This document shows, piece after piece, positions 1 to 64,000 of a stretch of 64,000 nt of DNA. The notes under the pieces were generated by a model, which made no database searches, was not told the origin of the DNA, and was given only the letters and a program-made list of their open reading frames with translations. The stretch spans positions 62,001 to 126,000 of the forward strand of contig JAFDYN010000020.1 in the NCBI GenBank assembly GCA_018267385.1. The letters are read 5' to 3'. The stretch is from Bacteroidota bacterium. GTDB lineage: Bacteria > Bacteroidota > Bacteroidia > Chitinophagales > LD1. The first letter of the stretch is position 1. Each line of letters opens with the position of its first letter. Position numbers and translations under genes: made by a program.

Positions 1-717
1 AGCGATCATGATTGTGGGTACACTTATTCTTTTGGAAGAAGCTATCCCGTCGTATGTAAGCCATTTTTCCCAGCTCATCACTGCAAAATTGTTTTTCCAT
101 GATGGTACTGCACCCCTGTCTGTTTTGGCATAGTAATCAACAGGGAAAAACATTGCCGCCTCCATATTATTCGGGTCATAAGCCGAAACGTATTCGGCAA
201 CGCCAGTTTCAGCAAATTTTTTCTTTGCAGCCAATGCCTTGTTAATTCTTAGCTGCGTGCCTTCATCACCGCCATAGAACAGTTTTGCAGTCTCTGGCGT
301 CATGAGCCAGGCTACCACCGTTCCCAAGGCCTTGAAACGGCTATCTTCTGATACGGCTTGCATCATGTATGCTCCACTGGCACATACGCCTAGACCGGCG
401 ATATTGTCCTTGTCTACATAGGGCAAAGTCTGCAAATAGGTGAGTGCATCTTTGATGTCCTTTACCTTAGCCTCATGGTTTTCAAACTCCCTTGGCTGAC
501 CCTCACTTTCGCCAAAATACTTGTGGTCAAATGCGAGTGTTACAAACCCTTTTTCGGCCAGAGCCTGGGCGTATAAGCCCTGCATTTGCTCCTTTACAGT
601 CGTCCAGCTGCCATCTGCAATAACAGCAGGATATTTTTGGTTTTCGTCAAAATTGGTTGGGAAAAATAAATTTCCGACTAGGTTCAATCCTTCTGATTGG
701 AATGTTACTTTTTTCAT
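1..717 (-). CDS. Alpha/beta hydrolase, dienelactone-hydrolase-like (3' end outside window)
   Basis: The frame opens with ATG at 717 on the minus strand and stays open to base 1, so 239 codons are seen and the C-terminus is missing. The product begins MKKVTFQSEG and shows the alpha/beta hydrolase pattern: a strand followed by FDHKYFGES, and the nucleophile elbow GVCASG. There a Cys replaces the usual Ser, as in dienelactone hydrolases and YcjY-like relatives. The catalytic Asp and His would lie past the window edge. No signal peptide is seen, so it is probably cytoplasmic. It points the same way as the dehydrogenase and AraC genes upstream, suggesting a small catabolic or detoxification group. 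The substrate cannot be told. Confidence 0.8.
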   Translation of the reverse strand, partial: MKKVTFQSEGLNLVGNLFFPTNFDENQKYPAVIADGSWTTVKEQMQGLYAQALAEKGFVTLAFDHKYFGESEGQPREFENHEAKVKDIKDALTYLQTLPYVDKDNIAGLGVCASGAYMMQAVSEDSRFKALGTVVAWLMTPETAKLFYGGDEGTQLRINKALAAKKKFAETGVAEYVSAYDPNNMEAAMFFPVDYYAKTDRGAVPSWKNNFAVMSWEKWLTYDGIASSKRISVPTIMIA

Positions 718-825
718 TTTGTTTGTTTTTTAATGGTTGAGAAATGTATGTTTGATAGTGCAAAGGTCAGTAGAAGTATAGCCTCACTTCTTACAAAAAG
801 TAAAGCATGAATTACTAAAATCAAA

Positions 826-1527
826 TCACCAGTGGATTTCTTCTTTATCCCTGAAAAATTTACCTGTTAGATGAGGGCTTGCCTCAGATGCAAGCCACAC
901 TGCTGTTTCGGCACCTTTGGAGACAGACCGGCTAGCTGATGAGCCACCCATATCCGTTCTTACCCAGCCTGGGCAAACCGCATTTACTGAAATCTTCTCC
1001 GATTTAAGGACAACCGCCAGCTGCATGGTAATCGCATTTAATAATGTTTTACTCATGCAGTAAATAGGTGCCCATGTTGTTATTCCCTCCAGTATCTGAC
1101 CACCGCCACTGGATATGTTTATAATCCGACTACCTTCATTTAATAGCGGCCTGAATGTTTGCGCGGTAAAGAATGCTCCAAATGCATTTGTATTAAAAGT
1201 TTCCACAAAGGCACTGGAAGGGATATTCATGAGTGGTGTACTTTCATCTAATAAAACCGCTGCACTATTGATCAGTACATCGATCTTGTTTGTTCTTTTG
1301 CGTAAATCAGCAAAGGCGTATTTTATACTTTCAGTACTTGATACATCCATAACCACACCCTCAGAGGAAGGTTGAATAGATATTAGCTGAGCAACAGCCT
1401 TTTCAATTTTTTCTTTACTCCTGCCAGAGACTATTACATGAAATCCCTTTTGGGCGAGCTGACGGGCTATCTCAAAGCCAATGCCTTTGTTTGCTCCGGT
1501 GATGAATGCTGTTTTTTTTACCATCAT
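826..1527 (-). CDS. Short-chain dehydrogenase/reductase (SDR)
   Basis: A classical SDR of 233 residues, a normal length. The N-terminal Rossmann motif TGANKGIG binds NAD(P), followed by the INSAA motif. The catalytic Ser lies in NISSGGG, the Tyr/Lys pair is YCMSK, and PGWVRTDMGG follows. A basic residue after the second beta strand (SGRSKEK) suggests NADP preference. Two ATGs are adjacent at the start (1527 and 1524), so either could be used. A promoter-like TACTTTTG lies just upstream. The gene sits between the AraC-type regulator and the hydrolase, all on the minus strand. That arrangement fits a stress-inducible reductase controlled by the neighbour, but the substrate is unknown. Confidence 0.88.
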   Translation of the reverse strand: MMVKKTAFITGANKGIGFEIARQLAQKGFHVIVSGRSKEKIEKAVAQLISIQPSSEGVVMDVSSTESIKYAFADLRKRTNKIDVLINSAAVLLDESTPLMNIPSSAFVETFNTNAFGAFFTAQTFRPLLNEGSRIINISSGGGQILEGITTWAPIYCMSKTLLNAITMQLAVVLKSEKISVNAVCPGWVRTDMGGSSASRSVSKGAETAVWLASEASPHLTGKFFRDKEEIHW

Positions 1528-1542
1528 TTAAATTTGATAGCA

Positions 1543-1571
1543 CAAAAGTATGGGCGTACGAAACCTGTCAA
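1543..1571 (-). promoter_or_regulatory. Bacteroidota-type promoter for the SDR gene
   Basis: Reading the minus strand, TACTTTTG (1543-1550) matches the Bacteroidota -7 consensus TAnnTTTG. A TTG (1569-1571) lies 18 bp upstream, a plausible -33 element. The box is 16 bp before the ATG. Sequence match only. Confidence 0.55.
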
Positions 1572-1602
1572 GTAACAGAAAACAAAGGAATGATTACAGA
1601 AA

Positions 1603-2514
1603 TCAAAGATTGGCTATGCCCCTGAATTGAACAGGGGTTAGATTGGTCGCTTTTTTAAAGAATGTACTGAAATGCGCGGCTTCTTCATATCCTACTTTGA
1701 ATGCAATTTCCTTGATACTCAAATTAGATTGTAGTAATAAGGATTTTGAGGTCTTTATGATGGTCTCTTGTATGACCTGTTTAGCGGTGCTGCCTGTTAT
1801 TCTTTTTACAATTGCATTTAAGTGATTGGGATGGATGTTCAGTTGATCGGCATAAAAAGAAGTACTAAAGCTATTGGGATGAGCCGCTTCGCTGTTAATA
1901 TTTGTTTCTATAAGCGATTGATAACGGGAGACGATACGGAGATCGGCATTTCTATTCTGCTCTGATGCAAAGAAACCGGGTTTTATGTCCGAAGAGAAAC
2001 GCTTGATGCTTAATAATATCAAATTCACGTAGCTCTCAATAAATTTGAATTTATCAGTTTGATTGCTGTTGTATTCCGAAATCGTTTGCTCAAACTTATT
2101 TTTAAGAAATTGAATTTGTTCCAGTGGTACTTTAAACGGTATGGTCTGGTCCAGTTTCAGGAAAGGGAAGTCTGATAATAGCGTATTACTGAAATGACAT
2201 TGATTGAGGTAGTCCTGCGTAAACATGATGTAGTAACCACTCCAGTCGTTCTCAATGTCCCATGAAATAAGCTGATAGGGAGAGTTAAAGATTATGTTGG
2301 CTTCAAAGTTTGGTATGCCATGCCAGTTATGAGATGTTCCGTCTATAAGTAAACCAATTGCGTAGAATTCGTGCTTAAAAGGCTCTACTTTTCGTTTTAC
2401 TGTCGGCATATTTTCATCAAAAGTCCTTGCATCAAATTCATCGTGTTTGGGTGGATGAATATTGATTTGTTTGCAGTAGTCTTTTATTGTGTCGATATGT
2501 TTCAAAGCGTTCAC
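1603..2514 (-). CDS. AraC-family transcriptional regulator
   Basis: The product has 303 residues. An N-terminal sensor half (about 1-190) resembles the cupin-like ligand domains of AraC regulators. The C-terminal double helix-turn-helix (about 205-300) includes YADQLNIHPNHLNAIVKRITG and the hallmark second helix segment IKEIAFKVGYEEAAHFSTFFKKATNLTP. It lies directly upstream of the SDR gene in the same direction, with 75 bp between them. This is a common layout in which the regulator senses a small molecule and controls the reductase and hydrolase. The effector cannot be deduced. The family call is firm; the target is inferred. Confidence 0.92.
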   Translation of the reverse strand: MNALKHIDTIKDYCKQINIHPPKHDEFDARTFDENMPTVKRKVEPFKHEFYAIGLLIDGTSHNWHGIPNFEANIIFNSPYQLISWDIENDWSGYYIMFTQDYLNQCHFSNTLLSDFPFLKLDQTIPFKVPLEQIQFLKNKFEQTISEYNSNQTDKFKFIESYVNLILLSIKRFSSDIKPGFFASEQNRNADLRIVSRYQSLIETNINSEAAHPNSFSTSFYADQLNIHPNHLNAIVKRITGSTAKQVIQETIIKTSKSLLLQSNLSIKEIAFKVGYEEAAHFSTFFKKATNLTPVQFRGIANL

Positions 2515-2777
2515 AATTTAAACAAAATTTTATCCATCCATTAGAATGGTTCGTGTGTATTTTGTTATAAATATTTATTCAATGAAACACGGTCATAGGG
2601 CATTATTTTCTTTTGCGGCTCCGAAAACCTTATCTTCCATTCATCCCTCAGCTTTTATAATGTTGTCTTAAATTTTATATTAAGAAGTGATATTGCTTGT
2701 TCGTCATTCACCCATTTTTCAGTCTTTTCACCATGTTCTTTTTAAGCCGGTTATCGATTTTTAAAAATACAGATGCA

Positions 2778-3746
2778 TTACAAGGGTTTAGATTCATCCG
2801 TCTCATTACTCAGATCGTACAAAAATTCAAACAGTGATCTTTTATCGCTTTTAGTTTTTAATGGATAGAAGTGATGATGTAAAAACTTTGCCTCTGAAAC
2901 TGCCTTTGAGTATAGTTTTACACCTAAAGGTTCTGTGTCTATTGACATCGTTGAAATGTCGAAATCTGTCTCCATTAGTTCTTCATAGGAAGAAAAATCT
3001 TTAGATGGAAAAGTCTCTTTATACTCTGTATTCAAATCAGGTTTAAAGTACTTGATGAGAGACGCTTCATATACAGTTACCTCCTGACCTTCGCTAATAC
3101 GTTGCTGTGCTTTCTTGACCAGCTCAGTAAGGCTTTCGACAGTTGGTCGCTTAAAATTTGAGTCAAGACTTACAAAAGAAGTACCAAAATCATTTGTAGC
3201 AATTTTCAATCCTATGATTATCACCTCTTCAATGGTTCCGCTTTTTACAATGTCAAGAGCAATCTTTTGGACTTTTTCGTGATTGGAGAGCCTATAATCT
3301 ATGGTCTTGGTTTCAGTTCGGCCAAAGGCCTGACCAATGTACACTACTTCTAAATCCCAAAACTCTGGATTAGTATGCCCCTCCAAAAATTCTTTGTCCA
3401 CGTTTCTTAAAAGTGCTTGGAATTTTAAGTCATCCAGTTCCCCTTCTCTTCCATAGAACGTAATCTTGTAAATCCCATCCTTCCAAGAATGAACAATAAG
3501 ATCTTTGGGATGTCTAAATTCCAAAAATACTTTATCGTGCTTTTCATCCAGAAAATATAGCTGAGTTACAGAATAGTTGGAGTGAAGCGTATAACTTTCA
3601 AAAAAGATTTTCTTCCTCTTGCAAACCACATATATGTGATACTTTTCATCTTGAATTTGTTTTCTTGCCCTTGGGTCTTCCAATTGACTAGGTTCAAAAA
3701 TAATTGGGTTTATTGAATAGAAAGTTAATCCTAAGTTCCAATCCAT
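2778..3746 (-). CDS. Hypothetical protein with GIY-YIG-like motifs
   Basis: The open frame reaches back to a TTG at 3800. The first ATG at 3746 (MDWNLGLTFYS) gives a more natural 322-residue protein. I do not recognise the full protein. Its middle holds VVYIGQAFGR followed by RLSNHEKVQKI, and a later block EASLIKYFKPDLN. Together these resemble the tyrosine/glycine core, the Arg/His helix and the Glu...Asn end of GIY-YIG nucleases, for example the UvrC E..LIK..P.YN signature. If so it is a remote or degenerate member with a long insert. It is alone, with spacers of more than 130 bp on both sides. Confidence 0.5.
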   Translation of the reverse strand: MDWNLGLTFYSINPIIFEPSQLEDPRARKQIQDEKYHIYVVCKRKKIFFESYTLHSNYSVTQLYFLDEKHDKVFLEFRHPKDLIVHSWKDGIYKITFYGREGELDDLKFQALLRNVDKEFLEGHTNPEFWDLEVVYIGQAFGRTETKTIDYRLSNHEKVQKIALDIVKSGTIEEVIIIGLKIATNDFGTSFVSLDSNFKRPTVESLTELVKKAQQRISEGQEVTVYEASLIKYFKPDLNTEYKETFPSKDFSSYEELMETDFDISTMSIDTEPLGVKLYSKAVSEAKFLHHHFYPLKTKSDKRSLFEFLYDLSNETDESKPL

Positions 3747-3883
3747 AGTGAGGAGGTGTTTTATTTGACGTAAAAGAATAGACAAAACCGAAAGTAGCAA
3801 AGTGTTTATTCTTTATGTAGTGCCAATATATTTACTGTAATTCCATTTATAGGATTTTTCTTTGTGGAAATATGATTTGAAAT

Positions 3884-4282
3884 ATGACCACCTTAACCAT
3901 TCAGCCCACCAAATGGAGCGACATGCCACATATTAGCGCCGTTAAGGAATTTTCCGAAGACGACAATGAGTGTTTAATGGAGATACGCGATGTATTGATG
4001 AAGCACGGCAATTTAAATCGTTTCGGTATTTATCTTTTACACAACCACTTTGAAGTGGGCGAAGATGAGTTTTTACTTGAAATGACCGATGAATCCCAAC
4101 GTACGCAAGTAATTCAACCTGTCAAGAAAGAGCGTTATAAGGATGAAGCTGTAACAATAACATCTCTTCGCCTTGTGGAGGGAGATGTCCTAATCGAAAT
4201 GGGGTGCCGGTGTGGTAAAGATGGAAGCGGAAATCATATTCCTGGAGTGCATATCGGTGTGCCGGATGATACGCCGTATTAA
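3884..4282 (+). CDS. Conserved-looking hypothetical protein, 132 residues
   Basis: A soluble acidic protein without signal peptide or membrane segment. It contains the segment FGIYLLHNHFEVGEDEFLLEMTDE, rich in His and acidic residues, and a late pair CRCG. I do not recognise the family. The last four bases overlap the end of the convergent gene at 4279-4980, so the two share a 3' junction. The coding call rests on length, plausible residue composition and a clean ATG. Confidence 0.55.
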   Translation: MTTLTIQPTKWSDMPHISAVKEFSEDDNECLMEIRDVLMKHGNLNRFGIYLLHNHFEVGEDEFLLEMTDESQRTQVIQPVKKERYKDEAVTITSLRLVEGDVLIEMGCRCGKDGSGNHIPGVHIGVPDDTPY

Positions 4283-4980
4283 AAGGTTGGTTTAAAGTCT
4301 TTTTTCCGTCCAGCACTTACAGCAGGTTTTAATGATACACTAAGTTGTTCTGCCAAAACAGGATCAGGATCAATGCCGCTTTCTTTATTTTCCCAACGAA
4401 CGACTCCCTTACCCACAAGTATTGATAAGAAACCTAACAACTTTTTATCGCTCTTTATGGCATCTATTTTATCAAGCACTCCACTATTATCCAATTCCTG
4501 ATAGCTTTCAGTAAAGGAAAGAATTTGAAGTCCATTGCGCATGAGGTCAGTGGCATTTTTTGCTTTCAGGACTACTTCTGTCTGTTCAAATGGCACCGGT
4601 TCTGTAGAAATGCTTTGACGCGGTACATCGGTTAGGTCCCTGAAATTTGTATCAGCTATTTTAAAAACTGTAATATCCCTTTCACGTGAAAGCATCTTGG
4701 CACGATCACAAGTGAGCACAAATTCTTTGTCGGAATCTTTAATCACGCAATTTAAGATTTTTTCATTCCATTCGCTATGTAGAGCAAATGGTAATGTCTT
4801 TGTTAAGTATCTGGATGCAAAAACTAAAGGCGGCTTTTCCTGAATTAAGCCGTAACGCTTTTGACGTTCCTCTGAGAATACGCCCCCATATCCAGTACTT
4901 GGTCGAATATGATCACCTTCCGGTGATACATTGATGCAGTGATAAACATAACCAGACTGCGGATTTAAAAACTTGCTCAA
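4279..4980 (-). CDS. Hypothetical protein, possibly ADP-ribosyltransferase-like fold
   Basis: The product has 233 residues. The only usable start is TTG at 4980, because an in-frame TGA lies immediately before it. The N-terminal half (GYVYHCINVSPEG... LVFASRYLTKTLPFA) has the YH.t ... vFAS...A layout common in ART-fold and DUF952-like proteins. It is followed by an acidic and Ser-rich stretch ending near FEQTEVVLKA. No clear catalytic Glu motif can be assigned, so this is a guess at fold only. It converges on the 132-residue gene with a 4-bp overlap. It could instead be an unrelated orphan. Confidence 0.45.
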   Translation of the reverse strand: MSKFLNPQSGYVYHCINVSPEGDHIRPSTGYGGVFSEERQKRYGLIQEKPPLVFASRYLTKTLPFALHSEWNEKILNCVIKDSDKEFVLTCDRAKMLSRERDITVFKIADTNFRDLTDVPRQSISTEPVPFEQTEVVLKAKNATDLMRNGLQILSFTESYQELDNSGVLDKIDAIKSDKKLLGFLSILVGKGVVRWENKESGIDPDPVLAEQLSVSLKPAVSAGRKKDFKPTF

Positions 4981-5115
4981 TCATGTCTCCCAAGAATTAC
5001 TGTATTATCATATTATCAGATTCAAAGCACAAAGTCTATGGAATTAAATTTCTTTTGTAATATCAAATACATATTATCTTTAAGTGTCTTAACTGATTCA
5101 ACTAATACCCATCCT

Positions 5116-6378
5116 ATGTACAGAGCAATCTTTTATTTGCTAATTAATACCTGCCCGCTTTTTAATGCCACTCCTTTAGCAGCACAAGTAAGTGTTCCTG
5201 AAAATGTCAGTAGCGAAGTTTTTTCGATATACAAGAACATTCACCAAAACCCCGAGCTTGGAAAAAAGGAATACAAAACGTCAAAGTTGGTGAAAGACAA
5301 ACTTACGGAGTTTGGTTATACGGACTTCTTTACTGTCAATTCATTGCCGACTGCAGTTGTTGCGATTTTAGATACTAAGCGCGAAGGCGCAGTTATTGCG
5401 CTGAGGTCTGAGTTAGACGGCAGGCCTGGACATGAGAAAACTAATCTTGAATACGCTTCCAAAGATTCAGCAACTATGCACAGTTGCGGTCATGACGCGC
5501 ACACCTCATGTCTGCTCGGAGCTGCAAAGCTCCTGATGCAACACAAATCGGAACTAAAGGGTAAAATTATTTTTATTTTTCAACCGGCGGAGGAAACTCC
5601 TGGGGGCGCAGATGATATTGTCAACGAGGGTGTTCTGAAAAAATTGGGCATTCAAAAAATGTTCACATTGCATTCAGTGGATGGTTTGGCCGTAGGAAGC
5701 GTGACCATTGAATCAGGTTATTTTCTTGCAGGGAGCAATTATTTCACTATTAACATGAACGGTACAGGCTCACATGCAGCAGCCCCATATTTAGGAAATG
5801 ACATCCCCGTAGTTTGCTCAAAACTGGTGACTGAATTAACTTCTTTTCCAAGCCGTAATACGGATGTGAGCATGAGGCCATGCGTTATAAGTGTTGCTTA
5901 TATTGCAACCGGCGATATTAAAGCATCTAATGTATTGCCTGACAATGCCACCATCAAAGGAACGATACGCGCTTATGACCCAATAGATTCCGCTTATGAC
6001 GGACAGCCTTCGCTTCGAAATCTAATCAACAGCAAGGTAGATAGATTCGCAAAGGACTATCAGGTTACTTGTAATACTACCATTACGACAGGTTCACCAT
6101 CCACTTATAATGACCCTGATCTTTTCAATACAGTTACACCCAAACTCAAATCCATATTTTCAGGCAATGTCATTGCTGATAATTATAGAGGCCTGTTTTC
6201 AGAGGACTTTTCTTATTACACCAAAGAAGTTCCCTGCCTTTATTTCGGCTTAGGTATTCAAAAAGATAATCTTGGCAACCAAAACATTCATACAAACTTA
6301 TTTTCAGTCCACCCTGATGCTTTTAAATATGGCATTGAGTTGTATTGTGATTTAGCGTTTATCAGTAATAAAAAATAA
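5116..6378 (+). CDS. Secreted M20-family amidohydrolase/metallopeptidase
   Basis: The frame opens at 5038, but the ATG at 5116 begins a proper signal peptide (MYRAIFYLLINTCPLFNATPLAAQ), so this start is chosen (420 residues). Family motifs are in order: ALRSELDG, MHSCGHDAHTS (metal-binding Cys/His and catalytic Asp), FQPAEETPGGADD (Glu pair), a His in LHSVDG, SHAAAPY in the dimerisation domain, and SEDFSYY near the end. These match hippurate/N-acyl-amino-acid hydrolases, which cleave amide bonds with two metal ions. The signal peptide suggests periplasmic action on acylated amino acids or peptides. It stands alone. Confidence 0.88.
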   Translation: MYRAIFYLLINTCPLFNATPLAAQVSVPENVSSEVFSIYKNIHQNPELGKKEYKTSKLVKDKLTEFGYTDFFTVNSLPTAVVAILDTKREGAVIALRSELDGRPGHEKTNLEYASKDSATMHSCGHDAHTSCLLGAAKLLMQHKSELKGKIIFIFQPAEETPGGADDIVNEGVLKKLGIQKMFTLHSVDGLAVGSVTIESGYFLAGSNYFTINMNGTGSHAAAPYLGNDIPVVCSKLVTELTSFPSRNTDVSMRPCVISVAYIATGDIKASNVLPDNATIKGTIRAYDPIDSAYDGQPSLRNLINSKVDRFAKDYQVTCNTTITTGSPSTYNDPDLFNTVTPKLKSIFSGNVIADNYRGLFSEDFSYYTKEVPCLYFGLGIQKDNLGNQNIHTNLFSVHPDAFKYGIELYCDLAFISNKK

Positions 6379-6412
6379 CCTTTAATAATCGTTCACCCTA
6401 AAATTATAATCT

Positions 6413-6970
6413 ATGGAAGGAGTCATCGTTGAATACGAAAGACACGTCCCGCAATCACTTATTGAAGATTTCAATAAGACCTCAAAATTAAATGCTCAAC
6501 TCCATTCGGCGAAAGATGTTGAACACTTCAACGACACAGGGCAAATCGCAGCCGATGTCACATTGATACTTTCCAATCCATATGTTCAAAACGTAATTGG
6601 TAGCGCTCTTTTCGCAGGTATCGTATTTTTGTTTAAAGGCCTCAGAAAGCTTTATAAAAATGCTGAGGAGCAACCATCCATAGATATACAGATCAAAACA
6701 CGCAAGTTTCAAGCAACGCTGACTATAGAGGGTAACATGTCTGATAGTCAGTTGGACAAATGTGTTGATGCGCTAAAGGAAGTCATACGCGAAGATAACC
6801 TGCAAAGAATATCCGAAAATCCTGACTTCGATAACCAGGAACAGGATGTCCCTGAAATATTTTTTGATTATATTATAGAAGATGATCAATGGAAGCCTTA
6901 TAACTTCGAAGATGAGGACGACGACTTTTGGGATGAGGCAGAGGATCGCGCCAAAAGAAAGCTTGATTAA
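6413..6970 (+). CDS. Hypothetical protein with one membrane segment and acidic tail
   Basis: A 185-residue protein I do not recognise. A hydrophobic helix (about 62-78, VIGSALFAGIVFLFKGL) follows a soluble N-terminal part. After that comes a mixed alpha/beta segment and a very acidic C-terminus (FEDEDDDFWDEAEDRAKRK). It starts 34 bp after the amidohydrolase and is followed at 56 bp and 24 bp by two more unknown genes on the same strand, the last also a membrane protein. The three may be one operon with an envelope or sensing role. No catalytic motif is seen. Confidence 0.55.
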   Translation: MEGVIVEYERHVPQSLIEDFNKTSKLNAQLHSAKDVEHFNDTGQIAADVTLILSNPYVQNVIGSALFAGIVFLFKGLRKLYKNAEEQPSIDIQIKTRKFQATLTIEGNMSDSQLDKCVDALKEVIREDNLQRISENPDFDNQEQDVPEIFFDYIIEDDQWKPYNFEDEDDDFWDEAEDRAKRKLD

Positions 6971-7026
6971 TTTTCATAAGATATAATTTGGCAATCAAAT
7001 ACTTATAACACTATTTCAATAAAGCC

Positions 7027-7731
7027 ATGACTATGATAAAAATAGGAGACAAAGATAAGTTACTAAATACGCGGATTGAGCTGAATGTGCGTAAGCAATT
7101 AGTCAAGTACATTGTCAATTTGGCTAATCCTAGTATACCAATCCGAGAGGCAAAAGCAGGTGAACAGCCTGACTATGTTAACGGGGAAGATTTTTTTGAT
7201 ATACAAATTGAGTTTCCTCAATCGAAACAATTCTTTTCTCAAGGTAGCTTATTTCTGCAAACTGCTATTCGAAAAGGACTTACTAATCTAAACGAACAAA
7301 TTGAAGATTGGAGCAATGAAATGTTTAGTGAAGAACAAAGACAAAAAATTCAAGAATACATTAACGTTTTTCGCCTGAAAATCGGCAGTTACTTAAAGCC
7401 TTCTGTTGGGCAAAAATTTGAAATTGCAGGATTCCCCGAAGGAGTCATCATTAATTTACATCAAGACCCCTACATCGCTAATGAAGACAAATTTTTAGGT
7501 AACAAAGCATCACTAAAGGAAGCATTTGCCAGCGTGAGCGCAGATTGGGGAAAATTTATACTCCATGAAAGTATAATGAGTGAGCCATATCAATTAAAAG
7601 ACACAAAGATTTACATCAATGATAGTATTCTGATCTTGAAAACTAATGACCCTTCTCAATGGAATTCTAAACGCGTTGAAAAGGATGTAGACGATATTCG
7701 AAAATACATGTCCTCGATATTCAAAAAGTAA
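7027..7731 (+). CDS. Hypothetical soluble protein, 234 residues
   Basis: I do not recognise this protein. It has no signal peptide or membrane helix and is rich in charged helices. One segment (about 85-130) is strongly helical with Glu, Gln and Lys, possibly a coiled coil. No nucleotide-binding or catalytic motif is visible. It lies between two membrane-associated unknowns with short spacers (56 bp before, 24 bp after), so co-transcription is likely. Two ATGs (7027, 7033) could serve as start. Confidence 0.55.
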   Translation: MTMIKIGDKDKLLNTRIELNVRKQLVKYIVNLANPSIPIREAKAGEQPDYVNGEDFFDIQIEFPQSKQFFSQGSLFLQTAIRKGLTNLNEQIEDWSNEMFSEEQRQKIQEYINVFRLKIGSYLKPSVGQKFEIAGFPEGVIINLHQDPYIANEDKFLGNKASLKEAFASVSADWGKFILHESIMSEPYQLKDTKIYINDSILILKTNDPSQWNSKRVEKDVDDIRKYMSSIFKK

Positions 7732-7755
7732 GATAACCCTCAACCTTAAAGAAAT

Positions 7756-8196
7756 ATGACACAGGAGGAACTAGAAGCGCTACCAGGTTACTGGCGGGGA
7801 CGGTATGAAGAAGCGAACCTTAAAAAGAGTGAGGAAGCAGAAGCTTTGAAAGTTATTCTCTATCCTTCACTTGTACTTCTCGCTTTATTGGTTGTATGCA
7901 TATTACTTAGGGACCATCCTTTTGAAAGAGATATATTAAGCCTTATTACCCTTTTCTATGCTTTTGGCTTAGGCGTAAAAGCATTTACAAGATCAAGACT
8001 GATCGGAGGGGTTATAGGATTTTTGGCAATAGTCCTATTGTTGGTCGCAAGGGCAGATATAACGTATAACTGGATAGCGTCTAAAATTAATCTTGTAGTA
8101 GACAAAAAATTGGAAATAGAACATTCCTCGACTACAGGCGAGAATGCTGATTCATCAAACGCCATCACTATAAAGGATACTTCACGGAGCAAATGA
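7756..8196 (+). CDS. Hypothetical membrane protein, 146 residues
   Basis: The N-terminal 30 residues are hydrophilic and begin MTQEELEALPGYW. Then come about three hydrophobic helices between residues 33 and 103 (VILYPSLVLLALLVVCILL, then LSLITLFYAFGLGVKAF, then IGGVIGFLAIVLLLVA), and a polar Ser/Thr-rich tail. This is an inner-membrane protein of unknown role. It is the last gene of the three-gene unknown group. A protein-like frame without its own start overlaps its 3' end (see the entry at 8174), so the group may once have been longer. Confidence 0.55.
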   Translation: MTQEELEALPGYWRGRYEEANLKKSEEAEALKVILYPSLVLLALLVVCILLRDHPFERDILSLITLFYAFGLGVKAFTRSRLIGGVIGFLAIVLLLVARADITYNWIASKINLVVDKKLEIEHSSTTGENADSSNAITIKDTSRSK

Positions 8197-8300
8197 ACAA
8201 ATCGAAGAATGTGAATATGTTATTCACAAAATAGAGCGGGAACTTGATTTAGATGAAAGCCGGTTGAGATTGAAGATCTTGAATGAAATCGACTCACCCT
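8174..8300 (+). pseudogene. Orphan protein-like reading frame, possible gene remnant
   Basis: From 8174 a stop-free frame without ATG reads GANEQIEECEYVIHKIERE followed by LDLDESRLRLKILNEID. This looks like a genuine charged helical protein rather than random translation. It overlaps the end of the membrane-protein gene in another frame and runs into the opposite-strand gene ending at 8305. It may be the leftover of a longer gene cut by deletion. Evidence is residue composition only. Confidence 0.25.
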
Positions 8301-8304
8301 CTTA

Positions 8305-9405
8305 TCAAATATCCTTTCCCATCAAATTGCCGAGTAGTTCGATTTTTGATGTTTCTTCATGGCCATCAATATAATGTATAAGTCCCTGATTGAATCCCAA
8401 AGACTTTTCAATCAACCCGAGAAATAATGCTAAGTTCTCAGATTGGATATCCAATAAATTGAACATCAGTTCTAGAATATCGTCATGAGAACTACTGTTG
8501 ATATATTTAAAGAATTTTCCAGTTAATCCTATAATAACGTCCGACGCTTGAATTAGTTTGTCAGCTTTGGATTCAAAAAAACTGTAGTTGGTAATCTTTT
8601 GCCCTTTGTATAGTAAAGGCATATCGACTAGCAGTTGTTGAATTTCAGTTTCATTATCAAAAAAATGATCAGAGTGCAAAAACAAATAAATGGGGCGAGC
8701 GTATAATTGCATAAATCCCTGTATCAATATATAGTCGTCTTCATCAGTAATAAAAGGAAGGGAATCTTTGTTTGCGGCTTCTCTCAAGAGAGATTCTAAC
8801 ATTTTAATACCACCGCCAATTTTTTCTGTCTTGTAAGGTTCAAGTATTTCGACCAATTCATTCACAAAATCCTTAACTGACGCTTTCGGAACATTCGGAT
8901 ATGTATATTTTACGAACAAAGGAACAATGGCATCAATGCTCATTTTGCAAGCGATATACAGAGCATTTTTCAATGAAGGCGCATAGTGCATTATGCTGCT
9001 TGGGATCGCTGAGTCCACAATATCGACAATTGAGTAGTACAAGAGATTGAGCGAAGATATATGTAGATAAAGCGGCTTGGCATGAACATTTGTTAAGAAT
9101 GTTCTGAGTTCCTGGGATTTCAAGCAATCAGTAAACTCACCAAAAGCGATATGCTTAAGCTTTACTTCCACAACATTAGGCTGTAAAGGAATCCCATCAA
9201 AAATGTCTTCGACATTGGGCTTTTGACCACTAAACGCAAAACCACCTAAAACGAAGTTGGCCGTGTAATCAACATTGAAATTCCCTTTCTTGAGGTGTAG
9301 CTTTTTAATGTTATTGGTTTCGTCGTAATAAAGTGTTAGAGGCGCATTTATATCGACATGCGGGTGCATGATCTGCATTGCTTCTCTCATTTCAGATGTT
9401 TCCAT
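8305..9405 (-). CDS. DUF3800-like protein (predicted RNase H-fold)
   Basis: The frame opens with TTG at 9444; the ATG at 9405 (METSEMREAMQ) is preferred, giving 366 residues. LTLYYDETNNI near the N-terminus and ADKLIQASDVIIGLTGKF near the C-terminus match the two acidic signatures of DUF3800 proteins (iDESG near the start, IQlADlvag near the end). These proteins are thought to adopt an RNase H-like nuclease fold and often occur in mobile or defence regions. The match is by eye. It is transcribed away from the small-protein/caspase pair on its right. The biological role is unknown. Confidence 0.55.
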   Translation of the reverse strand: METSEMREAMQIMHPHVDINAPLTLYYDETNNIKKLHLKKGNFNVDYTANFVLGGFAFSGQKPNVEDIFDGIPLQPNVVEVKLKHIAFGEFTDCLKSQELRTFLTNVHAKPLYLHISSLNLLYYSIVDIVDSAIPSSIMHYAPSLKNALYIACKMSIDAIVPLFVKYTYPNVPKASVKDFVNELVEILEPYKTEKIGGGIKMLESLLREAANKDSLPFITDEDDYILIQGFMQLYARPIYLFLHSDHFFDNETEIQQLLVDMPLLYKGQKITNYSFFESKADKLIQASDVIIGLTGKFFKYINSSSHDDILELMFNLLDIQSENLALFLGLIEKSLGFNQGLIHYIDGHEETSKIELLGNLMGKDI

Positions 9406-9640
9406 GATATCCTTTGTTGTAACTGCTTTTACCCTAGAAGCCAATGATTCCTATTAAATATGGCGTGGGGGGACTCAGTATAATGAATAATTATTCTTTC
9501 TCTTTGCGCACATAATCAAGCCATTATATTCCTGTGGAAATATTTTACCATGTGCATGCAACTGTGCATAAAAAGGTTTAGTCTACAAGCTTTAGGCAAA
9601 AATAGATTGCCTCTATAAACGTTAACTAAATAAATATAAA

Positions 9641-9892
9641 ATGACTAAGTATAAATTCGTGAGAAAATTAGCAAAAAGCCTGACTAATTCGGGACGAACC
9701 CTTAATGGTAACGAATTAGCCCGATTGCTTAATAGAGTCGGATATAAAACAAACTACGGGACACCATTTGCAGGTGCAAGAGGTGTTTATAAACTTATAA
9801 GTGCTACATGGCATCGCCAAGGTAAGGGAAAAGATGCCGAAATGATTGCGCATGCTTATACAGACCAGTACGGTAATTTTGCATGGAATTAG
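9641..9892 (+). CDS. Small basic protein paired with caspase-like gene
   Basis: An 83-residue basic protein. The segment GNELARLLNRVGYKTNYGTPF resembles the winged-helix or recombinase-type pattern (A..LN..G..T..G), suggesting nucleic-acid or protein binding, but the family is not recognised. The gene ends 18 bp before the caspase-like gene, so the two are almost surely co-transcribed and may act together. The small protein could be a regulator or adaptor for the protease. That relationship is inferred from the spacing. Confidence 0.55.
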   Translation: MTKYKFVRKLAKSLTNSGRTLNGNELARLLNRVGYKTNYGTPFAGARGVYKLISATWHRQGKGKDAEMIAHAYTDQYGNFAWN

Positions 9893-9910
9893 ATTTGAAA
9901 AATATTATTC

Positions 9911-10717
9911 ATGACAGCGAAACATTTGAAAAGAAAGGCGATCATATTAGGCAGTCCATATCCTCAGGATTCAAAATACCATTTACGTGGCGTTGCACAG
10001 GATGTTGTAAATTTTAGAAAATTCCTGATGTCTTCAGCCGGTGGTGCTTGGAAGCGCGGTGAAATTCATCATGGCACTCACATCAAGAGTTCCGTCGTGC
10101 ATACGATACAGCGTCTGTGCAAAGATGTGGACATAGCCGTGATTTTTTATAGTGGGCACGGCTTTATGCGTGGTGGAGAGAATTATATCAATATCAATCC
10201 ACGAGAGAGCCTAAATGTTGAACATCTTTATACGAGGGCGAAACGTCAAACTACATTAGTTGATGCTTGCCGCACGGACTATTCTTATGAGCACTTAGAA
10301 GGTATCGGTGACATTGGAATGTATTTCGACAATACGAGACCTGATTTGGGTAGAGCATTATTCGATTACTATTTGGAACGTAGCCCCGAGGAAAACTTTA
10401 CGATGTTTTCGTCGTCTGAGAATCAACCGTCCCAGGACACAGAGAATGGCGGCTTGTTTACTTACTCTTTGCTCAATAAGGTAAGCGATTGGACTTTAAG
10501 GACTGATAAACTTTGTTTACCGGCGCATGTGGCGTTTACGCACGTAGAACGAGAACTTAATCAAAGATTCGTGGAGCAAGAGCCGACGTATCATTACAGT
10601 GGTGATATAATCCCAACGATTCCGTTTGGTGTATCTCCGAGATCGTATTTGCGCAATTACCTTGGTCAGAATGATAGAGTTAAATCGCGTGGAATGACGA
10701 TAAGAACTTTGTCTTAA
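9911..10717 (+). CDS. Caspase-like cysteine protease (peptidase C14 family)
   Basis: A 268-residue protein. AIILGSPYPQDSKYHLRGVAQD begins the p20-like fold. The catalytic His lies in IAVIFYSGHGF and the catalytic Cys in TTLVDACRTD, the typical spacing and context of bacterial caspase/metacaspase domains. A later block FTMFSSSENQPS...GGLFTYSLL matches the substrate-loop region. There is no signal peptide, so it is cytoplasmic. Bacterial caspase-like proteases often serve abortive-infection or regulated proteolysis roles. Here the only partner is the small basic protein 18 bp upstream. There is no sensor domain in the same chain, so the trigger must come from elsewhere. Confidence 0.85.
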   Translation: MTAKHLKRKAIILGSPYPQDSKYHLRGVAQDVVNFRKFLMSSAGGAWKRGEIHHGTHIKSSVVHTIQRLCKDVDIAVIFYSGHGFMRGGENYININPRESLNVEHLYTRAKRQTTLVDACRTDYSYEHLEGIGDIGMYFDNTRPDLGRALFDYYLERSPEENFTMFSSSENQPSQDTENGGLFTYSLLNKVSDWTLRTDKLCLPAHVAFTHVERELNQRFVEQEPTYHYSGDIIPTIPFGVSPRSYLRNYLGQNDRVKSRGMTIRTLS

Positions 10718-11057
10718 ATGAGCAGATGTTGGGCGTTTCCCGCATAGGCGGGTCGCGCTTTACGCTGCAATCTTTTCACACATTATCATTACGAGAAAAG
10801 GATTTACGCTGCAATCGCTAACGCGGCTGGTGAAAAAGAAATGGCAACGTAGTGAATTTGGCTAAGCCTTTTTCTTATAAATCTCCCAATAGATTTTATT
10901 AAAGAAGCTGTCCGCTTCAAGCATGTTTGCCAAACCAAGCTGAACAATTATTTCTTTTATCCCTTTCATGACAGGCTGTAATATGATTGTGAAGTTTAAA
11001 TATACATTCCTTGGGCTAACATTTCCTATTTACCGGTGAGAATGATGAATAAAAGAA
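10718..11057. other. Spacer after the caspase gene with a short direct repeat
   Basis: No full-length gene is seen. TTTACGCTGCAATC occurs at 10759-10772 and again at 10803-10816. The rest is AT-rich. A 35-codon frame is listed separately. Confidence 0.4.
10862..10969 (-). CDS. Possible 35-residue small protein or gene remnant
   Basis: The minus-strand frame from ATG at 10969 to TAG reads MKGIKEIIVQLGLANMLEAD and ends IYKKKA. It has good amphipathic-helix character and may be a real small protein or the end of a degraded gene. It lies alone between the caspase gene and the T9SS gene. Nothing but its sequence supports it. Confidence 0.3.
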   Translation of the reverse strand: MKGIKEIIVQLGLANMLEADSFFNKIYWEIYKKKA

Positions 11058-11084
11058 AAGCCGAATAGGTGTACTATTCGGCTT
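11058..11084 (-). terminator. Rho-independent terminator of the T9SS cargo gene
   Basis: An 11-bp perfect stem (AAGCCGAATAG / CTATTCGGCTT) with a 5-base loop. On the minus strand the stem is followed by a T-rich run (TTCTTTTATT). It sits 22 bp past the stop of the minus-strand gene at 11107. Confidence 0.85.
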
Positions 11085-11106
11085 ATAATCTTTAAAGCAG
11101 TGGGTA

Positions 11107-12087
11107 TTATTGAATGACTATTTTACGACTGCTTTTATACTTTCCCATATTGAGTGATAGAAAATATAGCCCTGCGGGGGCATTAAGTTCTATTTCCGAG
11201 GATTTGCTACTTAGCAAGGCTGTTTGGATAATGTCTCCAACAATGTTAGACACTACAAGAATAGAAGGGCTTTGAGGCCTTTCTGATAAAGTCAAGTTGA
11301 ACTTGCCGTTTGATGGATTTGGATATATCTCCAAAGATACCCCGCCTTCCCTCTCGGCTATACCCGTATTAGGGTTGTGGTAGGTGAGCGTATCGGATGA
11401 AACAGCACCGCACTGATTGGAAATTACTGCATAGTAAGAACTGTCTGATACAAGCGGGTGAAGAAAAGAAGGGGTTGCACCTGTTACTGGTGTGCCATTC
11501 AGATTATACCACTGTAAACCCCAATAGGTCGGGGCAAAAAGAGTATCGTTGCTTATAGTAATACTGAAAGGCGATGGAGCGCCAATCGCTACGATATTTG
11601 ACGCGCGGTATTCAACCGAACTCCATTTGCCGTTGTTGTCTTGCATCTGATAGTAAATTTTCTTATTGCCGACCGTGCTTTGGCAAAAGTCAATGATCAG
11701 CGTGGTATCAACTGCCAGTTTTGGGTTGGGGAAGGTCAAAACCCTCATATCGGATGGATAAGAACTTGAAACATCCGTCCAGTAGCGAATTGAAGTTAGC
11801 TTATACGTTGCATTAGCATCAGGAACGTTTATTGAGCGATACACGATAGAACTCCAATGGCCTTGCGCGTCCTGTGTGCGTAAATACAATAAATGATTTC
11901 CGGCAGTTAAGGAGGAGACATTCAACGGGGCATTATTAAGCGACATGATAGGTGCAGGAATTATAGGAACGGTTATCCTGCTTGCTGTAGCAGTATCAAA
12001 CCAATATTGGTAAGACACCATATTACTTTGACCAAGGGCAATGAAACAAATCAACATTGCCAAGGCAGTTAGTGAAATATTTTTCAT
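11107..12087 (-). CDS. Secreted protein with T9SS type A sorting domain
   Basis: A 326-residue protein with signal peptide MKNISLTALAMLICFIALGQS. Its middle has beta-rich repeats resembling extracellular Ig-like modules (HLLYLRTQDAQGHWSSIVYRS and a similar KIYYQMQDNNGKWSSVEYRAS). The last 75 residues (LEIYPNPSNGKFNLTL ... GLYFLSLNMGKY) are a textbook type IX secretion C-terminal domain, which directs export across the outer membrane. It begins 20 bp after the beta-helix gene, so the two likely form one operon of surface or released proteins. Its ligand is unknown. Confidence 0.88.
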   Translation of the reverse strand: MKNISLTALAMLICFIALGQSNMVSYQYWFDTATASRITVPIIPAPIMSLNNAPLNVSSLTAGNHLLYLRTQDAQGHWSSIVYRSINVPDANATYKLTSIRYWTDVSSSYPSDMRVLTFPNPKLAVDTTLIIDFCQSTVGNKKIYYQMQDNNGKWSSVEYRASNIVAIGAPSPFSITISNDTLFAPTYWGLQWYNLNGTPVTGATPSFLHPLVSDSSYYAVISNQCGAVSSDTLTYHNPNTGIAEREGGVSLEIYPNPSNGKFNLTLSERPQSPSILVVSNIVGDIIQTALLSSKSSEIELNAPAGLYFLSLNMGKYKSSRKIVIQ

Positions 12088-12107
12088 GGATAGCTTTTAT
12101 AGATTGA

Positions 12108-13220
12108 TTAATAAGTCTGAGCTGCCGCTTTTAATGATATATTCAACATGCCGTTGACAGAGTTAGCAGGCACAATAAGCTCTCTCCAATGCGGATTAAA
12201 AGGAACGACGCCTTCTTTCCAGTATGTATTGGGATTTCCACCGAATAGCCCGACCTCACCCGCCGTTGTCGACATTGTTCTATAGGTTAAATAGTTAGAT
12301 CCTTGAGGATTTAAGTGATAATTCGCTTCAAAGTCAAATTGCGTGTAAGGATTATTTGTTGGAGGAGATAGTAACACATCACTTAATATGTTATTGGTTA
12401 AGTCTGTGCTATTATGAACTGCACTTCCCCCCCACGTGAGTGTTCCACCTGATCCAAGGACAAAAAGGTTGTTATAAAAGCGACTTGCTTCGCTAATAAT
12501 CGTTACCCCTGTTGATGGATAAAGAAAAATATTGTCACGATATAGTACATTTGTAGAGTTGGAAGCACCTGTTATACCTGTGTTCAGAAATAGGCAATTT
12601 GCAAAAGTGGTGCTCTGATTACCTTCAGGAACACCAAAACCGAGTACGGAACCAGTGACGGTTACATTTTGGACATCCTTAATATCTAGTACAGATTGGA
12701 AGTAGCAGTTTTGAATGGTGAAGTTGCTTGATGTATTTTGTACGTTGACCCCAAGAATGAGATCTTCGTCAAATTCGCACCTTACGAATTTTAGACCGGA
12801 TACATTTTGATTGGCGGCTGTGCTGCCAACGCTGAATACACTTCCACCAAAGGTTATACCGTGAAATTCCGCATTGTTAGCGCCATTGACAACGTAAAGC
12901 GGGTGGCTTCCTGAAAAAATAATTTTGGTCAGATTTGCGCCATATACGCTCACACTGTCGGGATGAATACCGGTCCCTATCAAAACTATGCCAGTGCTGA
13001 GAGTGACGGGATTATTGCACTGAAATGTTACACCGGGCAAATAAACCGTATCACCGTTGCTGCATGCGTTAAACACGGATTGTAGCCATGTATCGCCGTA
13101 AGGCTGCACTCCATAGTGAAATATTGTTTGTCCATTGTGTTGCCTTGCAATGACATCTTGTGCTTTGGTATTTATGAGCAGGGCGAACATAAAAACCACA
13201 CTTAAAAACTGCTTTTTCAT
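12108..13220 (-). CDS. Secreted right-handed parallel beta-helix protein
   Basis: A 370-residue protein with signal peptide MKKQFLSVVFMFALLINTKA. It is followed by many short strands with Asn-rich turns (NAEFHGITFGG, SNFTIQNCYFQS, VQNVTVTGSVLGF) typical of pectate-lyase-like or choice-of-anchor beta-helix repeats. No catalytic residues can be assigned. Unlike its downstream neighbour it has no clear T9SS C-terminal domain. Its start lies about 100 bp from the divergent XRE regulator, with a palindrome in between, so that regulator might also affect it. It may bind or process polysaccharide. Confidence 0.7.
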   Translation of the reverse strand: MKKQFLSVVFMFALLINTKAQDVIARQHNGQTIFHYGVQPYGDTWLQSVFNACSNGDTVYLPGVTFQCNNPVTLSTGIVLIGTGIHPDSVSVYGANLTKIIFSGSHPLYVVNGANNAEFHGITFGGSVFSVGSTAANQNVSGLKFVRCEFDEDLILGVNVQNTSSNFTIQNCYFQSVLDIKDVQNVTVTGSVLGFGVPEGNQSTTFANCLFLNTGITGASNSTNVLYRDNIFLYPSTGVTIISEASRFYNNLFVLGSGGTLTWGGSAVHNSTDLTNNILSDVLLSPPTNNPYTQFDFEANYHLNPQGSNYLTYRTMSTTAGEVGLFGGNPNTYWKEGVVPFNPHWRELIVPANSVNGMLNISLKAAAQTY

Positions 13221-13270
13221 TGTAGAGATTTATAAGTTATTGAATGATGTAAAAGTATTTATTTTTTTGA

Positions 13271-13292
13271 AACTAATCCGAAAGGATTAGTT
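13271..13292. promoter_or_regulatory. 22-bp palindrome, likely operator of the XRE regulator
   Basis: AACTAATCC, four bases GAAA, then GGATTAGTT: perfect 9-bp arms. It lies 31 bp upstream of the XRE regulator ATG and about 50 bp upstream of the divergent beta-helix gene. A dyad here fits autoregulation by a dimeric helix-turn-helix protein. It is not followed by a T-run on either strand in a position that would terminate a gene. Confidence 0.6.
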
Positions 13293-13323
13293 CTTTTAGC
13301 GTTTCTTAGCATAGTATTGGTTG

Positions 13324-13557
13324 ATGCCACTCAGCCAACAGCAGAAACGCGATCTGAAAAAATTAGGTGCAAGAATTAAAGAATTGCGCAAGGCAAAGGG
13401 CATGACCCAAAACGAACTCGCGAATGCCGTTGACATGGATTATCAAAATATTTCGCGCTTAGAAAGAGGTGAGAAAAATGCCGTTTATCTTACAATTAAG
13501 GAAATCGCTCGGGGACTAGGTGTTTCAATGGCAGAACTTTTAGAAGGATTGGACTAA
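13324..13557 (+). CDS. Small XRE-family helix-turn-helix regulator
   Basis: A 77-residue protein consisting almost only of an HTH_3 domain: ARIKELRKAKGMTQNELANAVDM, then YQNISRLERGEKN, then LGVSMAELLEGL. A TTG three bases earlier could also start it; ATG at 13324 is preferred. Its size resembles the controller proteins of restriction-modification systems and phage-type repressors. It is the first gene of the enzyme cluster that follows, with 45 bp to the next start, and has a palindrome upstream. It probably times expression of this cluster and of itself. Confidence 0.88.
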   Translation: MPLSQQQKRDLKKLGARIKELRKAKGMTQNELANAVDMDYQNISRLERGEKNAVYLTIKEIARGLGVSMAELLEGLD

Positions 13558-13602
13558 GTTCCCCATAGTAATATCGTATATTGTGTCAATAAATTACACC
13601 TC

Positions 13603-14280
13603 ATGTCACATGTTGAACGATTTGGCGCACTTGTCCCAAGTTCCAATACGACGGTTGAGGATGAATTGGCACAATACCTTAGACTCCCATCGTCTGAATC
13701 GGTAAGATTTCATATTGGCCGCTTAGATTACAACACACGAATAAGCGTTTCGTATCAGGATTATTGTCAAGAAATATGTGCAAAGGTTGTGCCTGCCATG
13801 ACAACGCTTGAAAAGGTAAAGGATATACGCAGTATCGGTTTCTTTTGTACCACCTGTTCCTTATACTTGAGTGATCCCCTGTTTTCATCAATTGATAATC
13901 CAATATCTGCCATTGCAAAAACTTGTTTTGCAAGTGGAATTGTTTCGCCATTGGTTATTACTCCTTATACGGATGAAATTACAAGCAGAATACTCAGTAA
14001 ACTGCCATTCCACTCAATTGTATCATCTGTTAATATAAATAAATTGACAGCCAGTGAACTCGGTGGGATGAATCTTGATACCTTATTGGAGATTACCAAA
14101 AATAATTTTGATCACACTAAGCATGATTCTACAATTATTCTATGTACAAACCTTCCGAGTTTACATCTTGCGAAAGTGATAAGATATTTTACTAGTAAAC
14201 CTTTTATTTCTAGTAATCTTGCAATGATCAGCGCAATGCAGAATATCGCTATTGATCGTATTATTGAACAAATGCCATGA
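13603..14280 (+). CDS. Maleate-isomerase/Asp-Glu-racemase superfamily protein
   Basis: A 225-residue protein. The N-terminal FGALVPSSNTTVEDE is the signature of the maleate cis-trans isomerase/arylmalonate decarboxylase branch. This branch uses a Cys from each of two similar half-domains. The first candidate Cys is in GFFCTTCSLY (about residue 80), the second in IILCTNLPSL (about residue 185). A GRLDYNT motif at about residue 40 also fits. Known relatives isomerise or racemise small dicarboxylates. The stop overlaps the next start by 4 bp (ATGA), so translation is probably coupled to the kinase-fusion gene, suggesting it makes or alters a small precursor for that pathway. Confidence 0.75.
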   Translation: MSHVERFGALVPSSNTTVEDELAQYLRLPSSESVRFHIGRLDYNTRISVSYQDYCQEICAKVVPAMTTLEKVKDIRSIGFFCTTCSLYLSDPLFSSIDNPISAIAKTCFASGIVSPLVITPYTDEITSRILSKLPFHSIVSSVNINKLTASELGGMNLDTLLEITKNNFDHTKHDSTIILCTNLPSLHLAKVIRYFTSKPFISSNLAMISAMQNIAIDRIIEQMP

Positions 14281-15590
14281 CTGTAGCTATGAATATTTCA
14301 GATATACTGTTTCCTAGTCCCGAGGACTTTAAAAAAATTGTTTTGACGATGGCCTCGTCAGACTTAGTGAAAGATCACGTTGCCCGAAATCACGATAATA
14401 ACCGTTGGTGGCCTACGAGTGTTTCAGATTGGCGTGTGAGGATGTTGGTAGCCGGTGTTAGCACTCGCGTATCTTACGCAATGGTGAATACCTATGCCCG
14501 AGTGGTGGAGAAGTTGGATGCTCTTGGTTACGAGCGATTGAAGATTATTGACGATTCCGATTTCAAAGAAATTGTGAAGCCAATTGGCCTTTCTGATTCA
14601 AGGTTACAATTTAAAAAATCGCTCTTTGACTTTATTGAAGAAGTTACTTCCGGAGGTAGAAGCATTGATAGTTATTCATCTTCCGAATTGATTGCTCTTA
14701 TGGAGCAGAAGGTGGATGGTGCGGGCTATAAGGTTGCACAGTGCTGTGTCCTATATGCACGAGGATATTATTGTGGAATTATGCCTGTGGATAGCGGCAT
14801 GAAAGATAACTTGGGGTATTGCCTCGGATTTAATTATCCAAACAAATCTTTAGGTCACGAGGTTCTACGTAGTCAATTTGAACATTTGGTCAAGCAAATT
14901 GATTTTTCGCAGGAGGTAAAGATCTTAGGATATGATAAAACCTGTCAACTTCCGACAAGTAATTATAGTTGGTGGGTGCATTTGGTGTTAATCTATTACA
15001 AACGCTTTTACTGTAATAAGTGTAATCCTGAAACTTGCCTTGTTTATCAAAATAGGGAGTTGAAGATTGGCTCAATGTGCCGTGAGGGTGCTCCTCGAAA
15101 GGGCGGGACTAAGAATGTTATTATAGAAGGAGTTGATGGTGTTGGTAAGTCCACATTGGGTAAGCGATTAAAGGAAATGGGGTTCACCTATAAGCACTTT
15201 GAATACAATCGTGAGGCGACAGATTTATATGCGATATATAAGGACTTTCTTTTAGCAAACAATAATAAAAAAATTGCCTTTGACAGGTCGTTTATCTCTG
15301 AATATGTGTATGGTCATGCGCTTCGGGGTTCTTCAAGGATAAGTAAGGAACAATTACTTGAGTTGATTAGCCTGGGTGGAGATACAAAAGTTATCATTAT
15401 GACTGACACCAAAGAAAATATCCTTAGCAGGGAGATTGAGCCACAGGATATAAAGATGATTACAGAAAATTATGAAGTCCTTAATGACGGCTTTCTTGAT
15501 CTTTATAATGATCTGAAGGAGACCATTGACATTTCTATAGCATCATTTGACGAAGTTAGATACCAATTAGAAAATAACTTCCTGACGTGA
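14277..15590 (+). CDS. Fusion of HhH-GPD-like helical domain and thymidylate-kinase-like P-loop kinase
   Basis: A 437-residue protein. Residues about 1-275 are helical and resemble the HhH-GPD DNA-glycosylase fold: a LVAGVSTRVSYAMVN start, FKEIVKPIGLSD, GAGYKVAQCCVLYARG, then PVDSGMKDNL with an Asp (172) at the place of the catalytic Asp. A Cys-rich loop YCNKCNPETC follows near residues 245-256. Residues about 280-437 hold a P-loop kinase: EGVDGVGKST (Walker A about 285-293) and IAFDRSFISEYVY, as in thymidylate kinases. This helical-plus-kinase combination is the one predicted for phage 5-hydroxymethyldeoxyuridine DNA kinases and related thymine-hypermodification enzymes. It overlaps genes on both sides by 4 bp. 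Confidence 0.7.
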   Translation: MTVAMNISDILFPSPEDFKKIVLTMASSDLVKDHVARNHDNNRWWPTSVSDWRVRMLVAGVSTRVSYAMVNTYARVVEKLDALGYERLKIIDDSDFKEIVKPIGLSDSRLQFKKSLFDFIEEVTSGGRSIDSYSSSELIALMEQKVDGAGYKVAQCCVLYARGYYCGIMPVDSGMKDNLGYCLGFNYPNKSLGHEVLRSQFEHLVKQIDFSQEVKILGYDKTCQLPTSNYSWWVHLVLIYYKRFYCNKCNPETCLVYQNRELKIGSMCREGAPRKGGTKNVIIEGVDGVGKSTLGKRLKEMGFTYKHFEYNREATDLYAIYKDFLLANNNKKIAFDRSFISEYVYGHALRGSSRISKEQLLELISLGGDTKVIIMTDTKENILSREIEPQDIKMITENYEVLNDGFLDLYNDLKETIDISIASFDEVRYQLENNFLT

Positions 15591-16402
15591 ATAAATCTAT
15601 AGCCTTTATTGGTAATGCCTCAATCGATGAAATTACTACTGCCAGAGGAAAGTTTACATCGTATGGTGGAAGTGCCGTCAATTCCAGTTTAGCGGCTAGT
15701 CTTTTGACTGATGAATCTATTTATCTGACAACAGCATTTGGCTACGATTATCCAACTCACAAGTTTGACAGTTTAAAGGGGATTTCACTTGAGTTTTCGC
15801 GTATTGACGAGATGGCATCCAATAGATTTCTTATCAATGAAGTTGATGACACGCTTAGTTTTGTTAATGAAAAATATTTAGACATCATTTTAAACAAACA
15901 GCTTATAGCCGGTCATGTCCATTTGTCTTGCAGAAAAGGGGTAAATCCCATCCAACTGCTTTCAGCTTTGCATTTTGATTCCCTTTCCATTGATGTGATG
16001 AAATTTAGTTTGACAACGATGTGGGAAGACATAGTAACTCTCGCGAAAAAAGCGACTGTTTGTTTTTGTAATCGTGAAGAATATCAAACGCTAATGGAGC
16101 AGCGCGAACAAATGAAATCACTAACCTTCATCGTTACGCACAGGGATGGCGTTGATATTTTTTCCGGCGACTCAGAAATCAACGTTGCCTTGAAATCGGT
16201 TCCTGAAATAGATTTTCAAAGCACAACAGGAGCCGGTGATACATTTTTGGGAGGGTTTTTGGCATCCTACACAAGGTATGGCGATCTGCATAAGGCAGCT
16301 TTGAGTGGACAAGTTGTTGCGAAATATAGCCTTGCAGCTTTTGGAAATTGGCACCTTTACCACATGAAAGACGAGATTTTAAAAGAAATAAATAAGCAGT
16401 AA
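15587..16402 (+). CDS. PfkB-family sugar/nucleoside kinase
   Basis: A 271-residue protein starting with GTG inside a GTGA overlap with the previous stop. PfkB signatures: AFIGNASIDEI at the N-terminus, the sugar-binding YGGSAVNSSLAASL, NREEY in the middle, and the catalytic STTGAGDTFLGGFLASY with its Asp near residue 218. Members phosphorylate hydroxyl groups of sugars, nucleosides or related small molecules. Together with a P-loop kinase on each side, it gives three kinases in a row. The context favours a nucleoside or sugar intermediate rather than central metabolism, but the substrate is not shown. Confidence 0.85.
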   Translation: MNKSIAFIGNASIDEITTARGKFTSYGGSAVNSSLAASLLTDESIYLTTAFGYDYPTHKFDSLKGISLEFSRIDEMASNRFLINEVDDTLSFVNEKYLDIILNKQLIAGHVHLSCRKGVNPIQLLSALHFDSLSIDVMKFSLTTMWEDIVTLAKKATVCFCNREEYQTLMEQREQMKSLTFIVTHRDGVDIFSGDSEINVALKSVPEIDFQSTTGAGDTFLGGFLASYTRYGDLHKAALSGQVVAKYSLAAFGNWHLYHMKDEILKEINKQ

Positions 16403-16403
16403 G

Positions 16404-17219
16404 ATGTTGCCCCATGTAACTTTTATATTGGGAAATTCATGTTCAGGTAAGTCATCTCTTGTGGCTGAAATTCGGAAGTGGGATTCAGATATTATTGTGT
16501 TTGATGACTATTCGGTTCTAAAGGAAATATTTGAACTTGATAACCGTATTAGAACGAGCACACAAAGCGAACTTATTGAAAGGTTGAATGACCTGCGCAT
16601 GAATACAGTTTTTATTACAGATAGGATAGAGGCTATCGTAGATGCATTCATTCAGGGCAGGTTAACGCAAAGCGAATATGCGTTTCAATCACTTAGAAAT
16701 ACGGATGCATCGCATAATATTTTGGATTTGAATGTATGGCATGAAGTCCTAGAAATCCTATTGTCAAAAGCTAGTGATAATGAAGCACACTATATTTTTG
16801 AATTCGCAAGGGGTGACGCTGAAAATTACTTAAAACACAATGAGATAGGACCAGGTGAATCATATACTTATCATTTGTTGCGCCTTATTAAATCTGGTGT
16901 CAATTTATCTTCATGCGGTATTGTATATATTAAGTCTGATCTTGAATCGCGCATAAACCGCAGTATTAGTAGAAAGGCTAAGGGGGGCCATTATCTTTCA
17001 CCTGAAATCATGAAAGCTGTTTACAAATCAGATTCATTTCTGAACCAAATTGAGTATCGCGGTGATGCCGCTTTTTTAGATGTGGAAGACTTGTCTATTC
17101 CTGTATTTGTGGTTGATAATTCCGAAGATATACCTGAGGAATCCATATCAAATAAATTCGATGTCTTAATTCAACCAATTCAGGATTACTTTTCTAAGCA
17201 TTCAGCACTTCGCCCCTAA
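16404..17219 (+). CDS. P-loop NTPase, probable small-molecule kinase
   Basis: A 271-residue protein. Walker A is FILGNSCSGKSSL (residues about 7-19). An acidic strand end IIVFDDYS follows and could serve as the catalytic or Mg-binding segment. A lid-like basic stretch is SRINRSISRKAKGG. The pattern is that of adenylate/nucleotide-kinase-like or zeta-toxin-like kinases, but no specific family is recognised. It starts 1 bp after the PfkB stop, so it is clearly in the same operon. Its last 26 bases overlap the 3' end of the convergent radical SAM gene. It may be a second phosphorylation step. Confidence 0.7.
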   Translation: MLPHVTFILGNSCSGKSSLVAEIRKWDSDIIVFDDYSVLKEIFELDNRIRTSTQSELIERLNDLRMNTVFITDRIEAIVDAFIQGRLTQSEYAFQSLRNTDASHNILDLNVWHEVLEILLSKASDNEAHYIFEFARGDAENYLKHNEIGPGESYTYHLLRLIKSGVNLSSCGIVYIKSDLESRINRSISRKAKGGHYLSPEIMKAVYKSDSFLNQIEYRGDAAFLDVEDLSIPVFVVDNSEDIPEESISNKFDVLIQPIQDYFSKHSALRP

Positions 17220-18735
17220 GCAGCCTATAGCCTAAATTCTCGGTGATTTTAACATCGTACGAATTGTAAGGGATCAATTCTTTACCCTGTACCTCAACCC
17301 GTATAGGACAAGTGCCAAGTGTTCTTAAATAACTGTTTCCACCTTTGACAACGACTTCACGCATATCCCTTATAATGGTCGGCTCGTTTAAATACAGTTT
17401 TTGCTGCATAGGAAGAACATAGCTATCTGTAATGTCCTTGAAGCACTGGTCGTAGTTAGAGTAACTGGTATCATTCTTTTCAAAAGAAACGCCTGTTGGC
17501 CTCGTCATATTTCGGTAGTAAAGCCTTTGAGTTTGCCAACCATTATTGAGAATGGTTTCGAGATGCTTCAAATTTATTTCATGTGTTTTTTCGTTGTGAC
17601 CATTGAGGTTATGAATCAAATTGACACCCGGTAAAAGTTTAGGATTTCCATCCGCTCCTTTTTCCTGACCGTATTTATTAATAATCTCGATTGCCCTAAG
17701 CACCTCCTCAGGAGTGCCAGTAACGCGATTTTGTTTTCTAACCTCTCTATCGAAAGATTCAATGCCAAATGGGGTTATGTTGCCCGATGTGCAGTATTTA
17801 ACTATCAGTTGAGTGATCTCAATCCCTTGCTGACTTAAAACGTTTATCATGTTCACGTTATCAACATGAAGTGTTTCAATATCGGGACATGAAGCGCGTA
17901 TGCCGTAAAGTAAGGCCTCCATCTTTGAAACGTCTTGCTTATGGAAGTGGTAGAAATTGGGTTGACGGCCAAGTCTAAAGTGCCTCACGCCTTGCCGATA
18001 TAAAGTTGCAACTTGCTTTATAATATCCTCAGGCTCCCTATATGTAACCTTTGGAGACCTTACCGATTCAATACAGAAGGTGCATGTTGGTGTGTTACAC
18101 CCTGTTCCCGTTTCGATTTCAGCGATAATAGGATAACGCAGTTGATTGATGATTGGAGCATCGCATTCACTGATTTTTGCCAAAAGGCCGTAATTCGGCT
18201 TTAGTAAATCAGTGACCTTATCAAGGCTTATGTCTGTTGCAGCCGCCTTTTCTAGAACATAGCGATAAGTATTACCATGTTCATACTCTGTTAAAATGGG
18301 TTTCAGCTTAGATTTTTGAAATTCGTCTGATATACCATCCTTGGTGCCCATGACATAGAACAAAATCTTCTTTGCCTGGGTATCTTTTAAATATTCATAT
18401 ACTTCATCACTTTCAGGAGGTACGCTTGAAAAGTACTGGTAATTCACAAAACAGCCCATGATCAGATATATTGTATCGGCAGCTTGAAGAATCTCCTTAG
18501 CGTTTTCGGCGTTACGCGTTCTATTTAAGATGTGTAAATTTGTATTTGAACCGTCGGACTTGAAATTACCGCTTGAATACCTCAAATCTTCAATTGTCAA
18601 ATAAGTATGTGGTATCTTCAAATACTCCAACGCCTGAGACAGATGGATTTGATGGGTACCCATATACGGCCTTACACCATACCCTGAAGGTTCATCCGTA
18701 TAACAATCGACAATAACAGTTTTGTAAGCGTTCAT
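17194..18735 (-). CDS. Radical SAM enzyme resembling COG1031 (archaeal-type)
   Basis: A 513-residue protein. The N-terminal VDCYTDEPSGYGVRPYMGTH matches the opening of the uncharacterised archaeal COG1031 radical SAM family. The iron-sulfur cluster motif is GTGCNTPTCTFC with Cys 213, 218 and 221. That is CX4CX2C rather than the usual CX3CX2C, so the loop has one extra residue. After it comes RLGRQPNFYHF, a typical SAM-barrel segment, and TPFGIESFD. It converges on the kinase operon (26-bp overlap) and diverges from the thymidylate-synthase-like gene with only 15 bp between the two starts. It would do radical chemistry on an unknown substrate, possibly the modified base or a precursor. Confidence 0.75.
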   Translation of the reverse strand: MNAYKTVIVDCYTDEPSGYGVRPYMGTHQIHLSQALEYLKIPHTYLTIEDLRYSSGNFKSDGSNTNLHILNRTRNAENAKEILQAADTIYLIMGCFVNYQYFSSVPPESDEVYEYLKDTQAKKILFYVMGTKDGISDEFQKSKLKPILTEYEHGNTYRYVLEKAAATDISLDKVTDLLKPNYGLLAKISECDAPIINQLRYPIIAEIETGTGCNTPTCTFCIESVRSPKVTYREPEDIIKQVATLYRQGVRHFRLGRQPNFYHFHKQDVSKMEALLYGIRASCPDIETLHVDNVNMINVLSQQGIEITQLIVKYCTSGNITPFGIESFDREVRKQNRVTGTPEEVLRAIEIINKYGQEKGADGNPKLLPGVNLIHNLNGHNEKTHEINLKHLETILNNGWQTQRLYYRNMTRPTGVSFEKNDTSYSNYDQCFKDITDSYVLPMQQKLYLNEPTIIRDMREVVVKGGNSYLRTLGTCPIRVEVQGKELIPYNSYDVKITENLGYRLLRGEVLNA

Positions 18736-18750
18736 ATACCCCCATTTAAT

Positions 18751-19476
18751 ATGATTTATATAAAAACAAACACGTCATCCGGTTCACAAATATTTGACCT
18801 AATTGAACAGCAGAAATCAAAATCCTTAGAAAACCTCCTGGTAGAGATAGAATGTAATTCATTAACGTTTCTGCCGGACAGATATGCTACTATCGCAGAA
18901 GTTTTTTTTAAACAAGTCCAACTTTTAATCGGGGATAGATGTGAAAAGTACCTGAATAGCTATATCAAATCTGTAAATATTGATAGATTTAAACTTAGCC
19001 CATACAGAAATAGCATCTGCCACGATTTAGCAGCTATTGCAGATAAAATGAATTCACGAACAGCGCTTCTTACTTTTCCATGTGAATCGCCTCATTCCGC
19101 AAGCACAAATTTAATTCATTTTTTAAACAACAGTGGCAGGTTAAATATGAACATTTACTCACGTTCAATTTATCTCGATTATTTAGCCAAAGATTTAGCC
19201 ACCTTTTATTTTTTGGGACAGTTGGTTGGCTATTCAGTCAAAATGAAATTTTCGCTTTTGCATTTTTTTATAGGGTCATTTGATAATACCGCAACCAATG
19301 TCTCAAAGTTGGTATCTCTGAATAAGCCGGTTCTCTTTAATGGTACTTTAAAGGACCAAGTAGATAGGGCAGAAGAAGCAATAAATGCTATAATTGAAGA
19401 TAAAGCCTTACAAAATGGGCATGATTATTTTTCTGAAATGGTTTTATTGGTTAGGTCTAAATCCGACCTGATTTAG
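18751..19476 (+). CDS. Thymidylate-synthase-like protein (possible nucleotide hydroxymethylase)
   Basis: A 241-residue protein, shorter than ordinary thymidylate synthase. SRTALLTFPCESPH (Cys 111) matches the catalytic PC segment. GRLNMNIYSRS matches the GKLSCQLYQRS phosphate-binding region (Arg 138). It is followed by the helix LATFYFLGQLVG. By hand alignment Asp 148 falls where thymidylate synthase has the pyrimidine-selecting Asn, the change known from cytosine hydroxymethylases. The usual GD.H.Y end is replaced by IGSFDNT. It is therefore a distant, perhaps respecialised member acting on a pyrimidine nucleotide. It is divergent from the radical SAM gene. The substrate is not proven. Confidence 0.65.
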   Translation: MIYIKTNTSSGSQIFDLIEQQKSKSLENLLVEIECNSLTFLPDRYATIAEVFFKQVQLLIGDRCEKYLNSYIKSVNIDRFKLSPYRNSICHDLAAIADKMNSRTALLTFPCESPHSASTNLIHFLNNSGRLNMNIYSRSIYLDYLAKDLATFYFLGQLVGYSVKMKFSLLHFFIGSFDNTATNVSKLVSLNKPVLFNGTLKDQVDRAEEAINAIIEDKALQNGHDYFSEMVLLVRSKSDLI

Positions 19477-19554
19477 TTATCAATCAGCTATTTGTACGGT
19501 AGTAAGCAGCCGAGATACATAGGGCTCACCGTGTGCAAATGGTGTGCAAATGGC
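19477..19554. other. Spacer with tandem 11-bp repeat
   Basis: GTGTGCAAATG occurs twice head to tail (19531-19541, 19542-19552), next to the tRNA terminator. This could be an integrase arm-type site, but no integrase gene is near. Confidence 0.4.
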
Positions 19555-19598
19555 AAAAAAAATGAGGCGTTTTAATTAAAAAGCGCCTCATTTTTTTT
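19555..19598 (-). terminator. Rho-independent terminator of tRNA-Arg
   Basis: The stem AAAAAAAATGAGGCG (19555-19569) pairs with CGCCTCATTTTTTTT (19584-19598) around an AT-rich 14-base loop. On the minus strand it lies just past the 3' end of the tRNA gene and ends in a T-run. On the plus strand it could also stop the thymidylate-synthase-like gene, so it may be bidirectional. Confidence 0.85.
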
Positions 19599-19601
19599 GT
19601 G

Positions 19602-19675
19602 TGCACCTGAAGGGAGTCGAACCCCTAACCTGTTGATCCGTAGTCAACTGCTCTATCCAGTTAAGCTACAGGTGC
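19602..19675 (-). tRNA. tRNA-Arg (anticodon ACG)
   Basis: All arms pair by hand: acceptor GCACCTG/CAGGTGC, D-stem GCTT/GAGC, anticodon stem GTTGA/TCAAC with loop CTACGGA (anticodon ACG), T-stem AGGGG/CCCTT with loop TTCGACT, discriminator A. The 3' CCA is not encoded. The gene lies exactly where base composition shifts from AT-rich to more balanced DNA. tRNA genes are common insertion points of mobile elements. Confidence 0.95.
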
Positions 19676-19685
19676 ATTTAAATTT

Positions 19686-19755
19686 CAATATGTCAATTTC
19701 AACCCTCACCCTCTGCTCCGTAGTCAGCTGCTCTATCCAGTTAAGCTACGGGTGC
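19686..19755 (-). pseudogene. Decayed second tRNA-Arg copy
   Basis: Reading the minus strand, GCACCCG, then TAGCTTAACTGGATAGAGCA and CTACGGA keep the 5' acceptor strand, D-arm and anticodon ACG of the neighbouring tRNA. The anticodon 3' strand (GCAGA), T-arm and 3' acceptor strand are lost. It lies 10 bp upstream of the intact tRNA and would be in the same transcript. It is a tandem duplicate or an insertion scar. Confidence 0.85.
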
Positions 19756-19775
19756 ATCCTTTTCTGAAAGGACTG

Positions 19776-19810
19776 CAAATATAGTATTTCCCCGGAAATG
19801 TCATTGCAAA
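19776..19810 (-). promoter_or_regulatory. Promoter of the tRNA-Arg transcript
   Basis: On the minus strand TATATTTG (19776-19783) is a perfect Bacteroidota -7 box. A TTTG (19807-19810) lies 23 bp upstream, slightly wide for a -33 element. The box is 20 bp before the 5' end of the decayed tRNA copy. Confidence 0.6.
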
Positions 19811-19853
19811 AGCTCAAAAATCTGAAAAATGAAGTCAGGCCCGGCGGAAAAAC

Positions 19854-19885
19854 AAAAGCGCCCTTCATAGTATGAGAGCGCTTTT
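19854..19885. terminator. Hairpin with T-runs, possible orphan bidirectional terminator
   Basis: AAAAGCGC (19854-19861) pairs with GCGCTTTT (19878-19885). T-rich stretches flank it on both strands. No gene ends directly beside it, so it may be a remnant. The rest of the spacer to 20,100 shows no gene. Confidence 0.45.
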
Positions 19886-20100
19886 TCCGTGTTCCATTGA
19901 TTAGAATATCGTGGGCTGAGTCTTCCGGGGGGATTGATTACCATGCTAAAGTAACAGGTGCAGATCTAATCGTGCGGGGAAATGTATAAGCGTGCTGATT
20001 ATTGTATGAGCGTGCAGTTTTTGGCGTAAAATGAGTACCACCTGGGGATTTACTCTGTACTTTGACTGCATTAGCATATTTTAGTGCCAATCACTTTTTC

Positions 20101-23019
20101 TTGCGCCGCATTTTCATTTTGATAGGGCTTTTGATCTGCGCTTCACTCGTGAGCCGGGCGCAGTTTTCTGCACCACTGCATCTGGGTGTGAAAGATGGGC
20201 TGCCTACCGCAGCTACCTACTGCGCTGTGCAGGACCGGGAGGGCTTTATATGGATCGGTACGGAGGCCGGTCTCGTCAGGTATGATGGTACAAATTTTCA
20301 AACGTTCACCCGGCGTGACGGCTTGCCTGACAATGAGGTGCTGGGCCTGGAGGAAGATACCGCCACCGGCAAACTCTGGATCATCACATTCAGCCGCTCG
20401 GCCTGCTATTATTACCGCGGCAAGATCTATACCCCCGCGAATGACCCCAGGCTCAAAGTGATAGAAGGCCAGCGTGGGGAGTTTATATCAGGCAATATGA
20501 GTAATGGACGCATGTACCTCTACAATGGCTCTCTGATATATGAGTGCTATGAAGATACGATCATATTGCATGATCATATGGCGAGTTTGGACCATATACC
20601 ACTTCAGGTCCAGTATTGGGGCAAGGGACAGTACGACATTTTTGATATAAACGGCATTACCGCCACTACAGGTGCGGGGCAGCGTAAGGTATACGCAGAG
20701 GGACGCTATGATACTGTCGGATCTGTGGTATGGCTCGGCCGCATCCACGCGCATCTTTGCCGTGCCAGGATCGTTTTTTACCGCAAGGGCAGCGATGATG
20801 AATATCGCAAAGAAGCTACTATCGAGTTGCCGGGTCAAAAAAACGTGACCAAGATAAGGTCCGTAGATGGTGGGTATGTTTTTTATTTAGATGGGGGCGG
20901 AGTGTATAGTCTTGATACAGGGTATCATACTTTACGGCACATCTGGAGCGGGACCGGCAGCGGCAGTGTCTTTGTAGATAGAGATGGCAATATTTGGATC
21001 ACTACCGGCTATGATGGAGTATTTGTACTCAAGAAGAGTAAAGTGACCAATTACCATGTGCTGCCCGGCAATGTGGGTGCCAGCGTCACTTGTGTCAGGA
21101 CCGGTCCTGACTCAAGTGTATATATAGGAGCATCTACAGGGAGCATATTTGTACTGCGGGATGGAGAGATATCCCCGGCACCCTTTCATGCCACGCACAA
21201 TGCACCGATCAAGGAGATGATCATAAATGATTCAGCCGTTTATATTGTATCCAACGCTTTTGAAATAGCTAACCTGCATACCGGCCAGACGCACAGTTTT
21301 CATCTGGTTTCCGGCGGGCCCAAGGTAGCGCGCTTGCTCCAGGATCATCGGACGGTATTGGTAGGCTTTGTCAGTGCGCTCTTTCACTATGATATTATCA
21401 GCGGCGAGGGCCGGGAGATACAGGCCCGGCAGCGTATTTTTGATATCGCTCAGCGGAAAGATGGTGCCGTGGCTATTGCAGCTTTAGATGGCCTCTATTA
21501 TTTTGAGCAGGACACGTTTCGCAGGGCCAACATAGATGACAAAACTGTCTCAGGGAGGCTCTCATCTATCTGCTATACGCCAGACGATCTCCTGTGGGTC
21601 GGTACGCCGTCAGATGGTATCATCATATGCAGCGGTCAAAAGGTGGTCGGCAAGATCAGTGCCGAGCAATATAGCGCCTATCATGGTGCGATGTGCAGGC
21701 GTATCCTGTCGGTCAGAGATGGTGAGGTCTGGGTCGCTACAAATTATGGGGTCAATAAAATACTGTATCACCTGGCCGACTCGCTGGTGGTAGATAATAT
21801 CATACCCTACTCTACAGCAGATGGACTTTTGAGCAATGACGTGTATGATATAGCTATCAGGGACAGCATGGTGTATTTGGCTACAGCTGATGGACTGTCA
21901 CTGCTACCTGACGGCAATCTGAATGATAACAGTAACATCCCGGTCTATATCATGGCCGTCCGTATCATGGATCACGACAGTGCGATACACGAGACGCCCT
22001 ACGTGCTGGACCATACTCAAAACGACCTCCGTGTAGACTACATAGGGGTCAGCATGCCTACGGGGGACAACCTGACATATCAGTACCGCCTGCTGGGTGC
22101 CGGCAATGATGCCTGGACTACCACTACCAATACGTCTATTGAGTTTCGGTCACTATCTGCCGGCGAGTATACTTTTGAAGTAGCCGTCTTAGATAAATTT
22201 GGTCAGCGCTCAGCGTCTGAGGGCCGGGTCCGCTTCCGGATCTCACCTGCATTTTATACTACGTGGTGGTTTTGGGCTATTATCATGATCACCATCCTGG
22301 TCATCGGTTTCCTGATCATACGTGACAGGTTTCGCCGGCAGCAGCAGAGATTTGAGAAGGAACAATCCCTGCACAATAAGATCATAGAGCTGGAGCAGCA
22401 GGCACTCAAGGCCCAGATGAACCCACACTTTATCTTCAACTGCCTCACTGCCGTGCAGCATTTCGTCAATAGTGAAGACATGTACTCCGCCAATATGTAC
22501 CTGTCAAACTTTGCCCGCCTCATACGCAAGACGCTCGATCTCTCGGGTGAGCAATACATAACTCTGGATCAGGAGATAGCATATCTCCAAGACTATGTAC
22601 AGATGGAGCACCTCAGGTTTGGAGATAAATTCACCTGGCAGATAGATGTCGCAGAGGACCTGGATACTTTTGATATCCGGGTGCCACCCATGCTGCTGCA
22701 GCCTATCATAGAAAATGCTATCCGCCATGGACTGAGAAATCTGGAGGATAACGCCGGCTTGTTGCTGATCAGTTTCACCGTGAGAGACAATACGCTGTAC
22801 TGTACCGTAGACGACAATGGGATAGGCCGTGCAAAAGCGCGGGAAATTAAGACAACCATGCATGTGGAATATCAGTCTAAAGGAATGTCACTGACGGAGA
22901 TGCGGATACAAGCTATCAATCAGATAAGCGATAAGAAAATACGCATGGATGTAAAAGATAAGTATGATGGCAATAACCACCCTGATGGTACGTTGTTTAT
23001 CTTAACTATTGAGCTATAA
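20101..23019 (+). CDS. LytS-type sensor histidine kinase with two-component propeller sensor
   Basis: No ATG exists at the start of this frame. TTG at 20101 gives a good signal peptide (RRIFILIGLLICASLVSRAQ), so it is preferred over TTG at 20062. The product is about 972 residues. The long periplasmic part holds two-component-regulator propeller repeats (GLPDNEVLGLEEDTATGKLW, NIWITTGYDGVFVLKKS) and a Y_Y_Y domain (LTYQYRLLGAGNDAW). One membrane helix (WWFWAIIMITILVIGFLII) follows. A His_kinase domain contains QMNPHFIFN with the phospho-His, and an HATPase domain contains PIIENAIRHGL. It senses an external signal and phosphorylates the LytTR regulator 5 bp downstream. Confidence 0.92.
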   Translation: MRRIFILIGLLICASLVSRAQFSAPLHLGVKDGLPTAATYCAVQDREGFIWIGTEAGLVRYDGTNFQTFTRRDGLPDNEVLGLEEDTATGKLWIITFSRSACYYYRGKIYTPANDPRLKVIEGQRGEFISGNMSNGRMYLYNGSLIYECYEDTIILHDHMASLDHIPLQVQYWGKGQYDIFDINGITATTGAGQRKVYAEGRYDTVGSVVWLGRIHAHLCRARIVFYRKGSDDEYRKEATIELPGQKNVTKIRSVDGGYVFYLDGGGVYSLDTGYHTLRHIWSGTGSGSVFVDRDGNIWITTGYDGVFVLKKSKVTNYHVLPGNVGASVTCVRTGPDSSVYIGASTGSIFVLRDGEISPAPFHATHNAPIKEMIINDSAVYIVSNAFEIANLHTGQTHSFHLVSGGPKVARLLQDHRTVLVGFVSALFHYDIISGEGREIQARQRIFDIAQRKDGAVAIAALDGLYYFEQDTFRRANIDDKTVSGRLSSICYTPDDLLWVGTPSDGIIICSGQKVVGKISAEQYSAYHGAMCRRILSVRDGEVWVATNYGVNKILYHLADSLVVDNIIPYSTADGLLSNDVYDIAIRDSMVYLATADGLSLLPDGNLNDNSNIPVYIMAVRIMDHDSAIHETPYVLDHTQNDLRVDYIGVSMPTGDNLTYQYRLLGAGNDAWTTTTNTSIEFRSLSAGEYTFEVAVLDKFGQRSASEGRVRFRISPAFYTTWWFWAIIMITILVIGFLIIRDRFRRQQQRFEKEQSLHNKIIELEQQALKAQMNPHFIFNCLTAVQHFVNSEDMYSANMYLSNFARLIRKTLDLSGEQYITLDQEIAYLQDYVQMEHLRFGDKFTWQIDVAEDLDTFDIRVPPMLLQPIIENAIRHGLRNLEDNAGLLLISFTVRDNTLYCTVDDNGIGRAKAREIKTTMHVEYQSKGMSLTEMRIQAINQISDKKIRMDVKDKYDGNNHPDGTLFILTIEL

Positions 23020-23024
23020 AACAT

Positions 23025-23771
23025 ATGAGAGCTATTATTGTAGATGATGAATTGCTGGTAGCGCAAAACCTGAATTTGCTTTTGAAGCGTTATTGTCCCG
23101 AGGTGCAGGTACTACAGATGGCACATTCGGCGGGTGACGCAGAAAAACTGATCAAAGAGCTGCAACCGGACCTCATTTTCCTGGATGTAGAGATGCCCGG
23201 TGGCAATGGGTTTGATCTGCTGAAGAGATTTACACAGATCAGGTTCGGGATCATTTTTGTCACAGCCTTTGATCACTACGCCATTCAGGCTATCAAATTC
23301 TCAGCTATAGACTACCTGCTGAAACCGATAGATATCAATGAACTGAAAGGTGCCGTGGCCAAGGCGCAGGAACAGCTCAAAAATCGTAGTATAAATCAAA
23401 GCCTCAATATCCTGCTGCACAATATGGCTCAGCCGGCTACCAAGCTGCAGAAGCTATCTCTGCCCACACAGGATGGCATGACATTTATCGCTATCAATGA
23501 TATCATCTACTGCGAAAGCGATGGCAACTATACGATCTTCTATCTGGATGATGGGCAAAAACTGCTTATCACGCGTCAGATAGGTGTCTACGAGGAGCTG
23601 CTGCCTGAGCCGCTATTCTGCCGTATACACCGTCAGTATATTATCAATGTAAATAAGGTAGCGCGCTACGTGAAGGGTAGGGGAGGCCATGTGGTCATGA
23701 CTGACGGTCAGGAGATAGACGTAGCTGTCCGCAAAAAGGAAGACTTCCTCAACGCCTATTCGCTGATATAA
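23025..23771 (+). CDS. LytTR-family response regulator
   Basis: A 248-residue protein. The receiver domain (about 1-120) has the acidic pair in IIVDDE and the phospho-acceptor Asp in LIFLDVEMPG, with Lys in YLLKPID. The C-terminal LytTR DNA-binding domain (about 145-245) shows DIIYCESDGNYT and FCRIHRQYIINVNKV, the typical LytTR beta-strand signature. It follows the kinase gene by 5 bp and is clearly its partner. The regulated genes are not indicated; the suf operon next to it points the other way. Confidence 0.95.
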   Translation: MRAIIVDDELLVAQNLNLLLKRYCPEVQVLQMAHSAGDAEKLIKELQPDLIFLDVEMPGGNGFDLLKRFTQIRFGIIFVTAFDHYAIQAIKFSAIDYLLKPIDINELKGAVAKAQEQLKNRSINQSLNILLHNMAQPATKLQKLSLPTQDGMTFIAINDIIYCESDGNYTIFYLDDGQKLLITRQIGVYEELLPEPLFCRIHRQYIINVNKVARYVKGRGGHVVMTDGQEIDVAVRKKEDFLNAYSLI

Positions 23772-23807
23772 CAAATCAGGTCACTCGCTAAATTTATTTT
23801 GTATTAA

Positions 23808-23839
23808 GCCCCAGCGGGGCGATACGCCTACAGCGTAGG
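23808..23839. repeat. Two adjacent short hairpins with AGC loops
   Basis: GCCCC-AGC-GGGGC (23808-23820) is followed by CCTAC-AGC-GTAGG (23827-23839). The two hairpins share the loop and size. They lie in the convergent gap between the response regulator and sufS, look like an intergenic repeat, and may act as a bidirectional transcription end. Confidence 0.5.
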
Positions 23840-23871
23840 ACATCGCCCTACGATAGATCGCGCGCAAATTC

Positions 23872-25092
23872 CTACCCCAGGATCTTCACAGCCTTCCTGA
23901 TCCCATCAGCCAGCACATCTATTTCCTGCATCGTATTGTAGAAGGCAAAAGATGCCCTGCACGTACCCTCTATGCCAAACTGGTCCATGATAGGCTGGCA
24001 GCAGTGATGGCCGGTACGTATCGCTATGCCCTGCTCATTGAGCAGCACACCCAGGTCATAAGGATGTATATCTCCAACAAGGAAGGACAGCACAGACGCC
24101 TTCTTCTCCGCCGTACCTATCACGCGCAGGCCATCTATCTCGGTGAGCCGATTGGTAGCATAGTGCAGCAGTTCCTCTTCGTAGGCATAGATCGCATCCA
24201 GCCCGATAGCATTGATATAGTGGATGGCTTCGCCCAAAACAATACCACCCTCTATATGCGGCGTACCTGCTTCAAATTTATATGGCAGGTCATTATAAGT
24301 AGTCCCCTTGAAAGATACCGTCTTGATCATCTCCCCACCACCCATGAATGGAGGCATATCCAGCAATATTTCTTCCTTTCCATACAGGATGCCGATACCC
24401 GTAGGTCCAAAGACCTTGTGCCCTGAGAAACCGAGAAAATCGCAATCCAGGTCCTGTACATCCACTTTCATATGCGGCAGTGCTTGCGCTGCATCTATGA
24501 ATACCTTCGCACCCACTTTATGCGCAGCAATTATGATGTCATGCACAGGGTTGATCGTGCCCAGCGAGTTTGAGATATAGGACGTAGATACGAGCTTCGT
24601 CTTTTCAGACAGTAGCTTCTCATATTCTTCGTAGAGCTGTTCACCTTTATCATTCACGGGTATCACCAGCAGGTTAGCGCCTACCTCTTCGCACAGCATC
24701 TGCCACGGCACTATGTTTGAGTGGTGCTCCAGCGCAGAGATGATGATCTCGTCACCAGCCTTCACATACTTGCGCCCCCATGTCTTTGCCACGAGGTTGA
24801 TAGCCTCCGTCGTACCACGCACAAAGTTGATATCGCGCTCGGACTTTGCGTTTAGATGAGCTGCGATAGCCTTGCGCGAGTTCTCGTATTCTTCTGTCGC
24901 TTTATTGGCCAGGTAGTGTGCGCCGCGGTGTATATTGGCATTGGTCGCCTCGTAGTACTCGGTGATCTTATTGATCACGCGCAGCGGCTTCTGAGAGGTG
25001 GCCGCATTGTCCAGGTAGACCAGCGGTTTGCCTTTCACCTTTATATCCAGTATGGGAAAGTCCGCCCTGATTTTGTTTATATCCAGTGACAT
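23872..25092 (-). CDS. sufS: Cysteine desulfurase SufS
   Basis: The frame runs to 25197, but the ATG at 25092 (MSLDINKIRADFPILDIKV) is the normal start, giving 406 residues as usual for SufS. It transfers sulfur from cysteine to the SUF scaffold, using PLP. The PLP-binding Lys is in FLGFSGHKVFGPTG and the sulfur-carrying Cys is in GTCRASFAFYNT. VYLDNAATSQKP and EHHSNIVPWQ are family hallmarks. It is the last gene of the suf group, 2 bp after the small secreted protein. No SufE or SufU partner is seen in the window. Confidence 0.95.
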   Translation of the reverse strand: MSLDINKIRADFPILDIKVKGKPLVYLDNAATSQKPLRVINKITEYYEATNANIHRGAHYLANKATEEYENSRKAIAAHLNAKSERDINFVRGTTEAINLVAKTWGRKYVKAGDEIIISALEHHSNIVPWQMLCEEVGANLLVIPVNDKGEQLYEEYEKLLSEKTKLVSTSYISNSLGTINPVHDIIIAAHKVGAKVFIDAAQALPHMKVDVQDLDCDFLGFSGHKVFGPTGIGILYGKEEILLDMPPFMGGGEMIKTVSFKGTTYNDLPYKFEAGTPHIEGGIVLGEAIHYINAIGLDAIYAYEEELLHYATNRLTEIDGLRVIGTAEKKASVLSFLVGDIHPYDLGVLLNEQGIAIRTGHHCCQPIMDQFGIEGTCRASFAFYNTMQEIDVLADGIRKAVKILG

Positions 25093-25094
25093 GA

Positions 25095-25499
25095 TTATCT
25101 GATTCTGCGTAAAGTCAAAGTGTTTTCTGTAGCGTCGCTCACCGTATACAGGATCGGTGCACTGCTCGTGAGGGAGCCATGATAGCTGAAGGAGCAACTG
25201 GCTTCATTCTTCCAGTATCCCAGTGGATATGGCATCCGTAGTGCAGGATCATTACCACATCTCCAGATACCTTGCTGAATGCGCCACGCAGTATCGTTAT
25301 TGGCAATAAAAAAATGGTCATGAGGTGACCGCGATTTGGTAATTGTATCTAATCTCTGAAAAGTAATGATAGAATCCTCCATGCCGGGTACGGGAGTACT
25401 CCAGCGACCCTCTATACTCTGAATGATGCAATCTTTATTGCTCTGAGTATATCCTCCGAGGGAGATCAAAGCCGATATAACGATTGCCAGTGTTCTCAT
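25095..25499 (-). CDS. Small secreted hypothetical protein inside the suf operon
   Basis: A 134-residue protein with signal sequence MRTLAIVISALISLGGYTQS. The body is small and beta-rich, with four Cys and a Trp-rich core (EGRWSTPVPGMEDS, IWRCGNDPALRM). This lipocalin-like or META-like pattern is not specific enough to name. Its ATG overlaps the sufD stop by 1 bp and its stop is 2 bp before the sufS ATG, so it is translated with the suf genes. A link to iron-sulfur biogenesis is not expected for an exported protein, which makes the position odd. Confidence 0.65.
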   Translation of the reverse strand: MRTLAIVISALISLGGYTQSNKDCIIQSIEGRWSTPVPGMEDSIITFQRLDTITKSRSPHDHFFIANNDTAWRIQQGIWRCGNDPALRMPYPLGYWKNEASCSFSYHGSLTSSAPILYTVSDATENTLTLRRIR

Positions 25500-26782
25500 C
25501 AGAAAGTAATATTCAGTCGTTCCTTTAGTCTGTCATACAGGTGATCACGCAGTGCCTCCAGCGGCAGGTCTGCTATAATGCTGCTACCATACGCGTATGT
25601 CAGTATACCACGCGCCGTAGCCTCATCTATACCGCGCGCCAGCAAGTAAAAGAGCTCATTCTTATTGATCTGGCCAATGGCTGCACCGTGGCTGCACTTC
25701 ACATCATCTGCATAGATCTCCAGCTGCGGCTTAGAGTTTACACTGGCCTCATCAGAGAGCAGTATCGCCTTGCTGCTTTGGAAGGCATTCGTTTTCTGCG
25801 CATCCTTGCGCACGAATATCTTACCATTGAAAACTCCCGTAGACTCGCCATCCAGCACACCTTTGTATACCTGATTGCTATCACAGTGCGGCACGCGGTG
25901 ATCCACGAGGATATGACTATCGATATGATTATTCGCTGTACACAGGTACAGGCCATTCAGCGTAGCTAGCGCGCCCTTGCCATCCATATAGGCATTCACA
26001 TTATTGCGCACCAGCTTCCCTTCAAAGGTCAGCGTAGTGATATGGTAGCGTGCGTCCTGATCCACACGCGCATCTATCGTATTGACAGAGGTCGTATGCT
26101 TATTATCCAGTTGCAGGGTCACATAGTTCACCTCCGCATTAGCAGCTACAAATATCTCCGCCAGGTGGTTGTAAAACTTCTCACCGGCTGCATTCTGAAA
26201 GTCCTCTACGATATTGATCTCAGCGCCTTCTTCAGCGATGATCAGGTTGCGTGATTGTGTAAAAACATCTGCTGCCGCTGCATCATACAGATGTATGATA
26301 AAAACAGGCTGTGCAGCCTTTACATTCCTCTTGATATAGATGAAAGCACCATCCTGCGCAAAGGCAGTATTCAGCGCAGCAAAATTCTCACTCGTAGTGT
26401 CCGTGGCCTTGTTGAAATGCTTAGCGATCAGGTCCGCATGCTGCGAGCGAAGCGCACGCAGGCTACCTGCCACCACACCATCCTGAGCCGCGATAGCCGA
26501 TAGGGCAGGAGCGTAGCTCCCATTCACAAACACCAGCTTCGTCCCTTCAATATTCTTGAAAGAATTGAACTTACGCTGACTGTCGTCCGTCGTCCGTCGT
26601 CCGTCGTCGAGTCGAAGACTCTCTGGCAGCTTCGTCTTGATATTCGTATACTTCCACTCCTCATGGCGGCCCGATGGCACACCCAGCGCCTTAAAGCTCG
26701 CAAGCGCAGCCTCCCGCTCCGGTGTCAGCACATCCTTCTCCAGCGCAGCAAAAGTATTGTCTATATTATCTGTAAAAGCCAT
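25499..26782 (-). CDS. sufD: Fe-S cluster assembly protein SufD
   Basis: The frame reaches 26857 through the intergenic repeat. ATG at 26782 (MAFTDNIDNTFAALEKD) gives a typical 427-residue SufD. RHEEWKYTNIKT near the N-terminus and the C-terminal beta-helix core with CSHGAAIGQINKNELFYLLARGI are SufD hallmarks. It forms the SufBCD scaffold that builds iron-sulfur clusters in the cytoplasm. It follows sufC with a 47-bp gap that contains a palindrome. Confidence 0.94.
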   Translation of the reverse strand: MAFTDNIDNTFAALEKDVLTPEREAALASFKALGVPSGRHEEWKYTNIKTKLPESLRLDDGRRTTDDSQRKFNSFKNIEGTKLVFVNGSYAPALSAIAAQDGVVAGSLRALRSQHADLIAKHFNKATDTTSENFAALNTAFAQDGAFIYIKRNVKAAQPVFIIHLYDAAAADVFTQSRNLIIAEEGAEINIVEDFQNAAGEKFYNHLAEIFVAANAEVNYVTLQLDNKHTTSVNTIDARVDQDARYHITTLTFEGKLVRNNVNAYMDGKGALATLNGLYLCTANNHIDSHILVDHRVPHCDSNQVYKGVLDGESTGVFNGKIFVRKDAQKTNAFQSSKAILLSDEASVNSKPQLEIYADDVKCSHGAAIGQINKNELFYLLARGIDEATARGILTYAYGSSIIADLPLEALRDHLYDRLKERLNITF

Positions 26783-26801
26783 TTCGTCTTTGTCTTTAGC
26801 A

Positions 26802-26818
26802 CCTCCCCATTGGGGAGG
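26802..26818. repeat. Palindrome between sufC and sufD
   Basis: CCTCCCCA-T-TGGGGAGG, part of a G/C-run repeat that also fills other gaps in this window. It could form a hairpin in the suf transcript and affect relative amounts of SufC and SufD. Confidence 0.5.
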
Positions 26819-26829
26819 CCGGGAGGGGC

Positions 26830-27582
26830 CTATGCACCCACCTCTTCCTTGATCCAATCGTATCCTTTCTCTTCCATCCGCAGCGCCAGGTTCTTGTCTC
26901 CCGTTTTCACGATGCGGCCATCATACATCACATGTACAAAGTCCGGCACGATATAGTTTAGCAGGCGCTGGTAGTGCGTGATCACGAGAAACGCATTGTC
27001 CTTATCACGCAGCTTATTCACGCCTTCCGCCACGATACGCAGCGCATCGATATCGAGGCCTGAGTCTGTCTCATCCATCACAGAGAAGAGCGGCTCCAGC
27101 ATCGCCATTTGGAATATCTCATTGCGCTTCTTCTCTCCACCAGAGAAACCCTCATTGATAGACCGGGACAGGTATGACTTGTCCAGCTCCACTATCTGGC
27201 GCTTCTCGTTCATAAGCTTCAGGAAGTCCTTGGCACTGATCGGCTCCAGCCCCTGGTGCTTGCGCTTTGCATTCAGCGCCGCTTTCATAAAGTTGGTCGT
27301 GCTCACGCCCGGTATCTCTACAGGATACTGGAAGGCGAGGAAGATACCCTCACGTGCGCGCTCATCGGCGCTCATCTCCAGTATGTTCTTGCCGTGAAAT
27401 ATGATCTCACCAGCGGTCACCTCATAGTCAGCCTTGCCTGCTATGATAGAGGCCAGCGTACTTTTACCAGTACCATTAGGCCCCATGATCGCGTGTACCT
27501 CACCCGGATTGATATCCAGTGTCAGCCCTTTCAGTATCTCCTTGTCACCCACACGGGCATGTAAATTCTTGATGTGTAGCAT
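26830..27582 (-). CDS. sufC: Fe-S cluster assembly ATPase SufC
   Basis: A 250-residue ABC ATPase. Walker A is [10 protein letters not shown], the Q-loop region is [14 protein letters not shown], the signature is [14 protein letters not shown] and Walker B is [14 protein letters not shown], all in the SufC version. It powers conformational change of the SufB/SufD scaffold. It is separated from sufB by about 800 bp that hold a DUF559 gene and repeats, which is unusual because sufB and sufC are normally adjacent. Confidence 0.97.
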
Positions 27583-27667
27583 TACTCTTTTATCAGTCGT
27601 TCTTTCTTCTTTTTCTAAATTCTCACTATATCAAATCAAGCACATTCTAACCTCATAGATCACCCAA

Positions 27668-27709
27668 TGTTGACACTCCCCCTTTTACAGGGGGACAAAG
27701 GGGGATTTA
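27668..27709 (+). repeat. Dispersed repeat, copy A
   Basis: TTGACACTCCCCCTTTTACA is followed by GGGGGACAAAGGGGGATTT. The inner CCCCC/GGGGG runs can fold. It is one of four copies around the DUF559 gene. Confidence 0.75.
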
Positions 27710-27740
27710 AAAGCCCCACCTCGTCAAGTACCTCGCCACA

Positions 27741-28169
27741 TCACAGATCGCCCGATGTTGACACTCCCCCTTTTACAGTGGGCGCAGGGGGATTTGCTTT
27801 CTCCCATTCATCTATACACTGGTCTATCTGCTCCAGCACCCACCACATTTTCCGCTTCACCTGTATGTCCATGATTCGCATCACTGTCAGTCCATGGCTT
27901 TCCATGATCGCATCTCTCCGTTTGTCATAGTCCACTGCTTCCGCAGTGCTGTGGCTTGCGCCGTCTATTTCTATCACCAGACATAGCTTCTTGCAATAAA
28001 TATCAGCTATGTAGTTGTCTATCGGTTTCTGCCTTAGAAATTGATGCCCTCTGTAATCGCGGCCTCTCAACTTCATCCAGAGCAATATTTCTCCCAAGGT
28101 CGATTGATTCCTCAATTCTCTTGAGAATGTCTTCAGGTCTTTATTATACGGCAAAAACCTATCCTTCAT
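27741..28169 (-). CDS. DUF559 domain protein (Vsr/restriction-endonuclease-like fold)
   Basis: A 142-residue protein. NQSTLGEILLWMKLRGRDYRG, FLRQKPIDNYIADIYCKKLCLVIEIDG and VMRIMDIQV are the DUF559 hallmarks: an N-terminal Glu, then a D...E.D core as in the Vsr-type nuclease fold. Nuclease activity of such proteins is predicted, not demonstrated here. The last about 18 residues (NPPAPTVKGGVSTSGD) are encoded by repeat copy B. The gene is flanked by inverted copies of that repeat and sits between sufB and sufC, which suggests it arrived together with the repeats. Confidence 0.85.
   Translation of the reverse strand: MKDRFLPYNKDLKTFSRELRNQSTLGEILLWMKLRGRDYRGHQFLRQKPIDNYIADIYCKKLCLVIEIDGASHSTAEAVDYDKRRDAIMESHGLTVMRIMDIQVKRKMWWVLEQIDQCIDEWEKANPPAPTVKGGVSTSGDL
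27758..27796 (+). repeat. Dispersed repeat, copy B
   Basis: A variant of copy A with CAGTGGGCGCAGGGGG in the middle. It overlaps the 3' end of the DUF559 gene and encodes its C-terminal tail. Confidence 0.75.
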
Positions 28170-28180
28170 AGTCCGCTTTC

Positions 28181-28220
28181 AAATCCCCCTACCCCCTGTA
28201 AAAGGGGGAGTGGCAACATT
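28181..28220 (-). repeat. Dispersed repeat, inverted copy C
   Basis: AAATCCCCCTACCCCCTGTA then AAAGGGGGAGTGGCAACATT: the reverse complement of the A/B/D unit. It lies just upstream of the DUF559 start. Confidence 0.75.
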
Positions 28221-28328
28221 GTTTTCTTTTATTCATCAAGCAGCGCTCGCTAAGCACGTGCACCACGGTCTTATAACAAAATCTTTAAGTCCAAATCAGC
28301 TCTCACTCTAGCATATTAATCCCTCATT

Positions 28329-28369
28329 GTTGACATTCCCCCTTTTACAGGGGGACAAAGGGGGATTTG
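28329..28369 (+). repeat. Dispersed repeat, copy D
   Basis: Nearly identical to copy A (TTGACATTCCCCCTTTTACA start). It abuts the sufB stop codon within 3 bp. The spacer 28221-28328 shows nothing else. Confidence 0.75.
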
Positions 28370-28371
28370 CA

Positions 28372-29817
28372 CTATCCCACACTCCCCTCCAGACTTATAC
28401 TCAGCAGCTTCTGAGCCTCCACCGCAAACTCCATCGGGAGCTGCTTGAAGACCTCCTTGCAGTAGCCATTTACGATCATATCTACCGCCTCCTCGCTCGT
28501 CAGGCCACGCTGATTGCAGTAGAACATCAGATCCTCACCTATCTTACTAGTAGTAGCCTCATGCTCCACCTGCGCTGATTTATTCTTGATTTCCAGATAG
28601 GGGAAGGTGTGCGCACCGCACTTATCACCCAGCAGCAATGAGTCGCACTGGCTGAAGTTATAAGCATTCTCCGCTGTACCCGCCACCTGTACCAGACCGC
28701 GGTAGCTGTTCTGGCTCTTGCCACCACTGATACCTTTCGACACTATACGGCTGCGCGTATTTTTGCCTATGTGGATCATCTTAGTGCCCGTATCTGCCTG
28801 CTGGTAGTTATTGGTCACCGCCACACTGTAAAACTCCCCTATAGAGTTGTCACCCTTCAGGATGCAGCTCGGGTATTTCCACGTGATGGCAGATCCTGTC
28901 TCTACCTGCGTCCATGATATCTTAGAGTTCACCCCCTTGCAGAGGCCACGCTTGGTTACGAAGTTGTAGATACCGCCCTTGCCTTCTTTATCTCCCGGAT
29001 ACCAGTTTTGCACCGTAGAGTATTTGATCTCAGCATTGTCCATTGTCACCAGCTCTACCACAGCCGCGTGAAGCTGGTTCTCGTCACGCATCGGCGCTGT
29101 ACAGCCCTCCAGGTAGCTCACATAGCTGCCTTCTTCGGCTATGATCAGCGTCCGCTCAAACTGCCCCGTATTCTGCGCATTGATGCGGAAGTAGGTAGAC
29201 AGCTCCATAGGGCAGCGGACACCCTTAGGTATATATACAAATGACCCGTCGGAAAATACCGCCGAGTTCAGTGCAGAATAATAGTTGTCACGCGGAGGCA
29301 CCACCGAGCCGAGGTACTGCTTCACCAGATCGGCATGCTCGCGGATAGCCTCAGACATAGAGCAGAAGATGATGCCCTTCTCCGCCAGTGTAGCTTTATA
29401 AGTGGTAATAACGCTCTCACTGTCCATCACAAAATCTACCGCCACACCGGCCAGTATCTTTTGCTCCTCCTTGGGCAGGCCCAGCTTGTCATAGACTGCC
29501 AGCAGCTCAGGGTCTACCTCGTCCAGGCTCTTGTACTCAGGCTTTTTCTTAGGCGCGGCGTAGTAGATGATATCCTGAAAGTTGATGTCGTGAAAATGCA
29601 CATTCTGCCAGTGTGGCTGCTTCATCTTCAACCACTGGCGGTAGGCCGTCAGGCGCCACTCCAGCATCCACTCCGGCTCATCCTTTTTGGCGGAGATAAA
29701 GCGCACCGTATCCTCCGAGAGGCCGGCAGGTGCAGTCTCCTGTGCTATATCACTGGCAAAGCCATATTTGTACTCACCGGCTATGTGCTCGTCCAGTATG
29801 GTATCCTGATCGCTCAT
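28372..29817 (-). CDS. sufB: Fe-S cluster assembly protein SufB
   Basis: A 481-residue protein, the normal size. Hallmarks include [54 protein letters not shown] and the C-terminal [20 protein letters not shown]. SufB is the scaffold on which iron and persulfide sulfur are assembled. It is the first gene of the suf group, with a good promoter box about 100 bp upstream. The stop codon is followed immediately by a dispersed repeat. Confidence 0.97.
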
Positions 29818-29919
29818 TATTCCTAAAACCCTTAGACTGCCTTAGTTGCAGCCCGTTTAACCCAAAAATCACCGCGTCAAGAACTGATTTGCATCATATT
29901 TGTTCTATTTTCGGAGGGG

Positions 29920-29927
29920 CAAATATA
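29920..29927 (-). promoter_or_regulatory. Promoter -7 box of the suf operon
   Basis: TATATTTG on the minus strand matches TAnnTTTG perfectly, 103 bp upstream of the sufB ATG. No clear -33 TTTG is seen upstream. The gap leaves a leader of roughly 95 bases. Confidence 0.55.
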
Positions 29928-29953
29928 CGGCTTATTTAGATTCTTTCTAAACT

Positions 29954-30616
29954 ATGTTAGGGGTAAAAGAACTCACACCTGCGGATAAACTCCGGCTCAG
30001 GCTGCGCTACCACCCGGTCCGCGTCATGATCTGGCTGGTCATACTGGGTATCACATCCGCCTTTCTCACGCTGGTTTTCTCTTATTTTGCCACGACCGCC
30101 GGCACTGTGTGGAATGACTTTCGCCTCCCGCCCATCTTCCACGCCAATACGATCATCATCCTGGCCTCCAGCTATACCGTCATGCAGATGCGCCAGGCCT
30201 ACAGGCGGCACGATCACGCCGGCTACAGGCAGGCGCTGCTCATCACAGCAGGCCTCGGGGTGGCTTTCACCGCCTTTCAGGTGATGGGGTGGACGGAGCT
30301 GCTCCGCCAAGGCATCGGTTTTCGCAGCCAGATATCGGGCTCCTATCTGTACCTCATCTCCGGGCTGCACCTGGCACACCTGCTCGCGGGGGTAGGTTTC
30401 CTGCTGTACTTTCTCTATCGTGCCTATGTGGTAGACGCAGATGCTTATGCACAGTTGATGTTTGACACAGACCCTGTCACCAGCCTGCGCGTAGAGATGC
30501 TAGGCATCTACTGGCACTTTGTAGATGTGCTCTGGCTCTTCCTTTATGGCTGCTTCATGCTGGCACTATACGTGGTACCGCATAGCGCAGAGGGCTGGTT
30601 CCTGCGCAGCTTTTGA
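29954..30616 (+). CDS. Cytochrome c oxidase subunit III-like membrane protein
   Basis: A 220-residue protein with about five hydrophobic helices. The late segments GLHLAHLLAGVGFL and YWHFVDVLWLFLYG are typical of heme-copper oxidase subunit III. The N-terminal part MIWLVILGITSAFLTLVFSYF is a membrane helix with preceding basic residues. It lies alone, away from other oxidase genes, so it could be an extra subunit III or a related protein. It is divergent from sufB with 136 bp between starts. Confidence 0.85.
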   Translation: MLGVKELTPADKLRLRLRYHPVRVMIWLVILGITSAFLTLVFSYFATTAGTVWNDFRLPPIFHANTIIILASSYTVMQMRQAYRRHDHAGYRQALLITAGLGVAFTAFQVMGWTELLRQGIGFRSQISGSYLYLISGLHLAHLLAGVGFLLYFLYRAYVVDADAYAQLMFDTDPVTSLRVEMLGIYWHFVDVLWLFLYGCFMLALYVVPHSAEGWFLRSF

Positions 30617-31069
30617 GCGGTACAGTTAGTCCTCATATCATTCAATGGACTCTTGTGCTGTAGTGACAGGTCGCGACCTGTCACTACCAAGGCTTTAACC
30701 GTAATACACGTTTGTATTAAAGTCTCCCCTGATTCAGGGGAGATTTAGAGGGTTGTATTATGGCGGCAGCCGGGCTATCCGCTCCTAGTCCTCGCTGCAG
30801 CATCCCTGACCTACAAAACTATTATACGCCTGCGTGGCTGCTAAAGTCCCCTTTGGGGATTTAGGGGCCGTGCTGCGGGCTATCCACTACTATCCCTGCC
30901 GCACCTGCCGGCTGATTTATCATCGTGTGGCCCAGCCATGATCGAGAAGCGCTAAAATCTAACTACTCACGTTAGATAATGGAGAAGGTGCCTTGGATAC
31001 CAATACACCTACCCATGTGTATTGTCAGTCTTGTATCCTGCCCGCCCCTTTACCATTTTAGCTATCCTG
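30617..31069. other. Gene-free spacer with palindromes and repeats
   Basis: It contains a 28-bp perfect palindrome (30660-30687, listed separately) and two copies of the AAAGTC-CCC...GGGGATTTAG repeat (about 30703-30758 and 30836-30870). No further gene is seen. Confidence 0.6.
30660..30687. repeat. Perfect 28-bp palindrome
   Basis: GTAGTGACAGGTCG followed by its exact reverse complement CGACCTGTCACTAC, with no loop. It lies 43 bp after the oxidase-subunit stop. The lack of a T-run argues against a simple terminator. It may be a REP-like unit or a protein-binding dyad. Confidence 0.75.
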
Positions 31070-31561
31070 ATGCGCCAGCCATTACCATATCGAGAGGTTA
31101 CTCTCTATGCACCTTATCAGTACCGGGTCTTGTTTCTCGACCCCGCCGAGATATACAGCCGCATACAGGTGCAGCCCTATGCCCGCCACCAGCGCCCCGA
31201 GCACATAGGATTGAGAGTGATGTTCCCCAAGCGCGACGACCGCACCTGCTCCTGCGGCTGTGGCCGCACACTGGGCCCGCGGCGCAGCCGCTGGGCTTCT
31301 GATGATTGCGCCGCCTTTGCCGCAGATATCTATGCCATCATCTACGGCCAGCGCGATACGATCAAATTTTACCTGAAGCAATACACCGGCTACCGCTGTC
31401 AGTGCGGCCGCGTACGCCGGATGAAAGTAGACCACATCATCCCCGTCAAGCACGGCGGTGGAGGCTGCTGGCTCAGCAATTATCAGTTTCTCTGCCACGC
31501 CTGCCATGTGGCGAAGACCAATACAGACTTTGGCTGGAAGCGCGACAAAGGAGCCGCCTGA
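31070..31561 (+). CDS. HNH endonuclease domain protein
   Basis: The frame opens at TTG 31022; ATG at 31070 (MRQPLPYREVTLYAP) gives 163 residues. The C-terminal VDHIIPVKHGGGGCWLSNYQFLCHACHVAKT is a full HNH motif with zinc-binding Cys pairs (CQCG before, CHAC after). The N-terminal half has another Cys group (CSCGCGRTLG). Such short HNH proteins can be nicking or restriction-type nucleases or homing-like enzymes. It stands alone in a repeat-rich neighbourhood. Confidence 0.85.
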   Translation: MRQPLPYREVTLYAPYQYRVLFLDPAEIYSRIQVQPYARHQRPEHIGLRVMFPKRDDRTCSCGCGRTLGPRRSRWASDDCAAFAADIYAIIYGQRDTIKFYLKQYTGYRCQCGRVRRMKVDHIIPVKHGGGGCWLSNYQFLCHACHVAKTNTDFGWKRDKGAA

Positions 31562-31676
31562 ACAAAAGTGTGTTTGTTGTGACACTTATTATTTAACAGC
31601 TATGCGTATCTTCCTTTTACAACCATAGTTGTATTTTGTACCGTCATAAAGACACCAACACACATAAGTATATCCC

Positions 31677-34600
31677 ATGAACAAAGATCAACCCCATTGT
31701 AGCCACTCATGGACCTATGGATTCCGCCTTGTCTTTTTCGCAGCCATGCTGCTGCTGGCCGGCAGGGCAGGGGCTACCTGCAGTGCAGCCTGGACCTACA
31801 CCATACATGGCGATACGCTCATCGTGCAGAGCGTAGATACGAGCAGTGCCAATCACCACTACTGGAGTTTCAACGGTACCTACAATACAGCCGACCACAC
31901 CACACTCACGCAGGTATTCCCAAACTATGGCACACAGCATATCTGTCAGTACGTCTACACCACCGGAGGCGGATGCTCAGACTCCTCCTGTGTAGATGTC
32001 ACCATCCCGCAGCCCACTACCTGTCATATCAATACCGCCTGGACCTACACCACGCATGGCGACACAGTATATGTGACCGCCGCAGATACCAGTACGGTCA
32101 ATCATCACTGGTGGACCTTTGACGGCCATGCTACCACCACCAATTCACTCACTGCTACTTATGTCTTTGCACAGCCGGGCACCTATCGTGTCTGCCTCCA
32201 TGCCTATACACCGGGTACCAACTGCGTAGACTCGCTCTGCCAGTATGTGACCATCCAAAACTCTTCCACCTGCACCCTCACAGCAGGCTGGCAATATTAC
32301 CTGCACGGTGATACCGCCTATTTCTTTGCGGGTGCTACCAATACCGCGGCCCACTACTTCTGGAATTTTGGTGATGGCAGCCCTATCGGCACCGGCCCTA
32401 CACTCACGCATGTCTATGCCAACTCCGGCCTCTATCACGTCTGCCTTTATGACTATATCCCCAATACAGCCTGTGCAGATTCTTTCTGTCAGAATGTGAG
32501 CGTGACCACCCAGCAGTGCCATGTGAGTGCGGCCTTTACGTACACCGTGCATGGTGATACCATTTTCCTCCACAGCACCGATACCCTCAGTGCCAACTAT
32601 CACTACTGGACCATCAATGGCACAGTCAATACCGTCAATCATATCTCATGGTATCAGGTATTTCCCAATTTTGGTACGCAGCGCATCTGCCTGCATATAT
32701 ATACGCCGGGCACCGTTTGTGTAGACTCCTCATGCACCTCTGTCACGCTCACTGCGCCATGCCACTACTCCGCGGCATGGACCTATAGTGCTTTGGGTGG
32801 AGATTCTATCCGCTTTCACGCAGCAGACACATCTTCTGCGGCACATAGGTATTGGTCCTTTGGCGATGGCGCTACGGCCAGCACGATAGATCCAGTGCAT
32901 GTATATGCCGCTCCCGGCACCTATCACGTTTGTCTTTATGCCTACATACCGGGCACTGGTTGCGTTGATTCTTTCTGCAATACCATCATCGTAGCCGGCT
33001 GCAATGTGCATGCGAACTGGCAGTACTATATGCGTGGTGATACGGGGCACTTCTATGCCGCTACCAATAGCAATGCCACAAATTTCTATTGGAGCTACGG
33101 AGACGGCACTACCGGCTCGGGCGCTACGCCGCAGCATGTATACGCTCATGCCGGCACCTATCACGTCTGCCTGTATGCTTATACCAGTACTAATTGCCGC
33201 GACTCATTCTGCAATACGATCACTGTAGGAGCGGGCTGCCATGTGAGCGCAGCATGGACCTATACCGTGCATGGAGATACCGTCTTCCTGCATAGCAGCG
33301 ACACCCTGTCGGGCAACAACCACTACTGGACATTTGGCACACCAAACTATGTGTCCGGTACCTCTGTCACTCACGTATTCACCGGTCCCGGCACCTACCA
33401 CATTTGCCTGCATGTCTACACACCGGGCACCACCTGCTCAGACTCTTCGTGCAATACGATCACTATAGCCAATACCTGCTCCCTGCACCCGGCCTGGCAG
33501 TACTACACCGTGCATGACTCGGTCCACTTTTACAATTTCAGCAATGACTCGACTGTTCACCTCGACTGGCGCTTTGGTGACGGCCAGTATGGCTTTGGTA
33601 CTAATCCATGGCATGGCTATGCAGCGCTGGGCACCTATCAGGTTTGCTGCTTCGTGTATACCAATGGCTGCGTAGATTCTTTCTGCAATCAGATCACGGT
33701 AGGCTCCGGCTGCCATGTGAGCGCGGCATGGACCTATACCATCCACGGTGATACTGTATTTCTGCACAGCACAGATACACTCAGTGCCAATCATCACTAT
33801 TGGAGTATAAACGGTGTCTATAATACAGCTAACCACACCGCGCTCACACAGGTATTCCCAAACTTTGGTACGCAGCACATCTGCCTCTATGTCTACACGC
33901 CGGGCACTACCTGCTCTGACTCCTCCTGCAATAATATCACGCTGCACAATACTAACTGTGTGGCCAATGCGGCCTGGACCTCAGTGATCTCAGGTACGAG
34001 CGTCGCTTTCCATGCCACAGATACTTTCTCAGCAGTGTCTATGGATTGGAATCTCGGAGACGGCACCTGGGCCTTCGACCAAAACCCTACGCACACCTAC
34101 ACGCAGCCCGGCACTTATCATGTGTGCTGCTACGCCTATACCAGCAATACCTGCGTAGACTCCTTTTGCAATACCATAGTAGTGGGCACAGGCTGCCATG
34201 TCAGCGCCTTGTGGACCTACACCATACACGGCGATACGGTCTACCTCACAGCAGCAGATACCACCTCTGCCAATCATCACTACTGGATCTTTGGCAGCAA
34301 TACGTCTACTGTAGTCAGCGGTGTTACAGCGACCCATGTGTACACCGGTCCGGGTACTTATCATATCTGTCTCTATGTGTACACACCGGGCACCAACTGC
34401 TCAGACTCTTCCTGCAACAATGTGACCATCACCAATCCATGCAATGTGCACGCCGCATGGCAGTCATATACAGTGGGCGATACCGCACATTTCTTTGCCG
34501 GCACTGCGAGTGGTGTGAACTACTACTGGAGCTTCGGCGACGGTACTACTGGCTCAGGTGCTAATCCTTTGCACACCTACGCCAATGCAGGCACCTACCA

Positions 34601-35660
34601 TGTCTGCCTGTATGCCTATAGCAATACGAATTGCCGCGACTCCTTCTGCAATACTATCACAATCTCCGGCGGCTGCCACATCACATCAGCGTGGACCTAT
34701 GCTGCCTATGGTGATTCAGTCCATTTCACAGGTCTCGATAGCAATACGCTCGCACACCGCTACTGGGCCTTTGGCGATGGTACGAGCGGCTCGGGTCATG
34801 ATGTCTCACATGTCTATCACGCACCGGGTGTCTACACCGTGTGCAGCTACATCTACATACCCGGCTCCGCCTGCATGGACTCTATGTGCAATACCGTGGT
34901 CGTGACGGGCAACTGTGCCGTAGCGGCCGCGATGAACTATATCAATGTAGCGCATGATACAGTGGCGTTTTACTCTCTCTTCCAGGATAGTGCTGCCAAC
35001 TATGTCTGGATCTACGGAGATGGTACCACTGGCAGCGGATCGTATTCCGTGCACGGCTATCCTGTGCCGGGTACATACCACATCTGCCTGCGTGTCTTCA
35101 TACCGGGCACTCCATGTGCTGACTCCGTCTGCCTCGATGTCAATATCGGTACCAACTGTGCCGTGACCGCAGCCTGGGCCTCCATACCGCGTGGCAATGA
35201 CTCGCTGCAGTTCTACGCAGCAGATCCTGATACTGCGGCAGTACACACCTGGAGTTTTGGCGATGGTGGTACTGCTACCGGTAGCTACGCTGCACACACC
35301 TATACAGCGGCGGGCACCTACCATGTGTGCCTCTACGTAGCTGTGCCGGGTACTACCTGTGCGGATTCGCTGTGCCGTGATATCACCAGCGCACTAGGCA
35401 TTGAGAGTGCGGGCAGTGCAGCAGCTACCATCAGCCTCCGGCCAAACCCTATGAGCCAGTATGCTATACTCAGCATAGACGGTCCGGCTGCTACCTATGA
35501 GGTACGCATCTATGACATGATAGGCCAGCAGCTCCGCAGCGTGATCTGTGTCAATAATACTATCATGATAGACCGTGGTGCACTCAGTGCGGGCATCTAC
35601 ACCTACGCCGTTCTGGCCAATGGCCGTATGATAGGCCAGGGCAAGCTCAGCGTAGAGTAA
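31677..35660 (+). CDS. Giant PKD-repeat protein with T9SS sorting domain
   Basis: A 1,327-residue protein. A signal peptide (VFFAAMLLLAGRAGATCSA) is followed by 15 repeats of about 85 residues. Each opens with a Cys and an AWTYT.HGDT-like strand, carries a Y/HYWSFGDG-like PKD loop, and closes with GTYHVCLY...TxCxDSxC. Four Cys recur in nearly every repeat, so two disulfides per module are likely. The last 80 residues (LRPNPMSQYAILSIDG ... GIYTYAVLANGRMIGQG) form the type IX secretion domain. It is probably a long stalk-like surface or released adhesin. The repeats are very similar at DNA level, so recombination and length change are likely. Confidence 0.92.
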   Translation: MNKDQPHCSHSWTYGFRLVFFAAMLLLAGRAGATCSAAWTYTIHGDTLIVQSVDTSSANHHYWSFNGTYNTADHTTLTQVFPNYGTQHICQYVYTTGGGCSDSSCVDVTIPQPTTCHINTAWTYTTHGDTVYVTAADTSTVNHHWWTFDGHATTTNSLTATYVFAQPGTYRVCLHAYTPGTNCVDSLCQYVTIQNSSTCTLTAGWQYYLHGDTAYFFAGATNTAAHYFWNFGDGSPIGTGPTLTHVYANSGLYHVCLYDYIPNTACADSFCQNVSVTTQQCHVSAAFTYTVHGDTIFLHSTDTLSANYHYWTINGTVNTVNHISWYQVFPNFGTQRICLHIYTPGTVCVDSSCTSVTLTAPCHYSAAWTYSALGGDSIRFHAADTSSAAHRYWSFGDGATASTIDPVHVYAAPGTYHVCLYAYIPGTGCVDSFCNTIIVAGCNVHANWQYYMRGDTGHFYAATNSNATNFYWSYGDGTTGSGATPQHVYAHAGTYHVCLYAYTSTNCRDSFCNTITVGAGCHVSAAWTYTVHGDTVFLHSSDTLSGNNHYWTFGTPNYVSGTSVTHVFTGPGTYHICLHVYTPGTTCSDSSCNTITIANTCSLHPAWQYYTVHDSVHFYNFSNDSTVHLDWRFGDGQYGFGTNPWHGYAALGTYQVCCFVYTNGCVDSFCNQITVGSGCHVSAAWTYTIHGDTVFLHSTDTLSANHHYWSINGVYNTANHTALTQVFPNFGTQHICLYVYTPGTTCSDSSCNNITLHNTNCVANAAWTSVISGTSVAFHATDTFSAVSMDWNLGDGTWAFDQNPTHTYTQPGTYHVCCYAYTSNTCVDSFCNTIVVGTGCHVSALWTYTIHGDTVYLTAADTTSANHHYWIFGSNTSTVVSGVTATHVYTGPGTYHICLYVYTPGTNCSDSSCNNVTITNPCNVHAAWQSYTVGDTAHFFAGTASGVNYYWSFGDGTTGSGANPLHTYANAGTYHVCLYAYSNTNCRDSFCNTITISGGCHITSAWTYAAYGDSVHFTGLDSNTLAHRYWAFGDGTSGSGHDVSHVYHAPGVYTVCSYIYIPGSACMDSMCNTVVVTGNCAVAAAMNYINVAHDTVAFYSLFQDSAANYVWIYGDGTTGSGSYSVHGYPVPGTYHICLRVFIPGTPCADSVCLDVNIGTNCAVTAAWASIPRGNDSLQFYAADPDTAAVHTWSFGDGGTATGSYAAHTYTAAGTYHVCLYVAVPGTTCADSLCRDITSALGIESAGSAAATISLRPNPMSQYAILSIDGPAATYEVRIYDMIGQQLRSVICVNNTIMIDRGALSAGIYTYAVLANGRMIGQGKLSVE

Positions 35661-35966
35661 CGATACACTAAAACCCGATCCATAGAGAGGTAGCCGCAAG
35701 AGCTGCCTCTTTTTTATTTGTCTGTCAATTTCAAAATCCTGTAAATCTGCTTCAGACATTGCATTTAAAGCCTCCCTTTAGGTCGCAGATCCCGATGCAG
35801 TCGGGAGAGATTTAGAGGGCTGTATTTGCATTCATTCTGCCAATTCTAAAATCCTGTAAATTCTGATTCAGAAATTGTATTCTGAGGCCTTGCATGACTC
35901 ACGTTTCTGCCTCTCTATATTTTCTCTATCTTACATCATAAACCCTTATACACCCAGATCCTTTTT
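35661..35966. repeat. Spacer with dispersed CCC/GGG repeat units
   Basis: A unit at 35723-35827 (TCAATTTCAAAATCCTGTAA start, TTTAGAGGGCTGTATTT end) is followed by a partial second unit at about 35840-35881. Related copies fill 38250-38830. No gene is seen. Confidence 0.65.
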
Positions 35967-38030
35967 ATGAAAAGAATATTACTCCCCGCAGTGGCAGCTA
36001 TGATGTCTCTCATGGCTTTTGCACAGACACCGCAGCAGATCAATTATCAGACGATAGTGCGTGATGCTACAGGTGCGCCGCTGGCCAATACACCGGTCAA
36101 GCTCCTCTTTGTGATACATGACAGTACGGCTGCCGGTCCTACCGTATATCAGGAGGTCACGCCGCAGTTATCTACTAATGGCTTTGGCCTGGTGAGTACA
36201 GCGATCGGCGCCAATGCCAATCTCGCAGTTGTGCCATGGGCATACGGCACCAAGTGGCTGGAGGTACGCACCGAGATCAATGGTGCACCGGCCTTCACCA
36301 GCATGGGTACCATGCAGCTCAGCGCAGTACCTTATGCACTCTTTGCAGGTAGTGCCCCCGCGGGTCCTACGGGGCCGCAGGGTATCGCCGGCGCTATGGG
36401 TAGCACAGGCCCTACAGGTGCTACGGGGCCATCGGGTCCGGCTGGAGTGGCAGGAGCCACAGGTAGTACCGGCGCTGTGGGTGCGCCTGGTGCCACTGGG
36501 CCTGCGGGTATTGCCGGAGCCACAGGGAGCGCTGGTGCACAGGGGCCTGCGGGGCCATCAGGTCCCGCAGGTGCTGTAGGTGCTACAGGGCCTACTGGTG
36601 CTGGTGGCGGCGCTACAGGTCCTACAGGGGCCACCGGGAGTGTGGGTGCTACCGGCGCTATAGGTGTCACAGGCCCTACCGGCCCTACGGGTGCGGTGGG
36701 AGCACAGGGGCCTGCGGGCACTACTGGTGCTACCGGCTCAGCCGGTGCTACTGGGCTCACCGGTCCTACAGGCCTCACGGGGGCTGCTGGTCCTACGGGC
36801 CTGCAGGGTGCTACCGGCGGTACGGGTGCTACAGGTTTCCTCGGCAGTGGCAATGCAGCAGGCAATACGCCCTACTGGAATGGCTCCGCGTGGGTGCTCA
36901 ACTCCAGCAATATCTATAACAATGGCGGCTCCGTAGGCATCGGCACTGCCAATCCTGCCGGCATATTGGACGTGGAGGGAGGCACCGCTACCGCCAACGG
37001 TGGCAATGCCATCATACTCAATGCGCAAAACGCCAGCCCCGGCAATAATCCGGGCGGCAATATCATACTCACACCGGGTGCCGGCACAGGGACAGGCAGT
37101 GTGGGCGCAGTCCGCATCCCGACCCTGGCAGGTACCGGGTACAGGCCTGTGTACGTAGACTCCATAGGAGACCTGGTCACCATCAGCGGAGCTGGCAGCA
37201 ATAAGATTGCCTTCTCCTACACGGGCGGCGCGCAGACATGGAATGTGCCCGCAGGTGTCAGCCTGGTGTATGTCAAGCTCTGGGGTGCCGGTGGCGGCTC
37301 TGCCTACTCTACGGGCGATGGTCCGGGCGGCGGCGGCGGCTTCGTATCAGGATATCTGCCTGTCACGCCGGGTAGCACTCTTACGCTCATAGTAGGGCAG
37401 GGGGGCTACGCAGGAGGCACCGGTGGTGGCGCTGCCTATGGCGGCGGCGGTACGGGCACTACATCCAATAGCGGCGGAGGCGGAGGCCGTACTGCTATAC
37501 AGCTCATACCGGGCACTGACCTCGTCACGGCAGGAGCCGGCGGCGGCGGGGCCAAGAGCTACTGGCGCATGGGTGGCGGTGGCGGTGGTGGCCTGATAGG
37601 CGCCGCAGCAGCCAATGGCACGTATCAGAATGCAGGCTTCGGCGGCACGCAGACAGGTGGGGGCCTGCCTACCAATGGCGGCTGTGCAGGCGCAGGGACA
37701 CTGTATACCGGCGGCAATGGCTGTGCCTCGTCATATGCGGGCGGTGGTGGCAGCGGGTACTACGGTGGTGCCGGCGGCGGCAATGGTAGTGGCAACGATG
37801 GCCCCGGCGGTGGAGGTTCATCTTATATTTCGGGCCTCGTACAGCACATGCCTATCAGGAATGAACAAGGCCAGACCAACTCGCAGAATGCCTTCAGCCC
37901 TCCGGCACAGCTCCCTGGTGGCACCGATGGCCCCGACTACGTAGCAGGCGTGGGTGTGGGCGGCGCTACAGTCACCAGCGGCAGCGTAGGCAATAACGGC
38001 GGCAACGGCCGTATCGTCATCTACTGGTAG
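35967..38030 (+). CDS. Collagen-like and glycine-rich secreted protein
   Basis: A 687-residue protein. After a signal peptide ([20 protein letters not shown]), residues about 20-130 form a globular head ([20 protein letters not shown]...). Residues about 131-295 are near-continuous Gly-X-Y triplets rich in GPTGATG, with one break at TGAGGGATG. After a linker, residues about 400-687 form a glycine-rich domain ([18 protein letters not shown]) ending [10 protein letters not shown]. Bacterial collagen-like stalks may form triple helices and build surface fibres or appendages. No T9SS domain is seen at the C-terminus. Confidence 0.85.
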
Positions 38031-38855
38031 ATATCAGACAGGCATCGCGCTCAATTCATTGACCACAGATTGCAGTCTCTGGTCTTCCTTGTCATACAGT
38101 ATCATCAGCCCCTTATCTGATGTGAATAATTCTCATCACTCAAAAGCCCTTTGTCAATAACTTCCCTGCAAAAAGTCGCTCATTTTGCAGACCTTTGCAC
38201 CATCACCACGCAGCCATTCATCCGCTGCCAGACCTATGAATATCTTCGTGGTTCCTTTGCATTAAAGCCTCCCTTTAGGGGGGTGAGGGGCGGCACACTG
38301 CCCCTTATATTTCTATGTCTCTACTTGTTCTACACCTGCCTGACGGCAGGCCTATCTGCGGTAAAAATGTATTACTATGTGATCTATGCGTTCTATGTGG
38401 CTCAAAATGTATTCCTGTATTCATTCTATCAATTTTAAAATCCTGCAAATTCTGATTCAGAAATTGTATTTGTATTAAAGTCCCTCTCCTTGGGAAAGGG
38501 TCCCGAAGCTTCGGGATGGAGAGGTCCTAAATCCTGCAAATCCTGATTCAGACAATGTATTTGTATTAAAGTCCCTCTCCTTTGGAGAGGGATTTAGGGA
38601 GAGGTCGTATTCGTATTCAAGTTCCTCCCCTTGGGAGAGGGTCCCGAAGCTTCGGGATGGAGAGGTCCTAAATCCTGAAAATTCCGATTCAGAGAATGCA
38701 ACTGTATTAAAGTCTCCCTTAAGGGAGATTTAGAGGGTTGTATCCATTCTGTCAATTCTCAAATCCTGCAAATTCTGATTCAGAATTGAATTTGCATTTA
38801 AGTCCCCTTTGGGGATTTAGGGGCTGTATTCTTTCACTCTAAATAAAAATCACCT
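38031..38855. repeat. Gene-free spacer filled with a repeat array
   Basis: From about 38258 a CCTCCCTTTAGGGGGGTGAG unit appears. From 38428 to 38830 about five tandem-like units occur: each has AATCCTGCAAATTCTGATTC, then GTATTAAAGTCCC and a fold-back of C and G runs, some with the palindrome CCCGAAGCTTCGGG. The 95-codon frame here is partly repeat-encoded and is not called a gene. Confidence 0.75.
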
Positions 38856-39479
38856 ATGTCCGCACCAGCCGGCAACACCAACGCGTCCCGATGGACCCGC
38901 GAGAAAACCATTGCTACCCTCCACCAGATCGAGCAGCTCGCCCTCGACGAATTCTCCATCACCAACACACTCACCGAAGCCCTCTTCAAAATCCGATGCT
39001 ACAAACAGCTCTGGAGCTACTGGAAGAAGAAATGGGAAATGGACGAAGAGGTCATGGACCAGATCTACTTCGTCGAGCAGATCTTCACCCACAAACTCGA
39101 AGAAGGCGCCCTTTTCAAACGGATGAACGCCTCCACCTGTCATTTCATCCTGAGGCATAACTATGGCTACAATACCAAAGGCGAAAACGAGCTGCCCAGC
39201 CATCTGAGGCATGAGTTCCCGGAGGAAAAAGCAGTAGCTCAAAAAGCCTCCTCCGGTTCAAAATCAAAAAAGAATAATGGCGAAGAGCCTTATACTCAGG
39301 AGGAACTGGCCTATATCAATGATCCGGCCTACAAGGATTTCAGCGACAGGGAGACCGATGATGAGCAGATGAAGTGGTTTCGCGCCGATGCCCGCAAGTA
39401 TCCGGACCTCTATACTGCCAAGACACCCGTCCGCGGCAACTATATCAAGATAGCAGAGGACCTTTATTCACCTATTTAG
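38856..39479 (+). CDS. Phage terminase small-subunit-like protein
   Basis: A 207-residue protein. The N-terminal part (GNTNASRWTREKTIATLHQIEQLAL ... YKQLWSYWKKKWEMDEEVMDQIYFVEQIF) resembles small terminase or DNA-packaging proteins that open with a helix-turn-helix. HFILRHNYGYNTKGENE is like the middle of those proteins. No large terminase, portal or capsid genes follow, so it is either a lone phage remnant or a co-opted DNA-binding protein. It lies directly after the repeat array. Confidence 0.6.
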   Translation: MSAPAGNTNASRWTREKTIATLHQIEQLALDEFSITNTLTEALFKIRCYKQLWSYWKKKWEMDEEVMDQIYFVEQIFTHKLEEGALFKRMNASTCHFILRHNYGYNTKGENELPSHLRHEFPEEKAVAQKASSGSKSKKNNGEEPYTQEELAYINDPAYKDFSDRETDDEQMKWFRADARKYPDLYTAKTPVRGNYIKIAEDLYSPI

Positions 39480-39506
39480 TAGTATACGGCAGGCAACATC
39501 GACATG

Positions 39507-39704
39507 CTACAGCGTACAGTCTTTGGTGCTGTCAGATTTCAGCAGGCAATCATTGGCCGCTTCGGCCTCGCTGCCTGCACTGATCGTGTAGAATGAAGTG
39601 CTATTGTTGGTCGTATTGGTACAGCCGCAGTGATAGTCCTTGCGGCAGGCAGTGCCCAGCAGGGCTATAGATACGATAGAGAGGATCAGTATGATGTGTT
39701 TCAT
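39507..39704 (-). CDS. Small lipoprotein, 65 residues
   Basis: The signal MKHIILILSIVSIALLGTAC ends in a lipobox (LGTAC). The mature part is short and Cys-rich (KDYHCGCTN, ANDCLLKSD). It is probably anchored in the envelope. The role is unknown. It converges on the terminase-like gene. Confidence 0.65.
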   Translation of the reverse strand: MKHIILILSIVSIALLGTACRKDYHCGCTNTTNNSTSFYTISAGSEAEAANDCLLKSDSTKDCTL

Positions 39705-39806
39705 GGCAGGTATACTATGGTAGCTTCACTGCAAGATAGTAAAAGCATATGTATGCACCATCCCCGTGGATGAGCATATTTTTATGATATACTTATCTTT
39801 ACGGTA

Positions 39807-41066
39807 ATGAAGCATTACTACCTTATCATGATGACCCTGCTCTGCAGCCTCACCGGCACTGCACAGCAGCGCTACAGGGTTCTTTTCATAGGCAATAGCT
39901 ATACCTATGTCAATGACCTGCCGCATACCATAGCACAGTTTGCCGGTGCTATGGGAGATACGCTGGACTATGACAGTAGTACCCCCGGTGGCTACACCCT
40001 GCAGCAGCACAGTACTGACGCCACTACACTTGCCAAGATCGCTCAGGGAGGCTGGGACTTTGTGGTGCTGCAGGAGCAGAGCCAGCTGCCATCTTTTCCT
40101 CCCTCGCAGGTGCAGCAGCAGGTATATCCCTATGCGCATATCCTCGATAGCCTCATACATGCTGCCGACTCATGTACAGAGACCGTATTCTACATGACCT
40201 GGGGCAAGAAGAACGGAGACACTGCCAACTGCGCCAGCTATCCGCCCATCTGTACCTATCAGGGCTGTCAGGATCGCCTGTCTGCCTCGTATATCGAGAT
40301 GGGCCAGCTGAATAGCGCTACCGTGGCGCCCGCAGGCGAGGCATGGCGCAGGGTCATCGGGCAAAACCAGGCCTTTGACCTCTATCAGTCTGACCAGAGC
40401 CACCCTAGCATCTATGGCACCTACCTGACCGCAGCCGTCTTTTATGAGATACTCTTCAGAAAGTATGTCATTATAGATAGCTTTGTCACGCCTGGTATTT
40501 CGTCTACAGATGCCATAGACCTGCGCCAGGCAGCACACGCCGTGGTAGCAGACAGCCTGGCCAAATGGCTAGGGTCCGGGCATATACCTGTAGCCTCTTT
40601 CACAGCGCAGGCCACTACACAGGGTGTTGGCACCTTTACCAGCAGCAGTATCAATGGAGACTCTTTCATATGGGATTTCGGCGATGGTATGAGCGGCACA
40701 GGTGCCACTACTACGCACACCTACACGCACTCCGGCATCTATACCGTGACCCTCACCGTCACAGACCACTGCCTCAGTACTCAGTACATCAGTGATCTCG
40801 GCGTGGTAGTAGATCCGGCGGGCGTGGTGCAGGGCTGGGCTACCGACCTCCGCATCTATCCCAATCCGGCCAATACGCTGCTCTATATAGACGCCACCCA
40901 GGGGCTGAAAGGAGAGGGCATCACCCTCATCAATGCGCTCGGAGCCATAGTACGGCGCGCAGAGGTGACCGGAGCTACTACGGCTATAGCCGTGGCTGAT
41001 CTGCCCGCTGGCGACTATCTGGTACAGATAGGTGGTACGGTACGGGTGGTGGCCATCAGGCATTGA
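39807..41066 (+). CDS. Secreted SGNH/GDSL hydrolase with PKD and T9SS domains
   Basis: A 419-residue protein. A signal peptide (MKHYYLIMMTLLCSLTGTAQ) is followed by the SGNH hydrolase block I LFIGNSYTYVNDLP with the catalytic Ser. The C-terminal Asp/His pair is in SDQSHPSIYGTYLTA. A PKD domain (about 255-335) contains IWDFGDGMSGTG. The T9SS domain (LRIYPNPANTLLYID ... GDYLVQIGG) ends the protein. It would act outside the cell as an esterase or deacetylase, perhaps on polysaccharide acetyl groups. The substrate is not shown. Confidence 0.87.
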   Translation: MKHYYLIMMTLLCSLTGTAQQRYRVLFIGNSYTYVNDLPHTIAQFAGAMGDTLDYDSSTPGGYTLQQHSTDATTLAKIAQGGWDFVVLQEQSQLPSFPPSQVQQQVYPYAHILDSLIHAADSCTETVFYMTWGKKNGDTANCASYPPICTYQGCQDRLSASYIEMGQLNSATVAPAGEAWRRVIGQNQAFDLYQSDQSHPSIYGTYLTAAVFYEILFRKYVIIDSFVTPGISSTDAIDLRQAAHAVVADSLAKWLGSGHIPVASFTAQATTQGVGTFTSSSINGDSFIWDFGDGMSGTGATTTHTYTHSGIYTVTLTVTDHCLSTQYISDLGVVVDPAGVVQGWATDLRIYPNPANTLLYIDATQGLKGEGITLINALGAIVRRAEVTGATTAIAVADLPAGDYLVQIGGTVRVVAIRH

Positions 41067-41171
41067 TAGCTGCCGCAGGGAGCAGATCGGTCTGCACTAT
41101 TTATTCACCATTCTGCCATCGTTATTCACGGCAGTGTTTCATTATTCATTGATTCGGATATATTAGCGGCA

Positions 41172-41798
41172 GTGGAGTATAGGTTTATCACTATAGAAGG
41201 GTGCATCGGCGCGGGCAAAACGACCCTCGTGCAGAAGCTGGCCGCCGACTACAACGGGCGGGCCATACTGGAGCAGTTTGAGGACAACCCCTTCCTGCCG
41301 CTCTTCTATGCTGATCCGCAGCGCCACGCCTTTCCCGTAGAGTTGTACTTTATGGCAGAGCGCTTCCAGCAGCTCAAGGCGCTGCATAGCGAGCCGGACA
41401 TCTTCAAATCGTTTACCGTCTCAGACTTCCTCTTTCAGAAGTCGCTCATCTTTGCTATGAATAACCTGCAGGATGCAGAGGCACGGCTCTACCGCATGCT
41501 CTTTGACATCATCTACCCCAATCTGCCAAAGCCGGACCTGATCCTCTATCTCTATGCACCCGTAGATAAGCTGATGGCAAATATCCGCAAGCGCGGCCGC
41601 GACTATGAGCAGCAGATACAGCCGGCATACCTCCAGAATATACAGCAGGCATATCTCGATCATTTCAAGATGCTGACCAATACCCGTATCGTACTGCTCG
41701 ATACCAGCCGGCTGGACTTTGCCGAGCGGCGCGAGGACTATCTGGAGGTCGTATCGGTGCTCAATGCAAAGCACCAGACCGGTATCACCTATCTCTGA
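41172..41798 (+). CDS. Deoxynucleoside kinase (dNK family)
   Basis: A 208-residue protein starting with GTG (no ATG nearby). The P-loop is EGCIGAGKTT. The substrate and catalytic parts are AILEQFEDNPFLP (with Glu in the ERS-like position), FMAERFQQLK and LYLYAPVDKLMANIRKRGRDYEQQI, the lid with Arg residues. This is the deoxyadenosine/deoxyguanosine kinase type that salvages deoxynucleosides with ATP. Position and sequence suggest a housekeeping enzyme separate from the kinase cluster near 15 kb. Confidence 0.88.
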   Translation: MEYRFITIEGCIGAGKTTLVQKLAADYNGRAILEQFEDNPFLPLFYADPQRHAFPVELYFMAERFQQLKALHSEPDIFKSFTVSDFLFQKSLIFAMNNLQDAEARLYRMLFDIIYPNLPKPDLILYLYAPVDKLMANIRKRGRDYEQQIQPAYLQNIQQAYLDHFKMLTNTRIVLLDTSRLDFAERREDYLEVVSVLNAKHQTGITYL

Positions 41799-41886
41799 TG
41801 GATGCAGGCAGATATTGCGGTACGCTTATTATCAACTTGTTAACGTATGTCGTTGACTTAAAAAGTACGGCATATCATTTAATTTC

Positions 41887-41894
41887 TACATTTG
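41887..41894 (+). promoter_or_regulatory. Promoter -7 box of the epimerase/TDH gene
   Basis: TACATTTG fits TAnnTTTG and lies 26 bp before the ATG at 41921. No convincing -33 is found at the usual distance. Confidence 0.45.
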
Positions 41895-41920
41895 GTCCGG
41901 CAATAGCCGGGAGATAAGAT

Positions 41921-42850
41921 ATGGAAAGTGACACGGTACTCGTGACAGGCGCCTGCGGGCAGATAGGGACGGAGCTCGTCCTCGCACTACGCAAGATATA
42001 CAAGAACGTCATCGCCTCTGATCTCAAAGAGGCCGGCGGTGAGCTGGCCGAGGGACCCTTTGAGCGGCTGGACGTACTGCACAAGCCAGGCCTGCATGAC
42101 GTGGTGCGAAAGCACAAGGTGACGCAGATCTATCACCTGGCGGCTATCCTCTCCGCTACCGGTGAGAAGAATCCCGAGTTTGCCTGGCGGGTCAATATGA
42201 AAGGCCTGCGCAATATCCTGGATGTAAGTGTGGAAGATGGCTTGCGCAAGGTGTTCTATCCGTCTACTATAGCAGTGTTTGGCCCTACTACGCCGCGCAT
42301 CAATACTCCGCAGTACACTGTGATGGAGCCCAATACGATCTACGGTATCAGCAAGCAGGCCGGTGAGCGCTGGGGCGACTATTACTTCCAGAAAAAGGGT
42401 CTCGATATACGCAGTATCCGCTATCCGGGCCTGATCAGCTACAAGACCAAAGCGGGCGGCGGCACCACAGACTATGCGGTAGACATCTACTTTGAGGCAA
42501 AGGAGAAGAAACAGTACGAGTGCTTCCTCAAAGAAGATACCGTACTGCCCATGATGTATATGCCGGATGCTATACGCGGCACCATAGCGCTGATGGAGGC
42601 ACCGGCAGATCAGATACGCATCCGCTCTTCTTACAACTTTGCCGGTATGAGCTTTGCCCCGCGCGACGTGGCGGCAGCGATCAGGCAGCACATCCCTGAT
42701 TTTCAGGTCACATATCAGCCTGACTTTCGCCAGCAGATAGCGGATTCATGGCCCGAGAGCATAGATGATAGCTACGCACGTCAGGACTGGGGGTGGCAGC
42801 CTGAGTATGACCTCGCGCGGATGACGGCAGATATGCTGGCGCACGTATAG
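41921..42850 (+). CDS. UDP-epimerase-type L-threonine 3-dehydrogenase
   Basis: A 309-residue extended SDR protein. Rossmann motif VTGACGQIGTEL, catalytic YPSTIAVFGPTTP, the Tyr/Lys in TIYGISKQAGERW, then RYPGLISYKTKAGGGTTDYAV and MMYMPDAIRGT. These blocks match the short-chain type threonine dehydrogenase, which oxidises L-threonine to 2-amino-3-ketobutyrate with NAD. It is a single gene; no 2-amino-3-ketobutyrate ligase is beside it. A related sugar-nucleotide epimerase is the only serious alternative. Confidence 0.85.
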   Translation: MESDTVLVTGACGQIGTELVLALRKIYKNVIASDLKEAGGELAEGPFERLDVLHKPGLHDVVRKHKVTQIYHLAAILSATGEKNPEFAWRVNMKGLRNILDVSVEDGLRKVFYPSTIAVFGPTTPRINTPQYTVMEPNTIYGISKQAGERWGDYYFQKKGLDIRSIRYPGLISYKTKAGGGTTDYAVDIYFEAKEKKQYECFLKEDTVLPMMYMPDAIRGTIALMEAPADQIRIRSSYNFAGMSFAPRDVAAAIRQHIPDFQVTYQPDFRQQIADSWPESIDDSYARQDWGWQPEYDLARMTADMLAHV

Positions 42851-42980
42851 CAGCCTCTACTGTTTTGATTTCAGGTGCCTCCACAGGCGGTAGTGTATTA
42901 CCGCCTCATTCTCACATCATTTTATTACCCTTGGTTTAGTAATTTGTAGGCCTAAAGCGCGTTTTAGAGTATTCATTTTG

Positions 42981-45900
42981 GTGAGGCGTATTTACATATT
43001 GGTCCTGATGTGCATGGCGCTGGGTACGGTCAGGGCGCAGTATGCCTCCAATATGAGGAGCCGCAGCATCCCTCTGAATGTAGATACTGTGAAACTGGAC
43101 AGCCTCAGCCTCATACCCCACACGCTCGTGCTGCGCGGGCCGGAGGGCCAGCTGCTCGATACATCAAACTATGACATATTACCTTTTTCGTCCCTGCTGA
43201 TATGGAAGAAGAAACCCGCAGGAGACTCGGTCAGCGCCTCGTTCCGCACTTATCCTTATGCCTTTGCCAATAGGTACTTTGACAAAGACTATAAAGCCTA
43301 TCAGAAAGCCAATATCAATCGCACGCTCACACCATTCGTCTATGTGCCGGCAGATGTATCTGCAGATAAACTGATAGACTTCGGCTCTCTGGATTACAAT
43401 GGTAACTTCTCCCGTGGTTTATCTTTTGGTAGCAATCAGAGCGTCGTGCTCAACTCGGCATTCAACCTCCAGATGCAGGGCATGCTGGCCCGTGATCTGG
43501 AGATCACCGCCGCGGTCACGGATAATAATATTCCTATACAGCCTGAGGGCAATACGCAGCAGGTACAGGAGTTTGACAAGATATTTATACAACTGCGCAA
43601 AGGCAATCATACCGTCATAGTGGGCGACTTTGATATGTACTCCCCGCCGGACCACTTCCTGTCTTATACCAAGAAGGCACAGGGCGGAGGGTACAATGGA
43701 CTCTTTGACCTGAAGAAATACGGGACGCTGAAAACGCACGTAGCAGCCGGTATCTCCAAGGGTAAATTTGCACGCAATACCCTCACGATCACGGAGGGCA
43801 ACCAGGGACCCTACAAGCTGTATGGCGCAGATGGAGAGACCTACATCATCATCCTGGCCAACTCTGAGCAGGTCTTTATCAACGGGCAGAAGCTGACACG
43901 CGGGGCCAGTCAGGACTATGTGATAGACTACAATCTGGGTACGGTCACTTTCACACCGCGGCGTATCATCACCGCAGATCTGCGTATCATCGTAGAGTTT
44001 CAGTACTCGGAGCGCAGCTACCAGCGTACGATGGCTGATGCCCGCTTTGACTGGACCTCAAAGGATAAGAAGGGCAATGCCTTCTTTGATATGTACACAG
44101 AGCAGGATAGCAAAAATCAAAGCCAGCAGCAGACGCTGGATGATAATAAGAAAGCCTTCCTGGCCTCTTTGGGAGATAGTATCGACAAGGCCTTCTACAC
44201 CGGTGTAGATACGGCCTCCTATGATGTGAACCGTATCCTGTACGAGCGCCATGATACAGTATACAATGTGGGGGGGCAGATGATACCGGATACATTCTAT
44301 GTATACAGTACCGACTCTGTGCGTGCGCGCTACTCTATCGTCTTCACTGATGTGGGTGCCGGCAATGGTACCTATGTCGCTGCTCAGAATACTGCCAATG
44401 GCCGCGTCTTTACCTACTCGCCGCCTGTCCTGAGCATAGGTGCCTCCGCTGTGACCAAAATACCCACGGGCCAGTACCTGCCTATCATCAAGCTCATAGC
44501 GCCGCAGATGCACCAGATGTTTACCCTGGGCGGTAGCTATGCCGTCAATAAGAATAACGTGATCACCGGAGAGGTGGCTATGAGCAATAATAACGTCAAC
44601 CTCTTTTCTACAAAGGATAAAAAGAATGACGTGGGCGGTGCCGCTACCGTAGCCTACAAAGGCCAGATCATCACAAAGGCGGACTCAGGTGTGGTAAAGG
44701 AGAAGGTGGATATAGAGGCCAGTTATGAATTTGTGCAGAATCATTTCAATCCCATTCAGCGCTTTCGCAACGTGGAGTTTGCCCGTGATTTCAACCTGGG
44801 CACAGGCTCTACACAGACGTATAATGAGCATACAGGTATAGCTGGTATCACCTATACCTGGGCGCAGCTGGGGTTTATCAACTACCGCTTCCGCACTTTC
44901 ATACGCGACACAGCTTACCGGGGGTATGAAAATGTGATCAGCGCACAGCTAGCCAAAAAGGGATTCAGCTTTACCTTGTACAGTAGCTACCTGCACTCTG
45001 ATGCACTGGAGGGCAAGTCAGACTTCCTGCGCCCGCGCGGCGAGGTGTCATACCGGTTTAAGGCGCTGGGTGGTATCAAGACGGGTATCGCATTTGATCA
45101 CGAGGTCAATCTCTATAAAGATCATTATACGGATACCTTCAATACGGCACTCACCCATATCTGGCAAAACTACCGCGCTTACATAGGCTCTGCAGATACT
45201 ACCAAAAACCAGTTCAAAGTAGAGTACCTGCTCCGCACCGAGCAGCCGGCCAGCGCACACGCATTGCGCCCCATCGTGAAAATAGCGCACACCATCAATG
45301 TATCAGGCAGCATCGTCTCTCTGCGCCAGCAGACCATAGACTGGACACTGACCTACCGGCGTCTGGACCTGCGCGACTCTGCCCTGCAGGCGCAGGACCT
45401 GAAAAATTACTACCTCGGGCGTATCAACTATACCGTGACAGCAGCCAAGGGGCTGCTCCGCTCCTCTACTCTGTATGAACTCGGCGCGGGCAGTGAGCAA
45501 AAAGTACAACTGGTCTACCTGGTGTCACCTACCAATACGGGCGACTATATCTGGATAGGCAAGGACCCGTCTAAACCCAAGCAGCTATCTGACTTTGTGC
45601 CCGCCACCTATCGCACTGATACCTCATATATCCGCTCCTTCTCTACCACTCCGGAGTTTTATGCTGTGAATACTACTACGTTCAATGAGGTAATCAATCT
45701 AAATCCATCGGCGCTGCTCAAGAATCCTCATGGCTTTGCCAAAGCGGTATCGCTCTTTTCGCTTTTCTCCAGTGTGCAGCTGACCAAAAAGATATATGCC
45801 GGCAAGGGAGTAGCGACAGAAAACTACTTCAACCCGTTTCCCACCACAAAGATGGATACCAATATCGTATCGCTCACTATGAATAGCCGCAATAGCCTCT

Positions 45901-46529
45901 ATATAAACCGGCTCAGTGCCAAGATAAGCGGTCAGATAGACTTCAACTATGCACGTAGCCGTACGCTGCTCACTGCGGGAGTGGAAAACCACCTCACGCA
46001 GACCCAGGGCGCTACGCTCAAATGGAACATCGTAAAGCAGCTCAACCTGCAATCTTCATATACCAATGGTATCAAGGCAAACGAATCAGACTTTTATGCC
46101 GATCAGCAGTACAATATCAAGTACAATGAGACGAACAATGAATTGAGCTATCTCTTCCAGAGCTCCATACGGCTGGCCGCTACGTACTATTTTGGTTTCA
46201 AGAGGAATGAGGTGGCCAGCTATGGTGGCCAGACCGCTCAGATCAATCAGGTAGGCCTGGACTTCAAATTTAGCCGTCACAACAAAACAACCGTGGGGGC
46301 CAAGGCATCGTACTCAGCGATCAAGTATAATAATGGTACCGTGGATAATGAGCAGGCGCAATACGCCATGCTGGATGGCCTCAAGAACGGCAATAACTTC
46401 GTCTGGAATGTCAGCTTTGAGCAGCGCCTCGCCACTAGTATCCAGCTCCTGCTCAGCTACGATGGCCGCCAGACCGGTACAGATAAATCAGTGCATACCG
46501 GTCGTGCTGAGATCAGGGCTATATTCTAG
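42981..46529 (+). CDS. Very large outer-membrane-associated protein of unknown function
   Basis: About 1,182 residues. Start GTG at 42981 (or TTG just before) gives signal peptide VRRIYILVLMCMALGTVRAQ. The body is beta-rich, with alternating aromatic/polar strands. GNFSRGLSFGSNQSVVLNSAFNLQ and DNNIPIQPEGNTQQ, in the first third, recall N-terminal parts of large Bacteroidota envelope proteins. The C-terminal half has many strand-turn-strand units and ends HTGRAEIRAIF, with a final Phe as in outer-membrane beta-barrels. I do not recognise the family. It is monocistronic and likely a big barrel or translocon-like component. Confidence 0.6.
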   Translation: MRRIYILVLMCMALGTVRAQYASNMRSRSIPLNVDTVKLDSLSLIPHTLVLRGPEGQLLDTSNYDILPFSSLLIWKKKPAGDSVSASFRTYPYAFANRYFDKDYKAYQKANINRTLTPFVYVPADVSADKLIDFGSLDYNGNFSRGLSFGSNQSVVLNSAFNLQMQGMLARDLEITAAVTDNNIPIQPEGNTQQVQEFDKIFIQLRKGNHTVIVGDFDMYSPPDHFLSYTKKAQGGGYNGLFDLKKYGTLKTHVAAGISKGKFARNTLTITEGNQGPYKLYGADGETYIIILANSEQVFINGQKLTRGASQDYVIDYNLGTVTFTPRRIITADLRIIVEFQYSERSYQRTMADARFDWTSKDKKGNAFFDMYTEQDSKNQSQQQTLDDNKKAFLASLGDSIDKAFYTGVDTASYDVNRILYERHDTVYNVGGQMIPDTFYVYSTDSVRARYSIVFTDVGAGNGTYVAAQNTANGRVFTYSPPVLSIGASAVTKIPTGQYLPIIKLIAPQMHQMFTLGGSYAVNKNNVITGEVAMSNNNVNLFSTKDKKNDVGGAATVAYKGQIITKADSGVVKEKVDIEASYEFVQNHFNPIQRFRNVEFARDFNLGTGSTQTYNEHTGIAGITYTWAQLGFINYRFRTFIRDTAYRGYENVISAQLAKKGFSFTLYSSYLHSDALEGKSDFLRPRGEVSYRFKALGGIKTGIAFDHEVNLYKDHYTDTFNTALTHIWQNYRAYIGSADTTKNQFKVEYLLRTEQPASAHALRPIVKIAHTINVSGSIVSLRQQTIDWTLTYRRLDLRDSALQAQDLKNYYLGRINYTVTAAKGLLRSSTLYELGAGSEQKVQLVYLVSPTNTGDYIWIGKDPSKPKQLSDFVPATYRTDTSYIRSFSTTPEFYAVNTTTFNEVINLNPSALLKNPHGFAKAVSLFSLFSSVQLTKKIYAGKGVATENYFNPFPTTKMDTNIVSLTMNSRNSLYINRLSAKISGQIDFNYARSRTLLTAGVENHLTQTQGATLKWNIVKQLNLQSSYTNGIKANESDFYADQQYNIKYNETNNELSYLFQSSIRLAATYYFGFKRNEVASYGGQTAQINQVGLDFKFSRHNKTTVGAKASYSAIKYNNGTVDNEQAQYAMLDGLKNGNNFVWNVSFEQRLATSIQLLLSYDGRQTGTDKSVHTGRAEIRAIF

Positions 46530-46802
46530 TGGTACGGTGATCTTATGCGTATGGGACTGTACTGAAAGATCGTAAATGAACCCTGTACTACACCGTATAC
46601 GGTCTCTTTACCTGCATGGCCCTCAGGTATGGTAGAAAGGGATAATGGTTACATCGGTGCAGCACCTCATGGTTAAACCGTTCGCGGTCCGCGCAGGCAT
46701 CTTTTGTGAGGCTTTCCCGGTCAGACTTCTGATGACATCAGGCACCTCCGCCTACTCCATAGGATATTATTCTCTATATTGCCATAGATATAAAAGCCGG
46801 CC
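46530..46802. other. Spacer without visible gene
   Basis: Nothing is supported here other than the region just before the TTG start of the next gene. Confidence 0.4.
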
Positions 46803-48329
46803 TTGACCTCGTATCGCCTTAGTTTTTCAGACCTGTTTTTTGCAGTACTCCTTTGGGGGCTGTTGATATTGCGGTTTGGCTATGCCTTTGGGACCAATGA
46901 TCAGGTAGAGCTGCTGCCCTATGTGCTGTATCTGCATGACCACTCCCTATATGCTCATGATCTTTTTATCCAGAGCCTGCATGCTTCTCAGCCCAATGAG
47001 CGCACGATCGTAGCCCATCTGCTCTTGCCGTTTGCAGAGCACTTGAGTCCCGCCATGTTTCTCATACACCTTTTCAATACTGTACTGCTGCTATTGGCGC
47101 TGATCAAACTGGCTGGCCGCTTCATACAAAACAGGTATATGGCCTGGCTGGCAGTATTTATATCGGTGCTGGTGCTCAATGATAAAGCACTGGGCAATGT
47201 AGACCTCTACAGCTCATGCGTGCAGGCCAGCGATATGGGCGCTATGGTCATAGCCTGGTCGCTCAATATCTTTCTGGACCGGAGGTATCTCCTGGCGTCT
47301 ATGGTCATGGCCCTGGCCACATTCCTGCATGTCCTTGAGGGTTTTGATGTCATGGCAGCACTATGCGGTGTCATGGTGCTCCAGTGGCTATGGAGCAGAG
47401 AGATGCCTCTAAGCACTGTGATCCGCTTTTTCCTTATTTATCTTTTCACGGCGGGTATTTACCTGCTATTTATTTTCCGTGCCAAGACAGCAGGAGGAGG
47501 CGTGTTGCCGCAGGAGGAGCTATTTGAGATCATGTTTGCATTCCGCCATCCGCACCACTTTTTATTCAGTTCATTTCCCCTGGTCAATAAGGTGCTATTT
47601 GCACTATATGTGGCAGCAGGCGTCATGTACTTTCGCTCCCGGTCCCTCACCGTCGTACAGTTCATAGCCATCGGCTGTGTGGGACTGCTCGTATATATCG
47701 TGGGTGTAGATATCTTTCATATAGTCTTTGTAGCCAACTTTCAATGGTACAAGCTGGGGCAATGGATCAAATATCTGGGTGTGGTGGGAGCTATAGGTGG
47801 TATATATCATTACGCACGGCCTGTGATCCTGACACAGTCACGGCTGATCAATGGCGCTGTGGGCGTGGCCGCCGTAGGCATAGCCGGACTCATTGTGTAT
47901 TGGCAGTTTTCCGGCCGCTTTGACCTGGGATATAAGCAATGCATAGACAATGAAGTGGCACTTTGCAAGAAACTTCGGGAACTTTCACCCAAGGATGCTG
48001 TTTTTATACAGCCGTTTGAGATGTCTGCCCTGAAATTTCATGCACAGAGATCTTCATACGTCGAGTTTAAGGCGATAGCTAAAAACCAAAAGGACCTGAA
48101 GATATGGTATGACAGGATACAGGAAGTATTTGGCCTGGACTATCATGTAGATAAGAGTGGGTTTAATATGCAGTGGAAAGCTGATGACCACCTGGATCAC
48201 CTGGATGAGGCGGCTCTGGCAAAATTGCATGCCGAGGGAGTGACCCATATGATCTGCCATACGGACAGGTATAGCCAGGTACATCATTTGATCCTGGCAG
48301 AGAATGGATATTACGTTTATGAATTATAA
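46803..48329 (+). CDS. Polytopic membrane protein, possible GT-C-like
   Basis: A 508-residue protein starting with TTG (no ATG available near). At least nine strongly hydrophobic helices are spread over residues 10-385, then a soluble C-terminal domain of about 115 residues. Early loop residues (NDQVELLPYVLYLHD) place acidic residues before a lumenal loop, which resembles GT-C-fold glycosyltransferases, but no specific family is recognised. Its TAATG overlap with the aminotransferase start shows co-translation. It may act on lipid-linked sugars. Confidence 0.6.
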   Translation: MTSYRLSFSDLFFAVLLWGLLILRFGYAFGTNDQVELLPYVLYLHDHSLYAHDLFIQSLHASQPNERTIVAHLLLPFAEHLSPAMFLIHLFNTVLLLLALIKLAGRFIQNRYMAWLAVFISVLVLNDKALGNVDLYSSCVQASDMGAMVIAWSLNIFLDRRYLLASMVMALATFLHVLEGFDVMAALCGVMVLQWLWSREMPLSTVIRFFLIYLFTAGIYLLFIFRAKTAGGGVLPQEELFEIMFAFRHPHHFLFSSFPLVNKVLFALYVAAGVMYFRSRSLTVVQFIAIGCVGLLVYIVGVDIFHIVFVANFQWYKLGQWIKYLGVVGAIGGIYHYARPVILTQSRLINGAVGVAAVGIAGLIVYWQFSGRFDLGYKQCIDNEVALCKKLRELSPKDAVFIQPFEMSALKFHAQRSSYVEFKAIAKNQKDLKIWYDRIQEVFGLDYHVDKSGFNMQWKADDHLDHLDEAALAKLHAEGVTHMICHTDRYSQVHHLILAENGYYVYEL

Positions 48330-49180
48330 TGGCACTAGCGTTTTATAACAATACCTACGTAGAGGATACACTGCCTGTGATACAGGCAGACAACAGGGCT
48401 TTCCGCTATGGAGACGGTCTCTTTGAGTCTATGGTGGCTTTTGATGGGGTGGTGCCACTGCTGCCATACCACTATGAGCGGCTACGCCACTCCTCAGAGA
48501 TACTGATGATGGAGCTGCCGCAGTATATGGATTTTGACTGGTTTAAGAGTACGGTGACAGATCTGCTACAGCGCAATAAGGCTGAAAACGCCCGGCTTCG
48601 TATGCAGCTGACGCGGGCTGGAGGAGGGCTATACAAGCCTGAGATGAACACGACCGACCTGCTGATCACATGCACACCTATATCCAATAGCAGGTTTGAA
48701 TGGAGCTCTATCAATGCGACCTTCTCGCCCTACAGGGTAGACACAGGCGTATTGTCTAACCTCAAAACCACGAGTAAGATACAATACGTCCTCTCGGCTC
48801 TGCTGGCAGAAAAGAAAGGAGCCAGTGAAGCATTTCTGTTCAATACCAAAGGTACATTGGCGGAGGCTATACAGTCAAATGTATTTTTGATAAAAGGCGA
48901 TGTGATCATGACTCCTGCGCTGACCAATGGAGGCGTGAATGGTGTAATGCGCCGATATGTCATAGGTCAGCTGGAGCAGACTTTCAATGTAGTACAGTCT
49001 GATGTGCTGATGAATGACATAGATGAAGCAGATGAGATATTTCTGACCAATGCGGTACGCGGTATCCAATCTGTAGCGGTGGTGGGTAGCGTGGTGTACT
49101 CTGATACTCAGACGCGTGATATCTTTGCCATGATCAATCAGGGCATCCGTCAAATGGTAGTAGCTGCAAAAAACCGATGA
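48329..49180 (+). CDS. Class IV aminotransferase (BCAT/ADC-lyase type)
   Basis: A 283-residue PLP enzyme. FYNNTYVEDTLPVI and AFRYGDGLFESM are the N-terminal hallmarks. The PLP Lys is in LKTTSKIQYVLSALLAE, and EAIQSNVFLIKG and DEADEIFLTNAVRGI are further family blocks. It could be a branched-chain aminotransferase or an aminodeoxychorismate lyase; the sequence does not decide this. Its start overlaps the preceding stop by 1 bp, and the photolyase follows 10 bp later, so the three genes form one operon. Confidence 0.9.
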   Translation: MALAFYNNTYVEDTLPVIQADNRAFRYGDGLFESMVAFDGVVPLLPYHYERLRHSSEILMMELPQYMDFDWFKSTVTDLLQRNKAENARLRMQLTRAGGGLYKPEMNTTDLLITCTPISNSRFEWSSINATFSPYRVDTGVLSNLKTTSKIQYVLSALLAEKKGASEAFLFNTKGTLAEAIQSNVFLIKGDVIMTPALTNGGVNGVMRRYVIGQLEQTFNVVQSDVLMNDIDEADEIFLTNAVRGIQSVAVVGSVVYSDTQTRDIFAMINQGIRQMVVAAKNR

Positions 49181-49190
49181 ATACCGCTCT

Positions 49191-50507
49191 ATGACCCAAA
49201 AGCCTATCACGATATATTGGATGCGCCGCGACCTGCGGCTGGGAGATAATGCTGCCCTATACCACGCGCTGAGGGAAGGAGAGGCAGTGCTCCCTCTCTT
49301 TATCTTTGATACCAATATCCTGGACAAGCTGCATGACAGGCAGGATAGGCGGGTACAGTTCATCTATGATGAGCTGCAAAAAATAGCAGCAGAGCTGCGT
49401 AAACACGGCTCAGATCTACTGATAAAAACAGGCAAACCACTCGAGATATGGCGTGAGCTGCTCAAAGAATACCAGATAGCCGCTGTCCATACCAATGAGG
49501 ACTATGAGCCATATGCACGCGACAGAGACGGCAAGGTAGGGGAGATGCTCTTCGGGCATAAAGTCCCTTTTAATACCTACAAGGATCACGTGATCTTTGC
49601 GAAGTCAGAGGTGGTAAAAAGTGATGGCAACCCTTATACTATTTACACTCCCTACAGCAGGCGCTGGAGAGAAAAGTTGAAGCCGTTTTATTACAAAGCC
49701 TATCCTACGGAAAAGTACTTCTCAAGGCTGATGAAGGTGTCAAAGCACCTGTATTTTCCCACGCTGGCGGATATAGGTTTCAAGGCGGTAGACTGTGACT
49801 ATCCGGCGCGTGTAGCCAAGGCCGATATCGTAAACAAGTATGACAAGCAGCGCGACTATCCCGCTATAGAGGGTACCACGCGCCTGGGCCTGCACCTGCG
49901 CTTTGGTACCCTCAGTATACGGAAGCTACTGGCCTATGGCCTACAACACAATCAGACATTTGTCAATGAACTGATATGGCGGGATTTTTACCAGCAGATA
50001 TTGTGGCACTTTCCTCAAGTGGCCAGGGAGGCATTCCGGCCTGAATATGACTTTATACGGTGGGTAAACGATGAGAAGCAATTCAAAGCATGGTGTGAGG
50101 GAAATACGGGATACCCGCTCGTAGATGCAGGTATGCGCGAGCTGAATGCGACCGGCTATATGCACAACCGGGTGCGAATGGTCGTAGCGAGCTTTCTGGC
50201 CAAGCACCTGCTGATAGACTGGCGCTGGGGAGAGGCTTATTTTGCAGAGAAGCTGCTGGACTTTGACCTGGCTGCCAATAATGGTGGCTGGCAGTGGGCA
50301 GCAGGGTGCGGTACTGACGCCGCCCCTTATTTTAGGGTTTTCAACCCGGAGCTGCAGTTAAAGAAATTTGACGCTGAGCTAAAGTATGTACGCAAATGGG
50401 TGCCTGAATATGGTACCCCTCAATATCCTCAACCAATCGTAGAGCATGAGTTTGCGCGGAAGCGATGCCTGGAGGTATACAAGAAGGCGCTGAAGAAGGA
50501 AGAATAA
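49191..50507 (+). CDS. phr: Deoxyribodipyrimidine photolyase
   Basis: A 438-residue protein. The N-terminal antenna domain opens with WMRRDLRLGDNAALYHAL. The FAD-binding C-terminal domain includes GTTRLGLHLRFGTLSIR, FVNELIWRDFYQQILWHFP, TGYPLVDAGMRELNATGYMHNR and ANNGGWQWAAGCGTDAAPYF, the photolyase/cryptochrome core with the Trp chain. It repairs cyclobutane pyrimidine dimers with light. It follows the class IV aminotransferase by 10 bp and abuts the convergent M28 peptidase with no gap. Confidence 0.95.
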   Translation: MTQKPITIYWMRRDLRLGDNAALYHALREGEAVLPLFIFDTNILDKLHDRQDRRVQFIYDELQKIAAELRKHGSDLLIKTGKPLEIWRELLKEYQIAAVHTNEDYEPYARDRDGKVGEMLFGHKVPFNTYKDHVIFAKSEVVKSDGNPYTIYTPYSRRWREKLKPFYYKAYPTEKYFSRLMKVSKHLYFPTLADIGFKAVDCDYPARVAKADIVNKYDKQRDYPAIEGTTRLGLHLRFGTLSIRKLLAYGLQHNQTFVNELIWRDFYQQILWHFPQVAREAFRPEYDFIRWVNDEKQFKAWCEGNTGYPLVDAGMRELNATGYMHNRVRMVVASFLAKHLLIDWRWGEAYFAEKLLDFDLAANNGGWQWAAGCGTDAAPYFRVFNPELQLKKFDAELKYVRKWVPEYGTPQYPQPIVEHEFARKRCLEVYKKALKKEE

Positions 50508-51683
50508 CTACATCTTATCCCATTGCTTTACCAGCTCGATCAGGGCATCTCTGGTATTGTCCAGGGCTTTTTGATCCACATTTTCTATCACATCCAGCCG
50601 GGTGTGGTAGGTAGGGTCCAGTTTTTTAGTATCCATGCCTATGATGCTCATAGATGGTATGTTCTTCTGCTGAAAAGGAATAGCATCTGTACCGCCCATA
50701 GGGAGATTGGCGGTCTTGTACGATATGTTCTTTGATTCAAATGCCTTTTTTGTCTCGCCTATCAGAAAAGAATCAAATGACACGAAGCTCATGACCTCTC
50801 CGGTCACCAGGGTGATATGATCCGGTAGGCGTACGCTGTCTATATTGACCAGGTGGGCATTCTCAGAGCGGAGCTTATCTATGAAATCTTCGACATAAGC
50901 AGTAGAGCCACGCAGGCCCTTCTCCTCTGACCCAAAGCTCAGGAAGCGAAGGCGCGTATGCTGCAGTGTGGACTGCCCGCGGTGCGCAGGATCGGCAAAA
51001 GCCGAGACGACATTTTTGGCGATGATGATGCCTGATAGATTGTCACAGGCACCGGGTACACACTCCGGACCATGAAAGGTGAAATAGATGATAGTGAGCG
51101 GAGAGATCAATACAAAAAACAGATAGATGTAAAAAGTGAAGGCGGGCATGTCGTCATACACAAAGTAATCTCCCAGCTGATAGACTACGAGGTAAAGCGC
51201 AAAGGATACCATCATGAGCCCGGTGGCGATGGTGAGGTGAGCGCCATATTGCTTGAAGCGATACCACCACGTGCATTCATGGGTACTATCTATATGGCCG
51301 CTAAAGATAAGCGTGGACTTTACCTCCTTTTGCGGCTCCAATGTAGCAGATACATTCCACGAGGTTTTCGCGGGGTAAAGAAAATCTGCAATGCCAATAT
51401 TCTGCATCAGGTCGCTGATCAGGACGATAGCATTGATCACGGCTATGAGTGTGGCTGTGAGCGGGGAGAACCAGAAGACGACCAGCGCTATGAGATACAG
51501 CGCTGCATACAGCTTCATCTTGCCAAACTTGGCGGTGAGCGGAGCCTGGAAGGGGAGCACCTGTACATCGTCTGTATGGCGCAGCATATCGTTGGCTACA
51601 TAGTCCTGAGCCTGATGCTCGGCCTGGCTGCCGGCCGGACGTGGGCCAAAGCGGGAGATGATATCCTGTATCTGGTCTTTCAT
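50508..51683 (-). CDS. M28-family metallopeptidase with embedded membrane helices
   Basis: A 391-residue protein. Zinc ligands are visible: LIFSGHIDS, GACDNLSG, LSFGSEEKGLRGS, VNIDSV and PTYHTRLD. These match M28 aminopeptidases. Unusually, membrane helices (about 62-95 and 155-210) interrupt the chain. That indicates an enzyme in the inner membrane with its catalytic parts on one side. The stop abuts the photolyase stop, and its start overlaps the PPC-domain stop by 4 bp. Confidence 0.87.
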   Translation of the reverse strand: MKDQIQDIISRFGPRPAGSQAEHQAQDYVANDMLRHTDDVQVLPFQAPLTAKFGKMKLYAALYLIALVVFWFSPLTATLIAVINAIVLISDLMQNIGIADFLYPAKTSWNVSATLEPQKEVKSTLIFSGHIDSTHECTWWYRFKQYGAHLTIATGLMMVSFALYLVVYQLGDYFVYDDMPAFTFYIYLFFVLISPLTIIYFTFHGPECVPGACDNLSGIIIAKNVVSAFADPAHRGQSTLQHTRLRFLSFGSEEKGLRGSTAYVEDFIDKLRSENAHLVNIDSVRLPDHITLVTGEVMSFVSFDSFLIGETKKAFESKNISYKTANLPMGGTDAIPFQQKNIPSMSIIGMDTKKLDPTYHTRLDVIENVDQKALDNTRDALIELVKQWDKM

Positions 51684-52192
51684 TTAGGGAGCGCTTTATT
51701 GACCCGTTCACGGTCGTCAGTTTCTGTTTTGGGGGTTATCTTCAGTTCCTTGTAGGTGGTCACAGAGTCGCGCTCACGGGTAAAGATGAGGTCGTTGGCC
51801 TCGCCTATGATGATCTCTGCTGTGGTATAAATGATAGAGCCATCCATCAGGTGGCCGCCTATGACTTTACCATCCTTATCAGCTACAGACATATGCAGGT
51901 GGTTGCCATCAGGGCTGAGGGTGCCGGTCAGAGATACGATCTCAAATGTTTCCTTCCAGGTCTGCGTCTCATTTCGGTTTGAGAGGCGGAGGGTGGCCTG
52001 TTTCAGGCTACCGACACACGTGATGACATAGCCCGCCTTTATCTTTTTCTCCTTTACAAACTCGGCTAGTTTGACCTTCAGGTCGTCTCCGGGATTGATG
52101 CGCAGGGCGTGGATGGTTTGTGTACTCATACCTGATTGTGCTGAGGTGATGCCGCATATTGCGATCATTAGCATGGCAAGTAACAGTCTCAT
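51680..52192 (-). CDS. PPC (DUF296) domain protein, secreted
   Basis: A 170-residue protein with a signal peptide (MRLLLAMLMIAICGITSAQS). The PPC/DUF296 core appears as IHALRINPGDDLKVKLAEF, TCVGSLKQATLR, LTGTLSPDGNHLHMSVADKDGKVIGGHLMDG. Its His residues can bind metal. Such domains in bacteria are of uncertain function; this one is exported, which is less common. The order PPC-then-peptidase with a 4-bp overlap shows translational coupling. Confidence 0.85.
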   Translation of the reverse strand: MRLLLAMLMIAICGITSAQSGMSTQTIHALRINPGDDLKVKLAEFVKEKKIKAGYVITCVGSLKQATLRLSNRNETQTWKETFEIVSLTGTLSPDGNHLHMSVADKDGKVIGGHLMDGSIIYTTAEIIIGEANDLIFTRERDSVTTYKELKITPKTETDDRERVNKALPK

Positions 52193-52195
52193 GAC

Positions 52196-53845
52196 TTAGA
52201 TTTTACTTTCTACTATTCCGACTATTTCTTTTTCCAGGTTCATCGCTTTGTCCAGAAGTTCCTTGCCCGCCTTGATCCTGTCCTCTGCATATGCTTTATC
52301 ATAGAGGCCGGCAGCATTGATCTTCACATTCAGGTAGGCGCCATATACAGCAGTGCGTGCGCAGAGGGCTCCCACGCCTGCGTCAGATGCAGAGTTCGGA
52401 TTGCCTGTCTCAGCCATGGCTTTGATCATGGCCATAGAGTCATAGCTGAGCTGCATCACCCGGTAGGGCACCTCTATAGCATATCGGGTGGCATCCTGTA
52501 TGGCTTTTTTGCGGCTCTTCTTTTCTTCATCCGTTGCCTTCGGCAAACCAAAGGCATCCATGATCTTATTGAAGGCTCTGGTGTCTTCATCTACCAGCGC
52601 GAGAAGTTTGTCCTTGTATGATTGGCCTTTCTCTGCCCAGTCAGAAAACTCCTGCCACCGGTCATCCCAGCCTTTCTTGTGAGAGGAGAGATTGGCCACC
52701 ATGGTGCCGAGTGAGATGCCCAGCGCGCCTACATAGGCAGAGATAGAACCACCACCCGGAGCCGGGGATTCACTGGCAGTCTCATCAGCAAAGGCATTCA
52801 GCTTCATATTAATGAGCGGTGATGTGCTGTGGTCGGCGAGCATATATTCTATGATACGTTTCTGAGGGTCAAAGGGGCCCAGCTCGTCGAGGCTCATGGA
52901 TTTGATAGCGATCTTGATCAGCTCCGACTCGGATACACCTATAGAACGCTGCTGCTTCAGCAGGAAGTAGCGGCCTGCGTCAAGCATGGACTGCAGCGGG
53001 ATAAGGCCGATCAGCTCAGAGCCGGTCACGCGCATACCACGGTGGTAGGCGCTCTTCACACATTCATCAAATGCAATGTGGATCGGGGTCACGTCTATGT
53101 CTACAAGGTTCATGGAGACTTGTGCTACACCGTACTCCTGTATGAACCAGCCGATGCCCTTCACCGACTTGCAGGCGCCGGGTTGTACTACTTCTTCGCC
53201 CTTTTCGTTTTTGACCTTTCTGCCTTGCTCACGCACGTCAAAGGCCACAGAGTTAGCGCGGCGGGTGGAGGTAGTATTGAGGTTGACGTTATATGCTATC
53301 AGGATCTTGCGGGCTCCGATAGCTATATTGCCGCTACGTACATTCCACTCGGCGGGGCCGAAGTCGGGTTTCCACTCAGCCGTCTTGATCTTGTCTTTGA
53401 TACCCTCGTACTCTCCGGCTCGGACGCTGGCCAGGTTCTTTCTGTGTGGCGCCGACGCGGCAAATTCATAGAGGTAGACAGGGATGCCGAGTTTGCTACC
53501 TACGCGCTCGCCGAGCTTCTTTGCGCAAGCGATGCAGTCCTCCATTGTCGCATTAGCTATGGGGATGAAAGGGCACACATCTGTAGCGCCAAAGCGCGGA
53601 TGCTCTCCTTTATGCTTGCTCATGTCTATGAGTTCGGCGGCCTTGGCTATACCACGGTAGGCTGCTTCGACCACAGACTCTTCATCTCCTACAAATGTCA
53701 CTACTGTACGGTTGGTTGCCTTGCCCGGATCTACGTTCAGCAGTTTCACTCCATCTACAGACTCGATCGCATCAGTGATCTGGCGGATCACATTCATGTC
53801 ATTGCCCTCGCTGAAATTGGGCACACATTCTATTACTTTCTTCAT
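52196..53845 (-). CDS. Bifunctional glutamate formimidoyltransferase / formimidoyl-THF cyclodeaminase
   Basis: The frame extends to 53869, but ATG at 53845 (MKKVIECVPNFSEGND) is the family start, giving 549 residues. The N-terminal formimidoyltransferase part (about 1-320) includes MSKHKGEHPRFGATDVCPFIP and LNTTSTRRANSVAFDV. The C-terminal cyclodeaminase part (about 350-549) includes AFADETASESPAPGGGSISAYVGALG. The fused enzyme moves the formimino group of N-formiminoglutamate to tetrahydrofolate and releases ammonia in histidine breakdown. hutH, hutU and hutI are not in the window. Confidence 0.95.
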   Translation of the reverse strand: MKKVIECVPNFSEGNDMNVIRQITDAIESVDGVKLLNVDPGKATNRTVVTFVGDEESVVEAAYRGIAKAAELIDMSKHKGEHPRFGATDVCPFIPIANATMEDCIACAKKLGERVGSKLGIPVYLYEFAASAPHRKNLASVRAGEYEGIKDKIKTAEWKPDFGPAEWNVRSGNIAIGARKILIAYNVNLNTTSTRRANSVAFDVREQGRKVKNEKGEEVVQPGACKSVKGIGWFIQEYGVAQVSMNLVDIDVTPIHIAFDECVKSAYHRGMRVTGSELIGLIPLQSMLDAGRYFLLKQQRSIGVSESELIKIAIKSMSLDELGPFDPQKRIIEYMLADHSTSPLINMKLNAFADETASESPAPGGGSISAYVGALGISLGTMVANLSSHKKGWDDRWQEFSDWAEKGQSYKDKLLALVDEDTRAFNKIMDAFGLPKATDEEKKSRKKAIQDATRYAIEVPYRVMQLSYDSMAMIKAMAETGNPNSASDAGVGALCARTAVYGAYLNVKINAAGLYDKAYAEDRIKAGKELLDKAMNLEKEIVGIVESKI

Positions 53846-53865
53846 TCTTTGTGTCGCATTTATGA

Positions 53866-54942
53866 TCAATACTGCTCGCGATAGAAACGATGGTCATCCG
53901 TTACATTTAACTTGTGTACCGGATACCACTTGATAAAATTAGTGATCTCTTCTTTATGTGCTGATGCCCATTCTGCAAATGCCTTCTCATCACCATGCAT
54001 GAGTAGCCAGTGATTGTAGGCTGAGAGATATCCCTGGGTCAGCAGATCTTTCTGATAGTCAAAGAGTATATTGGGATAGTCTTTGTTCTTTTTTTGCTCG
54101 TAAAAGGTATTGATAAAATTCCTGCGGATCGTGTCTAGGCTATTGAGGGTGATGCTGTGGGTACCTACTACTGCCAGCGTCAATGGGAGCTCATAGCCGA
54201 AATTGCCAAATGGCAGCTTATGCTTTTTGATCTGCTCCGGTGTCAGCATGGCATTATTACAGAAACTGATAGACATAGATGTATCTGTAGGATAGGTGAT
54301 CTCACTTTTGTAGGTATCGTATAGCAGCTTGCTGATCTCTGCGGTACGTTTGGACTCACTCTCCAGATTGATAAAGATCTCGCCATAGATCATACCCCAT
54401 ACCTCCTGGTCCGATGAGCAATAGATCCTCGTGGCCCAGTAGTAATTTGAGGCATGCTGCGGATCTATCTGTATACCTTTTTCAAAATAGTTGAGCGCTT
54501 TATTGTAGTTCTTTTGATTGATATAGACCAGGCCCAGCTCGGTGTAGAGCTTGCCGGATTTAGGAAATTTAGCCAGCCCTTGCTTGTAGACGGTCACGGC
54601 TCCCGTACTATCGCCCTGCATATCATAGGTATTGCCGAGCAATTGGTAGTAGCGGTCATTCGCCGTTTTGCTGCTTATGATGTTTCGCAGCAATTGTTGC
54701 GCCTCTTTATAATCTTTATTCAGATAGTGGGCATAGGCTATCTCATAGGTGTAGTCAGTATTATCTTTGTCCAGCTGCTGGGCCTCCTCCAGTATCTTGA
54801 TGGCACCTGCTATATCCCCGTCGCGTTCCTTTGCTATGGCCTGACGGGCCATGGTCAGCGCTTTATCCTTGTCACTCTGCGCTGCTGCAGATAGGGCTAT
54901 GAGCATCATGATACTTAATACATACGCGTTAATAGTTTTCAT
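53866..54942 (-). CDS. TPR-repeat secreted protein
   Basis: A 358-residue protein with signal peptide MKTINAYVLSIMMLIALSAA. Tandem TPR helices run over residues about 25-180 (DIAGAIKILEEAQQLDKDN, DYKEAQQLLRNI, GKLYTELGLVYINQKNYNKA, LNYFEKGIQIDPQHASNYYW). The C-terminal 160 residues are not a known domain. TPR proteins scaffold complexes; a periplasmic adaptor is likely. It lies 20 bp upstream of the formimidoyltransferase-cyclodeaminase start on the same strand. Confidence 0.82.
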   Translation of the reverse strand: MKTINAYVLSIMMLIALSAAAQSDKDKALTMARQAIAKERDGDIAGAIKILEEAQQLDKDNTDYTYEIAYAHYLNKDYKEAQQLLRNIISSKTANDRYYQLLGNTYDMQGDSTGAVTVYKQGLAKFPKSGKLYTELGLVYINQKNYNKALNYFEKGIQIDPQHASNYYWATRIYCSSDQEVWGMIYGEIFINLESESKRTAEISKLLYDTYKSEITYPTDTSMSISFCNNAMLTPEQIKKHKLPFGNFGYELPLTLAVVGTHSITLNSLDTIRRNFINTFYEQKKNKDYPNILFDYQKDLLTQGYLSAYNHWLLMHGDEKAFAEWASAHKEEITNFIKWYPVHKLNVTDDHRFYREQY

Positions 54943-55003
54943 TTGAGTTTAGACTTTTTTGTTTGTTATTTACTCATCTTAAATAGTGAAGCAATTTATA
55001 ACA

Positions 55004-55771
55004 ATGGATGAGAAACTGAAAGCCTTTGGCAGGATACTGCAGATCATGACTGAGCTCCGTGAGCAGTGCCCATGGGATAGGAAGCAGACGCTGGAGACGC
55101 TGAGGCCCCTGACCATAGAGGAGACCTATGAGCTATCAGATGCTATCATCAAAAAAGACCTGACGCTGCTGAAGGAGGAACTGGGCGACCTGCTGCTCCA
55201 TATCGTTTTCTATGCAAAGATAGGTGAGGAGCAGGGGGCTTTTGATATGGCTACGGTGATCAATGACCTGTGCGAGAAGCTGATCCGCCGCCACCCGCAT
55301 ATCTACGGTGATGTGAAAGTGAATAACGAGGAAGACGTAAAGCAGAACTGGGAGAAGATCAAGATGAAAGAGGGACGCAAGTCTGTGATGGGCGGAGTAC
55401 CCGAGTCCCTGCCGGCACTGATCAAGGCCTGGCGGATACAGGACAAGGCGCGGCAGGTGGGCTTTGAGTGGGATAATATAGAGGACGTCTGGAAGAAAGT
55501 AGAAGAGGAGACGCAGGAGCTGCATGAGGTGGTCAAAGACGGTAATGCAGACAAGATAGAGGACGAGTTTGGCGACCTGATGTTTGCGCTGGTGAACTAC
55601 TCCCGCTTTCTGAATGTGGACCCGGAGACGGCGCTGGAGCGGACCAATCAGAAGTTCCTAAAGCGCTTCCGATATATAGAAGAGGTGGCCACGGGGCAGG
55701 GCAAGGCGCTGACGGATATGACGCTGGGAGAGATGGATGCGATCTGGAATGAGGCGAAGGGTAAGGTTTGA
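55004..55771 (+). CDS. mazG: MazG nucleoside triphosphate pyrophosphohydrolase
   Basis: A GTG at 54986 is possible, but ATG at 55004 (MDEKLKAFGRILQIMTELRE) is preferred, giving 255 residues. There are two MazG repeats: first CPWDRKQTLETLRPLTIEETYELSDAI and EELGDLLLHIVFYAKI, second EEETQELHEV and EDEFGDLMFALVNYSRFL. The acidic EExxE ... ExxD pattern binds Mg. It hydrolyses NTPs and dNTPs to monophosphates, a housecleaning role. Confidence 0.95.
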   Translation: MDEKLKAFGRILQIMTELREQCPWDRKQTLETLRPLTIEETYELSDAIIKKDLTLLKEELGDLLLHIVFYAKIGEEQGAFDMATVINDLCEKLIRRHPHIYGDVKVNNEEDVKQNWEKIKMKEGRKSVMGGVPESLPALIKAWRIQDKARQVGFEWDNIEDVWKKVEEETQELHEVVKDGNADKIEDEFGDLMFALVNYSRFLNVDPETALERTNQKFLKRFRYIEEVATGQGKALTDMTLGEMDAIWNEAKGKV

Positions 55772-55969
55772 GGTGCCTGGGTGACAGTACGCTAGTGGCT
55801 GGGAAACTCGCGTGAGAGGTTGTTTTGAACCGGATGAGTGTTGTTATATATCTGGATATCAGCTTTGTGTGATAATTTGAGGTTGGGTTTAATGTCGTTA
55901 TTGAAAGCCTCCCTACTTTAGGATATTCCTGATGTCCATCATCTTTTTAGACTTTTTCTCATGGAGGCA
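55772..55969. other. Spacer without visible gene
   Basis: It contains a fragment of the AAAGCCTCCC repeat type (about 55908-55916) and otherwise shows nothing coding. Confidence 0.4.
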
Positions 55970-55999
55970 TTGCCTTTTTGGATGGATTTTCTATATTTG
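55970..55999 (+). promoter_or_regulatory. Promoter of rpsP-rimM
   Basis: A TTG at 55970-55972, 19 bp of spacer, then TATATTTG (55992-55999), a perfect -7 box. It lies 56 bp before the rpsP ATG. Confidence 0.65.
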
Positions 56000-56055
56000 C
56001 GCTCCCATTTTTTAGTAATCATTAAATCATCCAAACCTTAAATTAATTTTAAGAC

Positions 56056-56601
56056 ATGGCAACAAAGATCAGACTCCAAAGACACGGCCGCGGCAAGCGC
56101 CCTTTTTACCACATCGTAGTGACTGACTCGCGCGCTCGTCGTGATGGCAAGTACATAGAGAGGATCGGTGAGTACAATCCACTGACATCTCCGGCTACGA
56201 TCAATGTAGATGTAGACAAAGCAGTAGACTGGCTGACAAAGGGTGCAGAACCTACAGACACAGTACACGCTATCCTGAAATATAAGGGTGCTATGTACAA
56301 GAAGCACCTCCTGCGCGGTGTAGCGAAGGGTGCCCTGACTGCTGAGGCAGTAGAGGCAAAGTTTAACGAGTGGGTATCTGCTCATCAGAACTCTGTACTG
56401 GATCACAAGAAGAAACTCCACCTCTCTAAGGAAGACCGTCTGGCTAAGATGATGGCTGAAGAGACCAAGAAGAAGAACGAGCGCGAAGCCAAGCGCCAGG
56501 CTGCCCTGACGGCAGCAGAGGCTACTGAGGCTCCGGCTGAAGAAGCACCAGCTACAGAGGAAGCGCCAGCAGCAGAGGGTGAAGCTCCTGCGGCAGAATA
56601 A
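56056..56601 (+). CDS. rpsP: 30S ribosomal protein S16
   Basis: A 181-residue protein. The N-terminal 80-odd residues (IRLQRHGRGKRPFYHIVVTDSRARRDGKYIERIG ... KGAEPTDTV) are the conserved S16 fold. After that comes a lysine-rich helix and a tail of Ala and Glu (AEEAPATEEAPAAEGEAP) about 50 residues long, a known Bacteroidota-type extension. It precedes rimM by 9 bp, the normal pairing of ribosomal protein and ribosome maturation factor. Confidence 0.97.
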   Translation: MATKIRLQRHGRGKRPFYHIVVTDSRARRDGKYIERIGEYNPLTSPATINVDVDKAVDWLTKGAEPTDTVHAILKYKGAMYKKHLLRGVAKGALTAEAVEAKFNEWVSAHQNSVLDHKKKLHLSKEDRLAKMMAEETKKKNEREAKRQAALTAAEATEAPAEEAPATEEAPAAEGEAPAAE

Positions 56602-56610
56602 TCAAGACAA

Positions 56611-57117
56611 ATGGCTGATCATATATCAGTAGGAATACTCAGAAAGCCCCACGGACTCAGTGGGGCTTTTAATTTTACCCTGACCCGGGAGCTGAAGTCG
56701 CTGAAGAAGCATCCTGCTCATTTCTTTATAGAGGGCAAGGGCGGCTTGATCCCTTATTTCATAGCCTCCCTTGAGCTAAAAGATATGTTCACCGGTCTGC
56801 TCACACTGGAAGAAGTAGATAGTATAGAGAAAGCCAAACAACTGACTGGCAGTGAGCTGTACCTCGATGAAAAGAGCGTGGCCAGTTTCTTTAAGAAAGA
56901 CACTGACGATTACGGCTTCCTGATCGGCTACACAGCCTGGGATGGCGAGCGGGAGCTGGGCACTGTAACAGCTATAGAAGAGATGCCCGGCCAAGTGCTG
57001 GCCGTGATAGAGGTAGCAGGAGAGGAGGTGATGGTGCCGCTGGTAGATGACCTGGTAGTGGAGATAGACAAGCGTAAGAAGAAGATCATTTTTGAGCTGC
57101 CTGAAGGCCTGGTCTGA
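56611..57117 (+). CDS. rimM: Ribosome maturation factor RimM
   Basis: A 168-residue protein. GILRKPHGLSGAFNFTLT opens the RimM N-terminal domain and VPLVDDLVVEIDKRKKKI the C-terminal PRC-barrel. It binds S19 and helps 30S assembly. It is 9 bp after rpsP. trmD and rplS, which often follow, are not next here. Confidence 0.95.
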   Translation: MADHISVGILRKPHGLSGAFNFTLTRELKSLKKHPAHFFIEGKGGLIPYFIASLELKDMFTGLLTLEEVDSIEKAKQLTGSELYLDEKSVASFFKKDTDDYGFLIGYTAWDGERELGTVTAIEEMPGQVLAVIEVAGEEVMVPLVDDLVVEIDKRKKKIIFELPEGLV

Positions 57118-57163
57118 CGATATCCTTTTGGCAGGTTATGAGTTGACTACCTGTCAGCGCTCA

Positions 57164-58501
57164 TTACTTCTGATCCTGCGGGAGGTTTTCTTTGCTCGTA
57201 CCCATCTGCAGCTCCTGCTGGCGGATCATGTAGTCCCAGTTTTTGTGGCCATCCATATTGTACTCTTCTATCGTACAGATACGATTGCCGGGCTGGCCGG
57301 TGATCTTGACCCTGCCGTAGTTTTTATGGAACAAAACAGTGCCTGCCACCCGGTACCGATTGTGGCTGGAGTAGTTGCGCGGGTCCATAGGGCTGGTGAG
57401 CGGCGAGCAGGTGAAGTCATAAAAGGGGTACCCCTTCCAGACGTGGCGGCTCATCTCACTATAGTGCATATCGCCACTGAGAAATACGACTCCTTTGATA
57501 TTGTTGGTAGCGATAAAGTCAAGTAGAGCATCCCGCTCCCTGGCATACATGGCGTAGCACTCACCATGGTTGTCCTCATTCAGCACCTGCGAGCCGACGC
57601 AGATAAACTTGAAAGAAGCATCGCTGTGCAATAGTTTGCGCTTCAGCCAGGCGGACTGCTCCGGACCAAAGAAGGAGCCCGTATCACAGGCCTGATCACG
57701 CCACCAGCGGTCATCTGTCATAAAGAACTCGGCATCGTAATACTTATAATTGAAGTAAGTCTGATGCACACTGTCTTCGTATGGGTTGACCCAGAAGCCG
57801 CGGAAAAGGACCAGTGAAGTGTCTTTCAGCGGGAAATTGCGATCTGCATCATTAGGACCATAATCATGATCGTCCCAGATGGTATACTGCGGCATAGATG
57901 CCAGGAAGTTATTTAGAAGAGGGTATTTGATACGGGTCTTGAGATTGCAGGCATACATCTTTTCATAGCTAGAGTGCTCCTTGCCCATGTAGTAAATATT
58001 GTCTCCCAGCCAGATCATAAAGTCAGCCTTGGTCCTGGTCATACTGTGAAAGATGCGGACCGAGGCTCCGGGCAGTACTGCCTTCATGATGCCGAGGCTC
58101 AGGTAGGCGCAGGATCCTACCAGAAAGTCTATGTCTTTTGTAGTGTCACCGATCGTAGTGAAGGAGCAGTCGGGGATACGAAGCGGTGTGCGCAGGCCCT
58201 CGGTAGTGACGATATAGGTATGGCCAGCCTCCAGATTCTGAAAGTCGAGTGACAGGGCGGTATCGCCTTTGCTATCGGCTAGTTTAAACTGCTTGAAAGG
58301 GAGTGACTTGCTTTTATTGGACGTGTCTGCCAGCGTCACACTGAAGCTGCCGGAACCCTTGTACGCCAGCCAGATCTTGGCTGAAGTTTTAGTCACTGAG
58401 CCTGCAAACGGACCGGCGAGTATCTTGACAGTAGTGGTGTCCTGCGCCTGGGCGGAGCCGGAAAACCATAGCAAAAGCAATGCACAGAGGCAGTATTTCA
58501 T
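57164..58501 (-). CDS. PhoD-like metallophosphatase (first of two)
   Basis: A 445-residue protein with a signal peptide (MKYCLCALLLLWFSGSAQAQ). An N-terminal Ig-like domain is followed by a metallophosphatase core. Visible motifs are FLVGSCAY, ADFMIWLGDNIYY, YTIWDDHDYGPND and VVFLSGDMHYSE, matching the PhoD/PhoX-type alkaline phosphatase and phosphodiesterase family. It is periplasmic. The next minus-strand gene upstream (58616) codes for a related enzyme, so this is a tandem pair. Substrates are unknown. Confidence 0.87.
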   Translation of the reverse strand: MKYCLCALLLLWFSGSAQAQDTTTVKILAGPFAGSVTKTSAKIWLAYKGSGSFSVTLADTSNKSKSLPFKQFKLADSKGDTALSLDFQNLEAGHTYIVTTEGLRTPLRIPDCSFTTIGDTTKDIDFLVGSCAYLSLGIMKAVLPGASVRIFHSMTRTKADFMIWLGDNIYYMGKEHSSYEKMYACNLKTRIKYPLLNNFLASMPQYTIWDDHDYGPNDADRNFPLKDTSLVLFRGFWVNPYEDSVHQTYFNYKYYDAEFFMTDDRWWRDQACDTGSFFGPEQSAWLKRKLLHSDASFKFICVGSQVLNEDNHGECYAMYARERDALLDFIATNNIKGVVFLSGDMHYSEMSRHVWKGYPFYDFTCSPLTSPMDPRNYSSHNRYRVAGTVLFHKNYGRVKITGQPGNRICTIEEYNMDGHKNWDYMIRQQELQMGTSKENLPQDQK

Positions 58502-58615
58502 GGCGAGGACAGCGGTGAGTGGAAATGAAAGGCAATAATATTGACTTATTGCGACTTAATGTTTACCAGTTTGTTGATTTAAGTTAGCTACTGTAATATT
58601 TCGGCGAAAGGATGC

Positions 58616-60262
58616 TTATGTCAGATCACCATTAGTTTTGATCTTCTTTTTATGTAAAAGGGTTCGGGCCATCGCTTTGATAAAGCGGATGCCGGGTGTC
58701 GGCTTTTTAGCAAAAGAGATGCGCTCTACACGTTTTAGATAGAGCGGTTTGCGCTGCTTCTTTTCCTTAGTGATAGTGCTGGAGTGAGGGATGTCCAGTG
58801 CGCATATCACATGGTCATCTTCATCTACGAAGCTCATCCTGACCGATTCGCGCCCATTGATATCGATCTGGCCAAAGGCATTTTTGTAGTTCTTATTGTG
58901 TATGCCGTTGCCCCCACCGTTCCAGAGGTACTTTTTAATATTCGGGTAGCCGGATATGACACCTATTAGGTTCATATAGTGGGCCAGCACGGTACCCGTC
59001 ACAGACAGGCCACTGGCATTGATCTCAGGCAGGCCAGCATTGCGGCCATCGTCCATTACGTTGTGATGTGTATCCCCACTGATCACCAGGACATCCTTGA
59101 TGTTATTATCCCTGATAAAACCCAGCAGGTCCTCCTGACTGGCGGGGTAGCCTGCCCAGTAGCATGACCATGAGGAGGCCAGCCGGAAGCCCGTGCCCTG
59201 GTCTGCCAGCTCGAGGTCCTGATAGTGGATGCCGAGGTTGATCAGGTGCCTTGCATTCTTATTGAATGGCACACCCATCACGATAAACTTCCAGTCTGCG
59301 GTAGAGGTTTTGAGGCCATTTTTGAGCCACTGCATCTGTGCATCGCTGATGATCTTGTGCTGCGGGCCTGGGGCAAAGGTCCAGTGATTGGCAGTCGAGT
59401 CATAGTGAAAGCCGCGTACATTCAGCTCCGCATCCTGGCGCGTATCCAGCACAAAGAATTCAGCATTGCCCATGCGGAAGCTATGGTAGATGCCGTGGCT
59501 GGTATCTGCCAGCGGGTAGCCCGGGTAGTAGTGCATGTAGCCCTGTATCACATTGCTGCGCCATTTGCACAGGTCCGAGTCTATGTCAAAGTAGTTGACG
59601 ATACCCTTTGCCGAGTCCTCGCGATACCGGGCGGCGCGCAGGTGCTCATGGATGCCCATGCCCGTGCCGTCATGATTGTCTGCTACATAGTCTATGAGCG
59701 TGTAGGGCAGCATCTCTTTCATAGACTTCTCGGTGTAGCGCTTCTCATAGCCTTTGAAAATAAACTCCTCTGTGGTGGGATAGCCCGGCACCATATAGTC
59801 AGGGTAGGTCCAGTCACCTGTATGGATGAATACATCTGGTTTGTGCCGTGCCATGACATCGTAGGCTTTCATATCGTCGGTCTCCTGGCAGGAGCCCGTA
59901 GTAATGGTGTAGTGGCGGCGCGTACCTTCTGCCGGCCAGGTAGTGAAAGAACCCTGCCGGGTATCGGGCCTGCCATCTATCACGACACGATAGTAATAGC
60001 GCGTATCCGGTGTGAGGCCGTGCACATCTACCAGCCCCCTATTGTGCAGCCTGCTATCAGTGCTGGCGGTGTAGATCTCAGCTCCGCCGAAAGAAGAATC
60101 GCGCGCTACCTCCATGCGGAAGGATACCGGAGCGGCGGTGAAGAATAAAATGCGGACGCTGGTATCTGTGGCACCTCCGAGTACTGGTGCATAGAGTATG
60201 TTTTGAGCACTGCCGGCTGTGGCCAGGCACAGCAGGAGGATCACGCTGAAAAGATGCTTCAT
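58616..60262 (-). CDS. PhoD-like metallophosphatase (second of two)
   Basis: A 548-residue protein with signal peptide MKHLFSVILLLCLATAGSAQ. An N-terminal Ig-like domain (about 20-110) precedes the core: TTGSCQETDD, DVFIHTGDWTYPDY, VADNHDGTGMG and LVISGDTHHNVMDDG. The final about 50 residues are basic (KKQRKPLYLKRVERISFAKK), unlike the first enzyme. It shares family and direction with the enzyme at 57164, with 114 bp between them. They may be paralogues with different substrates. Confidence 0.85.
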   Translation of the reverse strand: MKHLFSVILLLCLATAGSAQNILYAPVLGGATDTSVRILFFTAAPVSFRMEVARDSSFGGAEIYTASTDSRLHNRGLVDVHGLTPDTRYYYRVVIDGRPDTRQGSFTTWPAEGTRRHYTITTGSCQETDDMKAYDVMARHKPDVFIHTGDWTYPDYMVPGYPTTEEFIFKGYEKRYTEKSMKEMLPYTLIDYVADNHDGTGMGIHEHLRAARYREDSAKGIVNYFDIDSDLCKWRSNVIQGYMHYYPGYPLADTSHGIYHSFRMGNAEFFVLDTRQDAELNVRGFHYDSTANHWTFAPGPQHKIISDAQMQWLKNGLKTSTADWKFIVMGVPFNKNARHLINLGIHYQDLELADQGTGFRLASSWSCYWAGYPASQEDLLGFIRDNNIKDVLVISGDTHHNVMDDGRNAGLPEINASGLSVTGTVLAHYMNLIGVISGYPNIKKYLWNGGGNGIHNKNYKNAFGQIDINGRESVRMSFVDEDDHVICALDIPHSSTITKEKKQRKPLYLKRVERISFAKKPTPGIRFIKAMARTLLHKKKIKTNGDLT

Positions 60263-60345
60263 AAAGGATTTTGAGCAAGGGCTAAAATATCACATAGCAT
60301 CAAAAAATGTTTGGCTGAATAGACGGATTATTTGACATTTGACAG

Positions 60346-61401
60346 ATGAAATGGTGGACACAGGAGGAGGCAGATATCATACGCCGCGAGGCACCCCTGA
60401 TGGAGCAGTCAGGCGCACTGAGCAGCGATGTACTGACTATCATATACCGGCACCGCTTGTTCAAACTATTTATCCCCCCGGGCATGGATGGCGCTATGCA
60501 GCCCCTGCCCGATGCTATCAAGGTATTTGAAGAAGCAGCGAGGCTGGATGGCAGCTTCGGCTGGCTGGTCACGATAGGAGCCGGCGGTGGTTACTTTGCC
60601 GGGGTATTTACGCCCGAGATGGCAGCAAAATTATTCACTCCCGCGGAAGCCGTGGTGGCAGGCAGCGGCTACGTGAGCGGGGAGGCGACGTGTGTGGATG
60701 GCGGCTACCGGGTATCGGGCTCGTGGCGCTACTGCAGCGGGGCCGACCATGCTACTATTTTCACCGCCAACTGCAACATATCAGGAACGGACCAGATACG
60801 GTCTTTCATATTTACGCCCGGTCAGGTCACTATACAGCACGACTGGGATGCGCATGGACTGAAGGCCACCGGCAGCCATACCATATCTGTGAGTGACGTG
60901 TTCGTACCCTGGCAGATGACCTTTGATATAGCTAATGGAAGGCGGTCTGATGACGCTGTGATATATCGGTATCCTTTTATTGCATTTGCCGAGGTTTCCT
61001 TTGCGGCTGTGTGTGCCGGCATCTGCAGGCACTATCTGGAGGAGGCAGCTATCCTGACCGAAGGATACAACCGGGCCGATGATACCACCGCTCTGAAACG
61101 ATACCTCACAGTGACAGAGATGATACGGCGGCAACAGGAGGCACTCAATGCTGAGATAGCACGCTTCTACCACGCACTGGAGATATCATGGAGACTGATG
61201 CTGGATGATGGTATCGTGGCTGATGCGGTGTATGAGGAGGTAGGCAGCCGCTCCAGGATACTGACCACGGTGGCCCTGACTGCGGCCCAGGCGGTATATC
61301 CGTGGCTGGGGCTCGGTGCAGCCATGCAGCACAGTACTATAAACCGCATCTGGCGCGACCTTCATACGGCCTCACAGCACATCCTTCTGAAGGAGTTTTG
61401 A
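60346..61401 (+). CDS. Acyl-CoA dehydrogenase-like flavoprotein
   Basis: A 351-residue protein. EEADIIRREAPLMEQSGALSS, AARLDGSFGWLVTIGAGGG, YRVSGSWRYCSGADHATIF and GLKATGSHTISVSDVFVPW match the acyl-CoA dehydrogenase fold, especially the flavin-dependent monooxygenase branch (HpaB- or DszC-like). It lacks an obvious catalytic Glu for CoA substrates, which favours a hydroxylase or related role. It may oxidise an aromatic or amine compound, but no reductase partner is beside it. Its last 30 bp overlap the end of the convergent next gene. Confidence 0.8.
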   Translation: MKWWTQEEADIIRREAPLMEQSGALSSDVLTIIYRHRLFKLFIPPGMDGAMQPLPDAIKVFEEAARLDGSFGWLVTIGAGGGYFAGVFTPEMAAKLFTPAEAVVAGSGYVSGEATCVDGGYRVSGSWRYCSGADHATIFTANCNISGTDQIRSFIFTPGQVTIQHDWDAHGLKATGSHTISVSDVFVPWQMTFDIANGRRSDDAVIYRYPFIAFAEVSFAAVCAGICRHYLEEAAILTEGYNRADDTTALKRYLTVTEMIRRQQEALNAEIARFYHALEISWRLMLDDGIVADAVYEEVGSRSRILTTVALTAAQAVYPWLGLGAAMQHSTINRIWRDLHTASQHILLKEF

Positions 61402-62292
61402 TGTGCGCTGCTCTTTTCTTTTTTTGATAAAGTATTTAGGATCGAAATTGATACCGGCGTGGAGCTGCAGATATGGCTTCCACGGATTGTTATTATCGGC
61501 TATCTCAAAATTGATAGGGGCACCCTCCAGATAGGTAATGAAGGATATGTGGGAGGGCAGTTCTTTTCTGAAGCCAAACCCAAGTGGGGATAAGTTGATG
61601 AATGGGCTAAACACCCTGAGGTGTCCGTATACTACCGGCGATGGCGGATACCACGATGATTGCTCTGAGCCACTGCCCATGTAGCAGTTGAAACCTGTAC
61701 TGACACCAAACTGGAAAAACATACCCAGGCGATGTCCCCATGACCAGCGAAACCACACGGGGAACTCCAGGCGCACCTGAGTGCCGTGATCTATCGTACC
61801 ATAGTTGCTGCGGGATAACCCCTCGTAGGAATAATTACTGGCATTCATGATCTGTACCGCTAGGCCTCCCAGAAATGAAAAATTGCGATGTGGCTGGCAT
61901 ACCTCCGGCAGGAATGAGAACCCTCCGCCAAAGACATATTGCCCCGCCGAGCCCGGATAGGCGGGCATCTGTGTGTACATGAGCAGGGAGCCGCAGGCCT
62001 CTATACGGGCATATTTGCCACTCCTGCCTTCCAGCCACCTGCTGGTATATCTGTCTCTGACTACGATAGCCGGTTCTCGGTGGACGCTATCTGCCTCAGC
62101 GGCAGGTATACTGATCGTACTACCACCGTAGATCTCGATCTTGTAGATAGCCGCGTCGGGTGGGCTTACTATTTTGCCTTTATATATGCTGCCATTGTGC
62201 ACATAGATCACATCCTGCAGATCATCCTGGGCAAAGCCATAGATCACTGACAGAGTAAATAGGATGAGAAGTGAAAGCGGAATTCGTTTCAT
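61372..62292 (-). CDS. Predicted outer-membrane beta-barrel protein, paralogue 1
   Basis: A 306-residue protein with signal peptide MKRIPLSLLILFTLSVIYGF. The first domain (VIYVHNGSIYKGKIVSPPDAAIYKIEIYGGSTISIP) is shared with the next gene. The rest has alternating amphipathic strands, as in small outer-membrane barrels. It overlaps the acyl-CoA dehydrogenase-like gene end by 30 bp and is 8 bp from paralogue 2. Role unknown. Confidence 0.65.
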   Translation of the reverse strand: MKRIPLSLLILFTLSVIYGFAQDDLQDVIYVHNGSIYKGKIVSPPDAAIYKIEIYGGSTISIPAAEADSVHREPAIVVRDRYTSRWLEGRSGKYARIEACGSLLMYTQMPAYPGSAGQYVFGGGFSFLPEVCQPHRNFSFLGGLAVQIMNASNYSYEGLSRSNYGTIDHGTQVRLEFPVWFRWSWGHRLGMFFQFGVSTGFNCYMGSGSEQSSWYPPSPVVYGHLRVFSPFINLSPLGFGFRKELPSHISFITYLEGAPINFEIADNNNPWKPYLQLHAGINFDPKYFIKKRKEQRTSKLLQKDVL

Positions 62293-62300
62293 AGTCGTTA

Positions 62301-63155
62301 TTAAAAGCAGATACCGATATCAAATGAAGGAATGATCATGACTCCACTGCCATCGGTATAGGTGTGAGAGACGACTCCATTGTCGTCCTGCTGAAAATCA
62401 TCTGAGTGGTAAGACGCCTGCTGAAAGGTGAGATGCGCACCGATGCTGGGATATACATACCGGTCGTAAAATTTGACCCCAAAACCCAAAGCACCTGTCG
62501 CGCCACCCCGCAGTGTAGTGAAGTGGCCATAGCTGCCGTCGTATGTATAGTTATACTGATAGAAGGCCCGTAAAGCAATGCCATAGCCTGCGGAAAAGCT
62601 ATAGTAAGGTGTGATACGGCTCTGCAGTACGTCTCCACCCAAATGCAGGTAGACTGGCACATACCCACCGGCGCACCCAGCCACTGCCTGAGTGAGGGGG
62701 AAAGGAAGTATATAGGCATGAATGCCTATACCGAGGCCTAGTGAAGCATAGCGGTTAAATTTATAACCATTGATCACGTCTATGCCATACTCTACTACAG
62801 TGTGCAGATGCACCTGCATAAAATACCCCTTTGGCTTGTAGCGGTAGAAGTGGGAGTAGGGAGTATAGAGAGAATACCCGCCGTCTGTGGTATCAAACTG
62901 GTACTGCCTGCGGGGATGAGAACTTTTATCTTTATAAAGATTTGCTACATCAGCGGAGGGAATGGCTATGATGCTGCCACCGAGCAATTCTATTTTGTAG
63001 AGGCTATCCGGTATGATCTGCACGATCTTGCCGGTATAGCTATTGCCGTTTTTCAGAAGGAGAATATCATCAATTTTCCATCGTTTGCCCTGAGCCACAG
63101 TATGTAGTGCGGCCGGGATCAATAGCAGGAGCAGGTACGTTTTTAAGGACTTCAT
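62301..63155 (-). CDS. Predicted outer-membrane beta-barrel protein, paralogue 2
   Basis: A 284-residue protein with signal peptide MKSLKTYLLLLLIPAALHTV. The region ILLLKNGNSYTGKIVQIIPDSLYKIELLGG mirrors the first domain of paralogue 1. Later strands (YFMQVHLHTVVEYGI, GVKFYDRYVYPSIGAHLTF) fit an eight-stranded barrel. It is the upstream member of the pair in the minus-strand run. Role unknown. Confidence 0.65.
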   Translation of the reverse strand: MKSLKTYLLLLLIPAALHTVAQGKRWKIDDILLLKNGNSYTGKIVQIIPDSLYKIELLGGSIIAIPSADVANLYKDKSSHPRRQYQFDTTDGGYSLYTPYSHFYRYKPKGYFMQVHLHTVVEYGIDVINGYKFNRYASLGLGIGIHAYILPFPLTQAVAGCAGGYVPVYLHLGGDVLQSRITPYYSFSAGYGIALRAFYQYNYTYDGSYGHFTTLRGGATGALGFGVKFYDRYVYPSIGAHLTFQQASYHSDDFQQDDNGVVSHTYTDGSGVMIIPSFDIGICF

Positions 63156-63202
63156 AGAAGATGAAGGTAGGATTTATAAGGCAGAATCAAGCACTGATAA
63201 TC

Positions 63203-64000
63203 CTATTTATGCTTCCTGACACTGCCCAGCACATAAGCAAAGCGGAAAGTAAACAGGTTGTTGTACTGTCCGTCTACTTTGGTGCCATCCTGAGCGCCGC
63301 GCACTTTCAGCACCGAGTATCTGTAGATAAAGCCCAAGCCATAGTGCTTCTTGATAAAAACATGGAGCCCGGCAAATGCTGACAACGCAAACTGGCGTGG
63401 CTGACCTAGCGGTGGATTTTTGCTCACATTGATACCATCATAGTCCAGCTCCTTGTAGCGCACCATAAAGCCCGGTATCAGCCCTGCACTGACCATCACT
63501 ATATCGCGGTAGTGAGCACCGAGGGCTACGGGAGCCTCTACATAGTCCCACTGCACCTGGTAGCGGCGTGATACCTGATCACTGGTGGGCAGGCGCGCAC
63601 GTGCGCCCTGCATGCTGTAGTTGATCTCCAGGCTGGCCGAGACGTATGGATGAAAGCGTGCCATGACCCCGGCACCAAAAGAAGCGCCGAGATATTTGTA
63701 GCCCCACTCATGATCGCCGTCTACCTGGCAGGCATTAAATCCGGCATGAAAGATACCACGGAATATGCCCAGCTCGTGAATGTCATAGGCACCGGCCCTC
63801 GCCTGTGCATGCGACTTTGGAGCCTTTTGAGATTTGACGGGCGCTATCATATTGCCGTTCTCATCTTCCTCTTCTGATGGCAGGGTGGTGGCCGCAGCGG
63901 TATCCTGCTGTGTCTGGCTTTTCTTTTTGTGGAAGTCTATGCTGATGGTGCCGTTTTTGTAGCCTGCCTGCGCCTCCATATACAGTGCGAAATAAGATAC
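63203..64000 (-). CDS. Predicted outer-membrane beta-barrel/porin-like protein (5' end outside window)
   Basis: The frame is open to the last base of the window, so the true start lies beyond 64000; an internal ATG at 63979 is not the likely start. The about 265 residues seen contain a polar, Gln/Lys-rich linker (TTLPSEEEDENGNMIAPVKS), then barrel-like strands (GIFHAGFNACQVDG, GVMARFHPYVSASLEINYSMQG, LHVFIKKHYGLGFIYRYS) and end GSVRKHK. It lies 47 bp upstream of paralogue 2 on the same strand. Confidence 0.6.
   Translation of the reverse strand, partial: VSYFALYMEAQAGYKNGTISIDFHKKKSQTQQDTAAATTLPSEEEDENGNMIAPVKSQKAPKSHAQARAGAYDIHELGIFRGIFHAGFNACQVDGDHEWGYKYLGASFGAGVMARFHPYVSASLEINYSMQGARARLPTSDQVSRRYQVQWDYVEAPVALGAHYRDIVMVSAGLIPGFMVRYKELDYDGINVSKNPPLGQPRQFALSAFAGLHVFIKKHYGLGFIYRYSVLKVRGAQDGTKVDGQYNNLFTFRFAYVLGSVRKHK

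Follow-up and report, generated by a model that had tools for sequence, protein, structure and literature searches.

The window analysed here, a stretch of 64,000 nucleotides from a Bacteroidota genome, carries a form of a conserved nucleoside/nucleotide-type gene cluster that is undescribed in the literature searched. The reading that we favour, at a probability of roughly 45 %, is that this mobile cassette serves to produce and process a non-canonical nucleoside or nucleotide, probably a nucleoside antimetabolite, and brings with it enzymes for cleaning up the nucleotide pool and DNA. The composition, conservation, folds, motifs and mobility of the cassette are observed, and from these we infer the roles of its enzymes. 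The searched literature yielded no description of the gene set or its parts, in keeping with the first-pass annotation, which had regarded the enzyme combination as undescribed. Of its proposal that the set yields a modified pyrimidine, in DNA or as a free nucleoside, the free nucleoside became the leading reading, whereas the link to phage thymine systems is unsupported.

All seven open reading frames of the candidate cluster exist in the window. On the plus strand, an XRE/HTH_3 regulator of 78 residues (13321-13557; TTG at 13321, in-frame ATG at 13324; Pfam HTH_3, E 5.1e-14) is followed after 45 bp by MI, a 225-residue AMDase/maleate-isomerase/EutA-like protein of the Asp/Glu racemase superfamily (13603-14280), then by P0002, a fusion of an HhH-GPD domain with a thymidylate-kinase-like P-loop kinase (14277-15590), by a PfkB/ribokinase-family kinase of 271 residues (15587-16402; Pfam PfkB, E 5.9e-14; catalytic motif GAGDT), and by K2, a second P-loop kinase-like protein of the same length (16404-17219; AAA_33, E 0.01, below cut-off). 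Four-base-pair overlaps join MI to the fusion gene (14277-14280) and the fusion gene to PfkB (15587-15590), and a single base pair (16403) separates PfkB from K2. The 513-residue COG1031-like radical SAM enzyme (17194-18735; Radical_SAM, E 1.4e-12) is encoded on the minus strand, convergent with K2 and overlapping it by 26 bp, while the plus-strand gene for P0006 (18751-19476; 241 residues, no family match, cassette membership uncertain) diverges from it across 15 bp. Thus, the packing by 1-4 bp once ascribed to all seven genes describes a tight co-directional string of only four. A perfect 9-bp inverted repeat, AACTAATCC-GAAA-GGATTAGTT (13271-13292), ends 31 bp 5' of the XRE ATG and is unique in the window at up to three mismatches (shuffled sequence gives 0.04); it is a likely operator, and the earlier call of an XRE controller with a palindrome stands. 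A generic scan for sigma-70 promoters performed no better than on shuffled sequences.

A scan of ~85,000 species genomes returned 31 further loci, all actinobacterial, which together with three plasmid loci gave 34 actinobacterial loci for examination; the cassette is known from the window and from Streptomyces and other actinobacteria only. Because genes for the radical SAM enzyme, MI, the HhH-GPD protein, PfkB and the thymidylate-kinase-like P-loop kinase (TMK) recur jointly across these 34 loci, mostly in fixed order, the cluster is real and beyond chance, and the search for the grouping in other genomes, which the first-pass annotation had proposed, thus succeeded for five of the enzymes. 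In loci without a contig-end break the order is rSAM-MI-HhH-PfkB-NDT-TMK-MazG. Every HhH-family locus, unless cut by a contig end or decayed, carries the remaining cassette genes, and the gene-tree distances of all seven actinobacterial genes correlate at 0.82-0.97. The NDT proteins retain the DDGVCMEIG glutamate motif (31/32), and the MazG proteins an E-x2-E...E-x2-D motif (21/30 under a strict pattern). Compared with this arrangement, the window form has HhH and kinase fused, lacks NDT and MazG, and adds K2, P0006 and XRE; a MazG-like protein is encoded elsewhere in the same genome. K2, which relates to other kinases through its Walker A motif only, is without an orthologue in the actinobacterial operon, and neither 295 other Bacteroidota genomes nor viral contigs yielded one.

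In the fusion protein, a glycosylase-fold domain (residues ~13-262) precedes the kinase domain (~279-437). The first-pass annotation had recognised the thymidylate-kinase-like half correctly, but its helical domain is, as modelled, an HhH-GPD glycosylase fold of EndoIII/OGG type, and not HMUDK_hel. The AlphaFold (AF2) model of this domain (pLDDT 87) matches MagIII (Z 15.3, 201 residues, 3.5 Å) and an EndoIII-DNA complex (Z 15.1), HHalign relates the family to the genome's own EndoIII (P 91 %), and an actinobacterial orthologue reaches PF00730 at E 4e-4, below the curated cut-off. The domain is 39-45 % identical to the actinobacterial HhH proteins, and the fused kinase shares up to 43 % identity, in the Walker region, with the separate actinobacterial kinase. 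Of the residues that hhalign places on the catalytic pair of EndoIII, D172 is invariant in all 31 HhH sequences and K152 is present in 29. The GhG hairpin, through which HhH repair enzymes contact DNA phosphates, is degenerate family-wide (position 148 is His in 4/31; position 150 is Ser in 24/31 and Ala in one), which fits a free-nucleotide or altered substrate; the window protein's own hairpin is intact (GAG). At the place of the C-terminal [4Fe-4S] cysteines of the EndoIII branch, C254 alone is aligned throughout, the actinobacterial proteins showing C-x5-C-x5-C and the window protein a different spacing. Furthermore, the family carries an invariant NHDxNRWWP motif, and by sequence it is a new HhH-GPD subfamily found in this cassette only.

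Profile searches upheld the maleate-isomerase-like, P-loop, PfkB and radical SAM calls. MI matches EutA (TIGR02990, E 1e-4) and Amdase (E 0.005), and an actinobacterial orthologue matches Amdase PF17645 at E 1.3e-13; residues C82, T83, C181, T182, N15 and N205 are invariant, both CT motifs (C82, C181) being retained. PfkB has orthologues within the actinobacterial operon. The radical SAM enzyme, with a CX4CX2C cluster motif, is 30-34 % identical to its actinobacterial orthologues and 27.7 % identical, over 99 % of the query, to Natronorubrum WP_006067939, which we take to be COG1031, recognising it as a family and not by profile match. The archaeal COG1031-like gene adjoins a gene for a TRAM-domain protein. 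P0006, formerly proposed as thymidylate-synthase-like, remains unproven as such: it has no Pfam, NCBIfam or PHROG match and no convincing homologue, HHalign against thymidylate synthase gives 0.1-0.5 %, and its single-sequence AF2 model reaches a pLDDT of 36. By eye, it bears some likeness to the Arg/Cys region of thymidylate synthase, where the position of the catalytic Cys would be Ser.

As a pathway for a non-canonical nucleoside, the cassette might operate as follows. The radical SAM enzyme and the racemase/decarboxylase-like MI would build an unusual base or sugar, which PfkB and the thymidylate-kinase-like enzyme would phosphorylate at the nucleoside and nucleotide level. Of the two enzymes particular to the actinobacterial form, MazG would hydrolyse the triphosphate of the product, and the NDT-family enzyme, from the superfamily that includes DNPH1, would cleave the N-glycosidic bond of the monophosphate. 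The HhH-GPD enzyme would act on a glycosidic bond, either in DNA, where it would remove misincorporated analogue, or on the nucleotide directly; the fusion in the window argues that HhH and kinase act on the same compound. Expression would be gated by XRE regulators. In favour of such a pathway, besides the conserved gene order and the correlated gene trees, MazG, NDT and HhH-GPD bring together three classes acting on glycosidic or phosphate bonds of unusual nucleotides, DNPH1 hydrolyses hmdUMP and keeps it out of DNA (PMC10603095, PMC10483697, PMC12751057), and self-protection of a producer by a DNA glycosylase is known from AlkZ/YtkR2 (PMC9040887, PMC8626424). On the other hand, the genes conserved with the cassette include no transporter, ligase or tailoring enzyme, the clearest clean-up enzymes (NDT and MazG) are missing in the window form, the role of MI is left unexplained, and the catalytic lysine of the HhH domain is Asn in two of 31 sequences. 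A bolder version, tentative and to our mind rather doubtful, is that a DNA-glycosylase fold was recruited to small-molecule biosynthesis, the HhH-GPD enzyme, fused to a nucleotide kinase or encoded alongside one, making or breaking the glycosidic bond of a free nucleotide, and that a new class of non-canonical nucleosides made by radical SAM and racemase-like enzymes spread between phyla on integrative elements.

The genomic setting would suit another role. The cassette, absent from six congeners, sits on a 50.6-kb integrative element inserted in a tRNA-Arg gene (acg; 19601-19675, minus strand), which marks its right end; a copy of the 3' end of this gene lies at the left end of the element (contig C11:30985). 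This element also encodes Lamassu (E 1e-109, 3e-155 and 8e-55), a SIR2-TPR protein, a NucC-like nuclease, a GajA-like protein and PDC-S51, and the presence of several anti-phage systems suits a defence role and counts against the nucleoside pathway. The glycosylase would then excise modified bases, and NDT and MazG would destroy modified phage nucleotides, or a chain terminator would be made on infection, with the glycosylase Brig1 as a precedent (PMC11078745). We nevertheless hold defence to be distinctly unlikely, as five biosynthetic-type enzymes exceed the needs of such a system, the annotated Streptomyces plasmid neighbourhoods examined are devoid of obvious defence genes, and PADLOC returned no match of the cassette that qualifies as a known anti-phage system: P0002 matched at E 1e-5 to 2e-4, mainly on its P-loop, MI (P0001) gave one weak Csn2 match (E 0.008), and P0003-P0006 (PfkB, K2, the radical SAM enzyme and the last protein) gave none. 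Somewhat easier to accept, yet still unlikely, is a route for salvaging or degrading an unusual nucleoside, in which kinases and NDT take it up and break it down while the radical SAM enzyme and MI dismantle base or sugar, or else a modification of RNA or a cofactor. Enzymes of the PfkB, NDT, kinase and racemase-like classes are typical of catabolism or salvage, and the archaeal COG1031-like protein, with its TRAM-domain neighbour, ends in an HhH of nucleic-acid-binding type; but a catabolic route would have little use for two phosphorylating kinases together with MazG, the conserved genes include none for transport or for sugar-phosphate catabolism, and the cassette is rare and mobile.

Modification of DNA bases by a system unrelated in sequence to those of phages is a weightier rival, albeit an improbable one. 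Here, HhH-GPD, a base-flipping fold whose best structure matches include EndoIII-DNA complexes, would flip the base, the fused kinase or the radical SAM enzyme would modify it within DNA, and kinases with MazG would shape the pool; a helical DNA-binding-type domain joined to a P-loop kinase resembles the architecture of 5-hmdU DNA kinase, the archaeal COG1031 relative has a C-terminal HhH of its own, and M6-like phages combine thymidylate-synthase-like, kinase and radical SAM genes (PMC9476957). The degenerate GhG hairpin argues against this, as do the absence of a pyrimidine hydroxymethylase from the actinobacterial form (none is confirmed in the window), the absence of a conserved restriction partner next to the cassette, and the lack of an evident role for NDT and racemase-like enzymes. 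Homology to the phage helical domain, transferase and radical SAM enzyme was sought and rejected. HMUDK_hel (PF18723) and ADDT (PF18724) have no Pfam match among the seven proteins, and HHalign of the HhH family gives 0.2 % for each, the former against a family built from relatives of M6 gp055; the radical SAM enzyme is kin to that of phage M6 only as a superfamily member (0.6 %). PF18748 (5-hmdU DNA kinase) has no Pfam match among the cassette proteins, the HHalign score of 94.6 % for the fused kinase covering only 43 columns around Walker A. Likewise, four viral-contig scans and phage tblastn yielded generic kinase matches, for P0002 in its kinase domain only, or one weak radical SAM match, and the viral contigs scanned hold no relative of the HhH protein; no phage carrier of the cassette emerged from these searches. 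The kinship with phage-type thymine hypermodification that the first-pass annotation had drawn, from broad classes (kinase, radical SAM, a possible thymidylate-synthase-like protein), is therefore largely refuted at the level of sequence families, and we give it hardly any credence.

If the nucleoside pathway is correct, it would constitute a new, testable pathway type in Streptomyces that can be cultured, among them S. niveus, S. chattanoogensis and S. alboflavus, would place COG1031-type radical SAM chemistry in a bacterial gene context, and would define a new HhH-GPD subfamily that may act on a nucleotide instead of on DNA. Nucleoside analogues are in use against bacteria and viruses, and clean-up enzymes encoded within the cassette would give a lead to its toxic product. 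Were the cassette instead to modify DNA, this would be a new kind of modification, unrelated to the phage thymine systems.

Each of the closest known systems shares some features with the cassette and differs in others. The phage M6-type cassette (HMUDK, HMUDK_hel, ADDT, radical SAM, pyrimidine hydroxymethylase) shares, as broad classes, a P-loop kinase, a radical SAM enzyme and a helical domain working with the kinase, but the latter two are non-homologous, HhH-GPD, MI and PfkB are present here, and the searches of phages returned no such cassette. Brig1, a single protective gene, likewise represents a glycosylase in a defence-rich context, yet it is uracil-DNA-glycosylase-like (PMC11078745) and not HhH-GPD. 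EndoIII, MagIII and OGG have the same fold (Z 15) and catalytic residues (Asp in all, Lys in 29/31), whereas the cassette family differs in NHDxNRWWP, the degenerate GhG, altered C-terminal cysteines and, in the window, the fused kinase. Archaeal COG1031, ~28 % identical over the whole length, has a CX3CX2C motif in place of CX4-5CX2C, and its C-terminal HhH is absent from the window and actinobacterial proteins. The actinobacterial NDT and MazG match PF05014 and PF12643/PF03819, respectively, and have the catalytic motifs of DNPH1/NDT hydrolases and MazG house-cleaning enzymes, but unlike these they sit inside a seven-gene biosynthetic-type operon, and the window form lacks both. Our favoured pathway is most reminiscent of the 4'-thiothymidine cluster thmA-thmB-thmC of Photorhabdus, likewise a small cassette in varying neighbourhoods, in which the gene for a radical SAM enzyme adjoins those for a nucleoside kinase and for a nucleotide triphosphatase that confers self-resistance (PMC12691670); the likeness is one of enzyme class, thmA-thmB-thmC lacks HhH-GPD, MI, PfkB and NDT, and the trio of radical SAM enzyme, kinase and triphosphate hydrolase is represented by class in the actinobacterial form, the window form being without the hydrolase.

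All seven open reading frames of the first-pass annotation, which had proposed a base- or nucleoside-modification cluster akin to phage thymine hypermodification, exist in the window. The claimed tight packing holds for a string of four co-directional genes, namely MI (P0001, 13603-14280), the HhH-kinase fusion (P0002, 14277-15590), PfkB (P0003, 15587-16402) and the second P-loop kinase-like K2 (P0004, 16404-17219), in which two junctions overlap by 4 bp and the third leaves a gap of 1 bp. The XRE gene precedes MI by 45 bp, and the palindrome reported at this controller is a perfect 9-bp inverted repeat in its upstream region. The packing fails for the radical SAM gene (rSAM, P0005, 17194-18735), which lies on the opposite strand, and for the last gene, P0006 (18751-19476), which diverges from it. 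Since their divergent start codons are only 15 bp apart (18735-18751), the promoter of one or both would fall within the neighbouring gene, or else P0006 starts further in. K2 and P0006, both poorly defined, may be passengers of the cassette.

The first half of P0002, previously regarded as a helical domain, has the fold of an HhH-GPD glycosylase. Residues 1-262 had no match in a Pfam search. The domain was modelled by AlphaFold2 from a 28-sequence alignment (P0002 and 27 orthologues) with a pLDDT of 87 and a pTM of 0.85. Its best six Foldseek matches (E <= 0.001) were HhH-GPD glycosylases in every case, as were the top VIA matches, including MagIII (Z 15.3, 201 residues, 3.5 Å) and EndoIII-DNA complexes (Z 14.6-15.1). 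The family profile also aligned with EndoIII of the same genome (HHalign 91%, E 9e-7), with K152 and D172 falling on the catalytic Lys and Asp. D172 is invariant (31/31 members), like the N-terminal NHDxNRWWP motif, and K152 occurs in 29/31, being Asn in the other two. Most members have a degenerate GhG hairpin, with Ser at position 150 in 24/31. The second half of P0002 is, as annotated, a thymidylate-kinase-like P-loop kinase, which actinobacteria encode as a separate gene.

The initial PfkB and isomerase-like assignments stood: P0003 is a PfkB kinase, and the maleate-isomerase-like P0001 is a member of the Asp/Glu racemase superfamily, close to AMDase/EutA, with both CT motifs retained. P0005 resembles an archaeal COG1031-like protein along its whole length but lacks the C-terminal HhH of the latter; we take it to be COG1031-like by recognition of the family, not from a profile match. 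Its cluster motif is CX4CX2C, and CX5CX2C in actinobacterial orthologues.

Against families derived from phage M6 (ADDT, HMUDK_hel, HMUDK, rSAM and TS), the HhH family reached 0.2% with both HMUDK_hel and ADDT, the cassette rSAM 0.6% with its M6 counterpart, and the kinase match was confined to Walker A. No relative of the HhH protein is encoded on the viral contigs scanned; rSAM retrieved a single contig with a weak partial match. Therefore, a phage-type thymine system is not supported.

The grouping is kept in other genomes. In a tblastn search of plasmids, P0002 matched Streptomyces replicons at 41% identity, and the genes around these matches are orthologous to the cluster's other members. 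When the HhH alignment was used to scan 84,980 species genomes, 31 loci emerged, in Actinomycetota only, a count that may be incomplete as exact peptide patterns could miss more distant members. Except in loci truncated by a contig end and in a decayed Streptomyces philanthi copy (rSAM truncated; HhH, MI and NDT fragmented), the order is rSAM-MI-HhH-PfkB-NDT-TMK-MazG, and five loci encode MazG on the opposite strand. Distances between the seven families correlate at 0.82-0.97, as expected if the genes travel together. Flanking many Streptomycetaceae operons are an SDR gene and a conserved gene whose regulator-like product looks HTH-like by eye and had no match in Pfam; at one locus (L018) this pair has been relocated together to the other side of the operon. 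Within the same order, 397 other genomes, six congeners included, lack the HhH family, and 295 other Bacteroidota genomes lack the cassette rSAM. On a plasmid of Streptomyces sp. NBC_00829, a truncated PfkB, NDT, TMK and MazG are retained and rSAM, MI and HhH were not seen in the stretch read; this partial cassette could be a resistance-only remnant. Elsewhere in the source genome (contig C5, near 198947), a second nucleotide-type group encodes a NUDIX protein, a short thymidylate-synthase-like protein and, in convergent orientation, a MazG-like protein adjoining an SDR-like ORF.

A 50.6-kb element (C11:30985-81624), whose right part is window 1-19625, carries the cassette at its right end. 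The element is bordered by a 22-bp repeat of the tRNA-Arg 3' end (one mismatch), has a GC content of ~40% against 50-59% outside, and carries a tyrosine integrase at its left end and a TrwC relaxase with coupling protein in its interior; it is integrative, lies in tRNA-Arg and can probably be mobilized. Its cargo includes Lamassu LmuA/B/C, SIR2-TPR, NucC-like and GajA-like proteins, the PADLOC candidate defence family PDC-S51 (8305-9444, minus strand; E 1e-117, with a weak DUF3800 match), and a caspase-fold protein (Peptidase C14; 9911-10717, plus strand) standing alone. Four Streptomyces copies of the cassette immediately adjoin an integrase of phage type, and others are plasmid-borne. Past one such integrase lies a RAMA-domain (restriction/adenine-methylase associated) protein (L020:14409-15566).

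These analyses establish composition, gene order, folds, catalytic motifs and mobility of the cassette; we infer the substrate and direction of its pathway. In the actinobacterial form, MazG would act on unusual nucleotides at the triphosphate level, the NDT-family enzyme on (mono)nucleotides (cf. DNPH1, PMC10603095), and the HhH-GPD enzyme on a glycosidic bond, in DNA or in a nucleotide, while rSAM, MI and the two kinases look biosynthetic. The kinase fusion and the weak GhG hairpin of the family make us lean towards a nucleotide substrate, but P0002 itself retains GAG, and base flipping in DNA is a less likely alternative. We consider modification of DNA unlikely. A role in salvage or RNA appears rather improbable, and one in defence the least probable of these alternatives.

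The best reading, with a probability of roughly 0.45, is an antimetabolite of nucleoside type or another non-canonical nucleotide, because three enzyme classes would act on nucleotides, the rest looks biosynthetic, and precedents exist for both production and resistance. Producer resistance by glycosylases has been described (PMC9040887), and in the 4'-thiothymidine cluster, which is experimentally proven, a radical SAM enzyme is accompanied by a nucleoside kinase and a nucleotide triphosphatase that confers resistance (PMC12691670).

Follow-up and report, generated by a model that had tools for sequence, protein, structure and literature searches.

Gene cluster at the right end of a tRNA-Arg island

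The window analyzed here, a stretch of 64,000 nt from a Bacteroidota bacterium, carries at 18751-19476 on the forward strand a gene for a 241-residue protein that an earlier note on this DNA had described as thymidylate synthase (TS)-like. The adjacent gene is divergent, with 15 bp between the two start codons, and encodes a 513-residue radical SAM protein (17194-18735, reverse strand), a full-length relative of Streptomyces plasmid proteins at about 31% identity. Further to the left, all on the forward strand, are genes encoding a 271-residue AAA_33-like P-loop kinase (16404-17219), a PfkB-family kinase of the ribokinase/nucleoside-kinase-like type (15587-16402), a fusion protein (14277-15590), and a member of the Asp/Glu-racemase superfamily resembling arylmalonate decarboxylase or EutA (13603-14280). 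The fusion joins an HhH-GPD N-glycosylase-like domain (about residues 1-260, with K152 and D172 kept) to a dTMP-kinase-like P-loop domain (about residues 279-437). The HhH assignment is based on PF00730, which matched 8 of 11 members with a best E value of 5e-6. Recognizable catalytic motifs are retained in the genes neighboring that of the TS-like protein. A prokaryotic viperin was considered for the radical SAM protein and nucleotide kinase, and was rejected when no viperin model matched.

An integrase island of approximately 50 kb ends on the right with this cluster; its attachment site is a tRNA-Arg (acg) gene at 19601-19675 on the reverse strand. A 44-bp segment from the 3' part of this tRNA gene is repeated (95%) at the left end of the island, beside a tyrosine integrase (C11:30982-31025), and to the left of tRNA-Arg the GC content falls to 0.34-0.44, from about 0.49. 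The relatives searched yielded neither the TS-like protein nor the HhH protein. Adjoining the intact tRNA gene is a second, partial tRNA-Arg-like copy (window 19703-19757, 87% over 55 nt), which was probably left behind by integration of the island. The island also carries a match to the PADLOC candidate defense model PDC-S51 (8305-9444, reverse strand, E 1e-117) and a caspase-domain (Peptidase_C14) protein (9911-10717, forward strand).

Counterparts of the cluster were found, by way of the radical SAM protein, on Streptomyces plasmids, where they lie in one operon-like run together with genes for a nucleoside 2-deoxyribosyltransferase (NDT) and a MazG-like protein, and where the HhH-GPD and dTMP-kinase-like parts are two separate genes. 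Scanning with the HhH protein located the unit at 18 further loci in actinobacteria, of which some are truncated where a contig ends, for about 20 loci altogether. The seven-gene actinobacterial unit (loci L004, L006, and L009-L026) encodes radical SAM, racemase-like, HhH-GPD, PfkB, NDT, P-loop kinase, and MazG-like proteins, and the functions it has in common with the window are radical SAM, racemase-like, HhH, PfkB, and dTMP-kinase-like, five in all. The NDT and MazG-like genes are absent from the window cluster, and the NDT family had no match anywhere in the source genome. The 271-residue P-loop kinase has no counterpart in the actinobacterial unit, and no relative of the TS-like protein was detectable in the actinobacterial loci that carry it. 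The literature searched held no description of this gene set. By gene functions, the thmABC cluster for 4'-thiothymidine in Photorhabdus (PMC12691670) is alike in its compact, stand-alone combination of radical SAM protein, nucleoside kinase, and nucleotide triphosphatase, but it has three genes only and lacks a TS-like or HhH protein. We also considered a phage DNA-hypermodification pathway, which is not supported, the HhH protein being absent from the phages, the viral contigs, and the 395 other genomes of the order that were searched.

Relationship to the thymidylate synthase superfamily

The ORF is real, as the earlier note had assumed. Its 241 codons are open, with a probability of about 1e-8 for a stop-free run of this length at 34% GC, and a six-frame check found no frameshifted continuation in other frames. 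The TS relationship proposed in the same note is above chance. A family HMM of 17 diverse TS-like proteins, built without the window protein, gave it 19.4 bits compared to 6.9 bits for the best of 5000 shuffles, and the pairwise comparison with the TS of Geobacillus plasmid pGeo12a gave a z of 13.8 over shuffles. By hhalign, P was 6e-4, at a probability of only 29%. However, a profile of 88 proteins, made by adding 71 viral relatives to the 17, gave 8.5 bits, inside the shuffle range; this larger profile is more stringent and too specific to lift the window protein above shuffles. There was no match to PF00303 or to any other model of Pfam, NCBIfam, or PHROG, and querying PADLOC and the PDB sequences with just this protein returned nothing useful. 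The sole match among 72,556 plasmid records was the pGeo12a TS at E = 1. The small profile and the pairwise tests place the protein in the TS superfamily (the PF00303 fold), with a score that does not reach the Pfam cut-off. The relationship is remote because the score in the 88-protein profile falls among those of the shuffles, and on sequence comparison the window protein is a very divergent relative of the superfamily.

Structure prediction is in keeping with this assignment. An AlphaFold2 model on an alignment with 33 viral relatives had a pLDDT of 63 overall and about 80-90 at residues 119-180. Its top PDB matches were TS structures (Foldseek E 2e-8; VIA Z up to 15.9, 3.1 Å over 189 residues), and these values are supporting evidence only, as a model made from a TS-like alignment is biased towards the TS fold. 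Single-sequence AlphaFold2 failed (pLDDT 36), with a strand/helix order that nonetheless resembles the TS core.

In a FastTree analysis of 30 proteins, the window protein grouped with the TS1-type proteins of Geobacillus pGeo12a (L008 5680-6669) and Streptococcus salivarius pSaLI10 (L032 7884-8873) with a support of 0.76, a placement that is tentative because the branch is so long (3.3 substitutions per site). The Geobacillus TS1 is also the nearest protein by score. Both TS1-type proteins resemble the window protein in combining an Asp selector with an eroded active site; they differ in that the Cys is kept and an intact TS2 lies one gene away, whereas the window gene has no such neighbor. 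On the two plasmids (L008 5680-8503 and L032 6413-8873), the intact Asp-selector TS2 and its eroded paralogue TS1 occur with QueA-like, PqqD-like, kinase, and phosphotransferase genes, which suggests that the pairs are paired TS subunits. The best solved relatives of the Geobacillus protein are the MilA CMP hydroxymethylases. Searches of 395 genomes from the phylum, of 60 relatives, and of viral contigs, phages, and plasmids yielded no orthologue of the window protein, and none sharing its active-site changes was seen among the genomes, viral contigs, phages, and plasmids searched; the only genome match (G040, E 7e-4) contains internal stops.

The source genome also encodes its own ThyA (L028), which has the fold in common with the window protein and differs from it in that the selector is Asn and the active site complete. 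Another TS, encoded at L044 4708-5340, has Asp as its selector together with the principal catalytic residues, and its surroundings (L044 3092-6813; G000 C5:~197091-200812) lie near conjugation genes. This protein of 210 residues has kept the Cys, the Asp selector, and HIY, and its gene apparently forms an operon with SDR and NUDIX genes and a gene for an uncharacterized 309-residue protein, adjoined by a MazG-like gene and the conjugation genes. The locus is likely an intact cytosine-nucleotide hydroxymethylase cluster.

Active-site residues of the TS-like protein

For TS-like enzymes, the residue at the selector position, Asn or Asp, serves to predict the substrate, and Asp stands for cytosine. 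The selector column in the window protein is occupied by D148 in the BLAST, HMMER, hhalign, and MAFFT alignments, confirming an observation that the earlier note had made by hand, and the same column is Asp in 84 of the 88 relatives. The phosphate-binding Arg166 and Ser167 correspond to R138 and S139, and the phosphate site had thus been assigned correctly.

The nucleophile had not. The earlier note took C111 as the catalytic Cys (residue 146 in E. coli TS, 148 in the T4 enzyme, 155 in MilA), a residue that is invariant in the relatives (88/88) and that precedes the phosphate Arg by 20 residues in 86 of them. In the window protein, it is S118 that lies 20 residues from R138 and that falls in the Cys column in BLAST, HMMER, and MAFFT alignments, the last made with 33 viral relatives; the best-scoring relative gives a gap-free alignment, with S118 at the nucleophile position. 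C111 is probably not the catalytic Cys, as its spacing to R138 is 27. For it to serve as nucleophile, a 7-residue insertion directly after the Cys would be needed, which the spacing in 86/88 rules out and which none of the relatives has there, and the pairwise alignments that choose C111 are low-scoring and gapped. C111 sits in the hairpin preceding S118 and might reach the pocket from there.

Other active-site positions have changed as well. The selector lies 30 residues ahead of the His in 70 of the 88 relatives, and we assign the His position to D178 because D148-D178 has this spacing. The ribose-contacting His207 and Tyr209 are hence replaced by D178 and T180, in agreement with the loss of the usual H.Y end reported before, and the nearby G175-S176 dipeptide aligns. 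In the column of the catalytic Glu58/60, the MAFFT alignment has K54, with E50 four residues out of register. The folate-binding Asp169 of the RSxD motif is missing, the window protein having RSIY and a one-residue deletion ahead of the selector, and the YGxR loop has no recognizable counterpart. For the partner-subunit residues Arg126'/Arg127', R103 is present and T104 occupies the second position, which is Gln in 34/88 relatives. The combination of Asp, Ser, and Arg at the D148, S139, and R103 positions is found in 74 of the 88 and constitutes a deoxyribonucleotide/cytosine pattern. Since D148, R103, and S139 match it, the pocket looks dCMP-like, not dUMP-like. Of the cytosine-type enzyme suggested earlier, the specificity is therefore supported by these three residues, but the enzyme is not, as the nucleophile Cys, the His, and the Tyr are missing.

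MilA (CMP 5-hydroxymethylase of mildiomycin biosynthesis; PDB 5b6d, 5jnh) and BcmA are likewise TS-superfamily proteins with an Asp selector, encoded in nucleotide-metabolism gene sets. MilA differs from the window protein in having Cys155, Glu68, His216, Tyr218, and the ribo-type Lys133'/Ala176 (PMC5175136), in contrast to S118, D178, T180, and the deoxy-type R103/S139. Its selector is Asp186, and changing Lys133' and Ala176 reversed its preference from CMP to dCMP (PMC5175136). T4 gp42, a dCMP hydroxymethylase, shares with the window protein the Asp selector, the Ser after the phosphate Arg, and an Arg at the partner-subunit phosphate site, but is catalytically active, with Cys, His, and Tyr present. 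S118 has its laboratory equivalent in the C148S mutant of gp42, in which activity was abolished with no appreciable change in dCMP affinity (PMC6400193).

Predicted function and alternative readings

Given the loss of Cys, His, and Tyr and the inactivity of T4 C148S, the window protein is not to be read as a maker of 5-hydroxymethylcytosine by the known route. Judged by its residues, it is most likely a binding-competent, nucleophile-less TS and not a normal dCMP hydroxymethylase. The account that explains most, to which we give about an even chance, is that of a predicted dCMP-like binder on a TS fold without the classical covalent chemistry. Such a protein would have kept a pocket for pyrimidine 2'-deoxyribonucleotides in which the selector is of the cytosine type (R103, R138, S139, D148) and lost the covalent machinery (S118 for Cys, D178 for His, T180 for Tyr, with no recognizable YGxR loop or folate-binding Asp), and would bind a dCMP-like nucleotide or a pathway intermediate non-covalently. 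It may present substrates to the neighboring radical SAM, HhH-GPD/kinase, PfkB, and P-loop kinase proteins or regulate them, or it may be a "prozyme"-like partner of an intact TS; in the trypanosome AdoMet decarboxylase, a dead paralogue activates its partner by heterodimerizing (PMC6221367). The gene unit as a whole would make or process a modified deoxynucleotide. That the nucleophile-less fold was recruited as a new component of an undescribed pathway of this kind, either for other catalysis or as an obligate nucleotide-presenting partner of the radical SAM/HhH-GPD proteins, is a tentative and rather doubtful extension. No description of a TS pseudoenzyme was found in the literature searched.

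It is unlikely that the gene is what decay has left of an Asp-selector TS, without any function today. Many invariant residues are lost, the branch is long, the related genomes searched hold no orthologue, and the third-position GC (0.318) is close to that of the second position (0.314), a coding pattern weaker than in most neighboring genes. Decay would, however, have spared an open frame of 241 codons without a frameshift, left the adjoining genes apparently intact, and preserved R103, R138, S139, D148, and G175-S176 all together.

We consider it quite improbable that the protein is an active dCMP or CMP hydroxymethylase using C111 as nucleophile after a 7-residue insertion. The selector is indeed Asp, some low-scoring alignments do select C111, and a Pro precedes it, as is often the case with the true Cys (FPC compared to PPC/IPC); but the distance to R138 is wrong in comparison with aligned relatives, which lack the insertion, the best-scoring relative aligns gap-free onto S118, and the losses extend to the His, the Tyr, the folate-binding Asp, and the YGxR loop. 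An activity of another kind on the TS fold, for example with S118/D178 carrying out the step of the actinobacterial NDT, appears very unlikely. The TS-like gene and NDT replace each other in otherwise matching sets and the genome has no NDT-family gene, but this replacement is a single case, in which the sets differ further by a second P-loop kinase and by the lack of the MazG-like gene, and we know of no mechanistic precedent for an NDT step on this fold. The least probable reading is that the protein is no TS relative, with a chance likeness or a shared strand-strand-strand-helix order, as the lack of model matches, the shuffle-range score in the large profile, and the low hhalign probability might suggest, since independent methods give one register and reproduce the spacings of 20 and 30 exactly.

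The binding-competent, nucleophile-less TS favored here leads to a conserved nucleotide gene unit, for which no description was found, that is common to actinobacteria and one Bacteroidota-type island. In this protein the selector says cytosine and the chemistry is gone; the selector rule alone is therefore no basis for calling a hydroxymethylase, and the Cys should be checked.
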